A stretch of DNA of 64,000 bases from Flavobacterium marginilacus (GCF_026870155.1 NZ_CP113975.1:3162001-3226000); one strand, 5' to 3'; shown: positions 1 through 64,000, counted from the first letter of the stretch. A program made the numbers and translations. Notes: a model not told the origin generated them from the letters alone.

Positions 1-1129
1 CGTATTGTGGGCCTGCCGATTTGTAGTTTCCGCCGTAACGCATCGGACTCACTTCGCCGTGAACCAACAATAAATCTTTGTAGTTCAATCCGTCATCAGA
101 AGTTGAAATAGCCAATGGCCAACGGTATTCTGACGGATTATAAACAGTTGCATAACGGTTATCCGAAGTTTTTTGTCCCCAAATCTTGGCATTGCTGTTG
201 ACAAAACCAGGCGCTCTTGTTGGGATGTATTCCCAAGTTTTTCCTTCGTCTTTACTGATGGATGTCAAAGCAAATTTCCATAAACCGACTACATTTCCGT
301 TTGGCAAATGGTAATAATTAAAAGCTTTGTATTGTTTTTTTAACGGAATCAATTCATCATCACGATCGGCTTCTTCCACCCATTGTTGCATCAACAAAGG
401 TTTAGACAATAATTCGTCACAAGCTTTGATAAATTTCTTGTCCTTGCTTTTGGTGTAAAACGGAAAGGTTGTTGGCAACGGATTTCCGGTTTTATTATAT
501 CGGATAAAATAAATCGGGCCAAAAGTCCCGTCTTTGTAGATTTCGCGAACGACACGGCCAATTCCTTTTCCGTCATTTGGGTCGTCTTTTTTATCCAATG
601 CTACGCCATAATAACCCATAGCAATCAATTTTTTGTCGGAAGTAACATAAAAGCCAATGCGTTGGTGCATAATCGCATCCATATTTTTGGCAACGCCTTC
701 CATTCCTTCTTTTTTAAAACCATCGGGAACTTTGTAAATTGGGAAAAGTACTGTAGGTTTTGTCCAAGTTACACCATCTTTTGAAGTCATTAAAAAAGTT
801 TGACTTGGCGGAATATGTTCTCCTGTTGGATCGCTCAAATAATTCAAATAAAAGGTGTTGTTCCAATACGCCATCATCGGTTGATGATTGTAGGTCCATC
901 CCAAACCATCGGCTTTTTCGGGATGTTCCCTGCTCGCGCGCATTATCTGTGTGGCGTGAACTCCAACTGCGGGAGCTAATTGCCCGTGGTGGTAATCAAC
1001 ATTCGAAAGTGTTTTTCCTGTATATCGTATGGTATCATTTTGTGCCAATGCAGAAGTTACAGCTCCGCAAGTCAATAGGATTGCTGATGCTGTTACGATA
1101 TTGGTTTTTATGTTTTTAAATGCAGTCAT
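1..1129 (-). CDS. BNR/sialidase-like beta-propeller protein, 3' end missing
   Basis: The reading frame is open from an ATG at 1129 to the left edge, giving about 376 residues without a stop; the C-terminus is outside the window. Residues 1-30 form a clear signal peptide ending ALAQ, so the protein is exported. Short motifs such as NHQPMMAYWNN, TSKDGVTWTKP and STSDDGLNYKD recur and resemble the blades of BNR/sialidase-like propellers. Such proteins in pectin loci act as exo-glycosidases or lyases, but I cannot assign a family or substrate. It is the last visible gene of the minus-strand PUL, 158 bp downstream of the GH43 gene, with repeat sequence filling that gap. Export and propeller fold are well supported; the enzymatic role is inferred from context. 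Confidence 0.7.
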   Translation of the reverse strand, partial: MTAFKNIKTNIVTASAILLTCGAVTSALAQNDTIRYTGKTLSNVDYHHGQLAPAVGVHATQIMRASREHPEKADGLGWTYNHQPMMAYWNNTFYLNYLSDPTGEHIPPSQTFLMTSKDGVTWTKPTVLFPIYKVPDGFKKEGMEGVAKNMDAIMHQRIGFYVTSDKKLIAMGYYGVALDKKDDPNDGKGIGRVVREIYKDGTFGPIYFIRYNKTGNPLPTTFPFYTKSKDKKFIKACDELLSKPLLMQQWVEEADRDDELIPLKKQYKAFNYYHLPNGNVVGLWKFALTSISKDEGKTWEYIPTRAPGFVNSNAKIWGQKTSDNRYATVYNPSEYRWPLAISTSDDGLNYKDLLLVHGEVSPMRYGGNYKSAGPQY

Positions 1130-1140
1130 TGTTTTTCTTT

Positions 1141-1283
1141 TTTGCCACGGAATTTATTCCTGAATTTGCTTACTTATTTTTTCACGCAGATTTGCTTCGC
1201 CTGTTCGCTATCGCTCGGGTCTCAGATTTACGCAGATTTTTTATTTGTATTTTCTTTTTTAATCTGTGAAATCTGTGGCATTA
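1141..1283. repeat. Composite intergenic repeat (CACGCAGATTT / GCCACGG type)
   Basis: The spacer contains GCCACGGAATTTATTCCTGAATT, a CACGCAGATTTGC copy, a second CAGATTTACGCAGATTT copy, and AATCTGTGAAATCTGTGGC near its right end. The left GCCACGG and right CTGTGGC ends face each other. Related CGCAGATTT runs occur at 3961-4000 and 5482-5569, so this is a dispersed repeat family and not a coding region. Confidence 0.65.
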
Positions 1284-1287
1284 TATT

Positions 1288-2262
1288 TTACTTCTTTTCA
1301 ATTAATCCTTTTAAAACTTCTTCGGAAATAGTTGTAATCGTTCCGTGTTTGTGTCCTTCGGGAAGGCTTATTTTTGAGGAAACATCTTCGAATTTTACAA
1401 AATCGGAAGTACTTAGGGCTTTATAGTTTTTGGATCCGTAATTGTCATAATACAACAGCCATTTTTTACCGACTTTTACCACTGTTGGCCCTTCTGAAAG
1501 ATAGGCCGTCAATGGCTCCGAACTTTTTCCGAAAGGCCCCAAAGGCGATTTCCCGAAAGCCACTTTAATGTTTCGCATTGGTCTTGTATTATCTTTTAAA
1601 ACCAAAACATAATCGTTCTTGCCTTTTTTGACAATCACGCAGTCAATCACACTGAAACCGGGATCATAATATAATTTGGTATCCGAAAAGGTTTTGAAAT
1701 CCTTAGTGGTTACGAAATACATTCGGTGGTTGTTTTTTTCGTCTTCCACTCCTTTTGCAAATCGGAATGGAATGGTTGATGCCCAAATAATGATGTATTC
1801 TTTCTTGACATCGTCATAGAAAATTTCGGGAGCCCACACGTTTACCACTTCGGGTTCGTGTTTCATCACGGGAATATATTGTTGTTCTGACCAATGAATC
1901 AAATCTTTTGAACTAGCATATCCAAAACCGTTTCCGCCTTTCCAATCGGTTGTCCAAACCAAATGATAGGTTCCGTCTGCGCCTTTTGTGATTGATGGAT
2001 CACGCATAATTTTGGTTTCGCTTCCGCCAATTTCGGGTTTTAGAAACGATCCTTCAAGGCCTTTCCAATTATAGCCGTCTTCGCTGTAGGCGAGATACAA
2101 ACCTTCAGTAGCAGGTTCCCTGAAAGACGTGAACAAATAGATTTCTTTCTTTTTTTGGGAATAACTTAATAAAGTGAAAAATAATAAAATCCCCACCCCA
2201 ACCCTCCCCAAAGGAGAGGGAGCCGAGATGTGATTATTGGAATGTTTTTTTATTGTGAACAT
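1288..2262 (-). CDS. Glycoside hydrolase family 43-like five-bladed propeller (324 aa)
   Basis: GH43 enzymes are mostly arabinofuranosidases, xylosidases or galactosidases acting on plant cell-wall side chains. The visible pattern fits: MRDPS with Asp88 as candidate general base, WAPEI at 143-147 where many GH43 members have WAPD, and SEGPT with Glu257 as candidate general acid. The length suits a single catalytic domain without a carbohydrate-binding module. The first 36 residues should be the signal peptide (hydrophobic core ILLFFTLLSYSQ), but residues 13-24 are encoded by a dispersed GC-rich repeat inserted just after the start. An internal GTG at the end of that repeat could be an alternative start. 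It lies between GH28 and the BNR protein in the same direction. Family assignment is fairly safe; substrate is unknown. Confidence 0.75.
   Translation of the reverse strand: MFTIKKHSNNHISAPSPLGRVGVGILLFFTLLSYSQKKKEIYLFTSFREPATEGLYLAYSEDGYNWKGLEGSFLKPEIGGSETKIMRDPSITKGADGTYHLVWTTDWKGGNGFGYASSKDLIHWSEQQYIPVMKHEPEVVNVWAPEIFYDDVKKEYIIIWASTIPFRFAKGVEDEKNNHRMYFVTTKDFKTFSDTKLYYDPGFSVIDCVIVKKGKNDYVLVLKDNTRPMRNIKVAFGKSPLGPFGKSSEPLTAYLSEGPTVVKVGKKWLLYYDNYGSKNYKALSTSDFVKFEDVSSKISLPEGHKHGTITTISEEVLKGLIEKK
2189..2224 (-). repeat. 36-bp GC-rich REP-like element, copy 1, inside the GH43 5' end
   Basis: This element is the inverted counterpart of 2343-2378, with 35 of 36 bases matching by eye. On the minus strand it carries GGGGAGGGTTGGGGTGGGG, four G-runs able to form a G-quadruplex, preceded by an imperfect CCCTCTCC/GGGGAGGG hairpin. 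It is read in frame as residues about 13-24 of the GH43 precursor. Confidence 0.8.
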
Positions 2263-2342
2263 TATATTTTATATTATTTCCAAAATTGGAATAGTATTAC
2301 AAATCTTGTTTCTGTCTTTTTTGCCACCAACAATTTTGTTTT

Positions 2343-2378
2343 GGCTCCCTCCCCTTTGGGGAGGGTTGGGGTGGGGAT
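2343..2378 (+). repeat. 36-bp GC-rich REP-like element, copy 2, abutting the GH28 stop
   Basis: The element has a perfect 8-bp hairpin, CCCTCCCC (2347-2354) TTT GGGGAGGG (2358-2365), followed by a G-rich tail that completes a four-tract G-quadruplex motif (2358-2376). Its outer base overlaps the first base of the GH28 stop codon (2378-2380). Together with copy 1 it brackets a 190-bp unit. Confidence 0.8.
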
Positions 2379-3952
2379 TATTCTACAATTGCTTTTTTAT
2401 CTAAACTCGCACCTTTTTTAACTACCGTCGAAACGTTGTTGAAAACATTATTTTTTACAAAAATATTTTTCGTTTCTTTTCCGTCTGCTTCGATGAAAAT
2501 ATCGGTTGCATTGAAAGGGAAATTATTGTTAATCATTACATTCGAAACATTGTCCAATTTGATAACCGGAGTTCCTTTTATAGGAGTTGACGAACCTGAA
2601 TTGTCAAGAATCAGATTTTTAGAATCGCTGATTTTGAAAGAGGATCCCACTGTCGCATTCACTTTTACATCGTGAAATTCAACATCAGATGCCGTGATTA
2701 CTGAGAAACCTTCTTTTCCATCAATGTTGATGTCTGAAAAAGAGATATTCTGAATTGGCATTTCGGAAATTCCTCGAATAACTCCCGCTTTATTTACGTT
2801 TCCACCGGTAATATTACTCATATGAATGTTTCTGAAAATCGGAGTTCGCTCAGTAACCGGTTCCACTGCATTGTCTTTATCGTAAAACAAATCCAAAACA
2901 AAAGCTTCTTCCTTGATGTTTTTCATCACGATATTATCAACGCGAATATCTTCGACAACACCTCCGCGTCCACGAGCCGATTTGATGCGGATTCCTCTAT
3001 CGGTGCCGTCAAAAACGCAGTTGGAAATAGTGACTTTTTTGATTCCGCCAGACATTTCGCTTCCGATAACGACCCCGCCGTGACCACTTAACATTGTGCA
3101 ATTGGTAATTGTTACGTTCTCACAAGCTTTTCCGTATTTGCGACCGTCTGCGTCACGACCCGATTTGATGGTAATACAATCGTCACCAACGCTGATATGA
3201 CAGTCCGAGATGTGCACATTCTTGCAGGAAGAAGGATTGATTCCGTCTGTATTGGGTGAATACGGATTGAAAATCGTGATTCCCGTAACGGTAACATTGT
3301 CACAGAATTCGGGATTTATTGTCCAAAAAGGCGAATTTTGGAAGGTCACACCTTCGATCAAAATGTTTTTGCAATTATACGTTTGAAAGAAAGAAGGTCT
3401 GAAAAAGTGTTTGTCAATCGTTCTTTTGTAGTAAGATTCATAAACAATTCCTTTGTTTTGTTCTACCCACATCGTTTGGTATTTGGTTTCCGGAATCGGG
3501 CCTTTGGCAGTTTCTATTCGATAGACTTCATTCCACCACGCTTTTCCCTGACCGTCGATTACACCTCTTCCTTTGATGGTAATATTTTCGGCATCTTTTG
3601 CATAAAATAATGGAGAAAATGTCTGCATAACGATTCCTTCATAACGCATTTCCACATAAGGCAGGTAATCATCAAAATTCTCTGAAAATTTCAGAAGCGC
3701 ACCTGAATCTAAATAAATGGTGATGTTGCTTCTTAGTTTTAATGCTCCTGTCAAATATTCTCCGGCAGGAAAAAAGATGGTTCCGCCACCGTTTTTCGAT
3801 GCTTTTTCAATGGCATTCTGAATGGCTTCGGTGCATTTTATGCCTTTGTTGTTTCCTCCTTCATTTAGGATGTTGTACCAGCCGTCATTTGCGAAAGCGG
3901 TATTCAATCCGGTGATGAAGAAGAGTAATATTATAATGTTTTTGATTTTCAT
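2378..3952 (-). CDS. GH28 polygalacturonase-type pectin hydrolase (524 aa)
   Basis: GH28 enzymes hydrolyse alpha-1,4-linked galacturonic acid, or galacturonosyl-rhamnose linkages in rhamnogalacturonan, by inversion. All signature motifs are present in order: NTD (234-236), GDD (256-258), GHG (290-292) and RIK (322-324), so the catalytic Asp trio and the substrate-binding His, Arg and Lys are intact. Residues 1-22 form a signal peptide (ends TAFA), indicating export to the periplasm or surface. The long C-terminal part keeps beta-helix repeats. It is followed 115 bp downstream by GH43 and preceded by GH140. Whether it cuts homogalacturonan or rhamnogalacturonan cannot be decided from sequence alone. 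Confidence 0.93.
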   Translation of the reverse strand: MKIKNIIILLFFITGLNTAFANDGWYNILNEGGNNKGIKCTEAIQNAIEKASKNGGGTIFFPAGEYLTGALKLRSNITIYLDSGALLKFSENFDDYLPYVEMRYEGIVMQTFSPLFYAKDAENITIKGRGVIDGQGKAWWNEVYRIETAKGPIPETKYQTMWVEQNKGIVYESYYKRTIDKHFFRPSFFQTYNCKNILIEGVTFQNSPFWTINPEFCDNVTVTGITIFNPYSPNTDGINPSSCKNVHISDCHISVGDDCITIKSGRDADGRKYGKACENVTITNCTMLSGHGGVVIGSEMSGGIKKVTISNCVFDGTDRGIRIKSARGRGGVVEDIRVDNIVMKNIKEEAFVLDLFYDKDNAVEPVTERTPIFRNIHMSNITGGNVNKAGVIRGISEMPIQNISFSDINIDGKEGFSVITASDVEFHDVKVNATVGSSFKISDSKNLILDNSGSSTPIKGTPVIKLDNVSNVMINNNFPFNATDIFIEADGKETKNIFVKNNVFNNVSTVVKKGASLDKKAIVE

Positions 3953-3960
3953 GATGCTGT

Positions 3961-4000
3961 TTTTTGCACGCAGATTCCGCAGATTTTCGCAGATTTTTTC
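3961..4000. repeat. CGCAGATTT-type dispersed repeat
   Basis: Three tandem variants of CGCAGATTT follow GCACGCAGATT in the spacer between GH28 and GH140. The same family appears at 1183-1240 and 5534-5569. Confidence 0.55.
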
Positions 4001-4019
4001 TCATTTTATTATTCTGATT

Positions 4020-4052
4020 AGACCTAACAGGTTTTAAAAACCTGTTAGGTCT
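4020..4052. repeat. Perfect 16-bp inverted repeat (AGACCTAACAGG hairpin)
   Basis: Arms AGACCTAACAGGTTTT (4020-4035) and its exact complement (4037-4052) are separated by one A. It lies 12 bases past the GH140 stop on the minus strand. It could act as a transcript 3' hairpin or terminator between GH140 and GH28, or simply be a mobile palindromic repeat. Confidence 0.75.
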
Positions 4053-4064
4053 CCACGAATAGTA

Positions 4065-5468
4065 TTATTTGTTTGAAGTTAGAATCAATACCCAGTCATT
4101 TCCGTCTTCTTTTTTGCCGGAAGGCTGAAATTCTTTGGTTCCTTTATTATCAAAAACTCCAATCTTCGTTTTTTGTCCGTTTTTTGGGTCATACCATGCT
4201 GCGGTTACTTTATCCCCTGCGATTTTACCCATATTTACGGTAATTTTTCTTCCGTTATAGGTATAGATTAATGCGTAATCATTTCCTCTGGTGGCTACCT
4301 GATAATCGTATTTTTGACCTTGGCTGGCAACTAGTGACTGATCCGGAACTCTTTCTAAATAAGGAAATTCCAGCATCAGATTTTTAATGTATACCATTTG
4401 TCCGGCTCCTGGCGCATTGATGGCGTCATACCATAATTCTTTGTTTCCGTAGGCTGGTTTATCGCCTTTTCTGAACATCTGCATTACGGCGTTATGTCCA
4501 TAAGTGTAACCTGCTCCGCCTGCAAAAACTGACCAGTAGCCATAACGACGAACGTCATTAGCAGTCCATTTTGGCTGTAAAGTGTCGTGCAGACCGTGTG
4601 GAATTCCTTCGTACGATGGCTCTCCGTCCAAAGTTGGTTTTGTTGGTTTTAAATCCCAGTCTCTATGAACAAATTTGTAATTATCTTCTTTAAAAGCGGT
4701 TTTCGACGAATCCTGATCGTATCTTCTGTGACCGGACTGGAACATATTGAAATCTAACCAAGATGCGTTGTGATAATCATCAGAAGAATCGGTTCTTCCG
4801 AAAGGATGGAAAGTCACCAGCTGATTTGGGTTACTCGTTTTTAAAGTGCTTCCGATGGCGTTCCAGATGTCCTGAAATTCGTTTCCGTGGGTGTCTCCTC
4901 CGTTAAGCCAAATTACATTGGTTTTGTTTTTATATCGGTCGGCTAAAAACTTCGCGTATTTAACTGCCTGTTCCTTGCTCACTTTATTCCCTTTTGAAAC
5001 ATTGGTTCCCCAAACCGGAACCATTGCAAGATAGATTCCGTTTTTTTGAGCTACTTCCAAAGTGTAATCTATGTGATCCCAATAATCATATTCGGGAGCA
5101 TTGTCTGGATCATTGCCAGGCGAAGTAATCTGATCAGCCAGATTATCATTCATCAGGGCCTGATCGCCATACGCATTTACAGCATTCAGATTATGCAATA
5201 CCATTACCTGAACGACATTGAATCCTTTTGCTTTCCTGTCCTGAAGGTATTTTTCAACACCTGCTCTGTCCAGTTTGCTAAATGTCAGCCAGCCTGTATC
5301 GCCTAACCAGAAAAATGGCTTACCGTCTTCGGTAACAAAATAATGTTTGTTTTCGGAAACTTTGATTCTAGGTAAAGCTTTTGACTTTTCAGATTGAGAA
5401 AATCCACTTTGTGCTGTCAACAGAAAGCTTATGCTCAGAGCAAATAGGTATTTCATTTTCAGGTTCAT
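4065..5468 (-). CDS. GH140 apiosidase-like (DUF4038) glycoside hydrolase
   Basis: The N-terminal segment (NKHYFVTEDGKPFFWLGDTG) is typical of the DUF4038/GH140 TIM barrel. GH140 was established with a B. thetaiotaomicron enzyme that releases RG-II side chains at apiose. Candidate catalytic residues, numbered from the start chosen here, are Asp192 in IWLNGGD and Glu283 in LDGEP, at the C-terminal ends of predicted strands. A beta-sandwich (about 380-467) ends the protein, like the collagen-binding-type domain of this family. The frame extends upstream to 5498, but those ten residues come from a GCCACGG repeat; MNLKMKYLFALS begins a good signal peptide, and the Met at 5456 is also possible. Family is well supported; apiose specificity is inferred. 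Confidence 0.85.
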   Translation of the reverse strand: MNLKMKYLFALSISFLLTAQSGFSQSEKSKALPRIKVSENKHYFVTEDGKPFFWLGDTGWLTFSKLDRAGVEKYLQDRKAKGFNVVQVMVLHNLNAVNAYGDQALMNDNLADQITSPGNDPDNAPEYDYWDHIDYTLEVAQKNGIYLAMVPVWGTNVSKGNKVSKEQAVKYAKFLADRYKNKTNVIWLNGGDTHGNEFQDIWNAIGSTLKTSNPNQLVTFHPFGRTDSSDDYHNASWLDFNMFQSGHRRYDQDSSKTAFKEDNYKFVHRDWDLKPTKPTLDGEPSYEGIPHGLHDTLQPKWTANDVRRYGYWSVFAGGAGYTYGHNAVMQMFRKGDKPAYGNKELWYDAINAPGAGQMVYIKNLMLEFPYLERVPDQSLVASQGQKYDYQVATRGNDYALIYTYNGRKITVNMGKIAGDKVTAAWYDPKNGQKTKIGVFDNKGTKEFQPSGKKEDGNDWVLILTSNK

Positions 5469-5481
5469 TTTATTTGTTTTT

Positions 5482-5569
5482 TGAGCCACGGATGGCACGG
5501 ATTAAACGGATTTTACACCGGTTTTATTTTTTTGCACGCAGATCTTCCAGATTTGCGCAGATTTATTTT
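5482..5569. repeat. GCCACGG/CACGCAGAT composite repeat
   Basis: The spacer upstream of GH140 carries GCCACGGATGGCACGGATTAAACGG followed by GCACGCAGATCTTCCAGATTTGCGCAGATTT. It is the same family as 1141-1283 and supplies a spurious upstream ATG for the GH140 frame. Confidence 0.6.
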
Positions 5570-5589
5570 GCTTATTCTTTAATCAGTCG

Positions 5590-8500
5590 TTAATTTTTCT
5601 TCACTACGAATAGAACTTTTTCCTTGATTTCAGCCTGCTGAATTTCGACTTGTTTTCCGCCGCTGATAGTTGTTTTTTTCGTAACACTTCCATTTGAAGC
5701 ATTTATTGCATATACTTCAAAAGTTCCTTTGTGATTTGATAAATCTATTGAAACATCCTGATCTTTTTTCAGATAAAACAAATAGGCATTACCTTTATTT
5801 TCCAGCGTCCAAAGGTTATCTGAAAAAGTAGTTCCTTCTGCAAATTTCATACCAATAAGGGCAGAATGAAAGGTCGAAAGTTCAATTTTTGGAACATTTG
5901 CCAAAGAAGCTCCAGCCATTAAAGCCGGCCATCCAAATCGTGGTGCTCCCATCGTGGAATACAGCACAGCTTTTTCCGGATATTTTTCACGGTACTCGCG
6001 AACGGCTCTATAAACTTGTTCATCGGTTTCTTTACCGGTTTTGATTTTACGGGCGTGCTGACGTGGTGCTAAATTTACGCCACCTTCTGGAGCATATGCC
6101 GTTCCGTCTTCTCTGTAATACCAATATCTGATATCAATTACATCAACAGTTTTAGCTCTTTCAACATCATTCAAAATAGCATCCTGAACATCTTTAGTAG
6201 CACTCAAAGCTATTTTCGATTGATTTTGATGCGACTTTTCGTAATTGGCTATGACATCAATCCAAAATTGCATAAAGCTTAAAGGACCTGTATATTCGGC
6301 ACTTGTGAGTTGCAGAACGTTGGCGTTGTCTTTGAAATTTTCGAGATTTTTTTCAATGAATGCTGCGTGCAATTTACGTATATCGGCATTTTTTATATCA
6401 TAAAATTGTTCGGCAAGAAAAATCCTTTTATCACCTGCATAAGGCGGTGGTTCCGGCAATCCAGTTGTGTTAATATTATTGGCTGGACGCCAAGGAGAAC
6501 TTGCCCAGTGTGCTCCGGCTTCTAGAATATTATGCTGAAAATAATTTTCGTTTAAGAGAATCTTATTTTTTTGTCCTGCTAATTCTGCAAAGGTTTTCAA
6601 TCGGTTCCAGTACCAGGCGTTGTATCGCGTCAAATCGTATTTGCTCAAATGATCCCACGCAATTCCCTGTCCGCTTCTGTCAAAAGGCTGTTCGTAAAAA
6701 GGTGCCCACACATCAGGATCTATTCTGCGGATGCGTTCGTGATCGGCCATTCTTTGTTCGTACCAAAGTCCGTAATTATGGTCAATCGCCGATTTATTAT
6801 TTTCGACTAAATAATTTACGGTTTCTTCCAGATTATCGGTGTAACCCAATCCATAATGTCCAGGCACAAATCGGGTAATATGCGGTCTGGATTTCGAAAC
6901 TTCCGATTCGCGCAAACTGCCTCTCCACCAAGGCACATCAACCACTTCTCCGGTAATAACACCATTTTCAGCAGTTAATAATCCGTTAGTCAGGGCAATT
7001 TTATTGGCACTTGTATTTGCAATTGCATCAGTTTTTACTTCGTCAATTCTTTTGGCTTTGCCATAATCAATCGAAATTGGATTTCGGGCAGATGCTTTAA
7101 CGATAAACTCTTTTAAAGTTTCGTTTAATTTATAAGCTTCGGCTGTTAATTCTTTTGCCTGTTCCAATGTCGGGCTTGAAGAAGGTTCTGTACCCAAATC
7201 CATAATCTGAGCATTCATAGGTAATTTACCCAAACGCTGTTCTAGCAAAGCATAAAATAAACTTCTCGGACTGATGTGATTGTTCACGTCTTTCCAATGT
7301 CCGTTTCCTGCCCACTGCGCCCAAACTCCAAATGCCCAGTTGTTTGCCGTTGGCGGACTATAATTTTCTATTTTGGATGCAGAAGTTTCCCAGATGACGC
7401 TATTGGCAACGTTCCAGCCTAAACCTCTTCCGTCCTGTTCTTTGTTTTTGAAACTGATGGCGTTTCCGTCAATCAGCGAAACATCAAAAAGGATTCCGGT
7501 TGCCCAGCTTCCAACCGATCCGCTGAAACTAAAAGGCTGATGCGATTCGCATTGCAAAAACACATTTGGACCGGCCGTAGCGTAACCTCCGACTACAAAA
7601 TCATTATATCCAAATTCCGAATAACAACGCTGAAACAAAGTCTGCTGTCCTTCGGTATAAAAAGTATTTCTTCTAAAAGAGGCAATTTCAGAAATTGGGT
7701 TCAGTGCCAGACAATCTTCAACAGTAATTCTTTTGGCTGTTTTCAAAATAGAAACTGCACCGCCTGCAAACTGTTCAAAATTGACTTGCTTTACCCAAAT
7801 ATCTTCCGCATTGGCTATAGAAATTCCGTGCCATCTGTGTTGTTCGTCTTTTGGATTTGTAGTATCATAATCTGATTTTAAGGTCAGGTTTTCAACGCCT
7901 GAATTATTGATTCTACCCGCCCAGATATAATTTACAACAGTTGATTTTGATAATTCTTCGTCTAAAGTATTAGTCAAAGGCGCATCAATCGTGATTTTAT
8001 TTCCCTGAACATTTGTAATTTCCCTGTCGGCACGAATAACGAAATCATCGGCTTTCCATCCAATCCAGCCACTTTCTCCGCCAAAGTCATTCATTGATAA
8101 AAGGTCAATCCAATTTTTGGTGATGGGTGTATTGATTGTAATATGATCTCCTTTTTTTAAGGAAGTGCCGGTTTTTACATTTAAAACTGTTGCTCCTAAT
8201 GGTGTGAAATTATCGGCTAATTCAAACTTATCTTTTAAAACTTGATTGTTGATTCCGCTAATATTGACAATTGCTTTTCGGCTAATGGAAGTTCCTAACA
8301 GCATTGTTCCGTTAGTATCAGAACCGCTTCCTCTTAATACAATTCCGCTATCCTTGATATTAATTTCGCCTGAAACTTTAAAGATTCCTTTGTCTAAAAG
8401 TACTGTTCCCTTAAAACCGTTTTTATCGGCTTTCAATTTGGCTGCGTAATCTATCGCTGTCTGAATAGTTTTTGTAGCATCACCATCAATATGGGGGACA

Positions 8501-8742
8501 AAAACTTTAACCGCAACATCAGGAATGGCAACCGAAGAAGCTTTATATCCGGCAAAAGAAAAATCAGGAATCTGGTTTCCTTTTGCGTCAGTGGTCTGTT
8601 CCAGTTTTCCTTCTTTAGATTTTGTAATATCAGGAAATGTGTTTTGTGCCGTACTGATATTGGCACTAAAGAAAATAACAAAACAGGATAGAACGAGTAA
8701 ATCCTGTTTTGTCATTATATTTTTGAGTTGAATAAAATTCAT
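5590..8742 (-). CDS. Two-domain exported protein: pectate-lyase-like beta-helix plus DUF6298-like TIM-barrel region (1050 aa)
   Basis: Residues 1-32 hold a signal peptide; the inner Met at 8715 (MTKQDLLVLSC) gives a cleaner one. About residues 70-560 look like a right-handed beta-helix of the pectate-lyase-3 type, with turn motifs such as GIVLRGSGSD, GVENLTLKSD and ITVEDCLALNP. About residues 680-990 look like a TIM-barrel glycosidase region (GHYGLGYTDN, HNYGLWYEQR, GIAWDHLSKYDLTRYN, AEYTGPLSFMQFW) that I place with DUF6298. About 990-1050 is a small beta-sandwich. Acidic residues at strand ends (NENYFQH, LTSAEYTG) are plausible catalytic candidates. It is far longer than a simple lyase and joins two enzyme-like folds. 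It sits between PL1 and GH140. Activity is unknown; a pectin side-chain glycosidase is an inference from context. Confidence 0.7.
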   Translation of the reverse strand: MNFIQLKNIMTKQDLLVLSCFVIFFSANISTAQNTFPDITKSKEGKLEQTTDAKGNQIPDFSFAGYKASSVAIPDVAVKVFVPHIDGDATKTIQTAIDYAAKLKADKNGFKGTVLLDKGIFKVSGEINIKDSGIVLRGSGSDTNGTMLLGTSISRKAIVNISGINNQVLKDKFELADNFTPLGATVLNVKTGTSLKKGDHITINTPITKNWIDLLSMNDFGGESGWIGWKADDFVIRADREITNVQGNKITIDAPLTNTLDEELSKSTVVNYIWAGRINNSGVENLTLKSDYDTTNPKDEQHRWHGISIANAEDIWVKQVNFEQFAGGAVSILKTAKRITVEDCLALNPISEIASFRRNTFYTEGQQTLFQRCYSEFGYNDFVVGGYATAGPNVFLQCESHQPFSFSGSVGSWATGILFDVSLIDGNAISFKNKEQDGRGLGWNVANSVIWETSASKIENYSPPTANNWAFGVWAQWAGNGHWKDVNNHISPRSLFYALLEQRLGKLPMNAQIMDLGTEPSSSPTLEQAKELTAEAYKLNETLKEFIVKASARNPISIDYGKAKRIDEVKTDAIANTSANKIALTNGLLTAENGVITGEVVDVPWWRGSLRESEVSKSRPHITRFVPGHYGLGYTDNLEETVNYLVENNKSAIDHNYGLWYEQRMADHERIRRIDPDVWAPFYEQPFDRSGQGIAWDHLSKYDLTRYNAWYWNRLKTFAELAGQKNKILLNENYFQHNILEAGAHWASSPWRPANNINTTGLPEPPPYAGDKRIFLAEQFYDIKNADIRKLHAAFIEKNLENFKDNANVLQLTSAEYTGPLSFMQFWIDVIANYEKSHQNQSKIALSATKDVQDAILNDVERAKTVDVIDIRYWYYREDGTAYAPEGGVNLAPRQHARKIKTGKETDEQVYRAVREYREKYPEKAVLYSTMGAPRFGWPALMAGASLANVPKIELSTFHSALIGMKFAEGTTFSDNLWTLENKGNAYLFYLKKDQDVSIDLSNHKGTFEVYAINASNGSVTKKTTISGGKQVEIQQAEIKEKVLFVVKKN

Positions 8743-8871
8743 TTTAATTTTAGATTTCTTTAGAACATAGAAAACAGAACAAAAAATATAGATTTTCTCA
8801 TGATGAGTTCTCTCTTTTTTCTATTCTCTATATTCTATTTTCTATAATTTTTCTTCTATTCTTTATTAATC

Positions 8872-10572
8872 TTACTGCAGTAAAACTTTCGATAAAGTAT
8901 CCTTATTATTTTCTGTTTTTGTCCAATCTGTTTTTCCTTTTGGATCTATACCGTTAAAATATTTTTCAATATTGGTATAACCATCACCATTTGAATCTTT
9001 ATTTGCATCAGATGCATCGTTTGGATTCAGACCAAATTTCTTTTCCCAGACATCCGGGATTCCGTCATTATCAGAATCTTTATACGCTTTTCCTTTGTAT
9101 TCCGGATAACCGCCTACTTGGTCAGGATGTGTGATAATTCCTTTTTTATAAGAGTCGGCAGGCAATCTTCTTTTGACATATTCTTTTCCGATTGTATTTT
9201 CCAAACCGTCTTTCACTTCTATTTTTCCGGTGCGAACCTGTTTAACAATTCTCTCATCAACTGCATCACGTTTTGGCAAAGTTGCTCCTGCATTATTCAG
9301 AACAAATTCATAGGCTTCTTCTGCTTTCATTATTGAAAACTTAGGCATTGAAAAAGCTTTCGGCTGTTTGATCAATTCTAAGAAATCTTTTGTTTCTTCT
9401 GCCGATTGGTCTTCGAGTTGTACACCGCCATTCCAGTTATCAGCTGTAACTTCTGGAGAACCTACGATGAAATTTCCGGAAACAAAAGCTCTTCCGTAAG
9501 TTTTAGGTTTCATGTAACCTGATTCCGGTTTCAGAATTCTGTAACGAATCGGCTGATCTGTGGGAGTTATTGGTCCCGGTTTAAAATAATTATTAATGAT
9601 ATTAAACATCGAGCGATAATCTCCTCCGTCCAGTGTACGATTCCACCAGTTGAAGATCACGTTATTCACAAAATTAAAATCGCCGTACATTCCGATAGAA
9701 GCGTTTCTTGAAATATTATCTGCCCATAAATTACGCATAAAGGTACTGTTTAATCCTCCGATAGTACTTCCAAATGCATGATTATAAGCATCTAACCCTT
9801 CGGATGAAATTGTATTTTGAATGGTAATGTTACAAGCCGGCAGTTTCTCTAGCTTTGATTTATCGTTAGCCTGAAATTGGTGTCTGTATAAAGAGATATT
9901 TTCGTCCAGTCCCCAGCTCATCGAACAGTGGTCAACAATAATATTTCCCATTGGATTTCCTCCCAACGCGTCGTCTCTTCGGGTTACCTCTGTTGCACCT
10001 CTGCGAAAACGCATGTGACGGATAATTACGTCATGTGTATCAATTTCCAAGGTTTCGCCAGCAATGCAGATTCCGTCACCTGGAGCAGTTTGTCCAGCGA
10101 TGGTTACGTAAGGCGCACGCATGCTGATTCTTTTCTTCAACTGAATAATTCCTGAAACATTGAAGACAATAGTTCTTGCTCCAACGGCTTCACAGGCTTC
10201 ACGGAAAGTGCCTTTTCCGCTGTCTTCCAGACTGGTCACGACAAATATTTTTCCGCAACGGCCTCCTTGAGTATAAGCTCCTCCTCCTTCGGCTCCAGGA
10301 AATGCCGGAATATCAGCCTGAACAAAATCTTTTGGATAGGATGCCCAAGGCAAGTATGGTTTGCCGTGTTTGGCTTCTTCTTTAAGTATGTTTTCGTTGT
10401 TTTTCCAAATCTCAGCCAATCGAACTTCCTCTTTTGCAAGAATGGAATCTGTTTTTGCCTGTAATGCAGGAGGAATTATAGGATATTGGGCAAAAGCTGA
10501 TGAAAATGAAAAGCCTAAAATAACCGCCATCATCGTTTTTTGGAAACTTTTTTTTTGGAAAATATGCAGCAT
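8872..10572 (-). CDS. PL1-family pectate lyase with C-terminal Ca-binding repeat (566 aa)
   Basis: PL1 lyases cleave polygalacturonate by beta-elimination, needing calcium. The protein opens its helix with FPGAEGGG (about 91-98), then GTFREACEA, IVFNVSG, TIAGQTAPGDG, HMRFRRG and DHCSMSWGLDEN, the typical sequence of bacteroidal PL1 enzymes. Residues 1-29 are a signal peptide. Near the C-terminus, DSDNDGIPDVWEKKFGLNP and DSNGDGYTNIEKY form a thrombospondin-type-3/EF-like calcium-binding pair, which probably stabilises or anchors the enzyme. It is a paralogue of 11365-13074 with the same architecture, and a small DUF3826 gene separates them. The 129-bp spacer downstream carries only AT-rich CTATTCTCTATATTCTATTTT-like repeats. 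Confidence 0.88.
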   Translation of the reverse strand: MLHIFQKKSFQKTMMAVILGFSFSSAFAQYPIIPPALQAKTDSILAKEEVRLAEIWKNNENILKEEAKHGKPYLPWASYPKDFVQADIPAFPGAEGGGAYTQGGRCGKIFVVTSLEDSGKGTFREACEAVGARTIVFNVSGIIQLKKRISMRAPYVTIAGQTAPGDGICIAGETLEIDTHDVIIRHMRFRRGATEVTRRDDALGGNPMGNIIVDHCSMSWGLDENISLYRHQFQANDKSKLEKLPACNITIQNTISSEGLDAYNHAFGSTIGGLNSTFMRNLWADNISRNASIGMYGDFNFVNNVIFNWWNRTLDGGDYRSMFNIINNYFKPGPITPTDQPIRYRILKPESGYMKPKTYGRAFVSGNFIVGSPEVTADNWNGGVQLEDQSAEETKDFLELIKQPKAFSMPKFSIMKAEEAYEFVLNNAGATLPKRDAVDERIVKQVRTGKIEVKDGLENTIGKEYVKRRLPADSYKKGIITHPDQVGGYPEYKGKAYKDSDNDGIPDVWEKKFGLNPNDASDANKDSNGDGYTNIEKYFNGIDPKGKTDWTKTENNKDTLSKVLLQ

Positions 10573-10612
10573 TTGAATTTTTATTAAGAATTGAATTTAC
10601 GAAATTAATCGC

Positions 10613-11284
10613 TTATTTACCTGATTTAGCTTTTTCTCTTTCTTCAATACGCTTGTGCCAGTCAGCACTTTCTTTGTTAAGATCGTAACCTTCTTTTGAT
10701 AAATAGTTGTTGATTCTACCTTTGTATTTACCAAACCAGCCATGTTTTTCCTTAGATGAACCTCCGTCCATAGCATGCTCTCTTGCTTCAACCAAGGCAT
10801 CGTAAATGTATTTTTTTTGTGCTTCTGTCAAATTTGGCAGCATATCGTTATAGCCTGCAACAGTAATAGGAAGCACTCCATAAGTCATTCCGTCTTTTAC
10901 TTCAATGATTTTAGCTTCGTTTAACTGAGTACCTAATTTTTTCAAATAGGACTTGTGCAGTCTGTCAATTGATTTATCAGCATCTGCTTTCAGCTTATCA
11001 ATTTTCTCATTTTGTTTTTCTTTGACTAAACTGCTGTCTTCTTTTATTTTTTTAATTTCAGCATCTCTAGCATCCTGGATTTTACTCAAATCACGGAACT
11101 GCTGTGCAATGATATCGGTTACAGCAGTTTCTTTTTGTTTGTTATTCAAGGCTAATTTTTCGACAATTTTAGCTGCTCTTTCATTGGTAACCTTGATATA
11201 CTCGGGGTCCGCATATTGCTGTGCGCTTAGTTTGCAAAAAGCAAAAAGCAAAAACATCAAACTTATTTTTTTTATTGACTTCAT
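10613..11284 (-). CDS. DUF3826 family exported small protein (223 aa)
   Basis: This secreted, highly charged protein has a signal peptide at residues 1-21 (ends KLSAQ) and a long helical, Lys/Glu-rich middle (about 35-130) likely to form coiled coil. The C-terminal third has MTYGVLPITVAGYNDMLPNLT and the conserved-looking GGSSKEKHGWFGKYKGRINNYLS. I recognise it as DUF3826, a family found next to pectate lyases in Bacteroidota PULs; no biochemical function is known to me. It lies between two PL1 genes in one direction, with 40 bp to the next gene. A role as a periplasmic chaperone, lyase partner or binding protein would be speculation. There are no metal or catalytic motifs I can identify. Confidence 0.7.
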   Translation of the reverse strand: MKSIKKISLMFLLFAFCKLSAQQYADPEYIKVTNERAAKIVEKLALNNKQKETAVTDIIAQQFRDLSKIQDARDAEIKKIKEDSSLVKEKQNEKIDKLKADADKSIDRLHKSYLKKLGTQLNEAKIIEVKDGMTYGVLPITVAGYNDMLPNLTEAQKKYIYDALVEAREHAMDGGSSKEKHGWFGKYKGRINNYLSKEGYDLNKESADWHKRIEEREKAKSGK

Positions 11285-11298
11285 CTTATTTTATTTAG

Positions 11299-11358
11299 TT
11301 TTTGATAACAATCTTGTTTCATAATTCGGTAATCCTGAAACAAGATTATTGTCAAAAA
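11299..11358 (-). other. Intercistronic hairpin between PL1 and DUF3826
   Basis: Two 23-base arms (11299-11321 and 11336-11358) pair almost perfectly around a 14-base loop. The hairpin immediately follows the upstream PL1 stop codon. There is no U-run after it on the minus strand, so transcript stabilisation or partial attenuation is likelier than full termination. Confidence 0.6.
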
Positions 11359-11364
11359 TCATTT

Positions 11365-13074
11365 TTAGTTTAAATCTAACAAAGGTCTAACTAATGTTTC
11401 TTTGTTATTGGCTAAATCTGTCCAATCCACTTTGATAGCCGGGTTTACTCCGTTAATATAGTCTTCGATATTAGAATATCCATCACCGTTTAAATCTCCT
11501 TTTGCATCAGATGGATCTTTCGGATTCAAACCATATTTTTTCTCCCATGCATCCGGCATACCGTCTTTATCTGTGTCAACATAAGGCTTCCCTTTGTATT
11601 CTGGATATCCTCCTACTTGTGAAATATCCGTGATGATTCCCTGCTTGTATGAATCCATCGGTAAACGGCGGTGTTCAAATTGATAAAATTCTTTTTTCTC
11701 CAATCCTTTTGCATATTCAGGAACACCAGTTTTCACGGTTCTTACGATTCTTTCATCAACCTTATCCCTGATTGGCAAAGTTGCTCCTACATTTTTAAGA
11801 ACGAATTCATAAGCTTCATCTGCTTTCATGAAAGGACGGAACCATGGCATTGGGAAAGGTTTGTCACTTTTCATTTTATCGAAATAAGTTTTGGCTTCAT
11901 CATACCCCATTAATTCTCCTTTTTTATTTTCGATCTGAATACCGCCGTCCCAGTTGTCTTTGGTTATTTTATCATTATTATTAACGATATTTCCGTTTAC
12001 ATAAGCTCTTCCAAAAACCATATAAGGCAATTTGCTTCTTCCTGATTCCGGTTTTAAAATTCTGTAGCTGATTGGCTGAGTCAAATCAGTAACTGGTCCT
12101 GGTTTGTAAAAGTTATTAATGATATTATAGTTGGCTGTATAATCGCCGCCATCTGTTGATCTGTTATACCAGTTGAAAACTACGTTATTTACAAAATTGA
12201 AAATCCCGTTCCAGCCGATAGATGGATTTCTGCCTGCATTATTTGCCCACATATTTCTCATGAAAGAACAGTTTTCACCGCCTAAGGTACTTCCAAAAGC
12301 ATGGTTATAGGTATCCAAAGCTTCTCCGAACAGACTGTTTTGAATGGTAATGTTTACCGTACCCAATTTTACATCTGGATAACCTGCACCCGGACTGTAC
12401 ATGTGTCTGTACATGGACATATTTTCATCTAATCCCCAAGTAGCAGAAACGTGATCAATCATGATATTCCCAACAGGATTTCCTCCAATTGAATCATCTC
12501 TGCGTCCGACGAAAGTTTCGCCTCGACGAAAACGCATATGACGAATAACTACATCGTGAGTATTGATCCAAATAGATTCTCCCGCTACACAGATACCATC
12601 GCCTGGAGCGGTTTGTCCTGCAATCGTAATATAAGGCGCACGAATAATTAACGGCGTTTTAATTCTGATAATTCCTGATACATTAAAAACAATGATTCTG
12701 GCTCCGCCCTGTTCGCAGGCTTCACGTAAAGTTCCCGGACCTTTGTCTTCAAGGCTTGTAACGGTGTAAACATTTCCGCCACGTCCGCCATAAGTGTACA
12801 TACCTCCTCCTTCAGCTCCTGGAAAAGCAGGTATAGACGCCTGTGGTAAATCGTTTGGTCTTGATGCCCAAGGGATATAAGGCTTTCCGTGTTTAGCTTC
12901 TTCTTCAATAATAACTAATGCTTTTTCCCAAGCTTCGTCCGAACGTTTATCAGCTTCATCTATAAAAGCTTTGGATTGCGCCGCCATTTCAGGACTTATT
13001 TTTGGGTACTGTGCAAAACATTGGATACTTCCCAAGAACAATAGAGAAATAGCCGATAAAGTGAAATTTTTCAT
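11365..13074 (-). CDS. PL1-family pectate lyase, paralogue (569 aa)
   Basis: The architecture matches the PL1 at 8872-10572: signal peptide 1-21 (ends CFAQ), a helical linker with KHGKPYIPWASRP, the lyase helix starting at FPGAEGGGMYTYGGRGG (about 90), GTLREACEQ, TIAGQTAPGDG, HMRFRRGETF and DHVSATWGLDEN, then a calcium-binding DTDKDGMPDAWEKKYG / DLNGDGYSNIEDY pair at the C-terminus. Retention of two diverged copies suggests different pattern specificity, for example methyl-esterified versus free galacturonan, or sites flanking RG-II. It is the first gene downstream of SusD and follows a hairpin that may tune expression relative to SusCD. Confidence 0.88.
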   Translation of the reverse strand: MKNFTLSAISLLFLGSIQCFAQYPKISPEMAAQSKAFIDEADKRSDEAWEKALVIIEEEAKHGKPYIPWASRPNDLPQASIPAFPGAEGGGMYTYGGRGGNVYTVTSLEDKGPGTLREACEQGGARIIVFNVSGIIRIKTPLIIRAPYITIAGQTAPGDGICVAGESIWINTHDVVIRHMRFRRGETFVGRRDDSIGGNPVGNIMIDHVSATWGLDENMSMYRHMYSPGAGYPDVKLGTVNITIQNSLFGEALDTYNHAFGSTLGGENCSFMRNMWANNAGRNPSIGWNGIFNFVNNVVFNWYNRSTDGGDYTANYNIINNFYKPGPVTDLTQPISYRILKPESGRSKLPYMVFGRAYVNGNIVNNNDKITKDNWDGGIQIENKKGELMGYDEAKTYFDKMKSDKPFPMPWFRPFMKADEAYEFVLKNVGATLPIRDKVDERIVRTVKTGVPEYAKGLEKKEFYQFEHRRLPMDSYKQGIITDISQVGGYPEYKGKPYVDTDKDGMPDAWEKKYGLNPKDPSDAKGDLNGDGYSNIEDYINGVNPAIKVDWTDLANNKETLVRPLLDLN

Positions 13075-13107
13075 GTTAATTTTTGATTATGATAATCTTT
13101 TTAAACA

Positions 13108-13138
13108 AATCACCTGTATCTTATGAATACAGGTGATT
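13108..13138 (-). terminator. Stem-loop after SusD (attenuator candidate)
   Basis: Perfect 12-bp arms AATCACCTGTAT (13108-13119) and ATACAGGTGATT (13127-13138) flank a 7-base loop. It lies between SusD and PL1. On the minus strand the sequence after the stem is only moderately U-rich, so it may be a leaky terminator that keeps SusCD expression above the downstream enzymes. Confidence 0.55.
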
Positions 13139-13172
13139 GGTTTTATTGTTTTTCAAATACTTTATATTATTA

Positions 13173-15176
13173 CTATTCTTGATAATTAAAAGTTCCAGCT
13201 GTACCAACATTATTATTCCATCCTAAAGTCTGCACTAACCAAGGGTTTGATGTGAAGGCAGTTGTATTAAGACCACTAATGTAATAATTTGGATTAAATT
13301 TAATCACAGCTGGAGTACCACTAACATTATCCATAGGGGTAATCAAATTTGTACGAATAAAATTAGCATTATAAAATGTTGCCAAAGCCGTTAACTGTGT
13401 TTGAAAATTAGCAGAATCTGGGTCAGCTCCCTGGCTTGCACGAAGTGTTGCTAAAGGATCAGCAGTAGCTGTACCTTTTACTTTGCTTTCCAAATAATTC
13501 CCTGTTCGCTGTGTACCATTGATAGCTTTTAAACCTAATTTACTAACTGTACCGCCTGCAATACCAGAAAGTGAAGCATTGTCATAAAGCATCCAGCGCT
13601 GAATATCCCAGTAACGTTTTCCTTCATAAGCCAACTCTACTCTTCTTTCGTACAGACAAGCTTCAATAGCCGCATATTTATCTGCCAATGTACCAATTCC
13701 ATAATTGTTTGCAGAAGGGATACCTACACGGGCTCTAATTTTCCCTAAATAAGCCAGCGTATTACTGGTTTGCCCTAATGCAGCATAACATTCTGCAATA
13801 TTTAACAACAATTCAGCATAACGGTATTCCATAATGTCGGTACCTGATTGTCCATAAGTTAAAGTTCCTCCATTAGTAACTGTAGGGTTTGTCATTTTAC
13901 GAACAATGGCGGGGCTTGATGCTCCAGTATTGCCATCAGAAAAATATGGTTTATTTGCAGCATCTAACCAACGGTAAGTCCAAATAACAGAAGTAGTATT
14001 TTCCTTATATGGCCATCTAACCCCAGAGAAAGCAAATGTTCTGTAAAATCTAGGATCACGGTTAACAAAAAATGTAAAATCATTATAATTACTACCAGCT
14101 GCGGTAGGTCTTTTACCATCACCCATTGGAAACAAATCTATCATTTCTTTAGGAGCAGCAACACCTCCACTGCCAGGAGATCCACCTTGACCAGCCACTC
14201 GAATCGCTTTTTCCCAGCTATTATTAATGTTTAAGGTTAAATCTGAACTTGCAATCCCACAAAGGTTAATCGCAATTGCCTCAGAAATAGGAGCATTATC
14301 TTTTATATAAAACATAGATTCCCAGTCTTTTGCAGAACTTCCGTATAAGCCGTATCCATCTTGTGTTAATTGAGTTTCTGCAGCCAGTCCAGCATCTAAA
14401 GCTGCTTGCCAACGCTCATTAGAACTATCCCAATTTTTATTAAACAAAGGACTTGCAAACGTTAAAAGGACACGAGATTTTTGTGCCAAAGCGGCCCCTC
14501 TTGTAAAACGCCCGTAATTGGCTGCGTTCCAATTTGCAGGAAGCAGACTAGCAGCCATATCTAAATCTTTTACTATTTGTGCTACTACCTCAGAAACTTT
14601 TGCTCTCGGAAGCTGAATAGCTGGATTGTCGACAGCTGCATCTTCAACAGTTGTAACAACAGGTACACCTCCATAAACACGCATCAAGTCAAAATACTGC
14701 ATAGCACGCATATAATACATCTGCCCTTTTGCCTGATCGCGAAATGTTTTATCCAAATTAGCTCCTTTTACATCAATATCCTGCAATAAGATAGTACATT
14801 CTCTAATTCTTCCATAAGGATTACTCCCTTGATTTAATCCAGCTCCAATTTTCAGACCATAATAACCAGAGGCATCAATTGAATTAATATAATTATTGTT
14901 TGGATTAATTAAAGGCTGAACCCCACCTAATTCTTCGGTCATCTTACTATAGGTATCTGTATATAAACCCATTACAGTTGCTGTAGGTGATTTATAAGCT
15001 GCATAAAATTCATTATACTGATTATCAACATAATTCCCTACACGCTCTTGGACTTTCCAGAATGAATCATCGTACTTTCCATAAGGCTTCATATCTTCCA
15101 GAAAGTTATCGCTGCAGGAAGCGCCCAATACAAGCACAAGCCCTAGCGTTATATATATATTAAGTTTTGTTTTCAT
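13173..15176 (-). CDS. SusD/RagB-family glycan-binding lipoprotein
   Basis: SusD proteins are surface lipoproteins that bind glycan and cap a SusC pore. The precursor starts MKTKLNIYITLGLVLVLGASC, with a lipobox cysteine followed by SDNFLEDMKPYG, a standard SusD N-terminus. YYMRAMQYFDLMRVYGGVP, FTRGAALAQKSRVLLTFASP and the C-terminal YAELLLNIAECYAALG / IRARVGIP / YERRVELAYEGKRYWDIQRW are hallmark TPR-type segments. The frame extends four codons upstream to a TTG at 15188; the ATG at 15176 is preferred. It lies about 20 bases downstream of SusC. Ligand is expected to be a pectic oligosaccharide because of the neighbours. Confidence 0.95.
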   Translation of the reverse strand: MKTKLNIYITLGLVLVLGASCSDNFLEDMKPYGKYDDSFWKVQERVGNYVDNQYNEFYAAYKSPTATVMGLYTDTYSKMTEELGGVQPLINPNNNYINSIDASGYYGLKIGAGLNQGSNPYGRIRECTILLQDIDVKGANLDKTFRDQAKGQMYYMRAMQYFDLMRVYGGVPVVTTVEDAAVDNPAIQLPRAKVSEVVAQIVKDLDMAASLLPANWNAANYGRFTRGAALAQKSRVLLTFASPLFNKNWDSSNERWQAALDAGLAAETQLTQDGYGLYGSSAKDWESMFYIKDNAPISEAIAINLCGIASSDLTLNINNSWEKAIRVAGQGGSPGSGGVAAPKEMIDLFPMGDGKRPTAAGSNYNDFTFFVNRDPRFYRTFAFSGVRWPYKENTTSVIWTYRWLDAANKPYFSDGNTGASSPAIVRKMTNPTVTNGGTLTYGQSGTDIMEYRYAELLLNIAECYAALGQTSNTLAYLGKIRARVGIPSANNYGIGTLADKYAAIEACLYERRVELAYEGKRYWDIQRWMLYDNASLSGIAGGTVSKLGLKAINGTQRTGNYLESKVKGTATADPLATLRASQGADPDSANFQTQLTALATFYNANFIRTNLITPMDNVSGTPAVIKFNPNYYISGLNTTAFTSNPWLVQTLGWNNNVGTAGTFNYQE

Positions 15177-15197
15177 AATTACTATCAAATATTTAAA

Positions 15198-18100
15198 TTA
15201 GAATGATACGTTCAAATTAACTGTCCAAGATCTAAGTGTAGGATACGGTGTAGAAGAGCTATCATACATATTACGATAATGTTCTGGATAAGGATTGTAA
15301 AAATCCCAAAGATTATTACCTGTTAGACCAAAAGATATATTCTGAATTTTTGTGTTAGCAAGAGCCTGCTTAGGAATTTCATACGCAACTGTTAAATTTT
15401 GAATATAACAACGAAAGGTATCCAATTGCCAAAAATCAGATTTATTCAATACTTCTGTCCCTGCAATATTAGGATATTTTCCATTTAGATTGTCTGCACC
15501 ATACATATCACTCCAAAAAGTTTCACGTGACCAAATACTCGCAGCACTATTCCCCATTCCTATTAAATCAACAAATGTAGCACCTCCCCAAGAAGTTGCG
15601 ATTTGGGTTTTAAAAGAAAGATTTTTGTATTTGAAACCCAAATTGGTATTAACTGTATATATTCTTGCACTATTTGCCAATTTCACATAATCATTTTCTT
15701 TTGCAATTTGACCATCGGCCGGACCTACAGTTCCATCAGATTTAAGTTGTCCTCCTACATCTTCATAAGCTAACGAACCTTTCAGAATTTTAGCAGGATC
15801 CACTATATTAAAATAATTTGGAGTACCGCCCACAGCATCAGCATGCTGCTTCAAATAATTCCAGTAATTAGTAATATCTGCATCAGTACGCAAAATACCA
15901 TCACCTGTAGAGGTTTCTTTCCAGGTACGGAATCCCCAAACTGGATTAAATCCTTCTGAATATCCTTCTCTTCTGGCATTATTAGATGGGAAAAGGTTTC
16001 CTTGATCAGGGTATTTTGTTACTTTATTATCTCCATAACCAAAATTCACACCTATATTATAGCTAAAATCACCTTTTATTTTATCACTCCAATTTAAACT
16101 AAGCTCTGATCCCCAAGCATCATAACCTGCATAATTCTGTTCAGCAAAAGCTCCACCAATAGAAATTGGTACACCAACAGCGCTACCCATATCTGTCAAG
16201 ACATTTTTTGCTATGTCATAATAGAAATCCGCATTAAATTGTAACCTATTATCTAAAAAAGCCAAATCAATACCAATATTATTCTTTATGATATTATCCC
16301 ATGCTGCATCTCTGTTTGGATTCACTTCGGGAGTCAAACCTGCCCCCAACTGTCCTCCACCAGGTCCAAATGTGGCACCTTTATTGACAATAACTTGATA
16401 AAATTGATACCATTTCCAAGCCTGAAGATTGTCTTTTCCAGTTTTACCAATTGTATAGCGTAATTTAAAGAAATTCACTGCTGGTACATTCTTTTCAAAC
16501 CAATCTTCCTTAGACACTACCCAACCCAATCCTAAAGTAGGAAAAGTACCCCAGTAATTTTCTGGTGCAAATTTTGTAGAAGCATCAGAACGCAAAACAA
16601 ATTGTGCCAAATATTTTGATTTATAATTATAGTTAACAGTCCCAAAATATGAAAGTGTACCACCCTCTGTTCTAGCTGTTTGAGAATTTCCAGTATCTAC
16701 TGTTCCTGCAGTAGCATAAGTCCCAAGATAATCTTTAGGAGTATTTATATAAAGTAAACTAACCTTTTGATTGTCATACTCTGACTTTTCAACTCCAGCC
16801 ATCGCACTAATTTGATGATTACCAAAAGTTCTTTCATAATTGGTAAAAAAGTTTAATTGCGTGCTTGCAGCAAAATTAGAGTTATAGGCAACTCTTGTTG
16901 ACTGTACATTGGTTTCTATCAAATAATCCCCTGCAGGATTAGTATTTACGTTATAGACACTAGGATTTGCTTCGCTTGCAAGCTTATTGTCCTGTGTTTC
17001 ATAATTTCTAATTCTTGCTAAGTCATATGGTAATTGAACTTGTTCGGTATAAATAGAACTTTTTGTTTTAGCAAAATTAGCCTTAAAGGACAAACCTTTA
17101 ACAGCAGCTAATTTATAATTTAACGAAGCATTCACATTAAACGAAGAGTCATCATTTGTTTGATGCGAACCATTATTTAAATTCGCAAAATAATTCCACC
17201 CAGCAATTGATGATCTATTATTTGCCGTTCCCATAGTTTTGTCAGGGCGATTAAATGGGGACGTATAATAATCTATACCTCCTACCGTAGTCTGAATTGG
17301 AATGTATTTCGGCATATGCACCAAATATCCATAATCTGCCTGTTCACCAGAAGCAGTACTTCCATAACTACCGTCGGTAATACTTGATGACGCTTTAGTG
17401 AACGATTTATCAACAAAACCAGTATTTCCAGAAATAGATGCGGAGAAATCTAAATTATTTGCAATTTTTGCATTAATTCCTGTACGATAATTCCACTTGT
17501 CATATTTTTGATAACCCATATTCGAATCTTGCGTAAGATAAGTTGCTCCTGCAAAATAGGTAACACCATCATTACCTCCATTTACATTCAATGAATGTTT
17601 TTGCTGGATGGCAGTATTCCAAGCCTCATCTAGCCAATTGTAATTCAAACTTTTCATTTCTTCCAATTCTTTTGCAGAAAACATCTTAGCAGGGTCAACT
17701 ACAGCAGTTGGAAGTAATCCTCCGGTATAATATCTGTTAGCAAATACACCATACTGATAAGAATCCATGGTTTTTGTATGACTTACAGCATCGTTAATTG
17801 TTAACTGGCTATTATAACTAAATTTAGCTTTACCCGATTTTCCTCTCTTCGTCTTTATTATAATAGCACCCTGTGCTGCACGAGAACCATAAATAGCGGC
17901 AGATGCATCCTTTAGAATAGACATACTTTCAATTTCAGAAGGGTCCAATCTGTTAAAAGTATCTAATGTAGCTCTACCAGTAGCTGGATCCACCTGAATC
18001 ATATCATCTATTATGACTAACGGTATAGTTGAATTCCCATCTTTTGAAAAACCAAAAGTTTGACGAATCGAGATAGCCCCAGAATCTCCAGGACGTCCAG

Positions 18101-18581
18101 ACGAACTTGAAACATTAAGCCCTGGAACCAAACCTCTTAATGCGTCAGATAGGTTAGTCGCAGGCAAATCCATCAGCTCTTGTGGTTTTATTGTAGCAAT
18201 AGCACTTGTAAGATCTTTCTTTTTCTGAGAACCGTATCCAACAACTACAACATTATCTAACTGATTAGTGTCATCTTGCAGTTTTGTATTTAAAACAGTA
18301 CGTCCTGCTATTGGAATTTCTATTTTTCTCATTCCTATAAAAGAGAAAACCAAAGTTGCATCACTCTTTACAGTAATCTTATAATGACCTGTGAAATCTG
18401 TAGTAACAGTATTCTTCGATGATTTTTCGGTTACGTTAACACCTGATAAAGGTATTCCTGCATTATCAGTAACAGTACCTGTGACATTAATTTGACTGAC
18501 TGCAGTTTGAGCATAAGTAAACATACTCATCAGTACAAATAAAATAACACTGCATCTTCTCACTACTAGTGTTTGTTTCAT
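15198..18581 (-). CDS. SusC/RagA-family TonB-dependent outer-membrane transporter (1127 aa)
   Basis: This is the import channel of the PUL. Residues 1-30 contain the signal peptide. About 31-103 is a carboxypeptidase-regulatory-like domain (INVTGTVTDNAGIPLSGVNV). The TonB plug follows from VVVVGYGSQKKKDLT (about 111) with the SusC/RagA signature LKDASAAIYGSRAAQGAI (about 223-240). The remainder is a large beta-barrel that ends in aromatic-rich WTVNLNVSF, as expected for outer-membrane insertion. No N-terminal anti-sigma-interacting (STN) domain is seen, so control by a linked ECF sigma factor is not suggested. It is preceded by a 409-bp AT-rich spacer and followed directly by SusD. It is the only SusC in the window. 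Confidence 0.96.
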   Translation of the reverse strand: MKQTLVVRRCSVILFVLMSMFTYAQTAVSQINVTGTVTDNAGIPLSGVNVTEKSSKNTVTTDFTGHYKITVKSDATLVFSFIGMRKIEIPIAGRTVLNTKLQDDTNQLDNVVVVGYGSQKKKDLTSAIATIKPQELMDLPATNLSDALRGLVPGLNVSSSSGRPGDSGAISIRQTFGFSKDGNSTIPLVIIDDMIQVDPATGRATLDTFNRLDPSEIESMSILKDASAAIYGSRAAQGAIIIKTKRGKSGKAKFSYNSQLTINDAVSHTKTMDSYQYGVFANRYYTGGLLPTAVVDPAKMFSAKELEEMKSLNYNWLDEAWNTAIQQKHSLNVNGGNDGVTYFAGATYLTQDSNMGYQKYDKWNYRTGINAKIANNLDFSASISGNTGFVDKSFTKASSSITDGSYGSTASGEQADYGYLVHMPKYIPIQTTVGGIDYYTSPFNRPDKTMGTANNRSSIAGWNYFANLNNGSHQTNDDSSFNVNASLNYKLAAVKGLSFKANFAKTKSSIYTEQVQLPYDLARIRNYETQDNKLASEANPSVYNVNTNPAGDYLIETNVQSTRVAYNSNFAASTQLNFFTNYERTFGNHQISAMAGVEKSEYDNQKVSLLYINTPKDYLGTYATAGTVDTGNSQTARTEGGTLSYFGTVNYNYKSKYLAQFVLRSDASTKFAPENYWGTFPTLGLGWVVSKEDWFEKNVPAVNFFKLRYTIGKTGKDNLQAWKWYQFYQVIVNKGATFGPGGGQLGAGLTPEVNPNRDAAWDNIIKNNIGIDLAFLDNRLQFNADFYYDIAKNVLTDMGSAVGVPISIGGAFAEQNYAGYDAWGSELSLNWSDKIKGDFSYNIGVNFGYGDNKVTKYPDQGNLFPSNNARREGYSEGFNPVWGFRTWKETSTGDGILRTDADITNYWNYLKQHADAVGGTPNYFNIVDPAKILKGSLAYEDVGGQLKSDGTVGPADGQIAKENDYVKLANSARIYTVNTNLGFKYKNLSFKTQIATSWGGATFVDLIGMGNSAASIWSRETFWSDMYGADNLNGKYPNIAGTEVLNKSDFWQLDTFRCYIQNLTVAYEIPKQALANTKIQNISFGLTGNNLWDFYNPYPEHYRNMYDSSSTPYPTLRSWTVNLNVSF

Positions 18582-18990
18582 AAAATTTGTTTTTAGTTAA
18601 TTGTTAATTTTCTTGGTTAGGTTAAAAAAAATAAATAAATGTTTAATAATTATCTATATCGTTTTCGATGTTTAAATGTAAAAACAACATTTATCATTTT
18701 TGTTCAAATTTATAATGATACATATCCGCATGCATCCTGTACTATGCTGTATTTGATCAATTATTAAAATAAAAGGATAATAAAAATATTTATTGCAATA
18801 CAAAATTGATTTTTTTACACATATTAAAAATAAATCAAAAAAAAATCGCACAATATTATAAAATATTCAATATTTAAAATAGCGCATTTTAATCATTTAT
18901 GCTATAATAAATTCTAAAATAATTATTTTTCTCACAAAAAAATTGAAAGAGTATTACATCCAAAAATTTAAATAATAATAACACTAGAAA
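18582..18990 (-). promoter_or_regulatory. Gene-free 409-bp AT-rich leader upstream of SusC
   Basis: No coding potential is seen here. On the minus strand TAAATTTG (18705-18712 on the plus strand as CAAATTTA) fits the Bacteroidota -7 element TAnnTTTG and would leave an untranslated leader of roughly 120 bases before SusC. I cannot find a convincing -33 TTG at the usual spacing. The remainder is A/T tracts. A separate promoter for the SusCD half of the PUL is plausible. Confidence 0.4.
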
Positions 18991-21012
18991 TTAGTGCGAA
19001 AGCCACACAGCCATCTCTCCTTTCCCGTGGTTTCCCCACGCATAATAAGGAATAAATTTTATAGAAACCTTCACTCCTTCGTTAGTAGAAATGGGTTGAT
19101 ATAATTTTTTATTCCAAGAATTATCTGATAATATTGACGAGCTGGCCGTTATACTCAATAATTCTCTATTGTTAATTTTTATAAAATCTGTCGTGAATTT
19201 AGAATTCACATTTAAAACAATATTGTTCACACTAACATTGGCCGGAAGTTCATTCGATTCCAAACAATATACCAAGGGACCGCGTTTTACAGCTACCTGA
19301 TTTTTTACTTCTTCTACCAATGGATTCGCCTGCATCAATTCAACAGGCATTGGAATATTCAATTCAATAACATCTCCTTTTTTCCATTTTTGCTCTATTT
19401 TTTGATATGCACCAGAAACTATAGTTTCATTCCTATTTTTACCATTAACCGAAATAGCAGCTCCCGCACTCCAGCCCGGAATTCTCAATAAAAAAGCGTA
19501 AATGTCTTTCGGAGCTTTTATAACTTTCAAAGTAACTTTTCCATCCCATGGATAATTCGTCTGCTGTTCGATTTCAATTTTTTCTCCCGAAAGCGTAGTG
19601 GAATTCAAATTATTACTTCCGTATAAATTCACATACAACCCTTCTTTCGAAAAGCTGTAAGCATAATTACTTACTTCGGCAATCGTTCTGGTTACGTTCG
19701 GTGCACAGCAGTTCGACAAAGCGATATAACCTTCGCGTTCTTTGCTCCATCTTTGTTTGAAAGGCAGGTCATTAGAAACATTCAGCGGATTGTTATAAAA
19801 AAATTCTTTTCCATCCAGACTAATTCCGGACAGCACACTGTTATACAATGCCAATTCAACTATGTCTGCATATTTGGCATCACCTGTAATCTGAAGCATT
19901 CTCCAGTTCCACAAAACGTTTCCAATATTGGCACAGGTTTCTGTATGTGCAGTAGCATTTGGTAATTGAAAGGGCCTTCCATACGCCTGATGAATTTTCT
20001 GAACATCGGCAGGATTGTACGAAGTTCCGTCTGGCGAAACACCATCGTACAATGAACCGCAGGCTCCAGTAATATACATTTTTCTGTAGGCTACATCATC
20101 CCAAATCGATTCCAGATTATCCAATAATTTTTTCTCTCCCGTTTCAGCATACAAATCGGCTACACCGGCATACAGGTAATTCGCTCTTACGGCGTGACCC
20201 ATGGCAGTTGTCTGCTGTCTAAACGGAATTCTGTCCTGATTGTCATCCGTTCCATCATTAGTAGTTCCTCTGATATCGATTAGATTATTGGCCAATTCCA
20301 GATATTTCGGATTTTTCGTGGTACGGTACATTTCAACAATCCCCATATAATGAGAAGGACAAATGGCGTTTCGGGCTAATTCAGGCGAAGCTTTTTTGTA
20401 GAAATCATATAAGAAATCAGCAACACCTTTTGCTATTTCCAAGAAATTGGTTTTCCCGGTAGCACGATAATGAATACAGGCTGCAGTCATCAAATGCCCC
20501 ATGTTGTATTTCTCAAAACCCAATTGTTTTTTTACTTCCTCAGTCCCCAAAGTTCCCCAGCGCTGGTCTATCAAAACCGGTGTGTGGATGTAACCGTCTT
20601 TACGCTGTACTTTTGCAAAAAGAGCAATGGCTTTATCCATTTCGGCATCGAGTTTTTTATCGTTAGTAACGGCATAAGCCGCGGCCATCCCTTCAAAAAT
20701 CTTGTAAAAATCACCATCATGAAAAGAAGGCCCTTTGAAAGTTCCTTTGCTTTCTCCTGCTGCAATTTCGAAGTTTTTATAAGCATGCGAAATCGAATCG
20801 TTATGATACAAATCCCACATATACGGAAGCGTGTTTTTGGTTTCAACATCAAATTGTTCTTTCCAAAAACCATTCGTCCACTTTACATCCTGCAATCCTA
20901 CACTCTGTAATTTAGAATAAGGACTTTCGGAATTAGCAACCAGACCTTTGTTCTGCGCCAATAACGCAGTTGAAAAAAGTATGGCTGATAATATGATGCT
21001 ATTTTTTTTCAT
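18991..21012 (-). CDS. GH127-family glycosidase (beta-L-arabinofuranosidase type, 673 aa)
   Basis: GH127 enzymes use a cysteine nucleophile held by a zinc site. The ligand set is complete: Glu358 and Cys360 in AHTETCANIG, and Cys435-Cys436 in LSNCCAPN, matching the Glu/Cys/Cys/Cys arrangement known from HypBA1. The (alpha/alpha)6 barrel occupies about 35-445 (HDGDFYKIFEGMAAAYAV, DGYIHTPVLI, GVADLYAETGEKKLL), followed by beta-sandwich domains. A signal peptide (1-20, ends LLAQ) directs export. Besides beta-L-arabinofuranosidases, a GH127 from the B. thetaiotaomicron RG-II system acts on aceric acid, so either activity is possible here. It is flanked by PL1 upstream and the SusC leader downstream. 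Confidence 0.9.
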   Translation of the reverse strand: MKKNSIILSAILFSTALLAQNKGLVANSESPYSKLQSVGLQDVKWTNGFWKEQFDVETKNTLPYMWDLYHNDSISHAYKNFEIAAGESKGTFKGPSFHDGDFYKIFEGMAAAYAVTNDKKLDAEMDKAIALFAKVQRKDGYIHTPVLIDQRWGTLGTEEVKKQLGFEKYNMGHLMTAACIHYRATGKTNFLEIAKGVADFLYDFYKKASPELARNAICPSHYMGIVEMYRTTKNPKYLELANNLIDIRGTTNDGTDDNQDRIPFRQQTTAMGHAVRANYLYAGVADLYAETGEKKLLDNLESIWDDVAYRKMYITGACGSLYDGVSPDGTSYNPADVQKIHQAYGRPFQLPNATAHTETCANIGNVLWNWRMLQITGDAKYADIVELALYNSVLSGISLDGKEFFYNNPLNVSNDLPFKQRWSKEREGYIALSNCCAPNVTRTIAEVSNYAYSFSKEGLYVNLYGSNNLNSTTLSGEKIEIEQQTNYPWDGKVTLKVIKAPKDIYAFLLRIPGWSAGAAISVNGKNRNETIVSGAYQKIEQKWKKGDVIELNIPMPVELMQANPLVEEVKNQVAVKRGPLVYCLESNELPANVSVNNIVLNVNSKFTTDFIKINNRELLSITASSSILSDNSWNKKLYQPISTNEGVKVSIKFIPYYAWGNHGKGEMAVWLSH

Positions 21013-21105
21013 TTTGATTAAATTTTAAAACCTTCTTAATCTGCAAAATCTACTTGAAAAATAACTAGCATACATTTTGCAGATTGAGCAGATATTTTAT
21101 TCCTC

Positions 21106-23556
21106 TTACTTTACAAAGAAATTTATAGTTCGGCTCATAGAATCGCCATCGGCATCTTTTACTGTGATCACAAAAGAAGCTAATCCTTTCTCTACAGTTG
21201 AAAACTGAATTTCTTTTCCTTTTAAATCTACTTTCCCGTTGTTAAGATTAGAGAAAGTATAAACTGGTTTATTCTCATATCCTTTAAAATAATCAGAAGC
21301 GCTCAAAACTGTTTTTTCTCCCAAATTCACAAAAAAATGAGGCTGTGCCATCCAGTCTAAATAATTGTCCAATTGTGTAAATCCGTCTTTATCAGCATCT
21401 GAATTAGCTTCTGAAAAATCACCAGCTTTCGAATTTTCGTTTAGACCAAAAGCTTTTTCCCACCAATTTGGCAGTCCGTCGTGATCGGTGTCCCAATCCG
21501 CAGGACGGGTTTCGGAGGCAAAATTTGGCCATCCTCCCTGATCGGCTTCGTTATCAATCATACCTCCCAAACCGCTTTTGCTTCCTTTGTAAGTAAAGGT
21601 TCCTTTTAGGGTTTCATCAATGATTCGGTTATCGTGTTTGTCAAAAAACGGCTGAGTAGCCCCAACATCAGAAAGCACATTTTTATATGCTCCATTCGCA
21701 GATTGTGTGTTCACAAAAGATTCAAAAAACGGTTTATCGACAAACGTCAGATAGTTGACAATTTCATTATGAGTTATTGTCATTTTTCTTCCTTTATCCT
21801 GCGTTTTTTCATCAAAATATCCAGGCATAACGTTTCCGTCAAAATAATAACGCTGCATTCCTTTTCCAACCCCTTCGTGCTGTGCATTCAGTGCCACAAA
21901 AATTTTGGTTGAAGCGCCCGGCTTATAGTAATTACCCACAAAATTAACCTCATTTGCTCCTCCGTCTGTTGCTCTTTGTCCCCAGTTGTAAACCACATTG
22001 TTTCTGATATCTACTCTTCCCGTGTAGAATCCATCACCGCTTAAACCACCGCCAATACTCCAGTTACGTCCTTCATTATGGGCCAATAAATTGTGGTGAA
22101 AACTGCCAATATCTCCTCCAATTGTAGCAGCGTATCCATGCATTTTTCCAGCTTCGTATTTATCGTGACCTGCTACATTTAATGCTTCAGAAATTAAAGT
22201 TCTCTGCAATGTAATGTGGTGTGCTCCACGGGAACTAAATGATTCATCAATTGTCCAGCTGATAGAACAGTGGTCTATGATACTGAAGTTGGCACCTGTA
22301 AGCCCCATTCCGTCATAGGTTTTTCCGCTACCAATTCGGACTTTCAAAAATCGGATAACACCATCATCACCGGTCAACCCGATTGGCGCTCTTGTAATTG
22401 TGATTCCTTCACCCGGAGCTGTCTGTCCGGCAATCGTAATATAAGGCTGGTTCACCACCAATCTTGAATCCAGTTTGATATCTCCAGAAACGTTAAATAC
22501 AATCGTTCTTGGACCAATTTGCTGATTGACTGCATCGCGCAAACTTCCTGGTCCGTCATCGTTTAGGTTGGTTACTTCAACCACTTTTCCGCCACGGCCT
22601 CCAACAGCAAAACGGCCATAACCTTCCGCTCCTGGAAAAGCCAGCTGAGCCGGTTTGAATGACCAAACATTTCCTAGGGTTATATCACCATTGCTATCAA
22701 TTTCATCCACACGCCAGTAATACGTGGTACCGCTGTATAAATCCGAAACCGGAAATATTGTCTCTATTGATTTTGTTCTGAATTCCTTTGAAGATTCATT
22801 GGCATTTGCAACAGCATTTTTATCTTCTCCAAAATACAATTTGTGGGCTACAGCATTCTTTGAGGCATCCCATTTTAAAATAACATTTTTAGCTGCCTCA
22901 ACGTGTTCGTCTCCATTTTTTGGTTCCGGAGTACGCGCTTGATTCATTAAATTTGGTGTGTCCAACTCAAATCCATTAATTACAATCTGCTTTACGACAT
23001 CAGGGTTTGATATCGGATCGATTTCAAAACGAATGATTACATCCTGAGCTTTTACGGCATTAAAAGTCAAATACGCCATTGTCGCGTCAATTTTGGCATT
23101 GGCTCTCTGACTAGCATTTACAGTTTCTGCTAATTTTCCGTTTACAAAGATTTTTATCGGAGAAAAAGTTTTTCCGGTTATAACATCAAAAGCATTATGA
23201 AAAGTCAGAAGCGTATGTTTTCCTTCTTTCAATCCACTGATTTTCAGTTCCAAATTTTCGGCAGTAACCAAGCCGTCGCTCGCTAATTTGTTGTAAAAAG
23301 GAGCGCTAATTCCCACCTTGTTCCATTTGGAAGTAAAATTCCCTTTCAGCTTAAAAGTTATTCCATTAAATATCTTTTGGTCTTCCTTCATTTCATTCAC
23401 CACCCACGAATCATAACTTGGATCGTGCACTTCCTCCAATCTTCTCTGAAAAAAGTCAAAATCAACTTTTACAATTTGCTTGTCGTTGTTCTGCGCCTGT
23501 CCATTAGTTCCTAAAATCATTGCCAAAGCAAAAGAACTCACTAACTTCTTTATCAT
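21106..23556 (-). CDS. Multidomain PL1-type pectate lyase with N-terminal binding and Fn3-like domains (816 aa)
   Basis: Residues 1-22 are a signal peptide. About 28-200 form a beta-rich module (VDFDFFQRR, LTFHNAFDV, KIFVNGKLAET) that could be a carbohydrate-binding domain. About 207-300 look like a fibronectin-type-III domain (ILKWDASKNAVAHKLYFG, YYWRVDEIDSNG). The lyase helix runs from AFPGAEGYGRFAVGGRGG (about 306) through GSLRDAVNQ, TIAGQTAPGEG and IDHCSISWTIDES to about 620. Near 660-710 a DTDHDGLPNWWEKAFGLN / DADKDGFTQLDNY calcium-binding pair precedes a final Ig-like beta-sandwich. It is more elaborate than the two other PL1 proteins and may attack polymeric or cell-wall-bound pectin. 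Its stop lies 94 bp before GH127. Confidence 0.87.
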   Translation of the reverse strand: MIKKLVSSFALAMILGTNGQAQNNDKQIVKVDFDFFQRRLEEVHDPSYDSWVVNEMKEDQKIFNGITFKLKGNFTSKWNKVGISAPFYNKLASDGLVTAENLELKISGLKEGKHTLLTFHNAFDVITGKTFSPIKIFVNGKLAETVNASQRANAKIDATMAYLTFNAVKAQDVIIRFEIDPISNPDVVKQIVINGFELDTPNLMNQARTPEPKNGDEHVEAAKNVILKWDASKNAVAHKLYFGEDKNAVANANESSKEFRTKSIETIFPVSDLYSGTTYYWRVDEIDSNGDITLGNVWSFKPAQLAFPGAEGYGRFAVGGRGGKVVEVTNLNDDGPGSLRDAVNQQIGPRTIVFNVSGDIKLDSRLVVNQPYITIAGQTAPGEGITITRAPIGLTGDDGVIRFLKVRIGSGKTYDGMGLTGANFSIIDHCSISWTIDESFSSRGAHHITLQRTLISEALNVAGHDKYEAGKMHGYAATIGGDIGSFHHNLLAHNEGRNWSIGGGLSGDGFYTGRVDIRNNVVYNWGQRATDGGANEVNFVGNYYKPGASTKIFVALNAQHEGVGKGMQRYYFDGNVMPGYFDEKTQDKGRKMTITHNEIVNYLTFVDKPFFESFVNTQSANGAYKNVLSDVGATQPFFDKHDNRIIDETLKGTFTYKGSKSGLGGMIDNEADQGGWPNFASETRPADWDTDHDGLPNWWEKAFGLNENSKAGDFSEANSDADKDGFTQLDNYLDWMAQPHFFVNLGEKTVLSASDYFKGYENKPVYTFSNLNNGKVDLKGKEIQFSTVEKGLASFVITVKDADGDSMSRTINFFVK

Positions 23557-23562
23557 TTTCTT

Positions 23563-25923
23563 TTAATTTAATTTCATTTTTTCTGCTTCAGATTTTCCGA
23601 GCAGGTTTATAATGTCTTTTTTTCTTTCTTCCGGAATTACTTTCAAAACTTTTAATTCACCACTTACCAGTTCAGCTTCCACTGTTGTGTTTTGGGAAGC
23701 GTGCAATTTGAAATGCACATTCCAGTCTTTTGGCCAAGCTGGAAAAAGATATATTTTTCCGTTAACTTCCTGCAAAAGCATTTCCTGCATGCCAATCATC
23801 CCTGCTCCTCCCCAATTATGATCAGGAACCCAATCATAACCCGGACCCCAAAATGCAGGAAACCTTCTTTCTGAATTGGACATTTTCAAAAGATTGTATT
23901 TTTTTGCTTCTTCTGTTAAACCTAATCGAGCCGAAAAAATATTATCCTGTTTCCATCCAATATGACTTCTGAATTTAATAGCATCCGTATCATACTTCCA
24001 TGTGTTCAAAGCGGTTTCTAAATCGGGTTTTCCCACTCCATAAATTCCCCAAGGATAAACTGGATATAGTTGCGGAATCTCAGAATTATTAATGCGTTCC
24101 CACGATTTTGCCGGAACCAAAACTTTATGATTTTCAATGATGCCAAAATTTAAAGGAGGAATACGTTTTTGAAAGCCTCTTAAATATTCAATATCTTCTT
24201 CCGACAATTCTTTTTCGGAAAGATTTAAAAACTGTTCGGTAATAACTTTCAATGCCGAAATAGTACTGTTTGAATTATTCGCCATTTTATACGTTTCCGC
24301 GCCTGAACCCGGAAAAAGAATCAAATGTCCGTTTCCATCCAAAACTTTTCTGCCTCTTTGTTTGGCTAAATACTGATAATGTTCATCAAAAAAACGAAGA
24401 CAGCTAATGATGAACGAATTGTATTTCTGAATATCCTCTCCAGCATATTCTTTCTGCTGCAACATCATTTGACAGAATTCTAAAACAGTGTCCCATTCGT
24501 ACTCCAGCCAAGCGTTGTATTCCATTCCCGGATCGTAATCTGCGGGCCGTTTCCATTCATATTCCGCTGGATTTGGAAGTCCAAAGTTTTCCAATTGCTC
24601 TGTGAAAGATGCTCCATTGTGTTTCCAATAGACTTTACTGCGTAATTCGGCATTTTTTAGAATACTTAAATAATAATCCAGCTGCGATTTCATCATATCG
24701 AAATCACCGCTTTTTACCATCGGATGATAAACCAATCGCTGGTTTTGAGCTGTCATCGTTCCTCCTCCCCAGTTTCTAAAATCAGGAGTGAAACTCAGGT
24801 CTTTGTTGGTATAAACGGGATCAACTGTAAAAAGTCCGCCGTTAAATTTGGTGGGATACTTTCCGTAAGCATTACATCCGAGCATGTAACGGAACAATTG
24901 ATAATTCTGCCCGATTTGATACACCGAATCTTTTTCAGTCGATTGATTTTTTTGGGTAAAAATAAAACTGCGGTTCCAGAAATTATTCCACCACTTTATG
25001 GTGTTTTTCTCTGCTTGTTTGGCAGTGTTTTCATTTGAAACAATCAAACTTTGCAAGCCATTATTCCAAGTCGAAAAATCAGACTGGCTGGTGTTTAAAT
25101 AAATTTCCAGCGACTGTTTTTTTGAAGGTTTAACGCTCGTTAAACTAAACCCTTTGAAATCGGTATCCTGATATTTTCCTAAATAAGTTCCGTCTGGTTT
25201 TAGGTTATCACCTTTAATGAATCCGCCGAAAGTCAGATTGGCAATCGGATTCATCATCTGGTCTTTAACCGATTCCATTTTCTGCTGTTTTACGGCAACA
25301 TCAAAAACAGTCTGCTCGCGGTTTCTGTGATAGAATTTAAGTCCATTATTTTCAAAAGCAATCGAATCTTTAAAATTGACAAGATCTCCCTGAGGTGCCC
25401 ATTTATAAGAATTGGCATTATTTTCTTTTCCTTTTGAAATACGATTCTGATAACGCCAGCTTTCATAAGAAGCCGTCATTTTCAGCGGATTTTTATTTTC
25501 TAAATCAACATGAATAATCGGTTTAAAAACATCAACCCAAAGTTTGATTTTAGTCTCATTTTGTCCAACTAAAATATAACCGTCTTTGAGTTTCAATTCC
25601 TGATGAAAACCTTCATTATCCTTAAACGGATTCGGAGTTAAAGTAATTTTCACTCGACCTAATTTCAATAATGTATTATGTTCATCAAAAGTTCCGCTTC
25701 GCGAAAAATAGAAATACAGATCGCCTTTCTCGACCCAGACATTCATACCAATATCACTGCCTCCCAAAGGCATAGATTCTGATGAATTGTTGCTTTGCGT
25801 TTTCCAGACCTGGTTGTAAGTATCAAGCACAGGGATTTGCGCTTTGATGCAAAGCGTGAAGAAAAAAGAAAATATGAATATTAAATTTTTCAATTTTAAT
25901 GTTTTTAAAGTCTTGCTTGTCAT
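23563..25923 (-). CDS. DUF5703-type (alpha/alpha)6-barrel glycosidase-like protein (786 aa)
   Basis: The exported precursor has a hydrophobic leader (KNLIFIFSFFFTLCIKAQ, to residue 29). The N-terminal beta-sandwich with ESMPLGGSDIGMNVWVEKGDLYFYFSRSG resembles DUF5703 and the N-domain of GH95-like enzymes. The central helical region (about 320-700) has PFN-like features: WNNFWNRSF, YNAWLEYEWDTVLEFCQMM, HLILFPGSGAE and WNVHFKLHAS near the end. No catalytic acid can be named with confidence. It is 6 bp upstream of the multidomain PL1, indicating tight coupling. Role as an exo-glycosidase on pectin side chains is inferred from its neighbours and fold. The start overlaps a CATTCTGAGG tract and may be a little further in. 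Confidence 0.65.
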   Translation of the reverse strand: MTSKTLKTLKLKNLIFIFSFFFTLCIKAQIPVLDTYNQVWKTQSNNSSESMPLGGSDIGMNVWVEKGDLYFYFSRSGTFDEHNTLLKLGRVKITLTPNPFKDNEGFHQELKLKDGYILVGQNETKIKLWVDVFKPIIHVDLENKNPLKMTASYESWRYQNRISKGKENNANSYKWAPQGDLVNFKDSIAFENNGLKFYHRNREQTVFDVAVKQQKMESVKDQMMNPIANLTFGGFIKGDNLKPDGTYLGKYQDTDFKGFSLTSVKPSKKQSLEIYLNTSQSDFSTWNNGLQSLIVSNENTAKQAEKNTIKWWNNFWNRSFIFTQKNQSTEKDSVYQIGQNYQLFRYMLGCNAYGKYPTKFNGGLFTVDPVYTNKDLSFTPDFRNWGGGTMTAQNQRLVYHPMVKSGDFDMMKSQLDYYLSILKNAELRSKVYWKHNGASFTEQLENFGLPNPAEYEWKRPADYDPGMEYNAWLEYEWDTVLEFCQMMLQQKEYAGEDIQKYNSFIISCLRFFDEHYQYLAKQRGRKVLDGNGHLILFPGSGAETYKMANNSNSTISALKVITEQFLNLSEKELSEEDIEYLRGFQKRIPPLNFGIIENHKVLVPAKSWERINNSEIPQLYPVYPWGIYGVGKPDLETALNTWKYDTDAIKFRSHIGWKQDNIFSARLGLTEEAKKYNLLKMSNSERRFPAFWGPGYDWVPDHNWGGAGMIGMQEMLLQEVNGKIYLFPAWPKDWNVHFKLHASQNTTVEAELVSGELKVLKVIPEERKKDIINLLGKSEAEKMKLN

Positions 25924-25952
25924 TCTGAGGTCAACTCATAACTCATAACTAA

Positions 25953-27386
25953 TTACCACTCATCCGTTCTAAACGAAGAAACCGGCAAACCTCCTCCGCT
26001 GAATAATTCCGCTTTCGCGAAATCTTTCCACAAATATCTGACAGCAACTGGTTTCGTTACTTTATCCGAAGTCAAGACCACTGATTTTCTTCGTACTACG
26101 GTTTTAGCCGGATAAAAAACTTTGTCTTCACCTGCAATTTCAAAGCCTGTAACTTCTTTGTCGTAAGATGTAATTCCATTGGCGGCATCATCAAAAGAAA
26201 CCGTTACTGAACCCTCTTTTATTTCCATTGATTTGTATTTAGGACTTTCGAATTCGAAACCTTCAATTCCGTATGTTCTTGCCAAAGCCTGAAACGCCAA
26301 ACGGTTTCCTCCTTTTTCCTTGTCCATTGGGTGAATGTTATTTTCTTCACCAATATCCATTAAAACTGCCATTGCCGAATTCGGAATTTCCTTCGAAGCT
26401 TTAAACTGCGCCTCTCTCAAATAAGCCGAATTGTATTTTTCTACATAATCTTTCGGATGAAAAGAAGCGTAATTAAAGGGTGCAATTTGAGCGAAGTAAA
26501 AAGGAAAATCCCCTTCATTCCACATTGTTCTCCAGCTGCTTACCATTTTCTTCATCAAAGCCGTATATTCATTTGCTCGTTCGTAATTTGATTCTCCCTG
26601 ATACCAAATACAGCCTTTGATTCCGTAACCTATAACCGGCGAAAGCATTCCGTTAAACAAAGTTGTTGGGATACGGTTTGGATCTTTTGCCAACTCCTCT
26701 TTTGTGGTCGGAATTTTAGCACTAGCGAAATCTTTCAGCATTTCCTGATTCATCCAAGCTTCCATACTTGAACCTCCGTACGAAACGTGAATCAACCCAA
26801 CTGGGACATTTAAAACTTCTTGCAAAAGCGATCCAAAATACCATGCCGTCGCACTGAAATTTGAAGTCGATTTTGGAGAAGCAACTTCCCATTTTCCTTC
26901 AAAATCATCTTTTGGTTCTAAAACCGTCGCACGCGGAATCGTAATTAAACGAATGTTTTTATTGGTTGATCTTACGATGATTTCGTTTCCGTTTTTAACG
27001 GGCTGTCCCTGAAATCCTTTCAATGGCATTTCCATATTGGATTGCCCAGAACAAAGCCAAACTTCGCCAATTAAAATGTTTTTAATCTTTACTTCTTCAG
27101 CTCCTTCATTTACTTCAATTGTAAATGGTCCGCCTGCGGTTGGCGTTTGCAATTCAACTCGCCATTTTCCCTGACTGTCGGCTTTAGTTTTGTAAATTTT
27201 AGAATCCCAAGATGTTTTGATTGTAACATTTGTACTCTTTTCTGCCCAGCCCCAAATTGGCGCATTTGATTTTTGCTGCAACATCATATTGTCGGAAAAC
27301 AATGCTGGCATTTTGATTTTCGCATTGATTTGCAGACTTGATAGAAATGCAATTACAATTAAAAAAATGTGTTTAAAATTTTTCAT
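25953..27386 (-). CDS. Sialate O-acetylesterase-family SGNH esterase (477 aa)
   Basis: Members of this family remove acetyl groups from sugars. The oxyanion/nucleophile block LCSGQSNMEM puts the catalytic Ser at 116; WYQGESN (261-267) is the central conserved block, and IHPMDK (His352) supplies the catalytic His, with Asp355 and Asp344 nearby. A signal peptide covers residues 1-22. The N-terminal beta domain (PALFSDNMMLQQKSNAPIWGWA) is characteristic. In a pectin locus the natural target is likely acetylated galacturonate, or acetylated fucose or aceric acid on RG side chains; nothing suggests sialic acid use. It lies 29 bp upstream of the DUF5703 gene. Confidence 0.88.
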   Translation of the reverse strand: MKNFKHIFLIVIAFLSSLQINAKIKMPALFSDNMMLQQKSNAPIWGWAEKSTNVTIKTSWDSKIYKTKADSQGKWRVELQTPTAGGPFTIEVNEGAEEVKIKNILIGEVWLCSGQSNMEMPLKGFQGQPVKNGNEIIVRSTNKNIRLITIPRATVLEPKDDFEGKWEVASPKSTSNFSATAWYFGSLLQEVLNVPVGLIHVSYGGSSMEAWMNQEMLKDFASAKIPTTKEELAKDPNRIPTTLFNGMLSPVIGYGIKGCIWYQGESNYERANEYTALMKKMVSSWRTMWNEGDFPFYFAQIAPFNYASFHPKDYVEKYNSAYLREAQFKASKEIPNSAMAVLMDIGEENNIHPMDKEKGGNRLAFQALARTYGIEGFEFESPKYKSMEIKEGSVTVSFDDAANGITSYDKEVTGFEIAGEDKVFYPAKTVVRRKSVVLTSDKVTKPVAVRYLWKDFAKAELFSGGGLPVSSFRTDEW

Positions 27387-27456
27387 TTGTTTTTATTCTT
27401 AAATTCTGAAAAGATGTGTCACTCTGCTGGAGCTAAACAACTCTTATACTATTATT

Positions 27457-27616
27457 TTCTATAAATATTTCGCTCTTCCAGAGCTTTTTTTTCGTCTTAT
27501 TAAAACTGTCTTTCATAAATATCCCAATCTTACTGAGAAAGTCCCAGAGGGACGAAATATTTATAGAACAAGCATCACCATCATACAAAAGCTCCAGAGG
27601 AGCGACATATCTATTA
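27457..27616. repeat. Inverted repeat family (TTCTATAAATATTTCG ... CCAGAG)
   Basis: The unit at 27457-27485 is inverted with respect to 27540-27568; the shared core is TTCTATAAATATTTCG followed by a CT-rich CCAGAG(G)-type end. A third, diverged copy (27591-27616) runs into the GH106 stop codon (27614-27616). The pair can form a long hairpin in the mRNA between GH106 and the esterase gene. Confidence 0.7.
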
Positions 27617-30600
27617 TTTCTCTTTTAAAATTGAAACCGGCCCCAACAATCCTGCCTTCAACAACGGATTTCCTTCCAATCTAAATGGTGCTGTTGTCCA
27701 CGTTAATCTTTCTTCATTTGGCAATTTTTGATCGCCGATTAAACGGTTTGCCCACGTATTTGTCACTTTTATTACGATTGTATTTTTTCCTTTTTGTAAT
27801 GCCTGCGAAATATCGGTTTTGAAAGGAAAAGTCCAAAGCGTTCCGCAATCTTTTCCGTTGATAGAAACTTCGGCAATATTGGCAATTTCACCTAAATCAA
27901 GCCAAGTTTTGCTTGTATCTTTTCCTTTCCAAACAAACTCTTTTTTGTAAATTACAGTTCCAGCATAATACTTAATCTGATCATTTTCTGAAGTGCTCCA
28001 ATCAAAAAGTTTATTTGTTTTTACGACTTCTTTCGGACCTTTGAATTCCGGATCAAATTGCAATTCCCAGTTTTCATCTAAGACCTGGACTTTTTCAAAT
28101 TCATAACTTTTTTTGTAATTTTCATTAATTACCTCTTTCATTTCATCTTTAAAAATCACAAAACCGGATTCGTTGGCATCCAAAGTCAATGAAACAATTG
28201 TTCTATCGTCTAAAATCATCCACTTTTCTACTGATCTTGTTTTATCAGTAACCGGATTGTACCATTGCGGAATTTTTCCTGAAATTCTAAAAGAAGCATC
28301 AAATGTTCTTTTTTCTCCTTTTTGATTCGAAAGAAAATATACTTCTTCGTTTTCTGCTTTTCGGTGTGTCCAGGCAATCGTTTCAGAATCCGCTCTGTTT
28401 AGATTTGGAAAATAAACGTCCTGTGTAATTCCGATAGAAGCAAAATCGTTTCCTAAATAAGGTAGTTTAACAACCATTCCTTTTCCGATTTTCCATGAAG
28501 TCGAATTGGCATTATTCCAAATTTCATCAATTACATTCTGCCATTTCTTTTGATCTGCATCTGATTGAATTCCGGACTGAATCGTTGGTTTTTCATCTAC
28601 AAAAATCGTTGCGCCATCTTTTAGCAACTGCAGGATTTTTTCGGCGGAAGCCAAAGACAACATTTTATTCGGCGCCATTTTATGACTTCCCGGAAACAGT
28701 AAAGCTCCGTATTCGATTCCGCCTTCAAAAGTTACTTTTCCGTTCACCACTTTTGCTCTGTTTATCAAAACATCTGCATTAAAAGAATCGTATTGATAAC
28801 CGTTTAGCGGATTAATCCATTGTGATAAATCCGTTATATTTTTTGAATACGTAACTTCTTTGGGCATTTTGGCTGTCGGCTGACCTTCATTTTCCAAACG
28901 GATTTTCTCGCTTTCGAGTCTTTCTTTTCCAAATACATTCGGAATAAGAGGCACCAAACGATCTGGAACAAAAGAACGTGAAGGAAAATCTTCTCCAATA
29001 AAAACCGCCAAATCAATTACAGGTTTTCCTTTTTGTAATTGAAACTGCACTCTTTGACAATAATCAAACCAAGCTTTTCCGGGTTTCCACCAGGTCTGGT
29101 CTCTTTGGAAGAATGTTCCGATATCGTCTAAGGTCATTCCCGGTTTTCTATCTGTCCACGGATTATGAACAAAAACATGGTAGAACAAACGGTTGATTCC
29201 TAATGCATAATTTCGGTCTGCCGTAGTTTTTAGATTTCCGGGATGTTCGTCCCAGTCCATTCTTAAAGCCGTGAACGATTCTGCCTGAATAATATCTTTT
29301 CCATAAATATGTCCGCCAGAAATGGCATCAACCATATCAAAAGGTTTGTCGTGAGTTGGGCTTTTCAGCCAAAATTCACCTCCCGGATAATCAACATATT
29401 TGTAATGCAGCAAAGCATCACTCATCATGGTTGGCGCAACATTTTCTGAACTTAATTTGACGTTATATTCTTTGGCAATCTGAGCAACAGTTCCGTAGAA
29501 ATTATCGGCAACTAAATCGGCAATTGTTTTTCGGACATCGTATAAAACTTTCTCAGAGAAATCCGCACTTTCGATTGGAATTCCAGCCATAACCGGCAGA
29601 TAATCTACCAGATCATAACCGCGTCTCTTTTTAAATTCGTCCCTAAAAACCGAAGACCAGTTTTGGCTTCCGCATTCCCAGCTGTCAAAATGCAGGATTT
29701 CCAAAACTCTTGAAGCCACTTCCGGACCAGCAGAACGAACGGCTTCTCCAAACCAGTGATCCAATTGAAAACGGATTAATTCAGGATTGAATTTATCTAC
29801 TTCCAAGCCTTTTCCTGCTCCTCCAGTTGCATTTTCATGACCTGTAGAAGTATGTCCCATTCGGATAATTTTCCATTTTCCTTTTGGGGCTTTCCAGTTC
29901 AGGTTTCCGTTGACGTCAACAAATTTCGAAATATTGATGATTTCTGATTTTTTAAATGATTCAGAATTCGGAATTTGTTTCTCGGTTGTCTGTGGAGTCA
30001 AACGCCAGATTGCTCCGGATTTTCCTTCGTAGTTATTAATCAATGCCTGATTCGAAAGTGTGATTTTACTCACTTTCAGGTTTTGTTTCCATTTGGCAAA
30101 ATCCAAATCTTCAGCTCCTGGTTCTGTTCCAACAGGATCATACACAAATCTGAAATATTTTGCCGTAACAGGCGCAATGATATGCGTATTTGGAAAATCC
30201 ATATCCTGCCAGCCGTGACGCGGGGCAATCAGTCTTTCGTGGAATCTAAAATGAACTCCGTCATCGCTCACTTCGACAATTAAACGCTGTGCCTGATAAT
30301 CTCTCCCTTTGGTTTCAATAACAATCGATTTACAGGTAAAAGGCTGTGCAAATTCGTACTGAATCCAGCCTGCATCAGCAAACTTGAAGTTTTCATCCTT
30401 TTTAGGATCAGCTAAAAATGAAGCATCTGTATTATTTGATGTCGTTACTTTTGGTAACTGAATCTGCGAAGTCGTCTGATATTCTTTTATCGGAAGGGCA
30501 AAAACCACAATGTCTTTATAATACTCTTTGTAATGTTCGGGAACTGGCAGTTTTGAAGCTACTTTTTTTCCTCCCAAAATTTCAGTTGTTGACCAGACTA

Positions 30601-31006
30601 CTTTTTGCATCGACATTTCGGGTGTAATCCATGGACCTCCTGCAACGGCAAAACCATCTGCACCGTGAAAAGCCAGTTTCAAACCTAAACGATCTGCTTC
30701 TTTAAATGCCCAGTGAATCATATCCCAAAATTCAGGACTCAGCTGTAAAACCGGCGGATCCATCAATGGCGGATTTGCCGGCCCTTTGATGGTCATTAAA
30801 TACGCGCCTGCAATTCCGGCTTGTTTCATGGCTTCCAAATCGGCTGTGATGCCGCGTTTAGAATAAGCAGATTTCATCCAATACCAATACACCCAAGGTT
30901 TTGAGGATTCTATCGTTGGCTGAAATGATTCTTTTTTATAGACTTCCTGCGCAGAGACGAAGCATGCGAAAAGGAGGATAAAAAAGAGGTGTGCTTTTTG
31001 AAACAT
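27614..31006 (-). CDS. GH106-family alpha-L-rhamnosidase (1130 aa)
   Basis: GH106 enzymes remove alpha-L-rhamnose from RG-I/RG-II and other glycans by inversion. The N-terminal signature after the signal peptide (1-19, ends VSAQ) is SSKPWVYWYWMKSAYSKRGITADLEAMKQAGI, typical of GH106. Other supporting segments are HFDSWECGSQNW (about 437-448, with a candidate catalytic Glu), SSENVAP (about 520), and a distal beta-galactosidase-like binding domain near the C-terminus (WLDLGEIANIAEVSINGKDCG, TWANRLIGDQ). Full length is normal for the family. It is located between GH2 and the esterase gene, all in one direction; together with GH78 it gives the locus two rhamnosidase types. Confidence 0.92.
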   Translation of the reverse strand: MFQKAHLFFILLFACFVSAQEVYKKESFQPTIESSKPWVYWYWMKSAYSKRGITADLEAMKQAGIAGAYLMTIKGPANPPLMDPPVLQLSPEFWDMIHWAFKEADRLGLKLAFHGADGFAVAGGPWITPEMSMQKVVWSTTEILGGKKVASKLPVPEHYKEYYKDIVVFALPIKEYQTTSQIQLPKVTTSNNTDASFLADPKKDENFKFADAGWIQYEFAQPFTCKSIVIETKGRDYQAQRLIVEVSDDGVHFRFHERLIAPRHGWQDMDFPNTHIIAPVTAKYFRFVYDPVGTEPGAEDLDFAKWKQNLKVSKITLSNQALINNYEGKSGAIWRLTPQTTEKQIPNSESFKKSEIINISKFVDVNGNLNWKAPKGKWKIIRMGHTSTGHENATGGAGKGLEVDKFNPELIRFQLDHWFGEAVRSAGPEVASRVLEILHFDSWECGSQNWSSVFRDEFKKRRGYDLVDYLPVMAGIPIESADFSEKVLYDVRKTIADLVADNFYGTVAQIAKEYNVKLSSENVAPTMMSDALLHYKYVDYPGGEFWLKSPTHDKPFDMVDAISGGHIYGKDIIQAESFTALRMDWDEHPGNLKTTADRNYALGINRLFYHVFVHNPWTDRKPGMTLDDIGTFFQRDQTWWKPGKAWFDYCQRVQFQLQKGKPVIDLAVFIGEDFPSRSFVPDRLVPLIPNVFGKERLESEKIRLENEGQPTAKMPKEVTYSKNITDLSQWINPLNGYQYDSFNADVLINRAKVVNGKVTFEGGIEYGALLFPGSHKMAPNKMLSLASAEKILQLLKDGATIFVDEKPTIQSGIQSDADQKKWQNVIDEIWNNANSTSWKIGKGMVVKLPYLGNDFASIGITQDVYFPNLNRADSETIAWTHRKAENEEVYFLSNQKGEKRTFDASFRISGKIPQWYNPVTDKTRSVEKWMILDDRTIVSLTLDANESGFVIFKDEMKEVINENYKKSYEFEKVQVLDENWELQFDPEFKGPKEVVKTNKLFDWSTSENDQIKYYAGTVIYKKEFVWKGKDTSKTWLDLGEIANIAEVSINGKDCGTLWTFPFKTDISQALQKGKNTIVIKVTNTWANRLIGDQKLPNEERLTWTTAPFRLEGNPLLKAGLLGPVSILKEK

Positions 31007-31032
31007 TTTAATTGTTTTTAACCGTTTTGTTT

Positions 31033-31104
31033 GTCAATTCCGACGTAAGGAGAAATCTCATACCGAGAGCAACTAAACATGATTGCTTCGTTCCTCGCAA
31101 TGAC
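31033..31104. repeat. REP pair: GTCAATTCCGACG... and ...CGTTCCTCGCAATGAC
   Basis: The spacer downstream of GH2 holds GTCAATTCCGACGTAAGGAG (31033-31052) and, facing it, GATTGCTTCGTTCCTCGCAATGAC (31081-31104). The same sequences recur at 34437-34512 and 37470-37554. Confidence 0.75.
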
Positions 31105-31108
31105 TTCA

Positions 31109-34512
<3,404 letters not shown>

Positions 34513-34541
34513 ACTTTGTCTTAATTTTTAATACTTTATAC

Positions 34542-35672
34542 TTAATTCTTCTTAACCTTTTCAGGAGGTGCTACAAAATTCATTTCACTTTTTCCTAAAT
34601 CCTTCGAAGTTGCTACTGCGATTCCTCTTTGCTCTGCTTTGTTTACGGCACAATAAAAATGATACACTACACCATCATGTTTTACCACAAATGATTTGTG
34701 CGCAAACATATTGTCATAAGGTTCAGACGATTTAATCAAATCTTCGCCTTTCCAATCGGTCCAGTTAACCAAATCATTTGAAACTGCAAAACGGTTAAAT
34801 GCACCTTGATTCCAGCCCGTCCAGAAAGCGCCGAAATAGAACATCACCCAAGTATCATTAATACGCTGAATATAGGCATCGCCTGAGATTCCTTTATGAT
34901 GATTAATCAAAGGTTTGTTGCCATAACGCTCCCAGTGTTTCATATCGTTCGATACTGCCATAGCAATACGCTCTGCTCCTTTCGCAGGATTTATACTATC
35001 GCCACGGGCATTGTAATACATGATAAAATTGTGTCCTGTCAGTTTATCTTTATCACGAATCACGCTGTTTTTGTACATCGTACTATTGTCCCACCATCTA
35101 ACGTCTTTATCTTTTGGCGTTAAAACCGGATTTTCCAATCTCTGAAATTCGTGCGGTTTTGTCGGCGCTTCTTTCGTATATGCCATTCCGATTGATAAAA
35201 CTCCTGCTTCGTAGCCTTTGCTGTCTCCACCAAAATAACTCATCCAGTATTTATCATCGTATTTTTCCCATTCGTAGCTTCCGCCCCAAGTCATGTCCTG
35301 CAGTGAAATATATCCTGCTTTCTGGTTGACATCCCAGTGTTTTTCGTTTTCAGAAAACGACATTACTTTTCCTAAATATTTCCAGTCCAGTAAATTATCA
35401 CTTTCAGCAAGCCAAGTTTCATAACCTCTTCCGTCATAAATTAAATACGTCATATACCACTTGCCATCTTTTCTAAATACAGAAGGACAGTCCATTTTAT
35501 AGGAGTTGTCTGTTGGCACCATCACCAAACCGTATTTATAAGGCGTTTTGATTTCGTTATAAATCTCCTGCATTACCGTTTCAGTGATTTCACGTTTTTT
35601 GTATTTTGTCGCACAGCTTTCAATTGACAAAACTGTGATTGCAATTACGATGTATTTAATTGAGTTTTTCAT
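34542..35672 (-). CDS. GH43-like beta-propeller glycosidase, predicted lipoprotein
   Basis: The precursor from the ATG at 35672 begins MKNSIKYIVIAITVLSIESC, with a lipobox Cys20, so the protein is probably membrane anchored. Repeated blades are visible: KMDCPSVFRKDGKWYMTYLIYDG, DDKYWMSYFGG, NTMYKN-like NSTMYKNSVIRD, HNFIMYYNARG, ISGDAYIQRINDTWVMFYFG and GVVYHFYCAVN. Asp within MDCPSV is a candidate general base. It fits the GH43/GH32/GH130 propeller superfamily, but the exact family is uncertain. The frame continues upstream to 35717 through a TTG start, but that part is encoded by a CGCAAAGACGCTAAG repeat and is unlikely to be translated. Confidence 0.7.
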   Translation of the reverse strand: MKNSIKYIVIAITVLSIESCATKYKKREITETVMQEIYNEIKTPYKYGLVMVPTDNSYKMDCPSVFRKDGKWYMTYLIYDGRGYETWLAESDNLLDWKYLGKVMSFSENEKHWDVNQKAGYISLQDMTWGGSYEWEKYDDKYWMSYFGGDSKGYEAGVLSIGMAYTKEAPTKPHEFQRLENPVLTPKDKDVRWWDNSTMYKNSVIRDKDKLTGHNFIMYYNARGDSINPAKGAERIAMAVSNDMKHWERYGNKPLINHHKGISGDAYIQRINDTWVMFYFGAFWTGWNQGAFNRFAVSNDLVNWTDWKGEDLIKSSEPYDNMFAHKSFVVKHDGVVYHFYCAVNKAEQRGIAVATSKDLGKSEMNFVAPPEKVKKN

Positions 35673-35694
35673 TCTTGGTTTATTCTTGATAGTT

Positions 35695-35721
35695 CTCGCA
35701 AAGACGCTAAGTCGCAAAGTT
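35695..35721. repeat. CGCAAAGACGCTAAGTCGCAAAG dispersed repeat
   Basis: A short direct-repeat tract, TCGCAAAGACGCTAAGTCGCAAAG, fills the spacer between the two propeller genes and extends the downstream reading frame artificially. Confidence 0.5.
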
Positions 35722-35758
35722 TTTTATCCTCTTTTGTCTATATCCTTTCTTCTTGGCT

Positions 35759-37441
35759 CTATTTCAATTCCTTCAATCTCGATTCCATTACTTCTTTATT
35801 CAGTTTTACTTTTACCATTCCGGTTGGGTGAAATCGTTTTTTCAGATCAATAGCGTTGTATACAATTGTGTAAACATCATTTCCCTCTGGAATTAAACAC
35901 AATGGTGTTCTCATAATATCCCAGCTTTTATCTACTTTGGTTTCGATTGGCAGATAATGTGCTTCCGACCAATTGATTCCGTCTTTTGAAAGTGTATATC
36001 CAATCATATTCGGCAAATGATGTCCCCAGCCTTCCGGGCCTCCGTCAAAAACAGCGATGTACAAACCGTTTGGTAACTGACTCACAATCGGGTTTTCAAC
36101 AAATTGAGGATGTATCGTTTTTATCGGTTCTAAACCTTTATTCATTCGGCTCCATGGACCTTCTAAACTATTCGATTCTGCCAAAGCAACGAACCAGCCT
36201 TTTCCGGATTTCTTTGGATAATCTGCCCAGGATTCAAATGGATAGGCACCACTGTAAAAACCAAAATACTTATCTCCTACTTTATACGGAAAAAACGAAG
36301 CTACGCCCTGACGACCTTCCCAAGGCTGTGAATCCAATCCCGGCTCCATAATGATACCCATATCTTTGTATGGCCCGCCGATTCCGTTGATGCCTTCTAC
36401 AGTCGATTCGCATCTCCAGATTCTTCCAAAAGAATGGTTGGGCTGAATTTCTTTGTGAACGGTATACGCCAAATAATAACCGTACCATTTGTTTGTTTTT
36501 TCACTAAAAACAGGCATATACGACCAAATTGCACCTCGACGGTCATTCATTGGATTGTCATCTTCGGTTACGGCATAAGTTCCACTGGCTTGGTAAATGG
36601 TGGATTCTCTTTTCCAGTGAATTGCATCTTTACTCGTCCAGTGACCGATTTTAGTTTTTACACGATCATAATACATTTCCACTCCTTTCTCTCCTGCTCT
36701 TTCCGTTGGAAACATATGATAGGTATCACCGACTTTTACAACACGTCCGCCTTCAAAACCACCTTGAATTCCTTCTGTTCCGGGCATTCCATCGTCGATA
36801 ACGGGTTTATTTTCTCCTCCTATAATTTCAAAAAGCGGTTTTTCATCTGAGAACCCTTCAATGATGTAGGTTGGATTCCAAAGTTTTCCGTCTAATAACT
36901 GAGCATTTCTTGTTGCCAATTGCTGACTGCTTTTTATTACTCCCAAAACGGCAAACAATCCTTTTGCGTTTGGCAGAATCGTGTGTGCTCCTTTTGCGTA
37001 AGCGATGGCATAAATATTTACGGGAGCTAATCCAGTAATCGTAACTCCATTTTCAAGAATCAATTTTCCGTTTTCAATTGCATTCGGCTGAAGATATTCT
37101 TTGTTATTTGTTTCCTGAAAAACACCAACCAAAAGCTGAACCGGCTCTTTGAACTTTAGCTGTAACGGAGCATTTGTACCTTTTTTATAGGCATCCAAAG
37201 GCAATTCAATTCCTGTTAATCCCTGTAATTCTGGAGCTAAACCTACAATATTGTGTTTGCTTCCTGAAAAAACATGGGCGTATTGTGTTGTTTTGAATGT
37301 TTTGTAATTGGATTTTATTATTTCAAAAGCTGCAGGTTTCCAAGCTGTGTTTTGTGCTTCTGCAAATTGAATGCAGATTGAAAAAAGCGCAAGAAAAGCG
37401 GTTTTTAATTTAAAATTGTATGTTGTGTTTTTCGAAAACAT
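35759..37441 (-). CDS. Exported GH43/GH117-like beta-propeller with N-terminal beta domain (560 aa)
   Basis: The preferred start at 37441 gives MFSKNTTYNFKLKTAFLALFSICIQFAEAQ, a signal peptide. The longer frame to 37495 begins MIASFLAMT, which is a translation of the REP element at 37470-37493. Residues about 35-200 form a beta-sandwich (FKEPVQLLVGVFQETN), and about 230-550 form propeller blades: GGFEGGRVVKVGDTYHMF, RRGAIWSYMPVFSEKTNKWYGYY, GRQGVASFFPYKVGDKYFGFYSG, ENPIVSQLPNGLYIAVFDG and MRTPLCLIPEGND. The blade order Asp...Glu...Glu resembles GH43-clan enzymes, but I cannot fix the family. It lies between GH78 and the lipoprotein propeller and probably removes a terminal sugar from the same side chain. 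Confidence 0.65.
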   Translation of the reverse strand: MFSKNTTYNFKLKTAFLALFSICIQFAEAQNTAWKPAAFEIIKSNYKTFKTTQYAHVFSGSKHNIVGLAPELQGLTGIELPLDAYKKGTNAPLQLKFKEPVQLLVGVFQETNNKEYLQPNAIENGKLILENGVTITGLAPVNIYAIAYAKGAHTILPNAKGLFAVLGVIKSSQQLATRNAQLLDGKLWNPTYIIEGFSDEKPLFEIIGGENKPVIDDGMPGTEGIQGGFEGGRVVKVGDTYHMFPTERAGEKGVEMYYDRVKTKIGHWTSKDAIHWKRESTIYQASGTYAVTEDDNPMNDRRGAIWSYMPVFSEKTNKWYGYYLAYTVHKEIQPNHSFGRIWRCESTVEGINGIGGPYKDMGIIMEPGLDSQPWEGRQGVASFFPYKVGDKYFGFYSGAYPFESWADYPKKSGKGWFVALAESNSLEGPWSRMNKGLEPIKTIHPQFVENPIVSQLPNGLYIAVFDGGPEGWGHHLPNMIGYTLSKDGINWSEAHYLPIETKVDKSWDIMRTPLCLIPEGNDVYTIVYNAIDLKKRFHPTGMVKVKLNKEVMESRLKELK

Positions 37442-37469
37442 TTTTTTTATTTTTAATTTCCACAGTCTT

Positions 37470-37554
37470 GTCATTGCAAGGAACGAAGCAATCACATTTG
37501 CAAAATCAAGCTTTGTCTAATTGTTAGTGAGATTGCTTCGTTACTCGCAATGAC
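37470..37554. repeat. Inverted REP pair GTCATTGC..GAACGAAGCAATC
   Basis: Two 24-base arms (37470-37493 and 37531-37554) are inverted with two mismatches, 37 bases apart. A third copy is at 31081-31104. It separates GH78 from the propeller gene. Confidence 0.8.
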
Positions 37555-37556
37555 AC

Positions 37557-39737
37557 TTAAATCGCCTTATAAATCACTTTATACTCCACATTCGGCTTTA
37601 CGATCAACTGATATTTATTTTTTGCTAATTCTGTAATCGTTCCTGAATTGGTTTTTGGTTTATTTTGACTTTCAAAAATCAATTTACCTTCTCCTTCAGC
37701 TGCTTTAACCTTAATTTCTGTGGTACTGCAATAAACGTTAACTTCTCCTTTTGGTGTTGGTACTTTTCCTTCCATCCATTGTAAACCACCTAAATTAGGT
37801 TTGATTTCGTATTCAGCATAACCGGGAGCGGTTGGTTTTACTCCTAAATAATATTTACCCAGCAAATAGATTGGACTTGAACCCCAGGCGTGGCAAAGGC
37901 TTTTCCCATAAGGGCGTCCATACATCGCTAAATGTTCTGTACCTTTTTTACTAGGGTTGTATTCTTCCCAGAAAGAAGTTGCTCCCTCATTTAACATTCC
38001 GCCCCAATAGTCTTTCATTTCTTTCAACACATAATTCTGTTCGCCCATAGCGCACAAGGCTTCCAACTCGTAAAAACGCATATAAGGTGTCGTGATTTTA
38101 AGAATTTTATCATTAAGCAACACCTTATTTTTGATGCTTTGTTTTTGTTCTTCATTAAAATAATTAAAGAAAATACCGAACATATTAGCGTATCTAGTTA
38201 CAATATCCTGCATTTTACCGTCGATACGCTGATGCATCATCACGTTTTCTTTTTTATCCCAAAACACATCAAATAGTTTTGTTTTTAAATCAGAAGCTAA
38301 TTTTTGATACTGTTTTTGGTCTTCATTTTCACCTGCAATTTTAGCACTGACAGCCATAGCCTCTAAACTTCTTGCCAAAAGCATTTGTTCAAAACTAACC
38401 TCACCGGTTTTTGGTAATCCGTTTGCCCAGTCAATAAAAACCCAATCACCTTCCAAGGGTTCGAGGAATCCGTTTGTATTTCTTCTTTTTAAACAGAACT
38501 CCATCAATGATTTCATTCGCGGATAAAAAGTCTTGATAAATTTCGTATCGCCAGTGTGTAAATAGTAATCGTAAACACCCACAAACCAATAGAGCGAATA
38601 ATCCATTATGATATTTACATGAGCTGTCACGGGTTCTTTGCCACGAAGCGCCAACAGCGTTCGTTCTACCGAAGCCGAATCAAAGAATAAATAATAATTC
38701 ATCAAGTAACTTTGATATGCATCGCCAGACCAAACCCAGCGGTCGCGTTTAATTCCGTCTATAAAAAATTCGCGGGATGTTAAATGCATCGTGTAAGCCG
38801 ACACATCCCAAATTTTATTCAATAATTGATCCGAAGATTTGAATGCACCACGATAGTCCAATGGCAAATATTCATACAACATCGAAATAGAATCATATTT
38901 TACTCCTGCATCTGCCTGTACCTGAACATAGCGGAATGCTTTGGAACCTGTATGTGTGTAGGTTTCGGACTGATTTCCATCAAAAGATAAATGGTCTAAT
39001 GTTTCACATTTGGCCGTATCCAGCGCTTCCTCACGAGATTCACCATAATAAAGAGCCACTTTCCCTTTTCCTTTTAAACCGTGAATTTTGATATAACCAA
39101 AAGTTTCTTTACCAAAATCGACCAATTGACCAGTTCCTATTTTTTCTGTTTTTTTGGCACTCAAAGGTTTGGTTGTGAGTTTAAATTCGGAAGGTTTATG
39201 CTCTGGCGAGTCAAAATTCCAGGATCCAACAGGCACCCAAGGCGTGCCGGATTGCTGTGCTTTTCCATTTTCATCAATCCAAAGTTTGTCTTCATTAGTC
39301 ACCTTCCAAGAAGCGTCTGATTTAACGTATTTACCAGCAATATAAATAGCCGGCAACACTTCCTGATTATATACTTTAAAGGAAATTTTGTGTTTTCCGG
39401 CAGGAATTTTTAATGATTTTGGTTGTCCATAAATTTGAACACCGTCTAAAATCAACTGAAAAGTTCCTTCCGAATAAATTTTTACCTCGTCTGATTGCGG
39501 AATATCCACTTCAGTTTGAAAAGTCACCAAAGCATACGGACTGTAATATTGCCAAAGCGGTGGAAATACGGCTTCGCGTTCTGTACGTCTTACCTGCATT
39601 TTATTACTTAACCAAACTTCAAAATCTCCAGGATAATAAATCCATGTTTGAGCCGAAGACATTTCGGATAAAAACAATAATGCGATAACACTAACAGCCG
39701 TTTTAAAACGTTGACCTAAAGAAGTAAATGTGATCAT
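37557..39737 (-). CDS. GH78-family alpha-L-rhamnosidase (726 aa)
   Basis: The (alpha/alpha)6 catalytic domain (about 300-620) contains DGIKRDRWVWSGD, the GH78 acid motif with Asp332 and Asp339, preceded by FKSSDQLLNKIWDVSAYTM. GATSFWEEYNP provides a candidate general base Glu. Beta-sandwich domains occupy the N-terminus (AFRYVQVQ near 268) and C-terminus. A signal peptide (1-30, ends SSAQ) indicates export. GH78 and GH106 both remove alpha-L-rhamnose but from different linkages. Its start is a single base after the symporter stop at 39739, showing tight transcriptional coupling of transport and rhamnose release. Confidence 0.9.
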   Translation of the reverse strand: MITFTSLGQRFKTAVSVIALLFLSEMSSAQTWIYYPGDFEVWLSNKMQVRRTEREAVFPPLWQYYSPYALVTFQTEVDIPQSDEVKIYSEGTFQLILDGVQIYGQPKSLKIPAGKHKISFKVYNQEVLPAIYIAGKYVKSDASWKVTNEDKLWIDENGKAQQSGTPWVPVGSWNFDSPEHKPSEFKLTTKPLSAKKTEKIGTGQLVDFGKETFGYIKIHGLKGKGKVALYYGESREEALDTAKCETLDHLSFDGNQSETYTHTGSKAFRYVQVQADAGVKYDSISMLYEYLPLDYRGAFKSSDQLLNKIWDVSAYTMHLTSREFFIDGIKRDRWVWSGDAYQSYLMNYYLFFDSASVERTLLALRGKEPVTAHVNIIMDYSLYWFVGVYDYYLHTGDTKFIKTFYPRMKSLMEFCLKRRNTNGFLEPLEGDWVFIDWANGLPKTGEVSFEQMLLARSLEAMAVSAKIAGENEDQKQYQKLASDLKTKLFDVFWDKKENVMMHQRIDGKMQDIVTRYANMFGIFFNYFNEEQKQSIKNKVLLNDKILKITTPYMRFYELEALCAMGEQNYVLKEMKDYWGGMLNEGATSFWEEYNPSKKGTEHLAMYGRPYGKSLCHAWGSSPIYLLGKYYLGVKPTAPGYAEYEIKPNLGGLQWMEGKVPTPKGEVNVYCSTTEIKVKAAEGEGKLIFESQNKPKTNSGTITELAKNKYQLIVKPNVEYKVIYKAI

Positions 39738-39738
39738 A

Positions 39739-41319
39739 TTAATTGAAATTAAAAATGAGGTATAAACTCAAAATGGTTAGTCCCAATAAAGCGAACAAGA
39801 TCTTCACTCGTTTACTGGTTTTAGGAACATCGGTTTCACTAACAAAATTAGTTTCCGGATTTTTATCCAATAATGAAATGATAATTGCCCCAATCATTAA
39901 AACCGCAAAAATGTAAAATGATATCAATAAAAAGTGGGGCCAAACAGGATACTTGTCTGCCGGGAAAACCCACAGATATAAAACTCCCACAAACAAACTA
40001 AAAGCCGAACCCCATGAAAGAGTTGCATTTACTGCTTTTTTGGTAGTGCGTTTCCAGAAAATACTCAACAAAAACACCACTGATAAAGACGGAGCCAAGA
40101 AACCTAAAACGGCTTGGAAAATATTGAATAAATTTTGCCCTTTTATATTATCAATTGCCACAGCGATGAGAATGGCAAATAAACACCCCGCAGCAATTGT
40201 AATACGTCCTATTTTAATTTGTTCCTTAATGGTTGCGTCCGGATTGATTTTCTTTACATAAATATCATTTGTAAAAACCGTACTCAACGCATTAAGAGAC
40301 GAACCAATTGTTCCCACTAAAACAGCAATCATTACGCAAATCACCAGTCCATTCATGCCGCTTGGAAATAAATTAGTAACCATTGTCATATACGCCAAAT
40401 CAGAATTTTTACCCAATTCAGGATATAAAACATAACAAAGGATTCCAGGCAGAATAAATAATGGCAATGCCATAACTTTTAGCCAGCCAATGAAATTAAC
40501 CCCCAATTGTCCCTGTTCTAAATTCTTTGCTCCCAAAACACTTTGCACCATAGATTGATCCGTACAAAAGAAAGCCACTGCGGCAACAGGATATCCTAAT
40601 AAAATAGCTGTCCATGGATAATGCGCATCGTTTGCAGGCTGTACTAAATTCCAGAAATTCGAAGGTGTTTTGGCAATCAAAGCTTCGATTCCTCCTACTT
40701 TCTGCAATCCTAAATAAGATAACGTAAGCGATACAGCAATTAATAAAATCATCTGGAAAACATTCACTTTAGCAATGGCTTTCAATCCTCCGGCAAACGT
40801 AAAAATCCCAGAGAAAATGACTAAAACTGTAACGCTCTGCCACATCGGGATTCCTAAAATCTGACGTACCAAAATACCTCCGCTAAACAGTCCCAGAGAC
40901 AACCAGCTTACCAAAATTTTGACCATGGCGTACCAAGCCAAGATAGTCTGAGTACTGTCGCCATACCGTTTTCCCATATATTCGGGCATCGTACTTACTT
41001 TACTCGCAATATAACGAGGCGCAAAAACCATTGCCAAAAGCAATAAGAAAACAAAAGCGTACCATTCAAAATTTCCTGCCACAATTCCTGTGGCATAACC
41101 AATACTGGCAAAAGCCAATAAGGAAGAAGGTCCCACATTGGTTCCCCACATATTGAATCCGATATTGTACCAATTCAGCGAATTTCCCGCCATAAAAAGC
41201 GTTTCGTTCTTTTTGCTCTGCTTGACACTGACCACATAACCAATGACCAATAAAGTCACTAAATAAACAGCAACTATTATAAAATCGAGGATCGTTAATT
41301 TGTCATAAATGCTGTTCAT
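39739..41319 (-). CDS. Sodium:solute symporter family (SLC5-like) sugar transporter (526 aa)
   Basis: The protein has about 13-14 hydrophobic helices without a cleavable signal peptide. Early motifs FMAGNSLNWYNIGFNMWGTNVGPSSLLAFA and MPEYMGKRYGDSTQTILAW match the SSS family that couples sugar uptake to sodium. It would move a monosaccharide across the inner membrane after periplasmic digestion. Its first four bases overlap the end of the Gfo/Idh gene (41316-41319), an ATGA-type arrangement that suggests translational coupling. Neighbours suggest the cargo is a PUL product such as rhamnose, fucose or galacturonate, but the sequence does not decide. Confidence 0.88.
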   Translation of the reverse strand: MNSIYDKLTILDFIIVAVYLVTLLVIGYVVSVKQSKKNETLFMAGNSLNWYNIGFNMWGTNVGPSSLLAFASIGYATGIVAGNFEWYAFVFLLLLAMVFAPRYIASKVSTMPEYMGKRYGDSTQTILAWYAMVKILVSWLSLGLFSGGILVRQILGIPMWQSVTVLVIFSGIFTFAGGLKAIAKVNVFQMILLIAVSLTLSYLGLQKVGGIEALIAKTPSNFWNLVQPANDAHYPWTAILLGYPVAAVAFFCTDQSMVQSVLGAKNLEQGQLGVNFIGWLKVMALPLFILPGILCYVLYPELGKNSDLAYMTMVTNLFPSGMNGLVICVMIAVLVGTIGSSLNALSTVFTNDIYVKKINPDATIKEQIKIGRITIAAGCLFAILIAVAIDNIKGQNLFNIFQAVLGFLAPSLSVVFLLSIFWKRTTKKAVNATLSWGSAFSLFVGVLYLWVFPADKYPVWPHFLLISFYIFAVLMIGAIIISLLDKNPETNFVSETDVPKTSKRVKILFALLGLTILSLYLIFNFN

Positions 41320-42380
41320 AGGCCATATTCATTAAGAACATCAGTAATTTTTACTGGCATTCCTGTTTGTAATGATTTATCCATTGCCTGCAATAAGGCT
41401 ACGGTTCTTATTCCTTCGTTCATGTCTGGATAAGCCGTAAAATCCTGCTCAATACTATCTGCAAAATATTCCAGGTAATTTTGGTATTCACCGCCATGGT
41501 GGCTCTGCCCCTCAAAACGGAAATAATATTTAATAGTCGAATCACCCCAATGAATTATTTTTTCTTCTCCCTTTTTGTCAGTAACTGAATAACGTAATTC
41601 GTGATAATCAGCTTGGCTTGCCCCTTCAGTACCTCTCAAAATAACACTCATACCGCTGTCTCTTTTGGTTGGCTGTGTTGGCGAAGTATAAACACCGCTC
41701 ACTCTAGCAATTCTGCCATCGGTTGCCTTAAAAATAAAGTGCATTGTATCTTCATTTTTCAAACCCGCTGTTACTCCGTTGCTGCTAATCATTCCGTACC
41801 CCATTACCTCTTCAATATTTGGCAAATACCAACGAATGAAATCTACAGGATGGCTCAAACCGCCATACAGCCATTTAAATGATTGCAATAAGGACCATTC
41901 TTTTTCCAAAAACCAACGATGATCCGCATGGTAATGGGATTCAATTGTAATTAAATCCCCTATTACTCCTGTTTTATAATCTTTTCTTTGTCTTTTTGCC
42001 GGTTCAAAAAAACGAGAACTCTGTCCGATAAAGACCTTTTTGCCTGTCTTTTCACTTAATTCTAATAATTCTTTGGCATCTGATAAATCATCAATAAACG
42101 GTTTTGTGCACACTACATGTTTTCCATGTAATAATGCCTGCTTAACATGCTGTGCATGCAGATGATCCGGTGTATATATTGCAATTATATCGATTGCGCT
42201 ATCTTGCAATAAATCATCATAGTTTGTTGTAAAAGAATGAAAATCAAACTCTTTTGATCTCTTCTTACATAACTCCTCACTTTTGTCACATATTTTGACA
42301 AGCTCTAGTTTTGAACTTTCTAAAACGGCCGACATTGTACTGCGGCCTTCTCCAAGTCCTAAAATGGCTATTTTTAACAT
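41316..42380 (-). CDS. Gfo/Idh/MocA-family NAD(P)-dependent oxidoreductase (354 aa)
   Basis: These enzymes oxidise or epimerise sugars using NAD(P). The N-terminal Rossmann motif LKIAILGLGEGRSTMSAV and the conserved CTKPF (Lys93-Pro94) are visible, followed by the alpha/beta C-terminal domain (SHYHADHRW, GGLSHPVDFIRWY, DYHELRYSV). No signal peptide is present, so it is cytoplasmic. It overlaps the symporter by four bases and starts 132 bp downstream of the GH141-like gene, whose gap holds an AATTCACGAAT repeat. Pairing with a transporter suggests an early step on the imported sugar. Substrate unknown. Confidence 0.82.
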   Translation of the reverse strand: MLKIAILGLGEGRSTMSAVLESSKLELVKICDKSEELCKKRSKEFDFHSFTTNYDDLLQDSAIDIIAIYTPDHLHAQHVKQALLHGKHVVCTKPFIDDLSDAKELLELSEKTGKKVFIGQSSRFFEPAKRQRKDYKTGVIGDLITIESHYHADHRWFLEKEWSLLQSFKWLYGGLSHPVDFIRWYLPNIEEVMGYGMISSNGVTAGLKNEDTMHFIFKATDGRIARVSGVYTSPTQPTKRDSGMSVILRGTEGASQADYHELRYSVTDKKGEEKIIHWGDSTIKYYFRFEGQSHHGGEYQNYLEYFADSIEQDFTAYPDMNEGIRTVALLQAMDKSLQTGMPVKITDVLNEYGL

Positions 42381-42512
42381 TGCTTTTAGTTTAATGCCTT
42401 GAATTCACGAATAATCTTTCTTAATCTTTATCATCAAAAATCTCACTAATTCTATTTGTGAAATTATATCCAGAAAACATTTGTTTTAATTCGTTAATTC
42501 GTGGCTTGATTT

Positions 42513-45017
42513 TTATTTTATTTTATTCAAAAAAATCCACGTTTCATCAGGTTTTGTACCTTCAATTCCTGTTTGATATTTTTTCATCAAATTATTCCAA
42601 TCGTTGACACGGGGATTATTTTCGGTTGTTTTTGGATTCAGTTTATCCAAGCTTTCTCCTTTCGGAATACTGATAATCAGCATTAATTGTCTTCCATTTT
42701 TGAAAACCTGTAACTGCTGAAAATCGGCATTACAAAAACCTTTTGCAATTTCAGGCCACTTTTCAAATTGAGTGGCATGATAATCAACATATTCTTTTTG
42801 CATTTTGGGATCATCAACCAAATTAGCTGTCAAAATTATATTTTCCCATTCTGATACAGGATTTGAATCCTTGCATCTTTCGAATTTCTGGAAATCATAA
42901 ACAGGATTTTCGTATACCTTTATTTCTAATTTTGGAAAAGCCAAAGCCAGTTTCTTTTTCACTCTTTCCGGCTGATTCATTAGTCCGTAAATCACCAAAT
43001 GATTTTGCCATTGGTACAATTCTTCACCTACAATTCGGAAACCTTTTATGGTTGATTTTATTTTTTCTATATCCAAATCGGTTCCAACTATTTCAACCAC
43101 CACAGCTTTTGGCATTTCCTGCAAGCCCCAAGCTTCATCAACAACAACTTGCTTCGTTAAATCAGCATAAGGCTTTCTGATTCCTGCATTTTCCTTAATT
43201 TTTGGATTTACAAATGCATAATTGTCTTTCCAAATATTCCCTTCAGGACCATTGTTGTTTTTTAATATTTTTTGAATTGGAATCCAGTTGTTTTGTATTG
43301 TAAAATGTTGTGAACCTTCGTCCGTGTACATGTATAACCACAAAAACGGATCGTGAGCATAAGGACTAAAATATACTTTGTCTATATAATTCTCTTCAAT
43401 TCTACTATCTGCCTGAGAAGAAAGTGTATAAATACCAGCTACATCGTGCAAATGTTTGGCATAATGATGAATTTTATTGCCAATAATTTTATTGTTTCGC
43501 ATCACATTTGCTGTGTGTGTCCAACCCCAGCCCATCGAAATGCCGCTGTAGGCAACATCCGAAATCTCATTGTGTTCGATAGTCAGATTTTTGACAAAAC
43601 CGGCAGCAATTCCTAAACATCCCCAATCTTCATTGGCTACATTGGTAATCAAATTATCCGCAATCAGTTCATCTGAACAAACTTCTCTTTCATCTTTTAC
43701 ATTTAATGGTAAATGCGCTTCAAAAGACTCTTCAGAAAAAACACCCAAGCTCATTCCGTTTCCACCAATGTCCTTGAAAAGATTTCCCTGTATTCTATTG
43801 TGATTCGTTCCCTTATTAAAATCCAAACCTGTAGAAGACAAATGCTCAAAACTACAGCCTTCAAACACTATGTTATTAGTGTAATTCGCCTCAACTGCCG
43901 CTCTTGGTCTCCCAACCCAAGCCTGATTTTCTAAATTTGCCTGATTTGGCGTTCCAGGTATTTTCAATTTATAGGCATCCAGCAAATACATTCCAGCCTG
44001 CAAAGGAACATGCCCTTGTTGTGACGGACGCAGCCAATTGCTGTATTGAAATGAAATTCTTTTAAATTTAAAATAACTTACCGGCGAATCTATAGTTCCT
44101 TTTACCTCCACCAAATTTTCTAAAACTGGCACCGTAACTTTTGCAGAAACCATATTCTCGCCTGTTCTTGGAATGTAATAAATCTTAGCATTTTTTCTAT
44201 CCAAATACCATTCTCCAGCTTCGTTCAACATTGACATTCCGTTGTTTAAATAGAATGCAGAGTTACCGTTATTTTTAGAAATCCAAGGTGCTGGCCAAGG
44301 GTGCTCACTCTGAATACGGCTTTCAGGTTTTTCAAATGAAAGTCTGGCGCTGTCTTTTCGTATTTCGATATTTTTGATTCTCAGATTGGCGATAGCCCAC
44401 CATTGCACAATAAACATTTCCATACCGGGCTCGAACTTAACCGATTTGTCTTTGAAAGGAATCCAGCAGGTTTCTGATGCAGCATCCCAAGAGAGAATGC
44501 GGTCCATTTTGTTTCCAGCAGTGCTTTTGGCTCTAACAGCTTTTATATCATTTACCCAAAGCTGTCTGTAATTCAATATTTCTCCTGCCTGCTTAGGCGC
44601 ATCAGCTACCCAAACTGTTTCTGCTTTTAAGCCGTTTATAGCGATTGCAGATTTTTTCCAGTTTTTGATTTCCAATCCACCGCTAAAAATAGGTTTTGCA
44701 TTGGCAGCCGCTTCAATTGTAGTTGGACTTTCGGCAGTTCCTGAATCCTCGGGTCTTATAAATAAAGGTTCATTTAAATTATAGGTTCCATCCATAATTA
44801 TAATATGAATACCATCTTTTATGGAAGCATCTTTTAATCGGCGTAATTCTCTGGCTTTTCTTACGGCCATATGTACAGTTGCCAGCGGACTATCTTTGGT
44901 TCCAATGTTACTATCCTTACCTGAAACTGACACCCAAATTTCGGCAGCATTGGCAGTAAACATCATTCCAATCAGGAAAAAAACCAAAAAAAGTCTATTT
45001 TTTTGCTTTAAAATCAT
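42513..45017 (-). CDS. GH141-like beta-helix protein fused to an L-rhamnose/L-fucose mutarotase domain (834 aa)
   Basis: After a signal peptide (1-24, ends ANAA), about 25-620 is a right-handed beta-helix (EIWVSVSGKDSNIGTKDSPL, NNIVFEGCSFEHLSSTGLDF, ISMGWGWTHTANVM, IEENYIDKVYFSPYAHD). The block MEMFIVQWWAIANLRI is the kind found in GH141, a family that includes an RG-II alpha-L-fucosidase. From about 728 the protein changes to a ferredoxin-like mutarotase: EYVDYHATQFEKWPEI resembles the Y-x3-H ... WPE motif of RhaM, and VNDWNNLMKKY resembles its tryptophan block. The segment at about 640-727 may be a second half of that domain. Export of a mutarotase would be unusual. The gene is the first of the PUL, divergent from the AraC regulator. 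Confidence 0.75.
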   Translation of the reverse strand: MILKQKNRLFLVFFLIGMMFTANAAEIWVSVSGKDSNIGTKDSPLATVHMAVRKARELRRLKDASIKDGIHIIIMDGTYNLNEPLFIRPEDSGTAESPTTIEAAANAKPIFSGGLEIKNWKKSAIAINGLKAETVWVADAPKQAGEILNYRQLWVNDIKAVRAKSTAGNKMDRILSWDAASETCWIPFKDKSVKFEPGMEMFIVQWWAIANLRIKNIEIRKDSARLSFEKPESRIQSEHPWPAPWISKNNGNSAFYLNNGMSMLNEAGEWYLDRKNAKIYYIPRTGENMVSAKVTVPVLENLVEVKGTIDSPVSYFKFKRISFQYSNWLRPSQQGHVPLQAGMYLLDAYKLKIPGTPNQANLENQAWVGRPRAAVEANYTNNIVFEGCSFEHLSSTGLDFNKGTNHNRIQGNLFKDIGGNGMSLGVFSEESFEAHLPLNVKDEREVCSDELIADNLITNVANEDWGCLGIAAGFVKNLTIEHNEISDVAYSGISMGWGWTHTANVMRNNKIIGNKIHHYAKHLHDVAGIYTLSSQADSRIEENYIDKVYFSPYAHDPFLWLYMYTDEGSQHFTIQNNWIPIQKILKNNNGPEGNIWKDNYAFVNPKIKENAGIRKPYADLTKQVVVDEAWGLQEMPKAVVVEIVGTDLDIEKIKSTIKGFRIVGEELYQWQNHLVIYGLMNQPERVKKKLALAFPKLEIKVYENPVYDFQKFERCKDSNPVSEWENIILTANLVDDPKMQKEYVDYHATQFEKWPEIAKGFCNADFQQLQVFKNGRQLMLIISIPKGESLDKLNPKTTENNPRVNDWNNLMKKYQTGIEGTKPDETWIFLNKIK

Positions 45018-45269
45018 TTTACCTTTTAATTTTAATTTGGTGACTATCTTAAATCTTAAAAATGTAAGATATTCGCCTTTTTATTTATTAATCCTATTTA
45101 AATAGGAATCTATTTTTATGAATATTAAATTTTATATTATAAATAATCATTGAAATGTTAAAAGTAATATTTATATAATTATTCCGTGTTATTTTTAAAC
45201 AACGAACAATTCTATAAAAATTTTCTAATTTAGCCATTGAAAAATAACTAATTGACTTAACTAAAAATT
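45018..45269. promoter_or_regulatory. Divergent promoter region with palindrome TCCTATTTAAATAGGA (45092-45107)
   Basis: The 252-bp AT-rich spacer lies between the GH141-like gene and the AraC gene. A perfect 16-bp palindrome at 45092-45107 is a candidate regulator-binding site. For the AraC gene, TAATTTAG (about 45226-45233) is a near match to TAnnTTTG. No second gene is hidden here. Confidence 0.45.
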
Positions 45270-46211
45270 ATGGATAATTTAAATTCAAACAGCATCCAAA
45301 AAAATAGCGCTGGAAATTCTGGAGTCTGGTGGCATGAAAAAAATCCTGGGCCATTAATAAATATACCTTTCATCAAACAATTCGGCAGTATGCGCTTTAC
45401 CAAAGTGCAGATGGACGAAAATATGCGGCCACACCTGAATGACGGAATTGAAATTCATTTTGTAACCAGCGGAAAATACGATTGGGTTGTTGAAGGTAAT
45501 CAAATTGAATTACTGCCTGGCAATTTATCTGTTACGGCACCTTGGCATTGGAACGGAAGCCCAAGCGGCAAAATGGATATTGGATATATCGACTGGATTA
45601 TATTAAAACCTTTGGAATACAATCAAAAAAAGAAATTAAACTTAGGAAACTGGTCAAAATTATCCAAAAGCATTCAGGAAAAGCTAGGTGATTTGATTGC
45701 TGACAACAGAAATGTGGTTGTAGAAAAAGCCAAAACCTTTGAAAAATATTTCACTGAAATTCGCAGGGAGCTGGCCAATCAGGAAGAAGGTTTTGAAATT
45801 ATGGTCGGTAATATTTTAGAGAATTTACTAATCGATTTATACAGACAGCTTTCGAGCATGGTCCTGAAAACTGATGAAGAAACCAATTTTATAGAAAAAT
45901 TCACTAAAACCGTCTCTGATGACATCAGCAAAAAATGGAATATTGACGATCTGGCGCATAAATTTGGAATGGGAAAAACAAAATTTACCTATGAAGTAAA
46001 AAGACTAACCGGATACCCTCCAAACAGCTACATCATTAATCTAAAAATCGAAAAAGCTATTGAACTAATCTTAAATCCTAAAAATAAATCGATGTCGGAT
46101 ATTGCTTATTCCTGCGGTTTTTCATCGTTACAGCATTTTACTTCTTCTTTTTTGCAAAGAACGGGAACCACTCCAGGCCGTTATAGAAATCAAGAAATTA
46201 AAGACAATTAA
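45270..46211 (+). CDS. AraC-family transcriptional regulator (313 aa)
   Basis: The N-terminal cupin-like ligand domain (about 40-120) includes GIEIHFVTSGKYDWVVEGNQIELLPGNLSV, a sugar-sensing jelly roll. The C-terminal double helix-turn-helix runs from about 215 to 305: IDDLAHKFGMGKTKFTYEVKRLTGYPP is the first HTH and MSDIAYSCGFSSLQHFTSSFLQRTGTTPGRYR the second, matching the AraC signature. It is transcribed alone and divergent from the PUL, so it probably controls the GH141-like gene and perhaps the genes downstream. It is the only obvious regulator gene in the window and contains no sensor kinase. Confidence 0.9.
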   Translation: MDNLNSNSIQKNSAGNSGVWWHEKNPGPLINIPFIKQFGSMRFTKVQMDENMRPHLNDGIEIHFVTSGKYDWVVEGNQIELLPGNLSVTAPWHWNGSPSGKMDIGYIDWIILKPLEYNQKKKLNLGNWSKLSKSIQEKLGDLIADNRNVVVEKAKTFEKYFTEIRRELANQEEGFEIMVGNILENLLIDLYRQLSSMVLKTDEETNFIEKFTKTVSDDISKKWNIDDLAHKFGMGKTKFTYEVKRLTGYPPNSYIINLKIEKAIELILNPKNKSMSDIAYSCGFSSLQHFTSSFLQRTGTTPGRYRNQEIKDN

Positions 46212-46237
46212 ATCATAACTGATACTTTTTTTAAAAC

Positions 46238-46282
46238 ATATAAGTCATATAAGTTTATGAATCTTACTAATATGACTTATAT
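46238..46282. terminator. Hairpin between convergent AraC and lactonase genes
   Basis: ATATAAGTCATAT (46238-46250) pairs perfectly with ATATGACTTATAT (46270-46282). Short T-runs flank both sides, so it may act as a bidirectional terminator for two convergent genes. The same ATAAGTCATATAAG unit recurs at 58145-58249. Confidence 0.5.
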
Positions 46283-46355
46283 TTTGACTGCTGATTTTAA
46301 ATAATTTATAAGACATCAATCATCTGATTATTCAATTTATCACCAATATTTTTAT

Positions 46356-47192
46356 TTAGATTTCCAATTTATAAAATGCCTCTGCGTTTTCAAACCAAAT
46401 CTTATTCTGCTCCTGAATGGAAAATTGAGCGATATAATTTTCTAAAGTATTTACAACTGCTGCATAATCCGCTGCCACATTACAAACCGGCCAATCAGAA
46501 CCGAACATCAATTTATCTGTCGAAAAATTTTCAAAAATCACATCTAGATAAGGTTTTAAATCCTGTGATTTCCAATTGTTCCAATCGGCTTCTGTAACCA
46601 TTCCAGAAACTTTACAGCTTACATTATCAAATTTTGCAATCTCTTTGATATCTTTTTCCCAAGAAGCAATTTCGCCCGATTTGATATTCGGTTTTGCAAT
46701 ATGATCGATGACAAATTTTTGTTCCGGAAAACGTGTTACCAAATCGATTGCGGCCGGTAACTGCCGATGAAAAATTAGAATATCATAAGTAAAATTAAAT
46801 TCCTTTAATGTAGCGATTCCATTTCTGAAATCATTTCGCAGCATAAAATCATCAGCTTCGGCCTGTACTACGTGACGGAAACCTTTGATGATTTTATTAT
46901 TTGAAAAATGATTCAGTCTTTCACTTATATTTTCACTGCGTAAATCTACCCAGCCGACAATACCTTTAATAAAATCATTTTTAGAAGCCAGATCCGCTAA
47001 AAAATTAGTCTGTTCTTCCGATTGATGTGCTTCAACAGCTACACAGCCCTGAAATTTATTTTCGGTCAGCAAAGGCAGTAAATCTTCCGGCAGAAAATCC
47101 CTTTGAATTTTCTGCATCGAATCATCAATCCAGCTGTCTCTAATGGGATCGAATTTCCAAAAATGCTGATGAGAATCAATTCGTTTGTTCAT
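46356..47192 (-). CDS. Amidohydrolase-family sugar lactonase (L-fucono-/L-rhamnono-lactonase type, 278 aa)
   Basis: The protein matches the amidohydrolase-2 fold used by fuconolactonases: the HxH metal site is DSHQHFW (His8, His10), followed by QGCVAVEAHQSEEQTNFLA, KFVIDHIAKPN, NVSCKVSGMV and MFGSDWPVCN, with the last Asp as the catalytic/metal residue. Such enzymes open 1,5-lactones formed by sugar dehydrogenases. It is cytoplasmic and is the last gene of the minus-strand operon, 5 bp after the SDR. The trailing context of sugar dehydrogenases and an FAH-fold hydrolase supports a role in 6-deoxy-sugar oxidation, though fucono- versus rhamnono-lactone cannot be separated by eye. Confidence 0.8.
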   Translation of the reverse strand: MNKRIDSHQHFWKFDPIRDSWIDDSMQKIQRDFLPEDLLPLLTENKFQGCVAVEAHQSEEQTNFLADLASKNDFIKGIVGWVDLRSENISERLNHFSNNKIIKGFRHVVQAEADDFMLRNDFRNGIATLKEFNFTYDILIFHRQLPAAIDLVTRFPEQKFVIDHIAKPNIKSGEIASWEKDIKEIAKFDNVSCKVSGMVTEADWNNWKSQDLKPYLDVIFENFSTDKLMFGSDWPVCNVAADYAAVVNTLENYIAQFSIQEQNKIWFENAEAFYKLEI

Positions 47193-47197
47193 CCTTA

Positions 47198-47995
47198 TTA
47201 ATTTACATCGCTAATTAAAGCACGATCCAAATGCACATAACCGCCTTCAACAAAAACAAACTGCCCTGTAGTGTGAGAAGAACGGTCGGAAATAGTAAAC
47301 AAAACTGCATCGGCGATTTCTTCAGTTTTAGTCATTCTTCCCTCAAATGGTATACTTTTATTGATTTTTTTCAAAACTGCTTCACCATCTGGTACCGTTT
47401 TGATCCAGTCTTCGTATGCTGGTGTGTAACATTCAGCTATAATTATCGCATTGGAACGAATACCAAACTGAATCAAATCTACAGCCCATTCTCTGGTTAA
47501 TCCAAGTACCCCTCCTTTTGCGGCAGCATAACCGGAAGTACCGCCCTGTCCTGTCAAAGCTACTTTTGAACCAATATTCAGAATATTTCCTTTTGATTCT
47601 TTCAAATAAGGAAGCGCAAATTTTACCAGCAGGAAGTAACTCACTACATTCAATTTTAAAGAATCCATAAATTCTTCATAAGTAGCATCTAATCCTGCTC
47701 CGTCGTTAACTCCTACATTATTGATAACAGCATCAATTCTGCCGTATTTTTCGGCAATCTTTTTTACTGCATTTTCCATCGCCTCAGGATTGGTAACATC
47801 CGTCTGCACAAATAAAGAATCAATTCCTTTTTGTTGCAAAGCTTCGGCATAACCAAAACCTCTGCTGTTTCTGTCTACAAGAACCGGAATAGCACCTTCA
47901 TCAGCAAGGCGGTTGATGATGGTTTCACCAATACTGCCTTCTTTTCCGGCGGAACCTGATACTACTATGATTTTTCCTTTTAAATGTAAATCCAT
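47198..47995 (-). CDS. SDR-family sugar dehydrogenase (candidate L-fucose/L-rhamnose dehydrogenase, 265 aa)
   Basis: This is a classical short-chain dehydrogenase: nucleotide site SGSAGKEGSIG (13-23), NNVG (92-95), Ser143 in NIGSK, and Tyr156/Lys160 in YAAAKGG. Substrate residues near LLGTPAYE-like IAECYTPAYEDWIKT differ from fatty-acid SDRs. As it precedes the lactonase by 5 bp, I infer oxidation of an aldose at C1 to a lactone. It is the more likely sugar dehydrogenase of the two SDRs here; the other resembles 2-keto-3-deoxy acid dehydrogenases. No signal peptide. Confidence 0.75.
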   Translation of the reverse strand: MDLHLKGKIIVVSGSAGKEGSIGETIINRLADEGAIPVLVDRNSRGFGYAEALQQKGIDSLFVQTDVTNPEAMENAVKKIAEKYGRIDAVINNVGVNDGAGLDATYEEFMDSLKLNVVSYFLLVKFALPYLKESKGNILNIGSKVALTGQGGTSGYAAAKGGVLGLTREWAVDLIQFGIRSNAIIIAECYTPAYEDWIKTVPDGEAVLKKINKSIPFEGRMTKTEEIADAVLFTISDRSSHTTGQFVFVEGGYVHLDRALISDVN

Positions 47996-48013
47996 ATTTT
48001 ATATTTTTTAGAA

Positions 48014-49027
48014 TTAATTCAATTCTATGATTGCTTTAATAGTATTGTTTTTTGGATCAATCCATTTTTCAAATTCACCAATCATGTCTGTAAAATCAGC
48101 ACGGTGAGTGATGTATTTTTTAGGGTCGATTTTACCTTCTTTCAGGCATTGCATTACATATTCAAAATCTTCGATGGTCGCATTTCGGCTGCTCATCAAA
48201 GTAGATTCTCTTTTATGGAAATCAGGATGACTGAAACTCAGTTCTCCTTTTTGAAGTCCCACCAAAACAAATCGACCGCCATGAGAAATGTAATTGAAAG
48301 CACTGTTCATCACTTTTTGATTTCCGGTCGCATCAATCACCACATTGGCCATATCACCATTGGTCAGTTCTGCTAATTTTGCAGCAACATCATCGTGCAG
48401 CGGGTTTATAGTTTCATCTGCCTGAAGCGCTTCTTTACAAAAATTAAGGCGGTATTCATTGATATCCATAACAATCACTTTAGCCCCGGCAATTTTTGCA
48501 AACTGGATCAATCCTAATCCGATTGGTCCTGCTCCCATTACTAAAACAGTATCGGTTGCTTTTACAGCTGCCCTGCGAACACCGTGTGCTGCAATGGCAA
48601 GCGGTTCTATCAAAGCCAGTTCATCATAATCCAAACCTTGTCCGTGAAGGAGATACTGTTCAGGAACAGTCACATATTCTGCCATTCCGCCATCTATATG
48701 CACACCAAAAACTTTGATATTTGCACAGCAGTTTGTCAAACCGTTTCTGCAGGCAACGCATTTTCCGCAGCTGAAATAAGGAATAAAAGTTACTTTGTCT
48801 CCCGGTTCAAAACCTTTTGCATTTCCTTTTATATATTCTGCAGCAAGTTCATGCCCCAGAATTCTTGGATATTCAAAATAAGGCTGTGTTCCTCCAAAAG
48901 CATGTATATCGGTTCCGCAGACCCCTATTCTTTTAATTTTCAAAAGAACTTCGCCTTCTTTTGGTTCCGGCATTGGTTTCTCTTTCAGCAGAAACTCTTT
49001 CGGTTTTTCGCAAACAATATATTTCAT
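48014..49027 (-). CDS. Zinc-dependent medium-chain alcohol/polyol dehydrogenase (337 aa)
   Basis: Catalytic zinc ligands are Cys37 (GVCGTD), His59 and Glu60 (LGHE). A structural-zinc set is present at Cys87, Cys90, Cys93 and Cys101 (CGKC / CRNGLTNCC). The Rossmann motif is VMGAGPIGLG, followed by VIVMDINEYRL. Domain order and length are typical of sorbitol/threonine-dehydrogenase-like enzymes. It is the third gene downstream of GH105 and is 18 bp upstream of the SDR gene. It could oxidise a polyol, a sugar or a sugar acid in the pathway; an alternative to the SDR for the first oxidation is possible. Confidence 0.82.
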   Translation of the reverse strand: MKYIVCEKPKEFLLKEKPMPEPKEGEVLLKIKRIGVCGTDIHAFGGTQPYFEYPRILGHELAAEYIKGNAKGFEPGDKVTFIPYFSCGKCVACRNGLTNCCANIKVFGVHIDGGMAEYVTVPEQYLLHGQGLDYDELALIEPLAIAAHGVRRAAVKATDTVLVMGAGPIGLGLIQFAKIAGAKVIVMDINEYRLNFCKEALQADETINPLHDDVAAKLAELTNGDMANVVIDATGNQKVMNSAFNYISHGGRFVLVGLQKGELSFSHPDFHKRESTLMSSRNATIEDFEYVMQCLKEGKIDPKKYITHRADFTDMIGEFEKWIDPKNNTIKAIIELN

Positions 49028-49078
49028 TTTATTAGAATTATTTTTTTAGAAATTGGATAAACAACTCCTAAGTTTATA

Positions 49079-49933
49079 TTATTTACTATATGCTTTTGCT
49101 ACCTGTCTGCTGGATCCTAAACCTTCCATGCCTAACTCAATAACATCACCGGGCTTGATATAAATTGGATCTGGCTTGATTCCTAATCCAACTCCCGGAG
49201 GCGTTCCTGTACTAATAATATCACCAGGCATTAAAGTCATAAACTGGCTTAGATAATGTACTAAAAATGGAATTTTGAAAACTAAGTTCAATGTATTGCT
49301 ATCCTGGAATTTTTTACCATTTACAGTTAACCACATCGGAATATTATTTACATCGGCAATTTCATCCTGAGTAGCAAGGAATGGCCCAAGAGGCGCAAAC
49401 GTATCGCATCCTTTTCCTTTTGCCCATTGTCCGCCCATTTCTATCTGAAAAGCTCTTTCGCTGTAATCGTTTAATAAAGCATAACCTGCTACATAATCCA
49501 AAGCTTCTGCTTCTTCTACATAACTTGCTTTTTTGCCTACAACAAATGCCAATTCGATTTCCCAGTCTGTTTTTTCACTGTTTTTTGGGATAATCAAATC
49601 ATCATTTGGACCGCATAAAGAAGTCGTTGATTTGAAAAAGATAATTGGTTCTGCTGGAATCGGCGCACCTGTTTCATGACAGTGATCTACATAATTCAAT
49701 CCAATACAGATTATTTTTGAAGGTCTCGCTACTGGAGAACCCAAACGGACATCGGCACTCACTTCTGGCAAAACCGGATTGCTTTCCAATGCTTTTTTTA
49801 ATTTTTCTAAACCGTTTTCATCAAAAAAAGCTTCATTAAAATCTGAAACAATTGAAGATACATCATATCGTTTCTCTCCAATAATAACTCCTGGCTTTTC
49901 TTTTCCTACAGCTCCAAAACGTATTAATTTCAT
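49079..49933 (-). CDS. Fumarylacetoacetate hydrolase-family enzyme (2,4-diketo-3-deoxy-fuconate hydrolase-like, 284 aa)
   Basis: FAH-fold enzymes cleave C-C bonds of diketo acids using a divalent metal. Metal ligands Glu125 and Glu127 (DWEIELAF) and Asp156 (LLNDYSER) are present, with the typical FFKSTTSLCGPND, KGKGCDTFAPLGP and MPGDIISTGTPPGVG blocks. In the oxidative fucose or rhamnose route the last enzyme of this family splits a 2,4-diketo-3-deoxy acid to pyruvate and lactate. Length is standard. It is downstream of the KDF-dehydrogenase-like SDR, so the operon order fits that route. A small region of low complexity AAGTTACTAAG repeats separates it from the upstream gene. Confidence 0.8.
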   Translation of the reverse strand: MKLIRFGAVGKEKPGVIIGEKRYDVSSIVSDFNEAFFDENGLEKLKKALESNPVLPEVSADVRLGSPVARPSKIICIGLNYVDHCHETGAPIPAEPIIFFKSTTSLCGPNDDLIIPKNSEKTDWEIELAFVVGKKASYVEEAEALDYVAGYALLNDYSERAFQIEMGGQWAKGKGCDTFAPLGPFLATQDEIADVNNIPMWLTVNGKKFQDSNTLNLVFKIPFLVHYLSQFMTLMPGDIISTGTPPGVGLGIKPDPIYIKPGDVIELGMEGLGSSRQVAKAYSK

Positions 49934-49950
49934 TTTCTTTTTTTTTTAAG

Positions 49951-50092
49951 TTACTGAGTTGTTAAGTTACTAAGCTGCTAAGTTTTTCATCTCGGCAAAT
50001 TTAGTAAGTTGTATTTTTTAAGTTCCTGATTTCCTCAAATGCTAAGTATCTTTAATCTTAGGAACTTAGTATCTTAGAAGCTTAGCAGCATC
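49951..50092. repeat. TAAGTTACTAAGCTGCTAAG-type dispersed repeat
   Basis: The spacer holds AAGTTACTGAGTTGTTAAGTTACTAAGCTGCTAAG, then facing copies built on CTTAGGAACTTAGTATCTTAGAAGCTTAGCAGC. Arms can pair into a long imperfect hairpin. No gene is present. Confidence 0.6.
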
Positions 50093-50094
50093 TT

Positions 50095-50859
50095 TTAATT
50101 ATTTAATTTGATAAATCCTCCGTCAATAGGGTAATCTGAACCAGTAATAAAACCTGCTTCATCACTGCACAAATACAGTGCTAAAGCCGCAACTTCATCT
50201 GGTTTGCCCATTCTTCCGATTGGCTGGGATTTTGATAATTTTTCGAAAATTTCAGCTTCTTTTCCCGGATAATTTTTATTGATAAAACCATCAACAAAAG
50301 GCGTGTGAACTCTCGCAGGAGAAATCGAATTACAGCGGATGCCTTCATTGATATAATCTCTCGCAACCGACAGAGTCATAGCCATTACAGCTCCTTTTGC
50401 AGTTGAGTATGCAAAACGGTCAGGTATACCAACCCATGCTGCAATTGAAGCCATATTCAAAATTACACCGCCGCCTGACAGTCTAAATTGCGGAATTGCT
50501 GCGTACAGACAATTATAAACTCCTTTTACATTTACATTCATCACTCGGTCGAAATCGGCTTCTGGTGTCGTATCAACTTTTCCAACGTGCGCAATTCCGG
50601 CATTATTAACCAAAATATTGAAGTTTCCTATTTTTTCAAATGTATCGGTAACTTCTTTTTGATTAGCTACATTACAGGCATAAGAAAATACTTTTCCGCC
50701 CAATTGTTTAATATCATCAACAGCCTCCTGAGCACTTTCGATTGTTAAATCGATAATATGAACCTCGGCTCCCTGTTTAGCAAACAGCGCAGCTATGGCT
50801 CTCCCAATACCGCTGCCTCCTCCTGTTACTACTGCTTTTTTATTTTGTAATGAAAACAT
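50095..50859 (-). CDS. SDR-family dehydrogenase (2-keto-3-deoxy-L-fuconate dehydrogenase-like, 254 aa)
   Basis: Canonical SDR motifs are TGGGSGIGRA (12-21), NNAG (86-89), Ser138 (NMASIA), Tyr151 and Lys155 (YSTAK). The C-terminal CNSISPARVHTPFVDGFI and GFITGSDYPIDGG are typical. Compared with other SDRs the PARVHTPFVD block resembles enzymes that oxidise 2-keto-3-deoxy sugar acids. It is 17 bp downstream of GH105 and upstream of the FAH gene, which matches the order of the oxidative 6-deoxy-sugar pathway. The exact substrate is inferred. Confidence 0.78.
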   Translation of the reverse strand: MFSLQNKKAVVTGGGSGIGRAIAALFAKQGAEVHIIDLTIESAQEAVDDIKQLGGKVFSYACNVANQKEVTDTFEKIGNFNILVNNAGIAHVGKVDTTPEADFDRVMNVNVKGVYNCLYAAIPQFRLSGGGVILNMASIAAWVGIPDRFAYSTAKGAVMAMTLSVARDYINEGIRCNSISPARVHTPFVDGFINKNYPGKEAEIFEKLSKSQPIGRMGKPDEVAALALYLCSDEAGFITGSDYPIDGGFIKLNN

Positions 50860-50876
50860 ATATTCTAATTTTAATT

Positions 50877-52118
50877 TTATCTATTCAATTCTAAAGCTGC
50901 CAAAATAAAAGGCCCTGTCGCTTTCGGGTCATTATTTTTCTTTCTTTCGTTAATATAATATTCGTACGAACCATCGCGATAAGGATTACCGCCCAAACCT
51001 GCTACAGCACAGGCATTAGTCAATTCTACTTCGCCTTTAGAGTCAATTACTATCGATTGTGAAGTCAATCCGTCAAATGCTTTATTGGCAAAGTTTTTGA
51101 ATTTTTTAGGCAGGTAGCCTTTGTTCACTCCTTTTGCAAAAGCATAAGCAAACATAGCAGTACCCGAAGATTCTAAATAATTACCTTTTCTGCTTCCCAT
51201 GTCAGTTACCTGATACCACATACCCGATTTTTTGTCCTGAAATTTAATCAATGCATTTGAAACAGCATTTAAATAAGCAATTAATTCTTTTCTTTTCGGA
51301 TGTTCTTTGGGAAAATAATCCAATACATCAACCAAAGCCATCACATACCAGCCAATAGATCTCGACCAAAAATTTGGTGAAACACCAGTCTCTTTATTCG
51401 CCCATGGCATGGCTTTGCTTTCGTCCCAGGCATGGTAAAGCAATCCTGTTTTTTTATCAGTGGCATGCATTTGGATTAATTCAAATTGTTTGGCTATGTC
51501 GTCAAAGAATTTTCCATTTTCAAAAACTGCTGTATACTGAGCATAAAATGGTTCTCCCATATATAATCCATCCAGCCACATTTGGTTTGGATATATTTTT
51601 TTATGCCAAAATCCCCCGCTTGCTGTTCTTGGCTGATTTTCTAACTGCCTGCGTAAAGTCTGCATTGCGGTTAAATATCGCTTATCGTTTGTCTTCTTAT
51701 ACAAATCAAACAGTAATCTTCCTGCAGTTATATTATCAATATTATAAGTATCCGGCTCATACGTTTTGATATTTCCTTCTCCATCAATTAAATCATCTGC
51801 ATAACCTTTTATATAGGCAGCATATTTTGGTTCCTTTTTCTGCTTATTCAATTCTTCAAAAGCATACAAAACCAATCCGTGTACGTAATCCCAATGCGGA
51901 TTTTTTGCATCGTCTATCATATAGGACTGCGGATGGCGGTTCATCAGTGTCAAAGCCATTCTTTCAGACCATTTCAGTTTATCCGAAATTTCATTTTTCT
52001 GTTTTCCTGAAACTGCTTCGGTTTCGGTTTTTTGAGCCATAATGTGGCCGCTGAACACTAACAAAGCAAGCATCACACTTGTCCTTACAAAAAAAATGAT
52101 TTTTAATGAATTATTCAT
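50877..52118 (-). CDS. GH105-family unsaturated rhamnogalacturonyl hydrolase (413 aa)
   Basis: GH105 enzymes remove the unsaturated galacturonyl residue left at the non-reducing end by pectate or rhamnogalacturonan lyases. The catalytic Asp183 lies in MWLDGLYMGEPF, the counterpart of the YteR aspartate. YHAWDES (228-234) and WSRSIGWYVMALVDVL (251-) are typical (alpha/alpha)6-barrel motifs. A signal peptide (about 12-28, ends IMAQ) suggests a periplasmic enzyme. It is the first gene of the minus-strand operon and is followed after 17 bp by the SDR gene, so it links polymer breakdown to the oxidative catabolic genes. Confidence 0.9.
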   Translation of the reverse strand: MNNSLKIIFFVRTSVMLALLVFSGHIMAQKTETEAVSGKQKNEISDKLKWSERMALTLMNRHPQSYMIDDAKNPHWDYVHGLVLYAFEELNKQKKEPKYAAYIKGYADDLIDGEGNIKTYEPDTYNIDNITAGRLLFDLYKKTNDKRYLTAMQTLRRQLENQPRTASGGFWHKKIYPNQMWLDGLYMGEPFYAQYTAVFENGKFFDDIAKQFELIQMHATDKKTGLLYHAWDESKAMPWANKETGVSPNFWSRSIGWYVMALVDVLDYFPKEHPKRKELIAYLNAVSNALIKFQDKKSGMWYQVTDMGSRKGNYLESSGTAMFAYAFAKGVNKGYLPKKFKNFANKAFDGLTSQSIVIDSKGEVELTNACAVAGLGGNPYRDGSYEYYINERKKNNDPKATGPFILAALELNR

Positions 52119-52190
52119 CTTTGTTACAAATAAGATTATTATGAATTCTTTAGTTTTTGCTGATTTTTTTTACACAAAAAACAAATAAAT

Positions 52191-52204
52191 TGTAATCGAT
52201 TACA
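52191..52204. promoter_or_regulatory. LacI-type operator palindrome TGTAATCGATTACA
   Basis: This perfect 14-bp palindrome has the central CG and flanks typical of LacI/PurR/CcpA operators (TGnAAnCGnTTnCA). It lies just downstream of the minus-strand -7 element (52205-52212), where a repressor would block initiation. A weaker related inverted element, TGTAATTTTTACA (52257-52269), lies downstream of the plus-strand element. The regulator gene is not in the window. Confidence 0.65.
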
Positions 52205-52235
52205 CAAATGTAATTTTAAATATCAATATTCCAAA
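52205..52235 (-). promoter_or_regulatory. Bacteroidota-type promoter for the GH105 operon
   Basis: On the minus strand TACATTTG (52205-52212) fits TAnnTTTG exactly, with TTTG (52232-52235) 19 bases upstream as the -33 element. The start codon of GH105 is about 87 bases downstream. Spacing and match make this the clearest promoter in the window. Confidence 0.65.
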
Positions 52236-52244
52236 CATAATTTA

Positions 52245-52252
52245 TACATTTG
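52245..52252 (+). promoter_or_regulatory. Plus-strand -7 element TACATTTG for the CoA-transferase operon
   Basis: TACATTTG is identical to the minus-strand element and forms with it a 9-bp inverted repeat ACAAATGTA (52204-52212) / TACATTTGT (52245-52253). No good -33 TTG is seen upstream. Transcription would start about 55 bases before the gene at 52313. Confidence 0.45.
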
Positions 52253-52312
52253 TAATTGTAATTTTTACATTTATTATTTTTTAGCCAAAAAACAAACAAT
52301 TTATCATAAAAA

Positions 52313-53452
52313 ATGACAAAACTTAAAGGCATAACTTGGAATCATACAAGAGGACTTTTACCTATGGTTGCCACAGCGCAGCGTTTTACAGAACTTAATC
52401 CTGATATTGAAATCAGCTGGGAAAAAAGAAGCTTACAGGAATTTGCAGATGCTTCTATTGAAGATTTAGCAAAAAGATTTGATTTGTTAGTTATCGACCA
52501 TCCCTGGACAGGTTTTGGAGCACATACCAATGCGATTCTTCCTTTGTCCGACTATCTTTCTCCAGAATATATAAAAGACCAGGAAATCAATACTGTAGGA
52601 CGTTCTTACGGAAGTTACATTTTTAGCAATAAATTATGGGCACTGCCAATTGACGCTGCCACTCCGGTAGCTGCAGCACGATTGGATATTTTAGAAAAAA
52701 ACGGTTTAAATGTACCGCAGACATATGATGAGTTATTGGCTCTGGCCAAAAAAGGACTGATTGCTTTTGCAGGAATTCCGGTAGATTCGTTAATGACGTT
52801 CTATTCTTTTTGCTGCAGTCTGGGTGAAGCCCCTTTTCAGTCGCAGGAAAAAGTAATTTCGATTGAAACAGGAAAAAAAGCCCTGCAGATGCATCGCGAA
52901 CTGGCACAGTTAATGGATCCGGCAAACTTTAACCGAAACCCGATTCAGGTGTATGAAGCAATGGTCAACTCCGATGAAATTGCCTACTGCCCTTTTGCTT
53001 ACGGCTATTCTAATTATTCAAGAATTGGTTACAGCAAAAACTTACTTCATTTTTATGATTTAGTAAAATTGAATGACCAGCCAATGATTAGCTCTTTAGG
53101 CGGAACAGGACTCGCAGTTTCTTCTTTCAGCAAACACATTCCTGAAGCGGTAAAATATGCAGAATTCACAGGATCATCACACGTACAGCAGAATATTTTT
53201 GCAGACAATGGCGGACAGCCGGGACATCTTCAGGCTTGGAAAAATGACCGAATCAATGGGATAACTCACGATTATTTCAAAAATACACTGCCTGCTTTGG
53301 AAAGAGCTTTTTTAAGACCTAGATATTCGGGACACATGTATTTTCAGGATCATGCGGGCGATGTGGTTCGTGATTATCTGATTAACGGCGGTGATGAAGA
53401 AGCCGTTTTAGCAGCAATGGATGCGCTTTACATCAAGTCATTAAACTTATAA
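52313..53452 (+). CDS. Solute-binding-protein-like protein without a signal peptide (379 aa)
   Basis: The fold resembles family 1 extracellular solute-binding proteins of ABC sugar importers: MVATAQRFTELNPDIEISWEKRS, then RFDLLVIDHPWTGFG, ILPLSDYLSPEYI, NKLWALPIDAATPVAAARLDIL and FTGSSHVQQNIF. No hydrophobic leader or lipobox precedes the domain (MTKLKGITWNHTRG), so it would stay in the cytoplasm, where a conventional binding protein has no transport role. No ABC permease or ATPase is in the window. It is the first gene of the operon and lies 4 bp upstream of a CoA transferase. It may be a substrate-binding partner, a sensor or a repurposed enzyme; function is unknown. Confidence 0.7.
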   Translation: MTKLKGITWNHTRGLLPMVATAQRFTELNPDIEISWEKRSLQEFADASIEDLAKRFDLLVIDHPWTGFGAHTNAILPLSDYLSPEYIKDQEINTVGRSYGSYIFSNKLWALPIDAATPVAAARLDILEKNGLNVPQTYDELLALAKKGLIAFAGIPVDSLMTFYSFCCSLGEAPFQSQEKVISIETGKKALQMHRELAQLMDPANFNRNPIQVYEAMVNSDEIAYCPFAYGYSNYSRIGYSKNLLHFYDLVKLNDQPMISSLGGTGLAVSSFSKHIPEAVKYAEFTGSSHVQQNIFADNGGQPGHLQAWKNDRINGITHDYFKNTLPALERAFLRPRYSGHMYFQDHAGDVVRDYLINGGDEEAVLAAMDALYIKSLNL

Positions 53453-53456
53453 CAGC

Positions 53457-54599
53457 ATGAGACCATTAGAAGGATTAGTTGTATTGGAATTCTGCCAGTT
53501 TTTGGCAGGGCCTTCTGCGGGCTTAAAATTGGCTGATTTAGGCGCGAGAATTATTAAAATCGAGCGTCCGGTAAAAGGCGAAGCTTGCCGTCAGCTGAGC
53601 ATTAAAGACCTTTTTGTGGATGACAGCAGTCTGCTTTTTCATACCATCAATAGAAACAAAGAATCATTTGCAGCCGACCTTAAAAACCCTGAAGATTTAA
53701 TTTTAGTAAAAAAACTAATCGCCAAAGCCGATATTATGACCCATAATTTCAGGCCGGGTGTTATGGATAAAATAGGTTTAACTTTTGCGGAAGCGTTAAC
53801 CATTAATCCAAAAATAATTTATGGAACAATAACAGGTTACGGAGACAAAGGTCCATGGGCAAATAAACCGGGACAGGATTTACTGCTGCAGTCACTTTCC
53901 GGACTGAGCTGGTTAAGCGGCCGAAAAAGCCAAGGGCCTGTTCCATTTGGTCTCGCTGTCGCCGATTTAATGTGCGGCAATCATTTTGTTCAGGGTATTT
54001 TGGCCGCATTACTCAAAAGAGCCAAAACCGGAAAAGGAGTTTTAGTAGAAGTCAGCCTGCTGGAATCGATTTTAGATGTTCAGTTTGAAGCCATTACTTC
54101 CTACTTAAATGACGGAGGACAGCAGCCGCAAAGAGGCGATGTTAAAGGAAGTGCCCACGCCTTTCTAAGTGCGCCTTATGGAGTTTATCCCACTCAGGAA
54201 GGATACATTTCATTGGCCATGGGTGATTTACTTTTCATTGGAAATACGTTAGGAATCGATTTAAATAAATATTCCGATAAACATTTATGGTTCTCACAAA
54301 GAGATGAAATCAGAGAAATAATAACTGAAAAACTGCTGACTCAAACAGCTGATTATTGGCTGAATTTACTTCAAAAAGAAGGAATCTGGTGTGGCAAAGT
54401 TCTCAATTACGAAGAGTTGGACAGCCAGCCTTTTGTGAAAGAATTACAATTAAAACAAACGGTTAAAAATGCTGCTGGAGAAACCTTGATTACTACCAGA
54501 AGCCCTATTCAATTGGATGGAGAAATTTTGGCCAGCCCGAAAGCAGCACCAAAAGTGGGTGAAGACAATACTGTGATACATGAAGAGTTTATTCGTTGA
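53457..54599 (+). CDS. Class III (CaiB/BaiF-type) CoA transferase (380 aa)
   Basis: Class III transferases move CoA between organic acids using an aspartyl intermediate. The N-terminus MRPLEGLVVLEFCQFLAGPSAGLKLADLGARIIKIERP is a textbook family motif. Asp170 in GLAVADLMCG fits the catalytic Asp of formyl-CoA transferase (Asp169). HNFRPGVMDKIGL, YGTITGYGDKGPW and PGQDLLLQSLSGLSWLSG are further family blocks. Full length is normal. A close paralogue lies next in the operon. It probably activates a carboxylic acid to a CoA thioester; donor and acceptor cannot be told from sequence. Confidence 0.85.
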   Translation: MRPLEGLVVLEFCQFLAGPSAGLKLADLGARIIKIERPVKGEACRQLSIKDLFVDDSSLLFHTINRNKESFAADLKNPEDLILVKKLIAKADIMTHNFRPGVMDKIGLTFAEALTINPKIIYGTITGYGDKGPWANKPGQDLLLQSLSGLSWLSGRKSQGPVPFGLAVADLMCGNHFVQGILAALLKRAKTGKGVLVEVSLLESILDVQFEAITSYLNDGGQQPQRGDVKGSAHAFLSAPYGVYPTQEGYISLAMGDLLFIGNTLGIDLNKYSDKHLWFSQRDEIREIITEKLLTQTADYWLNLLQKEGIWCGKVLNYEELDSQPFVKELQLKQTVKNAAGETLITTRSPIQLDGEILASPKAAPKVGEDNTVIHEEFIR

Positions 54600-54601
54600 A
54601 C

Positions 54602-54649
54602 CGTTTATTTGTTTAATCGTTTTATCACAAACAGTTAAACAAATAAACG
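54602..54649. repeat. 15-bp perfect inverted repeat (CGTTTATTTGTTTAA)
   Basis: Arms at 54602-54616 and 54635-54649 are exact complements with 18 bases between. Further AACGATTAAAC copies follow up to 54682. This fills the 88-bp gap between the two CoA transferase genes and could modulate expression of the downstream genes. Confidence 0.7.
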
Positions 54650-54687
54650 ATTAAACAGTTAAACAATCAAAAACGATTAAACAAAAA

Positions 54688-55824
54688 ATGAAACCATTAG
54701 AAGATTATTTAATAGTAGATTTCAGCCAGTTTCTTTCCGGGCCTTCAGCGAGTTTACGATTGGCCGATCTGGGTGCTCGTGTGATAAAAATTGAAAAACC
54801 GGGAACTGGAGACATCTGCAGAACCTTATATACTTCTGACTTGATTATGAATGGGGAATCTTCCGTTTTTCATACCATCAACAGAAACAAAGAATCATTT
54901 GCCATTGATTTCAAAGAGCCGAATGAACTTGAAAAATTAAAAAAACTGCTAGCCAAAGCTGATGTTGTTATGCACAATTTCAGACCCGGCGTGATGGAAC
55001 GTGTTGGCTTGAGTTATGACGATGTTACAGCAATCAATCCCAATATTATCTATGCCGAAATTTCGGGCTATGGTACTAAATCGGATTTAAAAGATTTACC
55101 GGGACAGGATTTATTACTGCAATCATTGACTGCATTAACCTGGCTGAGCGGTAATCAGGAAGACGGCCCGGTACCAATGGGATTGTCAATAGTGGATATG
55201 CTTGCAGGAGCGCATTTGGCACAAGGAATTTTGGCCTCTTTATATAGAAAAGCAACTCACGGTATCGGAGCAAAAGTTCAGGTAAGCATGCTGGAATCTG
55301 CTTTTGATTTTCAGTTTGAAACCATTACGACATATTTTAACGACGGCGGTGAACTGCCTGTTCGTACAAAATCCAACAATGCACACGCATATCTGGGTGC
55401 GCCCTACGGAATTTACAAAACACAAAATGGTTATTTAGCTTTGGCAATGGGATCAATCCCAGTTTTGGCCTCTCTTTTAAAATGTGATGACTTGTTACAG
55501 TTCTCTGAAAACAAATTTGGATTACGTGACGAAATCAAAAACATACTCGCCACGCATTTACAAACACAGGAAACTCAGTTTTGGCTGGATATTTTAGAAC
55601 CAGCAGATATTTGGTGTGCCAAAGTACTGAACTACAAACAGCTTTTTGCTGAAGAAGGATTCCGCGTTTTAAATTTCACGCAGAAAGTCGAAATGACAGA
55701 CAGCTATACTTATAAAACAACCCGATGCCCAATTAAAATTGATGGAGAAATTTTCACATCAGTTAAAGGTTCCCCAAAATTAGGACAGGATAACGAACGG
55801 ATTATTAAAGAATTTATAGCTTAA
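54688..55824 (+). CDS. Second class III CoA transferase, paralogue (378 aa)
   Basis: It aligns with the preceding gene throughout: MKPLEDYLIVDFSQFLSGPSASLRLADLGARVIKIEKP, FHTINRNKESFAIDF, HNFRPGVMERVGL, YGTKSD, PGQDLLLQSLTALTWLSG and Asp170 in GLSIVDMLAG. The FHTINRNKESFA block is the same in both copies, so this is a tandem duplication. Divergence elsewhere hints at different specificity or an obligate heteromer. It is preceded by the repeat-filled gap and followed after 2 bp by a second solute-binding-like gene, a mirror of the first pair. Confidence 0.85.
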   Translation: MKPLEDYLIVDFSQFLSGPSASLRLADLGARVIKIEKPGTGDICRTLYTSDLIMNGESSVFHTINRNKESFAIDFKEPNELEKLKKLLAKADVVMHNFRPGVMERVGLSYDDVTAINPNIIYAEISGYGTKSDLKDLPGQDLLLQSLTALTWLSGNQEDGPVPMGLSIVDMLAGAHLAQGILASLYRKATHGIGAKVQVSMLESAFDFQFETITTYFNDGGELPVRTKSNNAHAYLGAPYGIYKTQNGYLALAMGSIPVLASLLKCDDLLQFSENKFGLRDEIKNILATHLQTQETQFWLDILEPADIWCAKVLNYKQLFAEEGFRVLNFTQKVEMTDSYTYKTTRCPIKIDGEIFTSVKGSPKLGQDNERIIKEFIA

Positions 55825-55826
55825 TA

Positions 55827-57050
55827 ATGGAAAAGTTAAGAATCGCTGTCAGGAAATTTGATCCTTTTGAAAGTACATTGCAAAAACTGTGGGATTTGTT
55901 CTGTATCGAAAATAATATTGAAATGGAAGCTGAAATGATTCCGTTAGAATTACATGATTTATATACCGAAACAATCAGCAAAAAGGGACTAAAAAAAGGA
56001 ACTTGGGATATTGCTCATCTTAACACAGACTGGATTTTTGATGCTGTCAATGAAAAAGCAGTTCTGGATTTAAATCCATTAATTGCCCAAAATGCACCGC
56101 AGAATTATCCAGAAGGCTGGCATCAGTCGCTGTTACATTTACAGCAGATCAATGACAGAACTTATGGACTTCCTTTTCATGACGGTCCGGAATGTCTGAT
56201 TTTTAGAAAAGATTTATTTGAAAATACAATCGAAAAAGAAAAATTCAAAAAACAGTACGGTTACGAGTTAAACCCTCCCTGCACTTGGGAACAATTCAGC
56301 CAGATTGCCGAGTTTTTCAACCGTCCTGAGCAGAATTTATACGGAAGTGTGTTTGCCAATTTTCCTGATGGGCATAATATGGTATTCGATTTCTGCCTGC
56401 AGTTATGGACACGCGGAGGTTCTTTACTGAATGCACAAAACCAAATCGACATCCAACGTCCTGAAGCCATCGAAGCTTTGGATTTTTACAGAAAAATAAT
56501 CAATAACCCCAAAGCCGTTCATCCAAAAACAAAAAAATTTGGTTCGGTAGAAGCTGGTTTGGCTTTCGCCAAAGGAGAAGCAGCAATGTCTATTAATTGG
56601 TTTGGATTTGCCTCAATGTGCGAAGTAATTGAAGAATCAAACGTGAAAGGGAAAGTAGATATTACCGAATTACCACACAATTCAAATCACAAAACAGCTT
56701 CTTTGAATGTATATTGGCTGTATACAATTGGTTCAGGAAGCAGACACCAAAAACTGGCGTACGATTTTCTGCGGTTTGCTACTAGCCCCGAAAGTGATAA
56801 ATTACTGACCAATGAAGGCGGAATCGGATGCCGAAAATCAACCTGGAATGATTCTGAAATCAATACCACAATTCCGTTTTATCATAAATTAGAAATGCTT
56901 CACGAAAATGCTTTAACGTTACCGCAGACACCGATTTGGCCCAAAGTAGCCGAATTGATTGACCAAATGGTACTCAAGGCTATTGACAGCAGTGTTTCAT
57001 CAGAACAACTTTTAAAAGACACTCAAAAATCAATCCAAAAATTATACTAA
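55827..57050 (+). CDS. Second solute-binding-protein-like protein without a signal peptide (407 aa)
   Basis: It resembles family 1 solute-binding proteins (KGTWDIAHLNTDWIFDAV, VLDLNPLI, TYGLPFHDGPECLIFRKDLFE, ALDFYRKIINNPKAVHP, FAKGEAAMSINWFGFASM, SRHQKLAYDFLRFATSPES). It lacks any leader (MEKLRIAVRKFDPFES), so it is predicted cytoplasmic, like the protein at 52313-53452. The AFxKGEAAM-type segment is the usual ligand-site strand of such proteins. Gaps of 2 bp on each side show strong coupling with the CoA transferase and the oxidoreductase. No membrane partner is nearby. Function unknown. Confidence 0.7.
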   Translation: MEKLRIAVRKFDPFESTLQKLWDLFCIENNIEMEAEMIPLELHDLYTETISKKGLKKGTWDIAHLNTDWIFDAVNEKAVLDLNPLIAQNAPQNYPEGWHQSLLHLQQINDRTYGLPFHDGPECLIFRKDLFENTIEKEKFKKQYGYELNPPCTWEQFSQIAEFFNRPEQNLYGSVFANFPDGHNMVFDFCLQLWTRGGSLLNAQNQIDIQRPEAIEALDFYRKIINNPKAVHPKTKKFGSVEAGLAFAKGEAAMSINWFGFASMCEVIEESNVKGKVDITELPHNSNHKTASLNVYWLYTIGSGSRHQKLAYDFLRFATSPESDKLLTNEGGIGCRKSTWNDSEINTTIPFYHKLEMLHENALTLPQTPIWPKVAELIDQMVLKAIDSSVSSEQLLKDTQKSIQKLY

Positions 57051-57052
57051 TC

Positions 57053-58120
57053 ATGGATATACCTTATAAACCCTCATTGCCAGAAACAGTACAGCCCATA
57101 ATCATTATTGGTGCAAGCGGTATTGTAAAAGATGCCCATCTTCCCGCTTATAAAATGGCCGGCTTTTCGGTTTTCGGAATTACCAACCGGACAATAGCAA
57201 AAGCACATACAATGGCTGAAGAATTCAATATTCCGCATGTTTTTGAAAATGTAGCCGAAGCTGTAAAAAATGCTCCATCAAACGCTGTTTATGACATTAC
57301 TGTCCTTCCTGATCAATACATCGAAATATTAGAACAATTGCCAGATGGTGCCGCCGTGCTGATTCAAAAACCTATGGGAAATGATTTGGCGCAGGCCAAA
57401 GAAATTGTGGCAGTATGCGAAAGAAAAAAATTAGTAGCTGCTATTAATTTTCAGCTGCGGTTTGCTTCTTATATCAGTGCTGCCCGATACATGATCAATC
57501 AGGGAATTATTGGAGATCTGTATGATCTTGAAGTAAAAGTAACGGTGAATACGCCATGGGAATTGTTTCCGCTGATTAAGGAGCATCCAAGATTGGAAAT
57601 TCTTTTTCACAGTGTTCACTATATCGATTGCATTCGCTCTTTTATGGGAAATCCAAAGGGCGTTTATGCCAAAACAGCGAATCATCCTTTGAAGAAATTA
57701 TCCTCCTGCCGTTCTTCGATTATTTTGGATTACGGCGATTCGATGCGTGTGGTGATTAATACCAATCACGATCATCATTTTGGACCAAAACATGAAGAAA
57801 GCTACATCAAATGGGAAGGAACCAAAGGTGCCATTAAGGCTAAGATGGGTTTATTAATGAATTATCCTGATGGTATGCCTGATGAATTCGAGTATGCACT
57901 GCAGACTGAAAAAGGTTCCTATGAATGGCAAAAAAAGGAACTGGAAGGTTCGTGGTTTCCAGAGGCTTTCATTGGCACGATGTCAAATCTGATGCGTTTT
58001 AAAGAAGGTTCTGATGCTGTTCTGCACACCAGCGTGCAGGATGTTTTAGGCACTATGAAAGTGGTAGAGGCCTGTTACATCAGTAATGAAAGAGGAGCGG
58101 TCTCACTAGATAAATTATAA
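57053..58120 (+). CDS. Gfo/Idh/MocA-family oxidoreductase (355 aa)
   Basis: The Rossmann motif is IIIIGASGIVKDAHLPAYKMAGF, followed by IQKPMGN with Lys106-Pro107 in the place of the usual EKP, and the C-terminal domain DLEVKVTVNTPWELFPLI. Proteins of this family reduce or oxidise sugars and sugar derivatives with NAD(P). It is 2 bp downstream of the solute-binding-like gene and would act in the cytoplasm on the same substrate. It is not closely similar by eye to the oxidoreductase at 41316-42380. A 151-bp repeat-containing gap follows. Confidence 0.82.
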   Translation: MDIPYKPSLPETVQPIIIIGASGIVKDAHLPAYKMAGFSVFGITNRTIAKAHTMAEEFNIPHVFENVAEAVKNAPSNAVYDITVLPDQYIEILEQLPDGAAVLIQKPMGNDLAQAKEIVAVCERKKLVAAINFQLRFASYISAARYMINQGIIGDLYDLEVKVTVNTPWELFPLIKEHPRLEILFHSVHYIDCIRSFMGNPKGVYAKTANHPLKKLSSCRSSIILDYGDSMRVVINTNHDHHFGPKHEESYIKWEGTKGAIKAKMGLLMNYPDGMPDEFEYALQTEKGSYEWQKKELEGSWFPEAFIGTMSNLMRFKEGSDAVLHTSVQDVLGTMKVVEACYISNERGAVSLDKL

Positions 58121-58144
58121 AAACAATTTAAAAATTTTAAACAT

Positions 58145-58249
58145 ATAAGTCATATAAGAACCAAGAAATTAAATGAACCTCTTTTTTAACTTATAAATAA
58201 GTTCAAAAAAGATATAGGCTTTAAAATCAAATAAACTTATATGACTTAC
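58145..58249. repeat. Inverted repeat ATAAGTCATATAAG / CTTATATGACTTAC
   Basis: Arms at 58145-58158 and 58236-58249 are complements with one mismatch, bracketing a 77-base AT-rich loop. It is the same family as 46238-46282 and lies inside the operon before the MaoC gene. Confidence 0.65.
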
Positions 58250-58271
58250 ATGGTAAAAAAACTAAAAAAAT

Positions 58272-58712
58272 ATGTATTTCAAATCAACATTTTTTGAAGA
58301 TTATCAGCTTAATGATAAAAGAGTTACATTAGGCAGAACAATTACTGAAACTGATTTTGTGGTTCATGCGGGTCACACAGGTGACTTTTTTCCGCATCAT
58401 ATGGATGAGGAATGGTGTAAAACACAGCCTTTTGGACAGCGGATTGCCCACGGAACAATGGTTTTCAGCATTGGAATCGGACTTACAGCATCAGAAATAA
58501 ATCCTGAAGCTTTTTCTAAAGGATATGAACGTATGCGGTTTGTAAAGCCAGTTCATATTGGCGATACCATTCATTCGGAAATCACAATTTCAGAAAAAGG
58601 AGAAGCCAAAAAGCCTGAAATGGGAACTGTTACCGAGCATGTTGAAATCATCAACCAGCGAGGTGAAGTCGTGCTTGTATGCGACCATCTATTATTAGTA
58701 AAAAAGAAATAA
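58272..58712 (+). CDS. MaoC-like (R)-specific hydratase/dehydratase (146 aa)
   Basis: This is a single hot-dog fold of the MaoC family, which add or remove water at the 2,3-position of acyl-CoA thioesters. The catalytic dyad appears as Asp38 and His43 in [17 protein letters not shown], with [15 protein letters not shown] next, as in family members; the usual Asn two residues after the Asp is Phe40. Length is normal. It lies 24 bp upstream of the permease gene. Together with two CoA transferases it strongly implies a CoA-bound intermediate in this operon. Confidence 0.85.
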
Positions 58713-58736
58713 TTAACTAACCTATAACTATAAATT

Positions 58737-60053
58737 ATGCAAATAACCAACCAAATTGGCGACCAGCACGAAGTGCCAACAGAACAAGGAGTAGAAGAAG
58801 GATCTGGAAAAAAATATCTTTTACCTTTTATTTTAATTACCAGCTTATTTTTCCTTTGGGGAATGGCACACGGTTTTGATGGAATTTTAATTCCGCATTT
58901 GAGAAAAGCCTGTGAGTTAAACAACCGACAATCTACTTTAATAGACACTGCTGTGTTTCTTGCATATTTTATTATGGCAATTCCTGCTGGAATGCTGATT
59001 AAACGTTTTGGATATAAAAACAGTATTATCACTGGATTATTAGTATTTGCTGCTGGCGCTTTTCTATTTATTCCTGCTGCTAATTCTAGAACGTATGAAT
59101 TATTTTTGTTCGCTTTATTTGTGATTGGCTGTGGATTGACGATTTTAGAAACTAGTGCAAATCCGTACGCTGCTATTTTAGGACCTGCTGAATCTTCTTC
59201 AAAAAGATTAAATTTGGCTGCCTCTTTTAACGGATTGGCTGCTATGCTTGGACCTGTATTAGGTTCAATGTTTATATTGTCAGGAAAAAGCTTTACACCT
59301 GTACAAATGAATGCAATGCCTGATACAGCTAAAGCAGCATATTTACTTGAAGAAGCTTCAACCGTAAAAATGCCTTATATGATTCTAGGAAGTATATTGG
59401 TACTTATGGCTATATTATTTTACTTCATGCACTTGCCTTCGATGAAACCTACCCATACCGAAGTTGAAATCAAACCTGGATTTTTCTCTGTTTTAAAATT
59501 TTCGCATTTGAGTTGGGCAGTAGCAGCACAATTCTTCTATGTAGGTGCTCAAGTATGCGTTACCAGTTTTTTTGTTCGAATTGCTGAACAAAGTGCAGGA
59601 TTGGATGAAAAAACAGCGGGTTATTACCTAGGTATTTATGGTTTCTTATTTATGGCAGGACGCTTCATTGGAACTTTCTTTTTGCGTTATGTAAAAGATT
59701 ATATTTTGTTATCTATCTACTGTGTTATCAGCATTATTTTATGCATTGTAGCTATTTACGCAAGCGGTATTGAAGTAATTTATGCTTTAGGCGGATTAGG
59801 TTTTTTCATGTCAATTATGTTCCCGACAATTTTCTCGCTGGGATTAGTTGGCTTGAAATCCAATACCGAAACTGGTTCATCTTGGTTAGTAATGTCCATT
59901 GTCGGCGGGGCAATACTTCCTTACTCTATGGGAACTTTAATCGATATGAAACATGACGATATTCAGGCGGGTTACATTATTCCGCTGGTTTGTTTTGTCA
60001 TTATTCTTTATTTTGGTGTATTTGGACATAAAGTAAAGAACAGTATTTCATAA
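58737..60053 (+). CDS. fucP-like: FucP-family MFS sugar:proton symporter (438 aa)
   Basis: The protein has 12 predicted membrane helices and matches the L-fucose permease family in SLFFLWGMAHGFDGILIP, GFLFMAGRFIGTFF, LETSANPYAAILGP and YPTIFSLG-like FPTIFSLGLVGL. Glu of LETSANP aligns with the essential Glu135 of E. coli FucP, but the position of Asp46 is Gly, with Asp48 one residue earlier in this protein. It is the last gene of the operon, followed by a strong terminator. Inner-membrane uptake of fucose or a related deoxy sugar is likely. Confidence 0.87.
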   Translation: MQITNQIGDQHEVPTEQGVEEGSGKKYLLPFILITSLFFLWGMAHGFDGILIPHLRKACELNNRQSTLIDTAVFLAYFIMAIPAGMLIKRFGYKNSIITGLLVFAAGAFLFIPAANSRTYELFLFALFVIGCGLTILETSANPYAAILGPAESSSKRLNLAASFNGLAAMLGPVLGSMFILSGKSFTPVQMNAMPDTAKAAYLLEEASTVKMPYMILGSILVLMAILFYFMHLPSMKPTHTEVEIKPGFFSVLKFSHLSWAVAAQFFYVGAQVCVTSFFVRIAEQSAGLDEKTAGYYLGIYGFLFMAGRFIGTFFLRYVKDYILLSIYCVISIILCIVAIYASGIEVIYALGGLGFFMSIMFPTIFSLGLVGLKSNTETGSSWLVMSIVGGAILPYSMGTLIDMKHDDIQAGYIIPLVCFVIILYFGVFGHKVKNSIS

Positions 60054-60071
60054 AGTATTTTTTCGTTTTAT

Positions 60072-60113
60072 AAAAAAGATAGTATTGAAGTAATATCCAA
60101 TACTATCTTTTTT
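60072..60113 (+). terminator. Rho-independent terminator of the CoA-transferase operon
   Basis: A perfect 16-bp stem, AAAAAAGATAGTATTG (60072-60087) and CAATACTATCTTTTTT (60098-60113), has a 10-base loop and a T-run that continues to 60115. It lies 18 bases after the permease stop codon. Confidence 0.9.
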
Positions 60114-60243
60114 TTATTTTTAAAACAATCGGTTGTTTTTTTATATCTTAGCCGAAACATCATGAATTGGGTTAAAGAAATAGTATTCCATTTATGATGT
60201 TTTAACATTAGATTATACTCCTTTCAGTTTAAAAAACTTTACG

Positions 60244-62868
60244 ATGAAAATAAACATTCTTTTTAAAATACTATTTGTTAGTATTACCGTCTACGGTACG
60301 TTCAATTGTAATGCGCAGAATCAATATCGCTTTCAAGATTATAATTTAACCTTTGAAGAACGGGTAAATGATTTAGTCTCTCATCTCACTCTTGAAGAAA
60401 AAGTATCACAAATGCTTAACGCCTCCCCTGCTATAGAACGTTTGGGAATACCGGCTTATGACTGGTGGAACGAAACACTGCATGGAGTAGCCCGAACTCC
60501 TTTTAAAGTGACTGTCTATCCGCAGGCCATCGCCATGGCAGCAACATTTGATAAAAATTCATTGTTTACCATGGCCGACTATTCTGCAGCCGAGGGCCGG
60601 GCCATTTACAACAAAGCGGTTGCTTCCGGCCTTACAAATGAGCGGTACTTGGGACTCACCTACTGGACACCAAACATTAATATTTTTCGTGACCCGCGCT
60701 GGGGACGCGGACAGGAAACTTATGGAGAAGATCCATATCTTACTGCCATGCTGGGCGATGCATTTGTACGAGGACTGCAGGGTGATGATCCAAAATATAT
60801 TAAGGCGGCAGCCTGTGCCAAACATTATGCTGTACATAGCGGTCCTGAACCCCTAAGACATGTCTTTGATGTAAATGTAAGTGCCTACGATCTGTGGGAT
60901 ACCTATCTTCCAGCTTTTCAAAAATTAATAACCGAATCTCATGTTGTCGGCGTTATGTGTGCTTACAATGCTTTCAGAACGCAGCCCTGCTGTGCCAGCG
61001 ATATATTGATGACCGATATATTAAGAAACCAGTGGAAATTTGACGGTTACGTAACCTCCGACTGCTGGGCAATCGACGACTTTTTTAAGAATCATAAAAC
61101 ACATCCTGACGCTACATCAGCATCGGCAGATGCTGTATTTCACGGAACAGATATCGATTGTGGTACCGATGCATACAAAGCACTAGTACAGGCCGTAAAA
61201 CAAGGTAAAATTACTGAAGCTCAGATAGACGTTTCGGTTAAACGTTTATTCATGGTGCGTTTCCGTCTAGGAATGTTTGATCCAATTTCAATGGTTAAAT
61301 ACGCACAAACCTCTGATAATGTTCTCGAAAGCAAAGAACACGCTGCACATGCTTTAAAAATGGCACAGCAGTCAATGGTACTGCTAAAGAATGAAAAACA
61401 AACCCTTCCTCTCAGTAAAAAACTGAAAAAAATTGTTGTTCTTGGGCCAAATGCGGATAATGATATAGCCATTTTGGGCAATTACAACGGTACGCCTTCT
61501 ACGCTGAAAACAGTTCTGCAGGGCATAAAAGACAAAGTTGGCACATCTACCGAAGTTGTTTATGAAAAAGCAGTCAGCTTCACCAATAACAATCTTTTGC
61601 AATATCAGGATTTATCCCAGCAGTATTCTTATGAAGGGAAACAGGGATTTAAAGCCGAATATTACAATAACAAAGACCTTGAAGGCACTCCGATAGTAGC
61701 CAGAGAAACCAAAGTAGACAATATCTGGCAGGAAGGCCAAGCGGTAACCGGCACAATAAGAGCCAATAATTTCTCAGCCAGATATACTGCCGATTTTAAA
61801 GCTGAAAAAGACGGTAATATAACTTTTGAACTCCAAGGTGATGAAGGCTTCCGATTTATTGTAAACGGGACAGTTGTTATTGATTCATGGAAAAAAAACC
61901 GCTGGGGAGCAAAAACCTATGAACTTGCAGTAAAAAAAGACTCCCATTATACCTTAGCTGTAGAATACTGGCAGGGCGAAGGAAGCGCGTATATTAAAAT
62001 GAATGCGGGCAGTTATGTTAAAACGGATTATAATCAGCTTGCTGACCGCTTTAAAGATGCTGATGCATTTATTTTTACAGGAGGAATTTCTCCACAGCTT
62101 GAAGGCGAAGAAATGAAAGTAAGCGACCCAGGATTTGACGGCGGAGACCGTACCTCAATACAGCTGCCAACTGTACAGACGGAACTGATGAAAGCCCTAA
62201 AATCAACTGGCAAGCCTGTAATATTTGTCATGATGACTGGCAGTGCGATCGCTGCACCATGGGAGTCCGAAAACATTCCTGCAATTTTAAATGCGTGGTA
62301 TGGAGGTCAGTCAGCTGGAACCGCAGTTGCAGATATTTTATTTGGCGATTATAATCCATCCGGCCGTCTGCCTATCACATTTTACAAAGGAGACAGCGAC
62401 TTGGCATCTTTCAATGACTATAATATGGAAAACCGAACCTATAGATATTTCAAAGGTGTGCCGCAATATGGTTTTGGATTCGGACTGAGCTACACCTCCT
62501 TTAAATACAGCAAATTAGAAATACCTGTTCAAGCTGAAAAAAACAAAAATGTATCAGTATCGGTAACTATTACAAATACTGGCAAATTTTCAGGTGAAGA
62601 AGTAGCACAATTATATGTCCTTGAGCAAGGCAAAAAAATAAAAACCGCTATTAAAGCCCTGAAAGGTTTTGAAAGAGTTTCTCTTAATCCGGGACAAAGC
62701 AAAACAATAACTTTTACTTTAACTCCGCAGGATTTATCGTATGTTACTGCTGAAGGCAAACTACAGCAGCTTAACGGCAAAGTCGAAATTGCTGTAGGCG
62801 GTCATCAGCCTGACGAACATAACCTATCAAGCAGCGGACTAATTAAAAGTGCAGTAACTATTAAATAA
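60244..62868 (+). CDS. GH3 beta-glycosidase with PA14 insertion (874 aa)
   Basis: The nucleophile is Asp273 in GYVTSDCWAIDDF, and Lys193-His194 (CAKHYAVHSG) is the usual sugar-binding pair. YDWWNETLHGVAR and FRDPRWGRGQETYGEDP are typical of the xylosidase/arabinofuranosidase branch of GH3. A PA14 domain sits at about 465-590 (GFKAEYYNNKDLEG ... EYWQGEGSAYIKMN) within the second domain. A C-terminal Fn3-like domain (about 745-860) ends the protein. A signal peptide (1-24) indicates export. It is on its own transcript after the terminator; a 9-bp inverted repeat AAACATCAT/ATGATGTTT (60155-60163, 60194-60202) lies in its upstream spacer. It may be a beta-xylosidase or beta-glucosidase on pectin or hemicellulose. 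Confidence 0.9.
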   Translation: MKINILFKILFVSITVYGTFNCNAQNQYRFQDYNLTFEERVNDLVSHLTLEEKVSQMLNASPAIERLGIPAYDWWNETLHGVARTPFKVTVYPQAIAMAATFDKNSLFTMADYSAAEGRAIYNKAVASGLTNERYLGLTYWTPNINIFRDPRWGRGQETYGEDPYLTAMLGDAFVRGLQGDDPKYIKAAACAKHYAVHSGPEPLRHVFDVNVSAYDLWDTYLPAFQKLITESHVVGVMCAYNAFRTQPCCASDILMTDILRNQWKFDGYVTSDCWAIDDFFKNHKTHPDATSASADAVFHGTDIDCGTDAYKALVQAVKQGKITEAQIDVSVKRLFMVRFRLGMFDPISMVKYAQTSDNVLESKEHAAHALKMAQQSMVLLKNEKQTLPLSKKLKKIVVLGPNADNDIAILGNYNGTPSTLKTVLQGIKDKVGTSTEVVYEKAVSFTNNNLLQYQDLSQQYSYEGKQGFKAEYYNNKDLEGTPIVARETKVDNIWQEGQAVTGTIRANNFSARYTADFKAEKDGNITFELQGDEGFRFIVNGTVVIDSWKKNRWGAKTYELAVKKDSHYTLAVEYWQGEGSAYIKMNAGSYVKTDYNQLADRFKDADAFIFTGGISPQLEGEEMKVSDPGFDGGDRTSIQLPTVQTELMKALKSTGKPVIFVMMTGSAIAAPWESENIPAILNAWYGGQSAGTAVADILFGDYNPSGRLPITFYKGDSDLASFNDYNMENRTYRYFKGVPQYGFGFGLSYTSFKYSKLEIPVQAEKNKNVSVSVTITNTGKFSGEEVAQLYVLEQGKKIKTAIKALKGFERVSLNPGQSKTITFTLTPQDLSYVTAEGKLQQLNGKVEIAVGGHQPDEHNLSSSGLIKSAVTIK

Positions 62869-62930
62869 TCATCAGGCTGCCAATTCAGGCTATCCGCTTC
62901 AAGTCCGCGGTCATCGCCCAAAAAAACATA

Positions 62931-62978
62931 AACCCAAAAGGAGCTTCCGCTGGTCGCTCTTTTGGGTTTTGTTTTTTT
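62931..62978 (+). terminator. Terminator after GH3
   Basis: Stem AACCCAAAAGGAGC (62931-62944) pairs with GCTCTTTTGGGTT (62956-62968), with one bulged G, followed by TTGTTTTTTT. The stretch 62869-63165 has no gene; beyond the terminator a GC-rich block (62982-63040) and A/T tract follow. Confidence 0.85.
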
Positions 62979-63165
62979 AAGGGCTCTTCCCTTGCGGGCT
63001 TTCCGCTGCTATCCTGGGCAGAAAGATCTTTCGCTTATTACAGAATATTTTTTCTTATAACCTGAGTTCGATTATAATATAAATAATTAATATATTGATT
63101 ATAAATTATTTATAATAAAATCAATCGCATCAGGCTTTATATTATTGTCTTCTACCGAAATTCAA

Positions 63166-64000
63166 CTATTCGTAAGTATATAATTTTAATTTTTGAATTT
63201 CATAATCACCAACAGAAATCCTAAGATGCCTTCCCTGATGCGTCTGGTCACCATTAAAATGACGGATTGTTCTCCAAACGTTCTCATCAAATCGGCCTTG
63301 GTCAACTTTTAAAATTCCAGCATTTAAATCACTATTTTTTAACGGTTTAAAAGTCACCACAATCCCGGAACCGGCTATATAAAATTCGTCTGGTGCAGTT
63401 TCAATGATAATCGCACTGGACATTGGCCAAACATTTTCTTTGGCACCATCAGACCAATTTAAAGTATAATCGTGTTTAAAAGTAAACTCATAATTTCCTA
63501 GTGTAATAATCTGTGAAGCATTTTCTTTGTCCAAAAGTACACCGTCAATCTTGCCCAATCCTTTATATTGCTCAATAACTGGAGTCAATTGTTTCACCAG
63601 ATCATATATTTTGCTCAAAGGTTCTTTTTTACCATCTTCAACTGATTCAATAGAAAACGGAGAAAAACCAATAGCTTCATAATGACCTATTGCATACAAT
63701 CCTTTAAATGGTGCAGTTGTATCAAACTTATGCTCTGGTATAAATAAAGGATCTCCCTGACGGGTAAATAAATCATTCCACTGTTTGAAAGAAGGATTGT
63801 AAAAATCTGGAGCCAAAAGATCAATTGCATTTCCTGCTGCTTTCCAAACATCCATTACATGCGGGAGCGGACCGGCACTTGGATATTCGCCCGGTTTTTT
63901 TCCAGGAGCATTCAGGGCAGCATTTACATACATTGGAATTCCGTAACTGTCTTTTCCTGCTTTGGCTACAGCATTAGTGAATTTTGCAAAAAACCAAGCC
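63166..64000 (-). CDS. GH35-type beta-galactosidase-like protein with DUF5597 domain, 5' part missing
   Basis: The frame is open from the right edge to a TAG at 63166, giving about 278 residues of the C-terminal part. WFFAKFTNAVAKAGKDSYGIPMYVNAALN, DLLAPDFYNPSFKQWNDLFTR and FIPEHKFDT are typical of the end of a TIM barrel, the Glu of IPEH being the probable nucleophile. It continues into a beta domain (GVLLDKENASQIITLGNYEFTFKHDYTL, IYITGSG-like FYIAGSGIVVTF) that fits DUF5597, found C-terminal to GH35 catalytic domains. Start and signal peptide lie outside the window. It is convergent to GH3 and belongs to a neighbouring transcript. Confidence 0.8.
   Translation of the reverse strand, partial: AWFFAKFTNAVAKAGKDSYGIPMYVNAALNAPGKKPGEYPSAGPLPHVMDVWKAAGNAIDLLAPDFYNPSFKQWNDLFTRQGDPLFIPEHKFDTTAPFKGLYAIGHYEAIGFSPFSIESVEDGKKEPLSKIYDLVKQLTPVIEQYKGLGKIDGVLLDKENASQIITLGNYEFTFKHDYTLNWSDGAKENVWPMSSAIIIETAPDEFYIAGSGIVVTFKPLKNSDLNAGILKVDQGRFDENVWRTIRHFNGDQTHQGRHLRISVGDYEIQKLKLYTYE

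Follow-up and report, generated by a model that had tools for sequence, protein, structure and literature searches.

What do two class III CoA-transferases and a MaoC-type hydratase accomplish when they are encoded together with two solute-binding proteins (SBPs) and a sugar permease? The question is raised by an operon of Flavobacterium marginilacus, located at positions 52,313 to 60,053 of the window, a stretch of 64,000 nucleotides (GCF_026870155.1, NZ_CP113975.1:3162001-3226000). Our answer, tentative and held at slightly less than even probability, is that the operon is a CoA-dependent dehydration module for the oxidative catabolism of plant-cell-wall 6-deoxy-L-hexoses (L-rhamnose and/or L-fucose).

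A Conserved Seven-Gene Operon

The operon is organized as follows:

52313..53452, plus strand: SBP1, SBP_bac_1 family (Pfam), MBP-like, apparently without signal peptide; probable cytosolic partner of CT1
53457..54599, plus strand: CT1, class III CoA-transferase (PF02515, E 2.6e-91)
54600..54687, no strand: CT1-CT2 gap, 88 bp, with an imperfect A+T-rich inverted repeat
54688..55824, plus strand: CT2, class III CoA-transferase (PF02515, E 1.1e-89)
55827..57050, plus strand: SBP2, second SBP_bac_1 protein (Pfam), apparently without signal peptide; probable partner of CT2
57053..58120, plus strand: GFO, Gfo/Idh/MocA oxidoreductase (Pfam GFO_IDH_MocA)
58121..58271, no strand: GFO-MaoC gap, 151 bp, with a dispersed A+T-rich repeat
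58272..58712, plus strand: MaoC, (R)-hydratase-type enoyl-CoA hydratase (PF01575, 3.1e-21)
58737..60053, plus strand: FucP-type 6-deoxyhexose:H+ symporter (Pfam MFS; TIGR00885 over cut-off)

A preliminary description had placed seven plus-strand open reading frames (ORFs) at these same coordinates, and both its family names (SBP_bac_1, CoA_transf_3 twice, SBP_bac_1, GFO_IDH_MocA, MaoC and MFS in Pfam) and its close packing with two repeat-filled gaps hold, the intergenic gaps measuring 4, 88, 2, 2, 151 and 24 bp. A+T-rich inverted repeats are present in both long gaps, and the repeat between GFO and MaoC includes a dispersed 18-mer with eight exact and four one-mismatch copies genome-wide (none for a reversed-pattern control).

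Of the 80 best named relatives, which come from Flavobacterium, Pedobacter, Mucilaginibacter, Hymenobacter and their allies, 75 keep the order SBP1-CT1-CT2-SBP2-GFO-MaoC-FucP exactly, a conservation far above chance. Among the five exceptions, two loci end at contig edges (L102, L106), one is without GFO (L061), one has SBP2 split over two ORFs (L064), and one is only apparent, SBP1 being there and obscured by an overlong CT1 ORF (L071). A survey of 296 Bacteroidota genomes placed the MaoC clade in 14 of the 16 SBP1-positive ones and, at comparable score, in none of the 280 SBP1-negative ones, which yield a single match at 41%. The two SBP1-positive genomes without MaoC encode a crotonase-type protein beside SBP1-CT1-CT2 (L028 by Pfam, L030 by eye), giving a hydratase-family enzyme in all 16 (14 MaoC, two crotonase type). 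Because two unrelated hydratase families occupy one slot, hydration or dehydration of a CoA ester is implied. Gene order and the co-occurrence of MaoC with SBP1 bear out the earlier view of one co-inherited catabolic unit, and in the other genomes the genes were not found scattered without co-occurrence. SBP1 relatives are encoded in at least 510 stretches in a scan of named genomes, where their annotation, when seen, is merely "extracellular solute-binding protein" or similar.

Predicted Activities of the Enzymes

The genome has no PF02515 matches other than CT1 and CT2, which are 51% identical and each match the family full-length over 366 model positions. Asp170, which by motif we equate with the catalytic Asp of known class III enzymes, is conserved in 93/93 CT1 and 99/99 CT2 sequences. 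Family and Asp mark both proteins as class III CoA-transferases with predicted transfer activity. Neither reaches the NCBIfam cut-off of a characterized class III equivalog (carnitine, oxalate, glutarate or mesaconate): the best scores were 220 bits against 750 for succinate--glutarate and 187 against 522 for oxalate, the L-carnitine CoA-transferase profile gave 73.4 (CT1) and 75.6 (CT2) bits against 413, and the mesaconate CoA-transferase profile gave 151 and 161 bits against 700.

MaoC relatives retain D38 (96/96), P41 (96/96) and H43 (95/96), matching D-x-x-P-x-H, which we take to be the site motif of MaoC/(R)-specific hydratases; the best PDB match is 4ffu (213 bits, molecule name "oxidase"). 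By family and motif, MaoC is the putative acyl-CoA dehydratase of the module. GFO, which reaches no NCBIfam cut-off, may be a sugar 1-dehydrogenase or another sugar(-acid) dehydrogenase. FucP exceeds the cut-off of TIGR00885 (349.5 bits vs 280.4) and not that of PRK10133 (312 vs 427).

Solute-Binding Proteins Apparently Without Signal Peptides

The AlphaFold model of SBP1 (mean pLDDT 93) has sugar-binding SBPs as its best PDB folds (MalE3, SmoF and others), with a TM-score of about 0.8 to MalE3. SBP2 is assigned to the SBP fold from sequence, and its relation to SBP1 is remote (about 21% identity, E 0.064). A trait that the preliminary description had missed is that both proteins apparently have no signal peptide. 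The SBP1 frame spans 380 aa for a protein of 379 aa and that of SBP2 413 aa for 407 aa, and with only one and six spare upstream codons, respectively, neither has room for an upstream signal peptide; spare codons number at most 14 in 11/16 SBP1 frames and 16 to 58 in the remaining five. N-terminal hydropathy is 0.67 (SBP1) and 0.42 (SBP2), whereas three presumably secreted proteins of the window range from 2.18 to 2.62; the measure is crude, and two of eight annotated ABC SBPs likewise fall below 1.4. By frame length and hydropathy, then, the window's SBP1 and SBP2 show no export signal of ABC-transporter SBPs. Hydrophobic first-start extensions in 6/103 SBP1 ORFs were read as artefacts. Of 92 presumed SBP2 sequences, four have a hydrophobic start (L124, L125, L126, L130); these are SBPs of ABC transporters, from alphaproteobacteria and one Roseateles.

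SBP1 has the fold of ABC-transporter sugar-binding proteins, but the two SBPs differ from these in apparently lacking a signal peptide, in being coupled to CoA-transferases and in having no ABC permease or ATPase within the seven-gene set, which is contiguous in 75/80 named Bacteroidota loci. ABC genes near alphaproteobacterial modules bring their own SBP. SBP1 and CT1 overlap in 76/91 loci and CT2 and SBP2 in 66/87, and since the overlaps occur in most loci they suggest two cytosolic SBP:CoA-transferase pairs, SBP1-CT1 and CT2-SBP2. Additionally, SBP1 and CT1 distance matrices correlate with r 0.91 (18 related loci).

Neighboring Genes and 6-Deoxy-L-Hexoses

The following genes flank the operon:

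60244..62868, plus strand: GH3 glycosidase with PA14, downstream of the operon (Pfam)
50877..52118, minus strand: GH88/GH105-family unsaturated glycuronyl hydrolase (PF07470; GH105 name from the preliminary description)
50095..50859, minus strand: SDR, putative 2-keto-3-deoxy-L-fuconate/rhamnonate 4-dehydrogenase
49079..49933, minus strand: FAH, 2,4-diketo-3-deoxy-L-rhamnonate/fuconate hydrolase family (NF053535, 363.5 bits, cut-off 500)
48014..49027, minus strand: Zn-dependent dehydrogenase (ZnADH; no NCBIfam cut-off reached)
47198..47995, minus strand: L-fucose dehydrogenase (FucDH; NF052481, 350.5 bits, cut-off 300)
46356..47192, minus strand: L-fucono/rhamnono-lactonase (amidohydrolase) family (NF052480, 265.4 bits, cut-off 400)
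45270..46211, plus strand: AraC-family regulator (Pfam)
42513..45017, minus strand: GH141-type protein with C-terminal L-rhamnose mutarotase (RhaM) domain and hydrophobic N-terminus (PF21231, PF05336)
37557..39737, minus strand: alpha-L-rhamnosidase-like protein (PF21209, PF17389)
31109..34417, minus strand: putative SusC-type transporter (family by eye)

Two of these groups had escaped the preliminary description, namely the divergent L-fucose-type oxidative operon (46356-52118, minus strand) and the SusC-type/alpha-rhamnosidase-like/GH141 block (31109-45017, minus strand). The sugar dehydrogenase of the oxidative L-fucose/L-rhamnose pathway is represented by the L-fucose dehydrogenase, and the lactonase and diketo-acid hydrolase belong to the right families, both below NCBIfam cut-offs (265 vs 400; 363 vs 500). 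Among 25 NCBIfam matches listed for the SDR, only the general SDR subfamily PRK07231 reached its cut-off (224.8 vs 215); the SDR adjoins FAH in most FAH loci examined.

Neighbors of the module include GH78/GH106 rhamnosidases (Sphingobacteria, Hymenobacter), permeases of the RhaT or FucP type, the mutarotase RhaM, and the oxidative enzymes fucose dehydrogenase, lactonase and FAH. In Sphingobacteria/Hymenobacter, the module lies amid rhamnosidase-family genes in 32/38 loci, and relatives of the window's SusC-type and alpha-L-rhamnosidase-like proteins occur in 35/38 and 19/38, respectively. Against the proposed role, a rhamnosidase-family gene is missing from the fetched stretch in all 48 Flavobacterium-type loci; in the window, the rhamnosidase-like gene and the module are about 13 kb apart. 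These neighbors support the sugar substrate of the preliminary description and point to L-rhamnose or L-fucose, whereas the unusual RG-II acid it had suggested finds no support among them. The GH141 gene shares the window with the module; loci of Sphingobacteria and alphaproteobacteria show rhamnosidases or ABC transporters instead.

A Possible CoA-Dependent Dehydration

We infer each of the module reactions, the identity of the acid and the role of the SBPs as partners. Free sugar would enter via FucP and be turned into the lactone by a mutarotase and by either GFO or the fucose dehydrogenase as 1-dehydrogenase, and the amidohydrolase would convert the lactone to the 6-deoxy-L-hexonate. This hexonate (L-rhamnonate or L-fuconate) would be bound and charged with CoA in the cytosol by the SBP1-CT1 and CT2-SBP2 pairs, and MaoC would remove its C3 hydroxyl to give a 2-hydroxy-2-enoyl-CoA, the tautomer of a 2-keto-3-deoxy-acyl-CoA. 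A CoA-transferase would then pass the CoA to the next hexonate, in a carnitine-type cycle like that of CaiB/CaiD that would replace the usual sugar-acid dehydratase, and the SDR would oxidize the free 2-keto-3-deoxy acid at C4, after which FAH would split the product into pyruvate and L-lactate. The dehydrated CoA-thioester intermediate, already put forward in the preliminary description, is the best-supported reading. From general enzymology, a MaoC-type syn elimination presumably suits an acid of (2R,3R) configuration, that of L-rhamnonate, and presumably not L-fuconate (2S,3R). CoA esters of aldonic acids are, as far as we know, without precedent as substrates of a dehydratase, and the proposed reaction leaves the need for SBPs unexplained.

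Sugar-acid dehydration is normally achieved by one enzyme acting on the free acid. A CoA-dependent version, if true, would bring to carbohydrate catabolism a chemical logic that is new, shared by nitrogen-fixing symbionts and by common Bacteroidota that live in soil or with plants, and would assign a function to the large family of SBP1 relatives (at least 510 stretches); cytosolic SBPs as enzyme partners would, if true, be new biology. It is conceivable, if rather doubtful, that a family spanning Bacteroidota and Alphaproteobacteria handles polyhydroxy sugar acids as CoA thioesters in a self-renewing dehydration cycle, with SBPs that shifted into the cytosol as substrate-delivering subunits of class III CoA-transferases and with MaoC and crotonase versions for opposite C3 configurations.

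FAH, RhaA and Known Dehydratases

FAH is associated with the module, occurring in 13/16 SBP1-positive and 37/280 SBP1-negative genomes and, within the window's genus, in 6/7 and 1/11. It also accompanies the module unlinked: all 41 tested module genomes without FAH beside the module (of 49 such named loci; G305 and G306 repeat G025 and G080 with identical coordinates) carry it elsewhere. The FAH association may partly reflect a plant-polysaccharide lifestyle, because RhaA, of the unrelated isomerase route, associates alike within the genus (6/7 and 1/11). Since RhaA is also present in 13/14 MaoC-bearing SBP1-positive genomes, rhamnose need not go via the module.

FucDH, the SDR and members of the lactonase and FAH families are present in the window's genome, but an enolase-type fuconate dehydratase (FucD) was not found in it, nor was a sugar-acid MR/MLE protein. 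Its PF13378 matches were read by eye as an enolase, MenC, a dipeptide epimerase and one chance match, both ILVD_EDD matches as IlvD, and its sole UxaA relative sits with uxaB/uxaC/kdgK-like genes in a galacturonate-type operon. Apart from this UxaA relative, neither the window locus nor the genome offers a sugar-acid dehydratase of a known family. FAH stretches are without a recognized dehydratase in 33/40 module-genome loci against 17/37 FAH-positive, module-negative genomes. This is weak evidence, because several ZnADH-containing FAH operons have neither module nor recognized dehydratase nearby (L178, L187, L189); one such operon without a recognized dehydratase nearby lies in a module genome (L356). 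Most Pedobacter FAH operons read SDR-FAH-(RhaM-like)-lactonase, and in one locus (L330) an FMN-dependent dehydrogenase, probably L-lactate dehydrogenase, follows.

Single genomes speak on both sides of CoA-dependent dehydration. One (G214) carries a UxaA-SDR-FAH-lactonase operon and, parallel to it, a module-lactonase-RhaT-GFO-MaoC2-SDR-FAH operon, which argues for it, whereas another MaoC-bearing, SBP1-positive genome (G286) also holds a true FucD, which argues against it. A fucose-type UxaA cluster is likewise found in several module genomes (L192, L197, L255-L257) and in 7/40 FAH loci of module genomes. Additionally, alphaproteobacterial operons combine the module's CaiB, SBP, Gfo and MaoC with FucD or a UxaA pair, so the role of MaoC may lie in another step or with a second substrate.

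Alternative Readings

These alphaproteobacterial operons, which also encode an extra mandelate-racemase-family enzyme, could mean that the CoA ester serves another step of the same 6-deoxyhexose route (C2 epimerization, or a second, modified sugar acid) before FucD/UxaA dehydrates. PF02515 also includes acyl-CoA racemases (alpha-methylacyl-CoA racemases are among the matches), but FucD/UxaA is usually not beside FAH in Bacteroidota module genomes (33/40), and epimerization does not need the hydratase-family enzyme found in 16/16 SBP1-positive genomes; we consider this arrangement unlikely.

Somewhat less probable still, and compatible with the CoA chemistry proposed above, is that the SBPs stand apart from catalysis as cytosolic ligand sensors or regulators, CT1, CT2 and MaoC alone being catabolic. 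IclR-type regulators lie near SBP1 (L029 and L030 by eye; L124-L126 and L130 annotated), and in G286 (L029, L260) SBP1 is about 60 kb away from CT1-CT2-SBP2-MaoC; the prevalent SBP1-CT1 and CT2-SBP2 overlaps and the correlated SBP1/CT1 distances argue against this separation.

CoA-transferase plus hydratase is a common pattern of organic-acid catabolism, and the module might degrade another carboxylic acid, an acyl substituent or aglycone freed along with rhamnosides or fucosides, with the FAH link due to lifestyle. The rhamnosidase-family genes of Sphingobacteria/Hymenobacter and the equal within-genus association of RhaA would agree with this, but the operon's transporter is FucP or RhaT, SBP1 has a sugar-binding fold, FAH goes with the module even unlinked, and thiolase and acyl-CoA dehydrogenase are absent from the conserved seven-gene set, which makes another acid improbable.

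An aldehyde dehydrogenase (L028/L030), a D-lactate dehydrogenase (Croceibacterium) and RhaA/RhaB/aldolase near a lone SBP1 (L029, by eye) might hint that the module handles the CoA ester of the shared end product, be it L-lactate or L-lactaldehyde. This is very improbable, since MaoC and crotonase use 3-hydroxyacyl-CoA and not 2-hydroxyacyl-CoA such as lactoyl-CoA, sugar-binding SBPs would be pointless, and the probable L-lactate dehydrogenase of L330 already follows the FAH operon.

Relation to Described Systems

In agreement with the preliminary description, no published pathway with the seven-gene set was found in the open-access literature searched. Oxidative (non-phosphorylative) L-fucose/L-rhamnose pathways yield pyruvate and L-lactate and normally dehydrate the free acid without CoA. 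FucDH, FucP, an SDR and proteins of the lactonase and FAH families are shared with them, but their dehydration, which in the Bacteroidota FAH loci examined goes via FucD-, UxaA- or perhaps IlvD-type proteins, differs from that proposed for the module. In Escherichia coli, CaiB, a class III CoA-transferase, moves CoA from product to substrate and CaiD, a hydratase, dehydrates the 3-hydroxyacyl-CoA, a cycle such as we propose here; the carnitine system differs in its substrate, its crotonase hydratase, its single CoA-transferase and its lack of an SBP.

Similarly, one report describes, for acetate assimilation in Haloarcula hispanica, a succinyl-CoA:mesaconate CoA-transferase and a mesaconyl-CoA hydratase (PMC5592240). 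Here, too, a class III CoA-transferase shares a pathway with an (R)-specific hydratase, one formerly placed in the MaoC family, but the pathway acts on mesaconate. In 2017, a novel rhamnose pathway was proposed from a locus of Rhodobacteriaceae bin08 that encodes a transporter, the mutarotase RhaM and six enzymes whose function is unclear and which the available portion of the text does not name (PMC5507952); this locus may be the alphaproteobacterial form of the module.

The operon and its proteins

The seven genes of the plus-strand operon were borne out at the positions, and under the family names, that a preliminary description had assigned to them, with intergenic gaps of 4, 88, 2, 2, 151 and 24 bp, both long ones holding A+T-rich inverted repeats. 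The window features discussed here are the following:

52313..60053, plus strand, the module SBP1-CT1-CT2-SBP2-GFO-MaoC-FucP (SBP, SBP_bac_1 protein; CT, class III CoA-transferase, PF02515, CaiB type)
58121-58271, the 151-bp gap of the operon, with a dispersed A+T-rich 18-mer
46228-46285, a second intergenic gap with the A+T-rich 18-mer
42513-45017, minus strand, a GH141-type protein whose N-terminus is hydrophobic and which ends in an L-rhamnose mutarotase (rhaM) domain
37557-39737, an alpha-rhamnosidase-like gene, about 13 kb from the module

The 18-mer has 12 copies in the genome at ≤1 mismatch, against 0 at the same threshold for a reversed-pattern control, and partial inverted copies are present in these gaps. 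CT1 and CT2, which share 51% identity, are the only PF02515 matches genome-wide. Among the matches listed, the closest named relative of SBP1 belongs to Flavobacterium sp. HJJ (100% match).

Judged from their sequences, SBP1 and SBP2 look cytosolic. The 379 residues of SBP1 fill a 380-codon open frame, so that no signal peptide can precede it, and SBP2 has six spare upstream codons. Likewise, the open codons upstream of SBP1 number ≤14 in 11 of 16 SBP1-bearing genomes and 16 to 58 in the remaining five. In N-terminal hydropathy the window SBPs score 0.67 and 0.42, and three proteins of the window regarded as secreted score 2.18-2.62; the measure is a crude one, by which 2 of 8 annotated transporter SBPs also fall under 1.4. 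Hydrophobic N-terminal extensions occur in 6 of 103 SBP1 ORFs and were read as start-codon artefacts. The structure model of SBP1 (mean pLDDT 93) has a sugar-type SBP fold; 12 aligned relatives are 47-86% identical to it (mean column identity 68%), and SBP2 resembles SBP1 only remotely.

Conservation of the module

SBP1 is present in 16 of 296 Bacteroidota genomes and is followed by the two CoA-transferases in 15 of them; in the sixteenth, G286, the module is split, CT1-CT2-SBP2-MaoC lying about 60 kb from SBP1 on the same contig. A scan of named genomes confirmed at least 510 stretches with SBP1 relatives. The search for co-occurrence of these families across Bacteroidota that the preliminary description had proposed came out in its favor: the exact seven-gene order is kept in 75 of the best 80 of these stretches, and MaoC tracks SBP1, its clade being found in 14 of the 16 SBP1-bearing genomes and, among the 280 others, as just one 41% match. 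In the other two SBP1-bearing genomes, G107 and G182, a crotonase-family enoyl-CoA hydratase adjoins SBP1-CT1-CT2 (family assigned by Pfam for locus L028 and by eye for L030). Loci with a crotonase-family hydratase in MaoC's stead (L128, L129, L028, L030) carry other sugar enzymes and transporters and come from Bacteroidota and Alphaproteobacteria.

Overlapping ORFs were counted for SBP1 and CT1 at 76 of 91 loci and for CT2 and SBP2 at 66 of 87; the module enzymes also conserve their catalytic residues across the loci. These counts leave out L071, where SBP1 is present but was masked by an overlong CT1 ORF. Pairwise distance matrices correlate at r 0.91 for SBP1-CT1 and r 0.73 for SBP1-MaoC over 18 related loci, partly through shared ancestry. 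GFO is absent from one otherwise whole operon (L061) and is thus not essential to the module. No viral carriers were confirmed in a scan of close relatives.

Some loci carry additional genes. In a Mucilaginibacter locus (L087, 17662-20383), the genes directly after the module encode a RuBisCO-like protein and a sugar-acid kinase of the SBD_N/NBD_C (DUF1537) type, both identified by Pfam; L118 and L119 have ORFs of similar size, Pfam having been run on L087 only. In five Flavobacterium loci (L047, L052, L053, L058, L065), two proteins lie upstream of the module, one of 532-540 residues and one resembling the DHDPS family; at L053 the former has no Pfam match and the latter is assigned to DHDPS.

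The catabolic module is real and widespread, and it is apparently uncharacterised. No paper describing this gene set was found among those listed from an open-access library, which does not prove its absence from print. For Rhodobacteriaceae bin08, one study reports a rhamnose locus that contains RhaM and has no explanation so far; its text leaves six enzyme genes unnamed, and orthologous loci occur in other Rhodobacteriaceae (PMC5507952). The main text of another makes no mention of CoA, COG1804 or MaoC (PMC3870299). The closest pair of class III CoA-transferase and (R)-hydratase is that in PMC5592240.

Proteobacterial versions were seen on plasmids, mostly alphaproteobacterial ones. In the loci inspected (10 of 147 match records and 4 of 118 in a second set, one of them unannotated), CaiB-SBP has among its neighbors a regulator of the IclR type, ABC transporter genes, a member of the mandelate racemase family, RhaM, Gfo, MaoC, SDR and a dehydratase (FucD, the enolase-type fuconate dehydratase, or UxaA), several also having an amidohydrolase and FAH, the 2,4-diketo-3-deoxy-L-rhamnonate/fuconate hydrolase family. 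Sinorhizobium meliloti Rm41 has SBP1 and MaoC matches about 18 kb apart on one plasmid, and Thalassospira has a smaller version made up of CaiB, SBP, amidohydrolase, IclR, RhaM, Gfo, MaoC and ABC genes. In Croceibacterium, GH106 immediately follows SBP1-CaiB.

Association with 6-deoxyhexose oxidation

FAH cleaves 2,4-diketo-3-deoxy-6-deoxyhexonate, the meeting point of the oxidative L-fucose and L-rhamnose routes. Divergent from the window operon lies an L-fucose-type oxidative set comprising L-fucose dehydrogenase (FucDH, above cut-off), lactonase, Zn-dehydrogenase, FAH, SDR and GH105. Among 49 Flavobacterium-type loci, 39 have FucDH alongside the module and 34 have FAH, neighbors being named by their best BLAST matches to a hand-made reference set. 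Across the sampled Bacteroidota, FAH is found in 13 of 16 genomes with SBP1 vs 37 of 280 without it, and within Flavobacterium in 6 of 7 vs 1 of 11; Fisher tests on these associations give p-values that are too small owing to genome relatedness. The one exception, G206, has FucP and GFO divergent from an SDR-FAH-ZnADH-FucDH-lactonase operon (locus L178), and SBP1, CT1, CT2, SBP2 and MaoC are absent there, so that this genome appears to have lost the module in nature. Where FAH does not adjoin the module, it was found elsewhere in all 41 genomes tested, drawn from 49 such named loci (two of them, G305 and G306, duplicating genomes of the first sample; the other eight being mostly metagenome bins or contig-end loci).

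Since FAH is linked with the module within one locus (window, locus L034) and is also found in trans, the module probably feeds the FAH route. We consider it likely that the module provides a CoA-dependent step of 6-deoxy-L-hexose oxidation. Part of the link between FAH and the module may be accounted for by lifestyle, because RhaA, of the isomerase route, shows the same Flavobacterium counts (6 of 7 vs 1 of 11). RhaA and FAH are identically distributed over the 18 sampled Flavobacterium genomes, both occurring among those without SBP1 only in G206, and the isomerase and oxidative routes seem to travel together.

The proposed dehydration step

Our leading, still tentative, explanation is that the module dehydrates a hexonyl-CoA. 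In the CaiB/CaiD cycle, CoA is swapped from product to substrate by the transferase. By analogy, the module's CoA-transferases would move CoA from product to new substrate, which would make CoA catalytic, and MaoC would abstract the proton at C2 and expel the hydroxyl at C3, yielding the enol of a 2-keto-3-deoxy-acyl-CoA.

The window's genome has the dehydrogenases, lactonase, SDR and FAH, and no enolase-type fuconate or rhamnonate dehydratase was found in it; its only UxaA relative lies inside an apparent galacturonate operon. An IlvD/EDD or enolase-family sugar-acid dehydratase elsewhere in the genome was rejected, because visual inspection assigned the matches to IlvD, dipeptide epimerase, MenC and enolase. 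In module genomes, 33 of 40 FAH loci (39 genomes, two loci being from G314; G305 and G306 not included) have no recognised dehydratase in the whole 9.5 to 15 kb stretch and 7 have UxaA. A hand tally of the 37 FAH-bearing genomes without the module, searched over 8 kb, gave 20 with a recognised dehydratase and 17 with none, the 20 comprising 9 UxaA (two weak or divergently placed), 6 FucD and 5 IlvD-type (one doubtful). L024 and L283 were dropped from the scan as no FAH was recognised, and G219 (L283) was scored as having FucD from positions; FucD lies on another contig in G119, scored as without, and in G171, scored with the doubtful IlvD match.

Two distinct operons occur in G214, one reading UxaA-SDR-FAH-lactonase and the other module-lactonase-RhaT-GFO-MaoC2-SDR-FAH, with the module seemingly standing in for UxaA. 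Most Pedobacter loci comprise one operon of SDR, FAH, often a RhaM-like gene, and lactonase, and another of GFO, the module and FucP; in the case tested, an FMN-dependent, probably L-lactate, dehydrogenase lies downstream of the FAH operon. These operons then offer a candidate for every step, with the module in the dehydration slot.

True FucD (E ≤1e-170) occurs in 1 of 14 MaoC-bearing genomes with SBP1 (G286) and in 1 of 2 of the crotonase type (G182). Strict replacement of FucD by the module, which these Bacteroidota counts support, is the best reading but not a certain one. It is weakened by alphaproteobacterial operons with both, by the many FAH operons whose dehydratase is of the UxaA type, and by some with no recognised dehydratase. 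Dehydration by MaoC itself is opposed by the sharing of operons between MaoC and FucD or UxaA in Alphaproteobacteria, by the presence of both MaoC and FucD in G286, by fucose-type UxaA clusters in several module genomes (L192, L197, L255-L257; 7 of the 40 FAH loci), and by several FAH operons without module or dehydratase. Loci L187, L189, L194 and L356 have complete-looking FucP-SDR-FAH-ZnADH-lactonase-FucDH operons with no recognised dehydratase; either another, novel dehydratase or a shared one located elsewhere would serve them.

Candidate substrates

(R)-hydratases catalyze syn elimination with loss of the pro-2S hydrogen. On this stereochemistry, MaoC is predicted to suit acids of (2R,3R) configuration, for example L-rhamnonate, L-fuconate (2S,3R) would be a misfit, and the crotonase variants would act on (2S,3S) acids. 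L-rhamnose as sole substrate was rejected, as RhaA is present in 13 of 14 MaoC-bearing genomes with SBP1 and the stretches fetched for 48 Flavobacterium-type loci contain no rhamnosidase-family gene; L-rhamnose and L-fucose thus both remain candidates. Lactate was rated low on hydratase chemistry, and the RG-II acid guessed at in the preliminary description found no support.

Of 38 loci from Pedobacter, Mucilaginibacter, Hymenobacter and their allies, 32 have a rhamnosidase-family gene (GH78 and GH106 Pfam-confirmed in single examples) and 35 have a gene related to the SusC-type one of the window, such names (SusC, RhaD, IclR2, RhaM, uxaB/uxaC and similar) having been checked against curated models in some but not all loci. 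GH106 and an aldolase of the DHDPS family adjoin CT1-CT2-SBP2-MaoC in G286, an arrangement that would suit the splitting of a 2-keto-3-deoxy acid. Counting against the model, SBP1 at locus L029 lies close to apparent rhamnose isomerase, kinase and aldolase genes, with no adjoining CoA-transferases. The fusion of a glycosidase to a sugar-anomer enzyme at 42513-45017 seems an uncommon arrangement.
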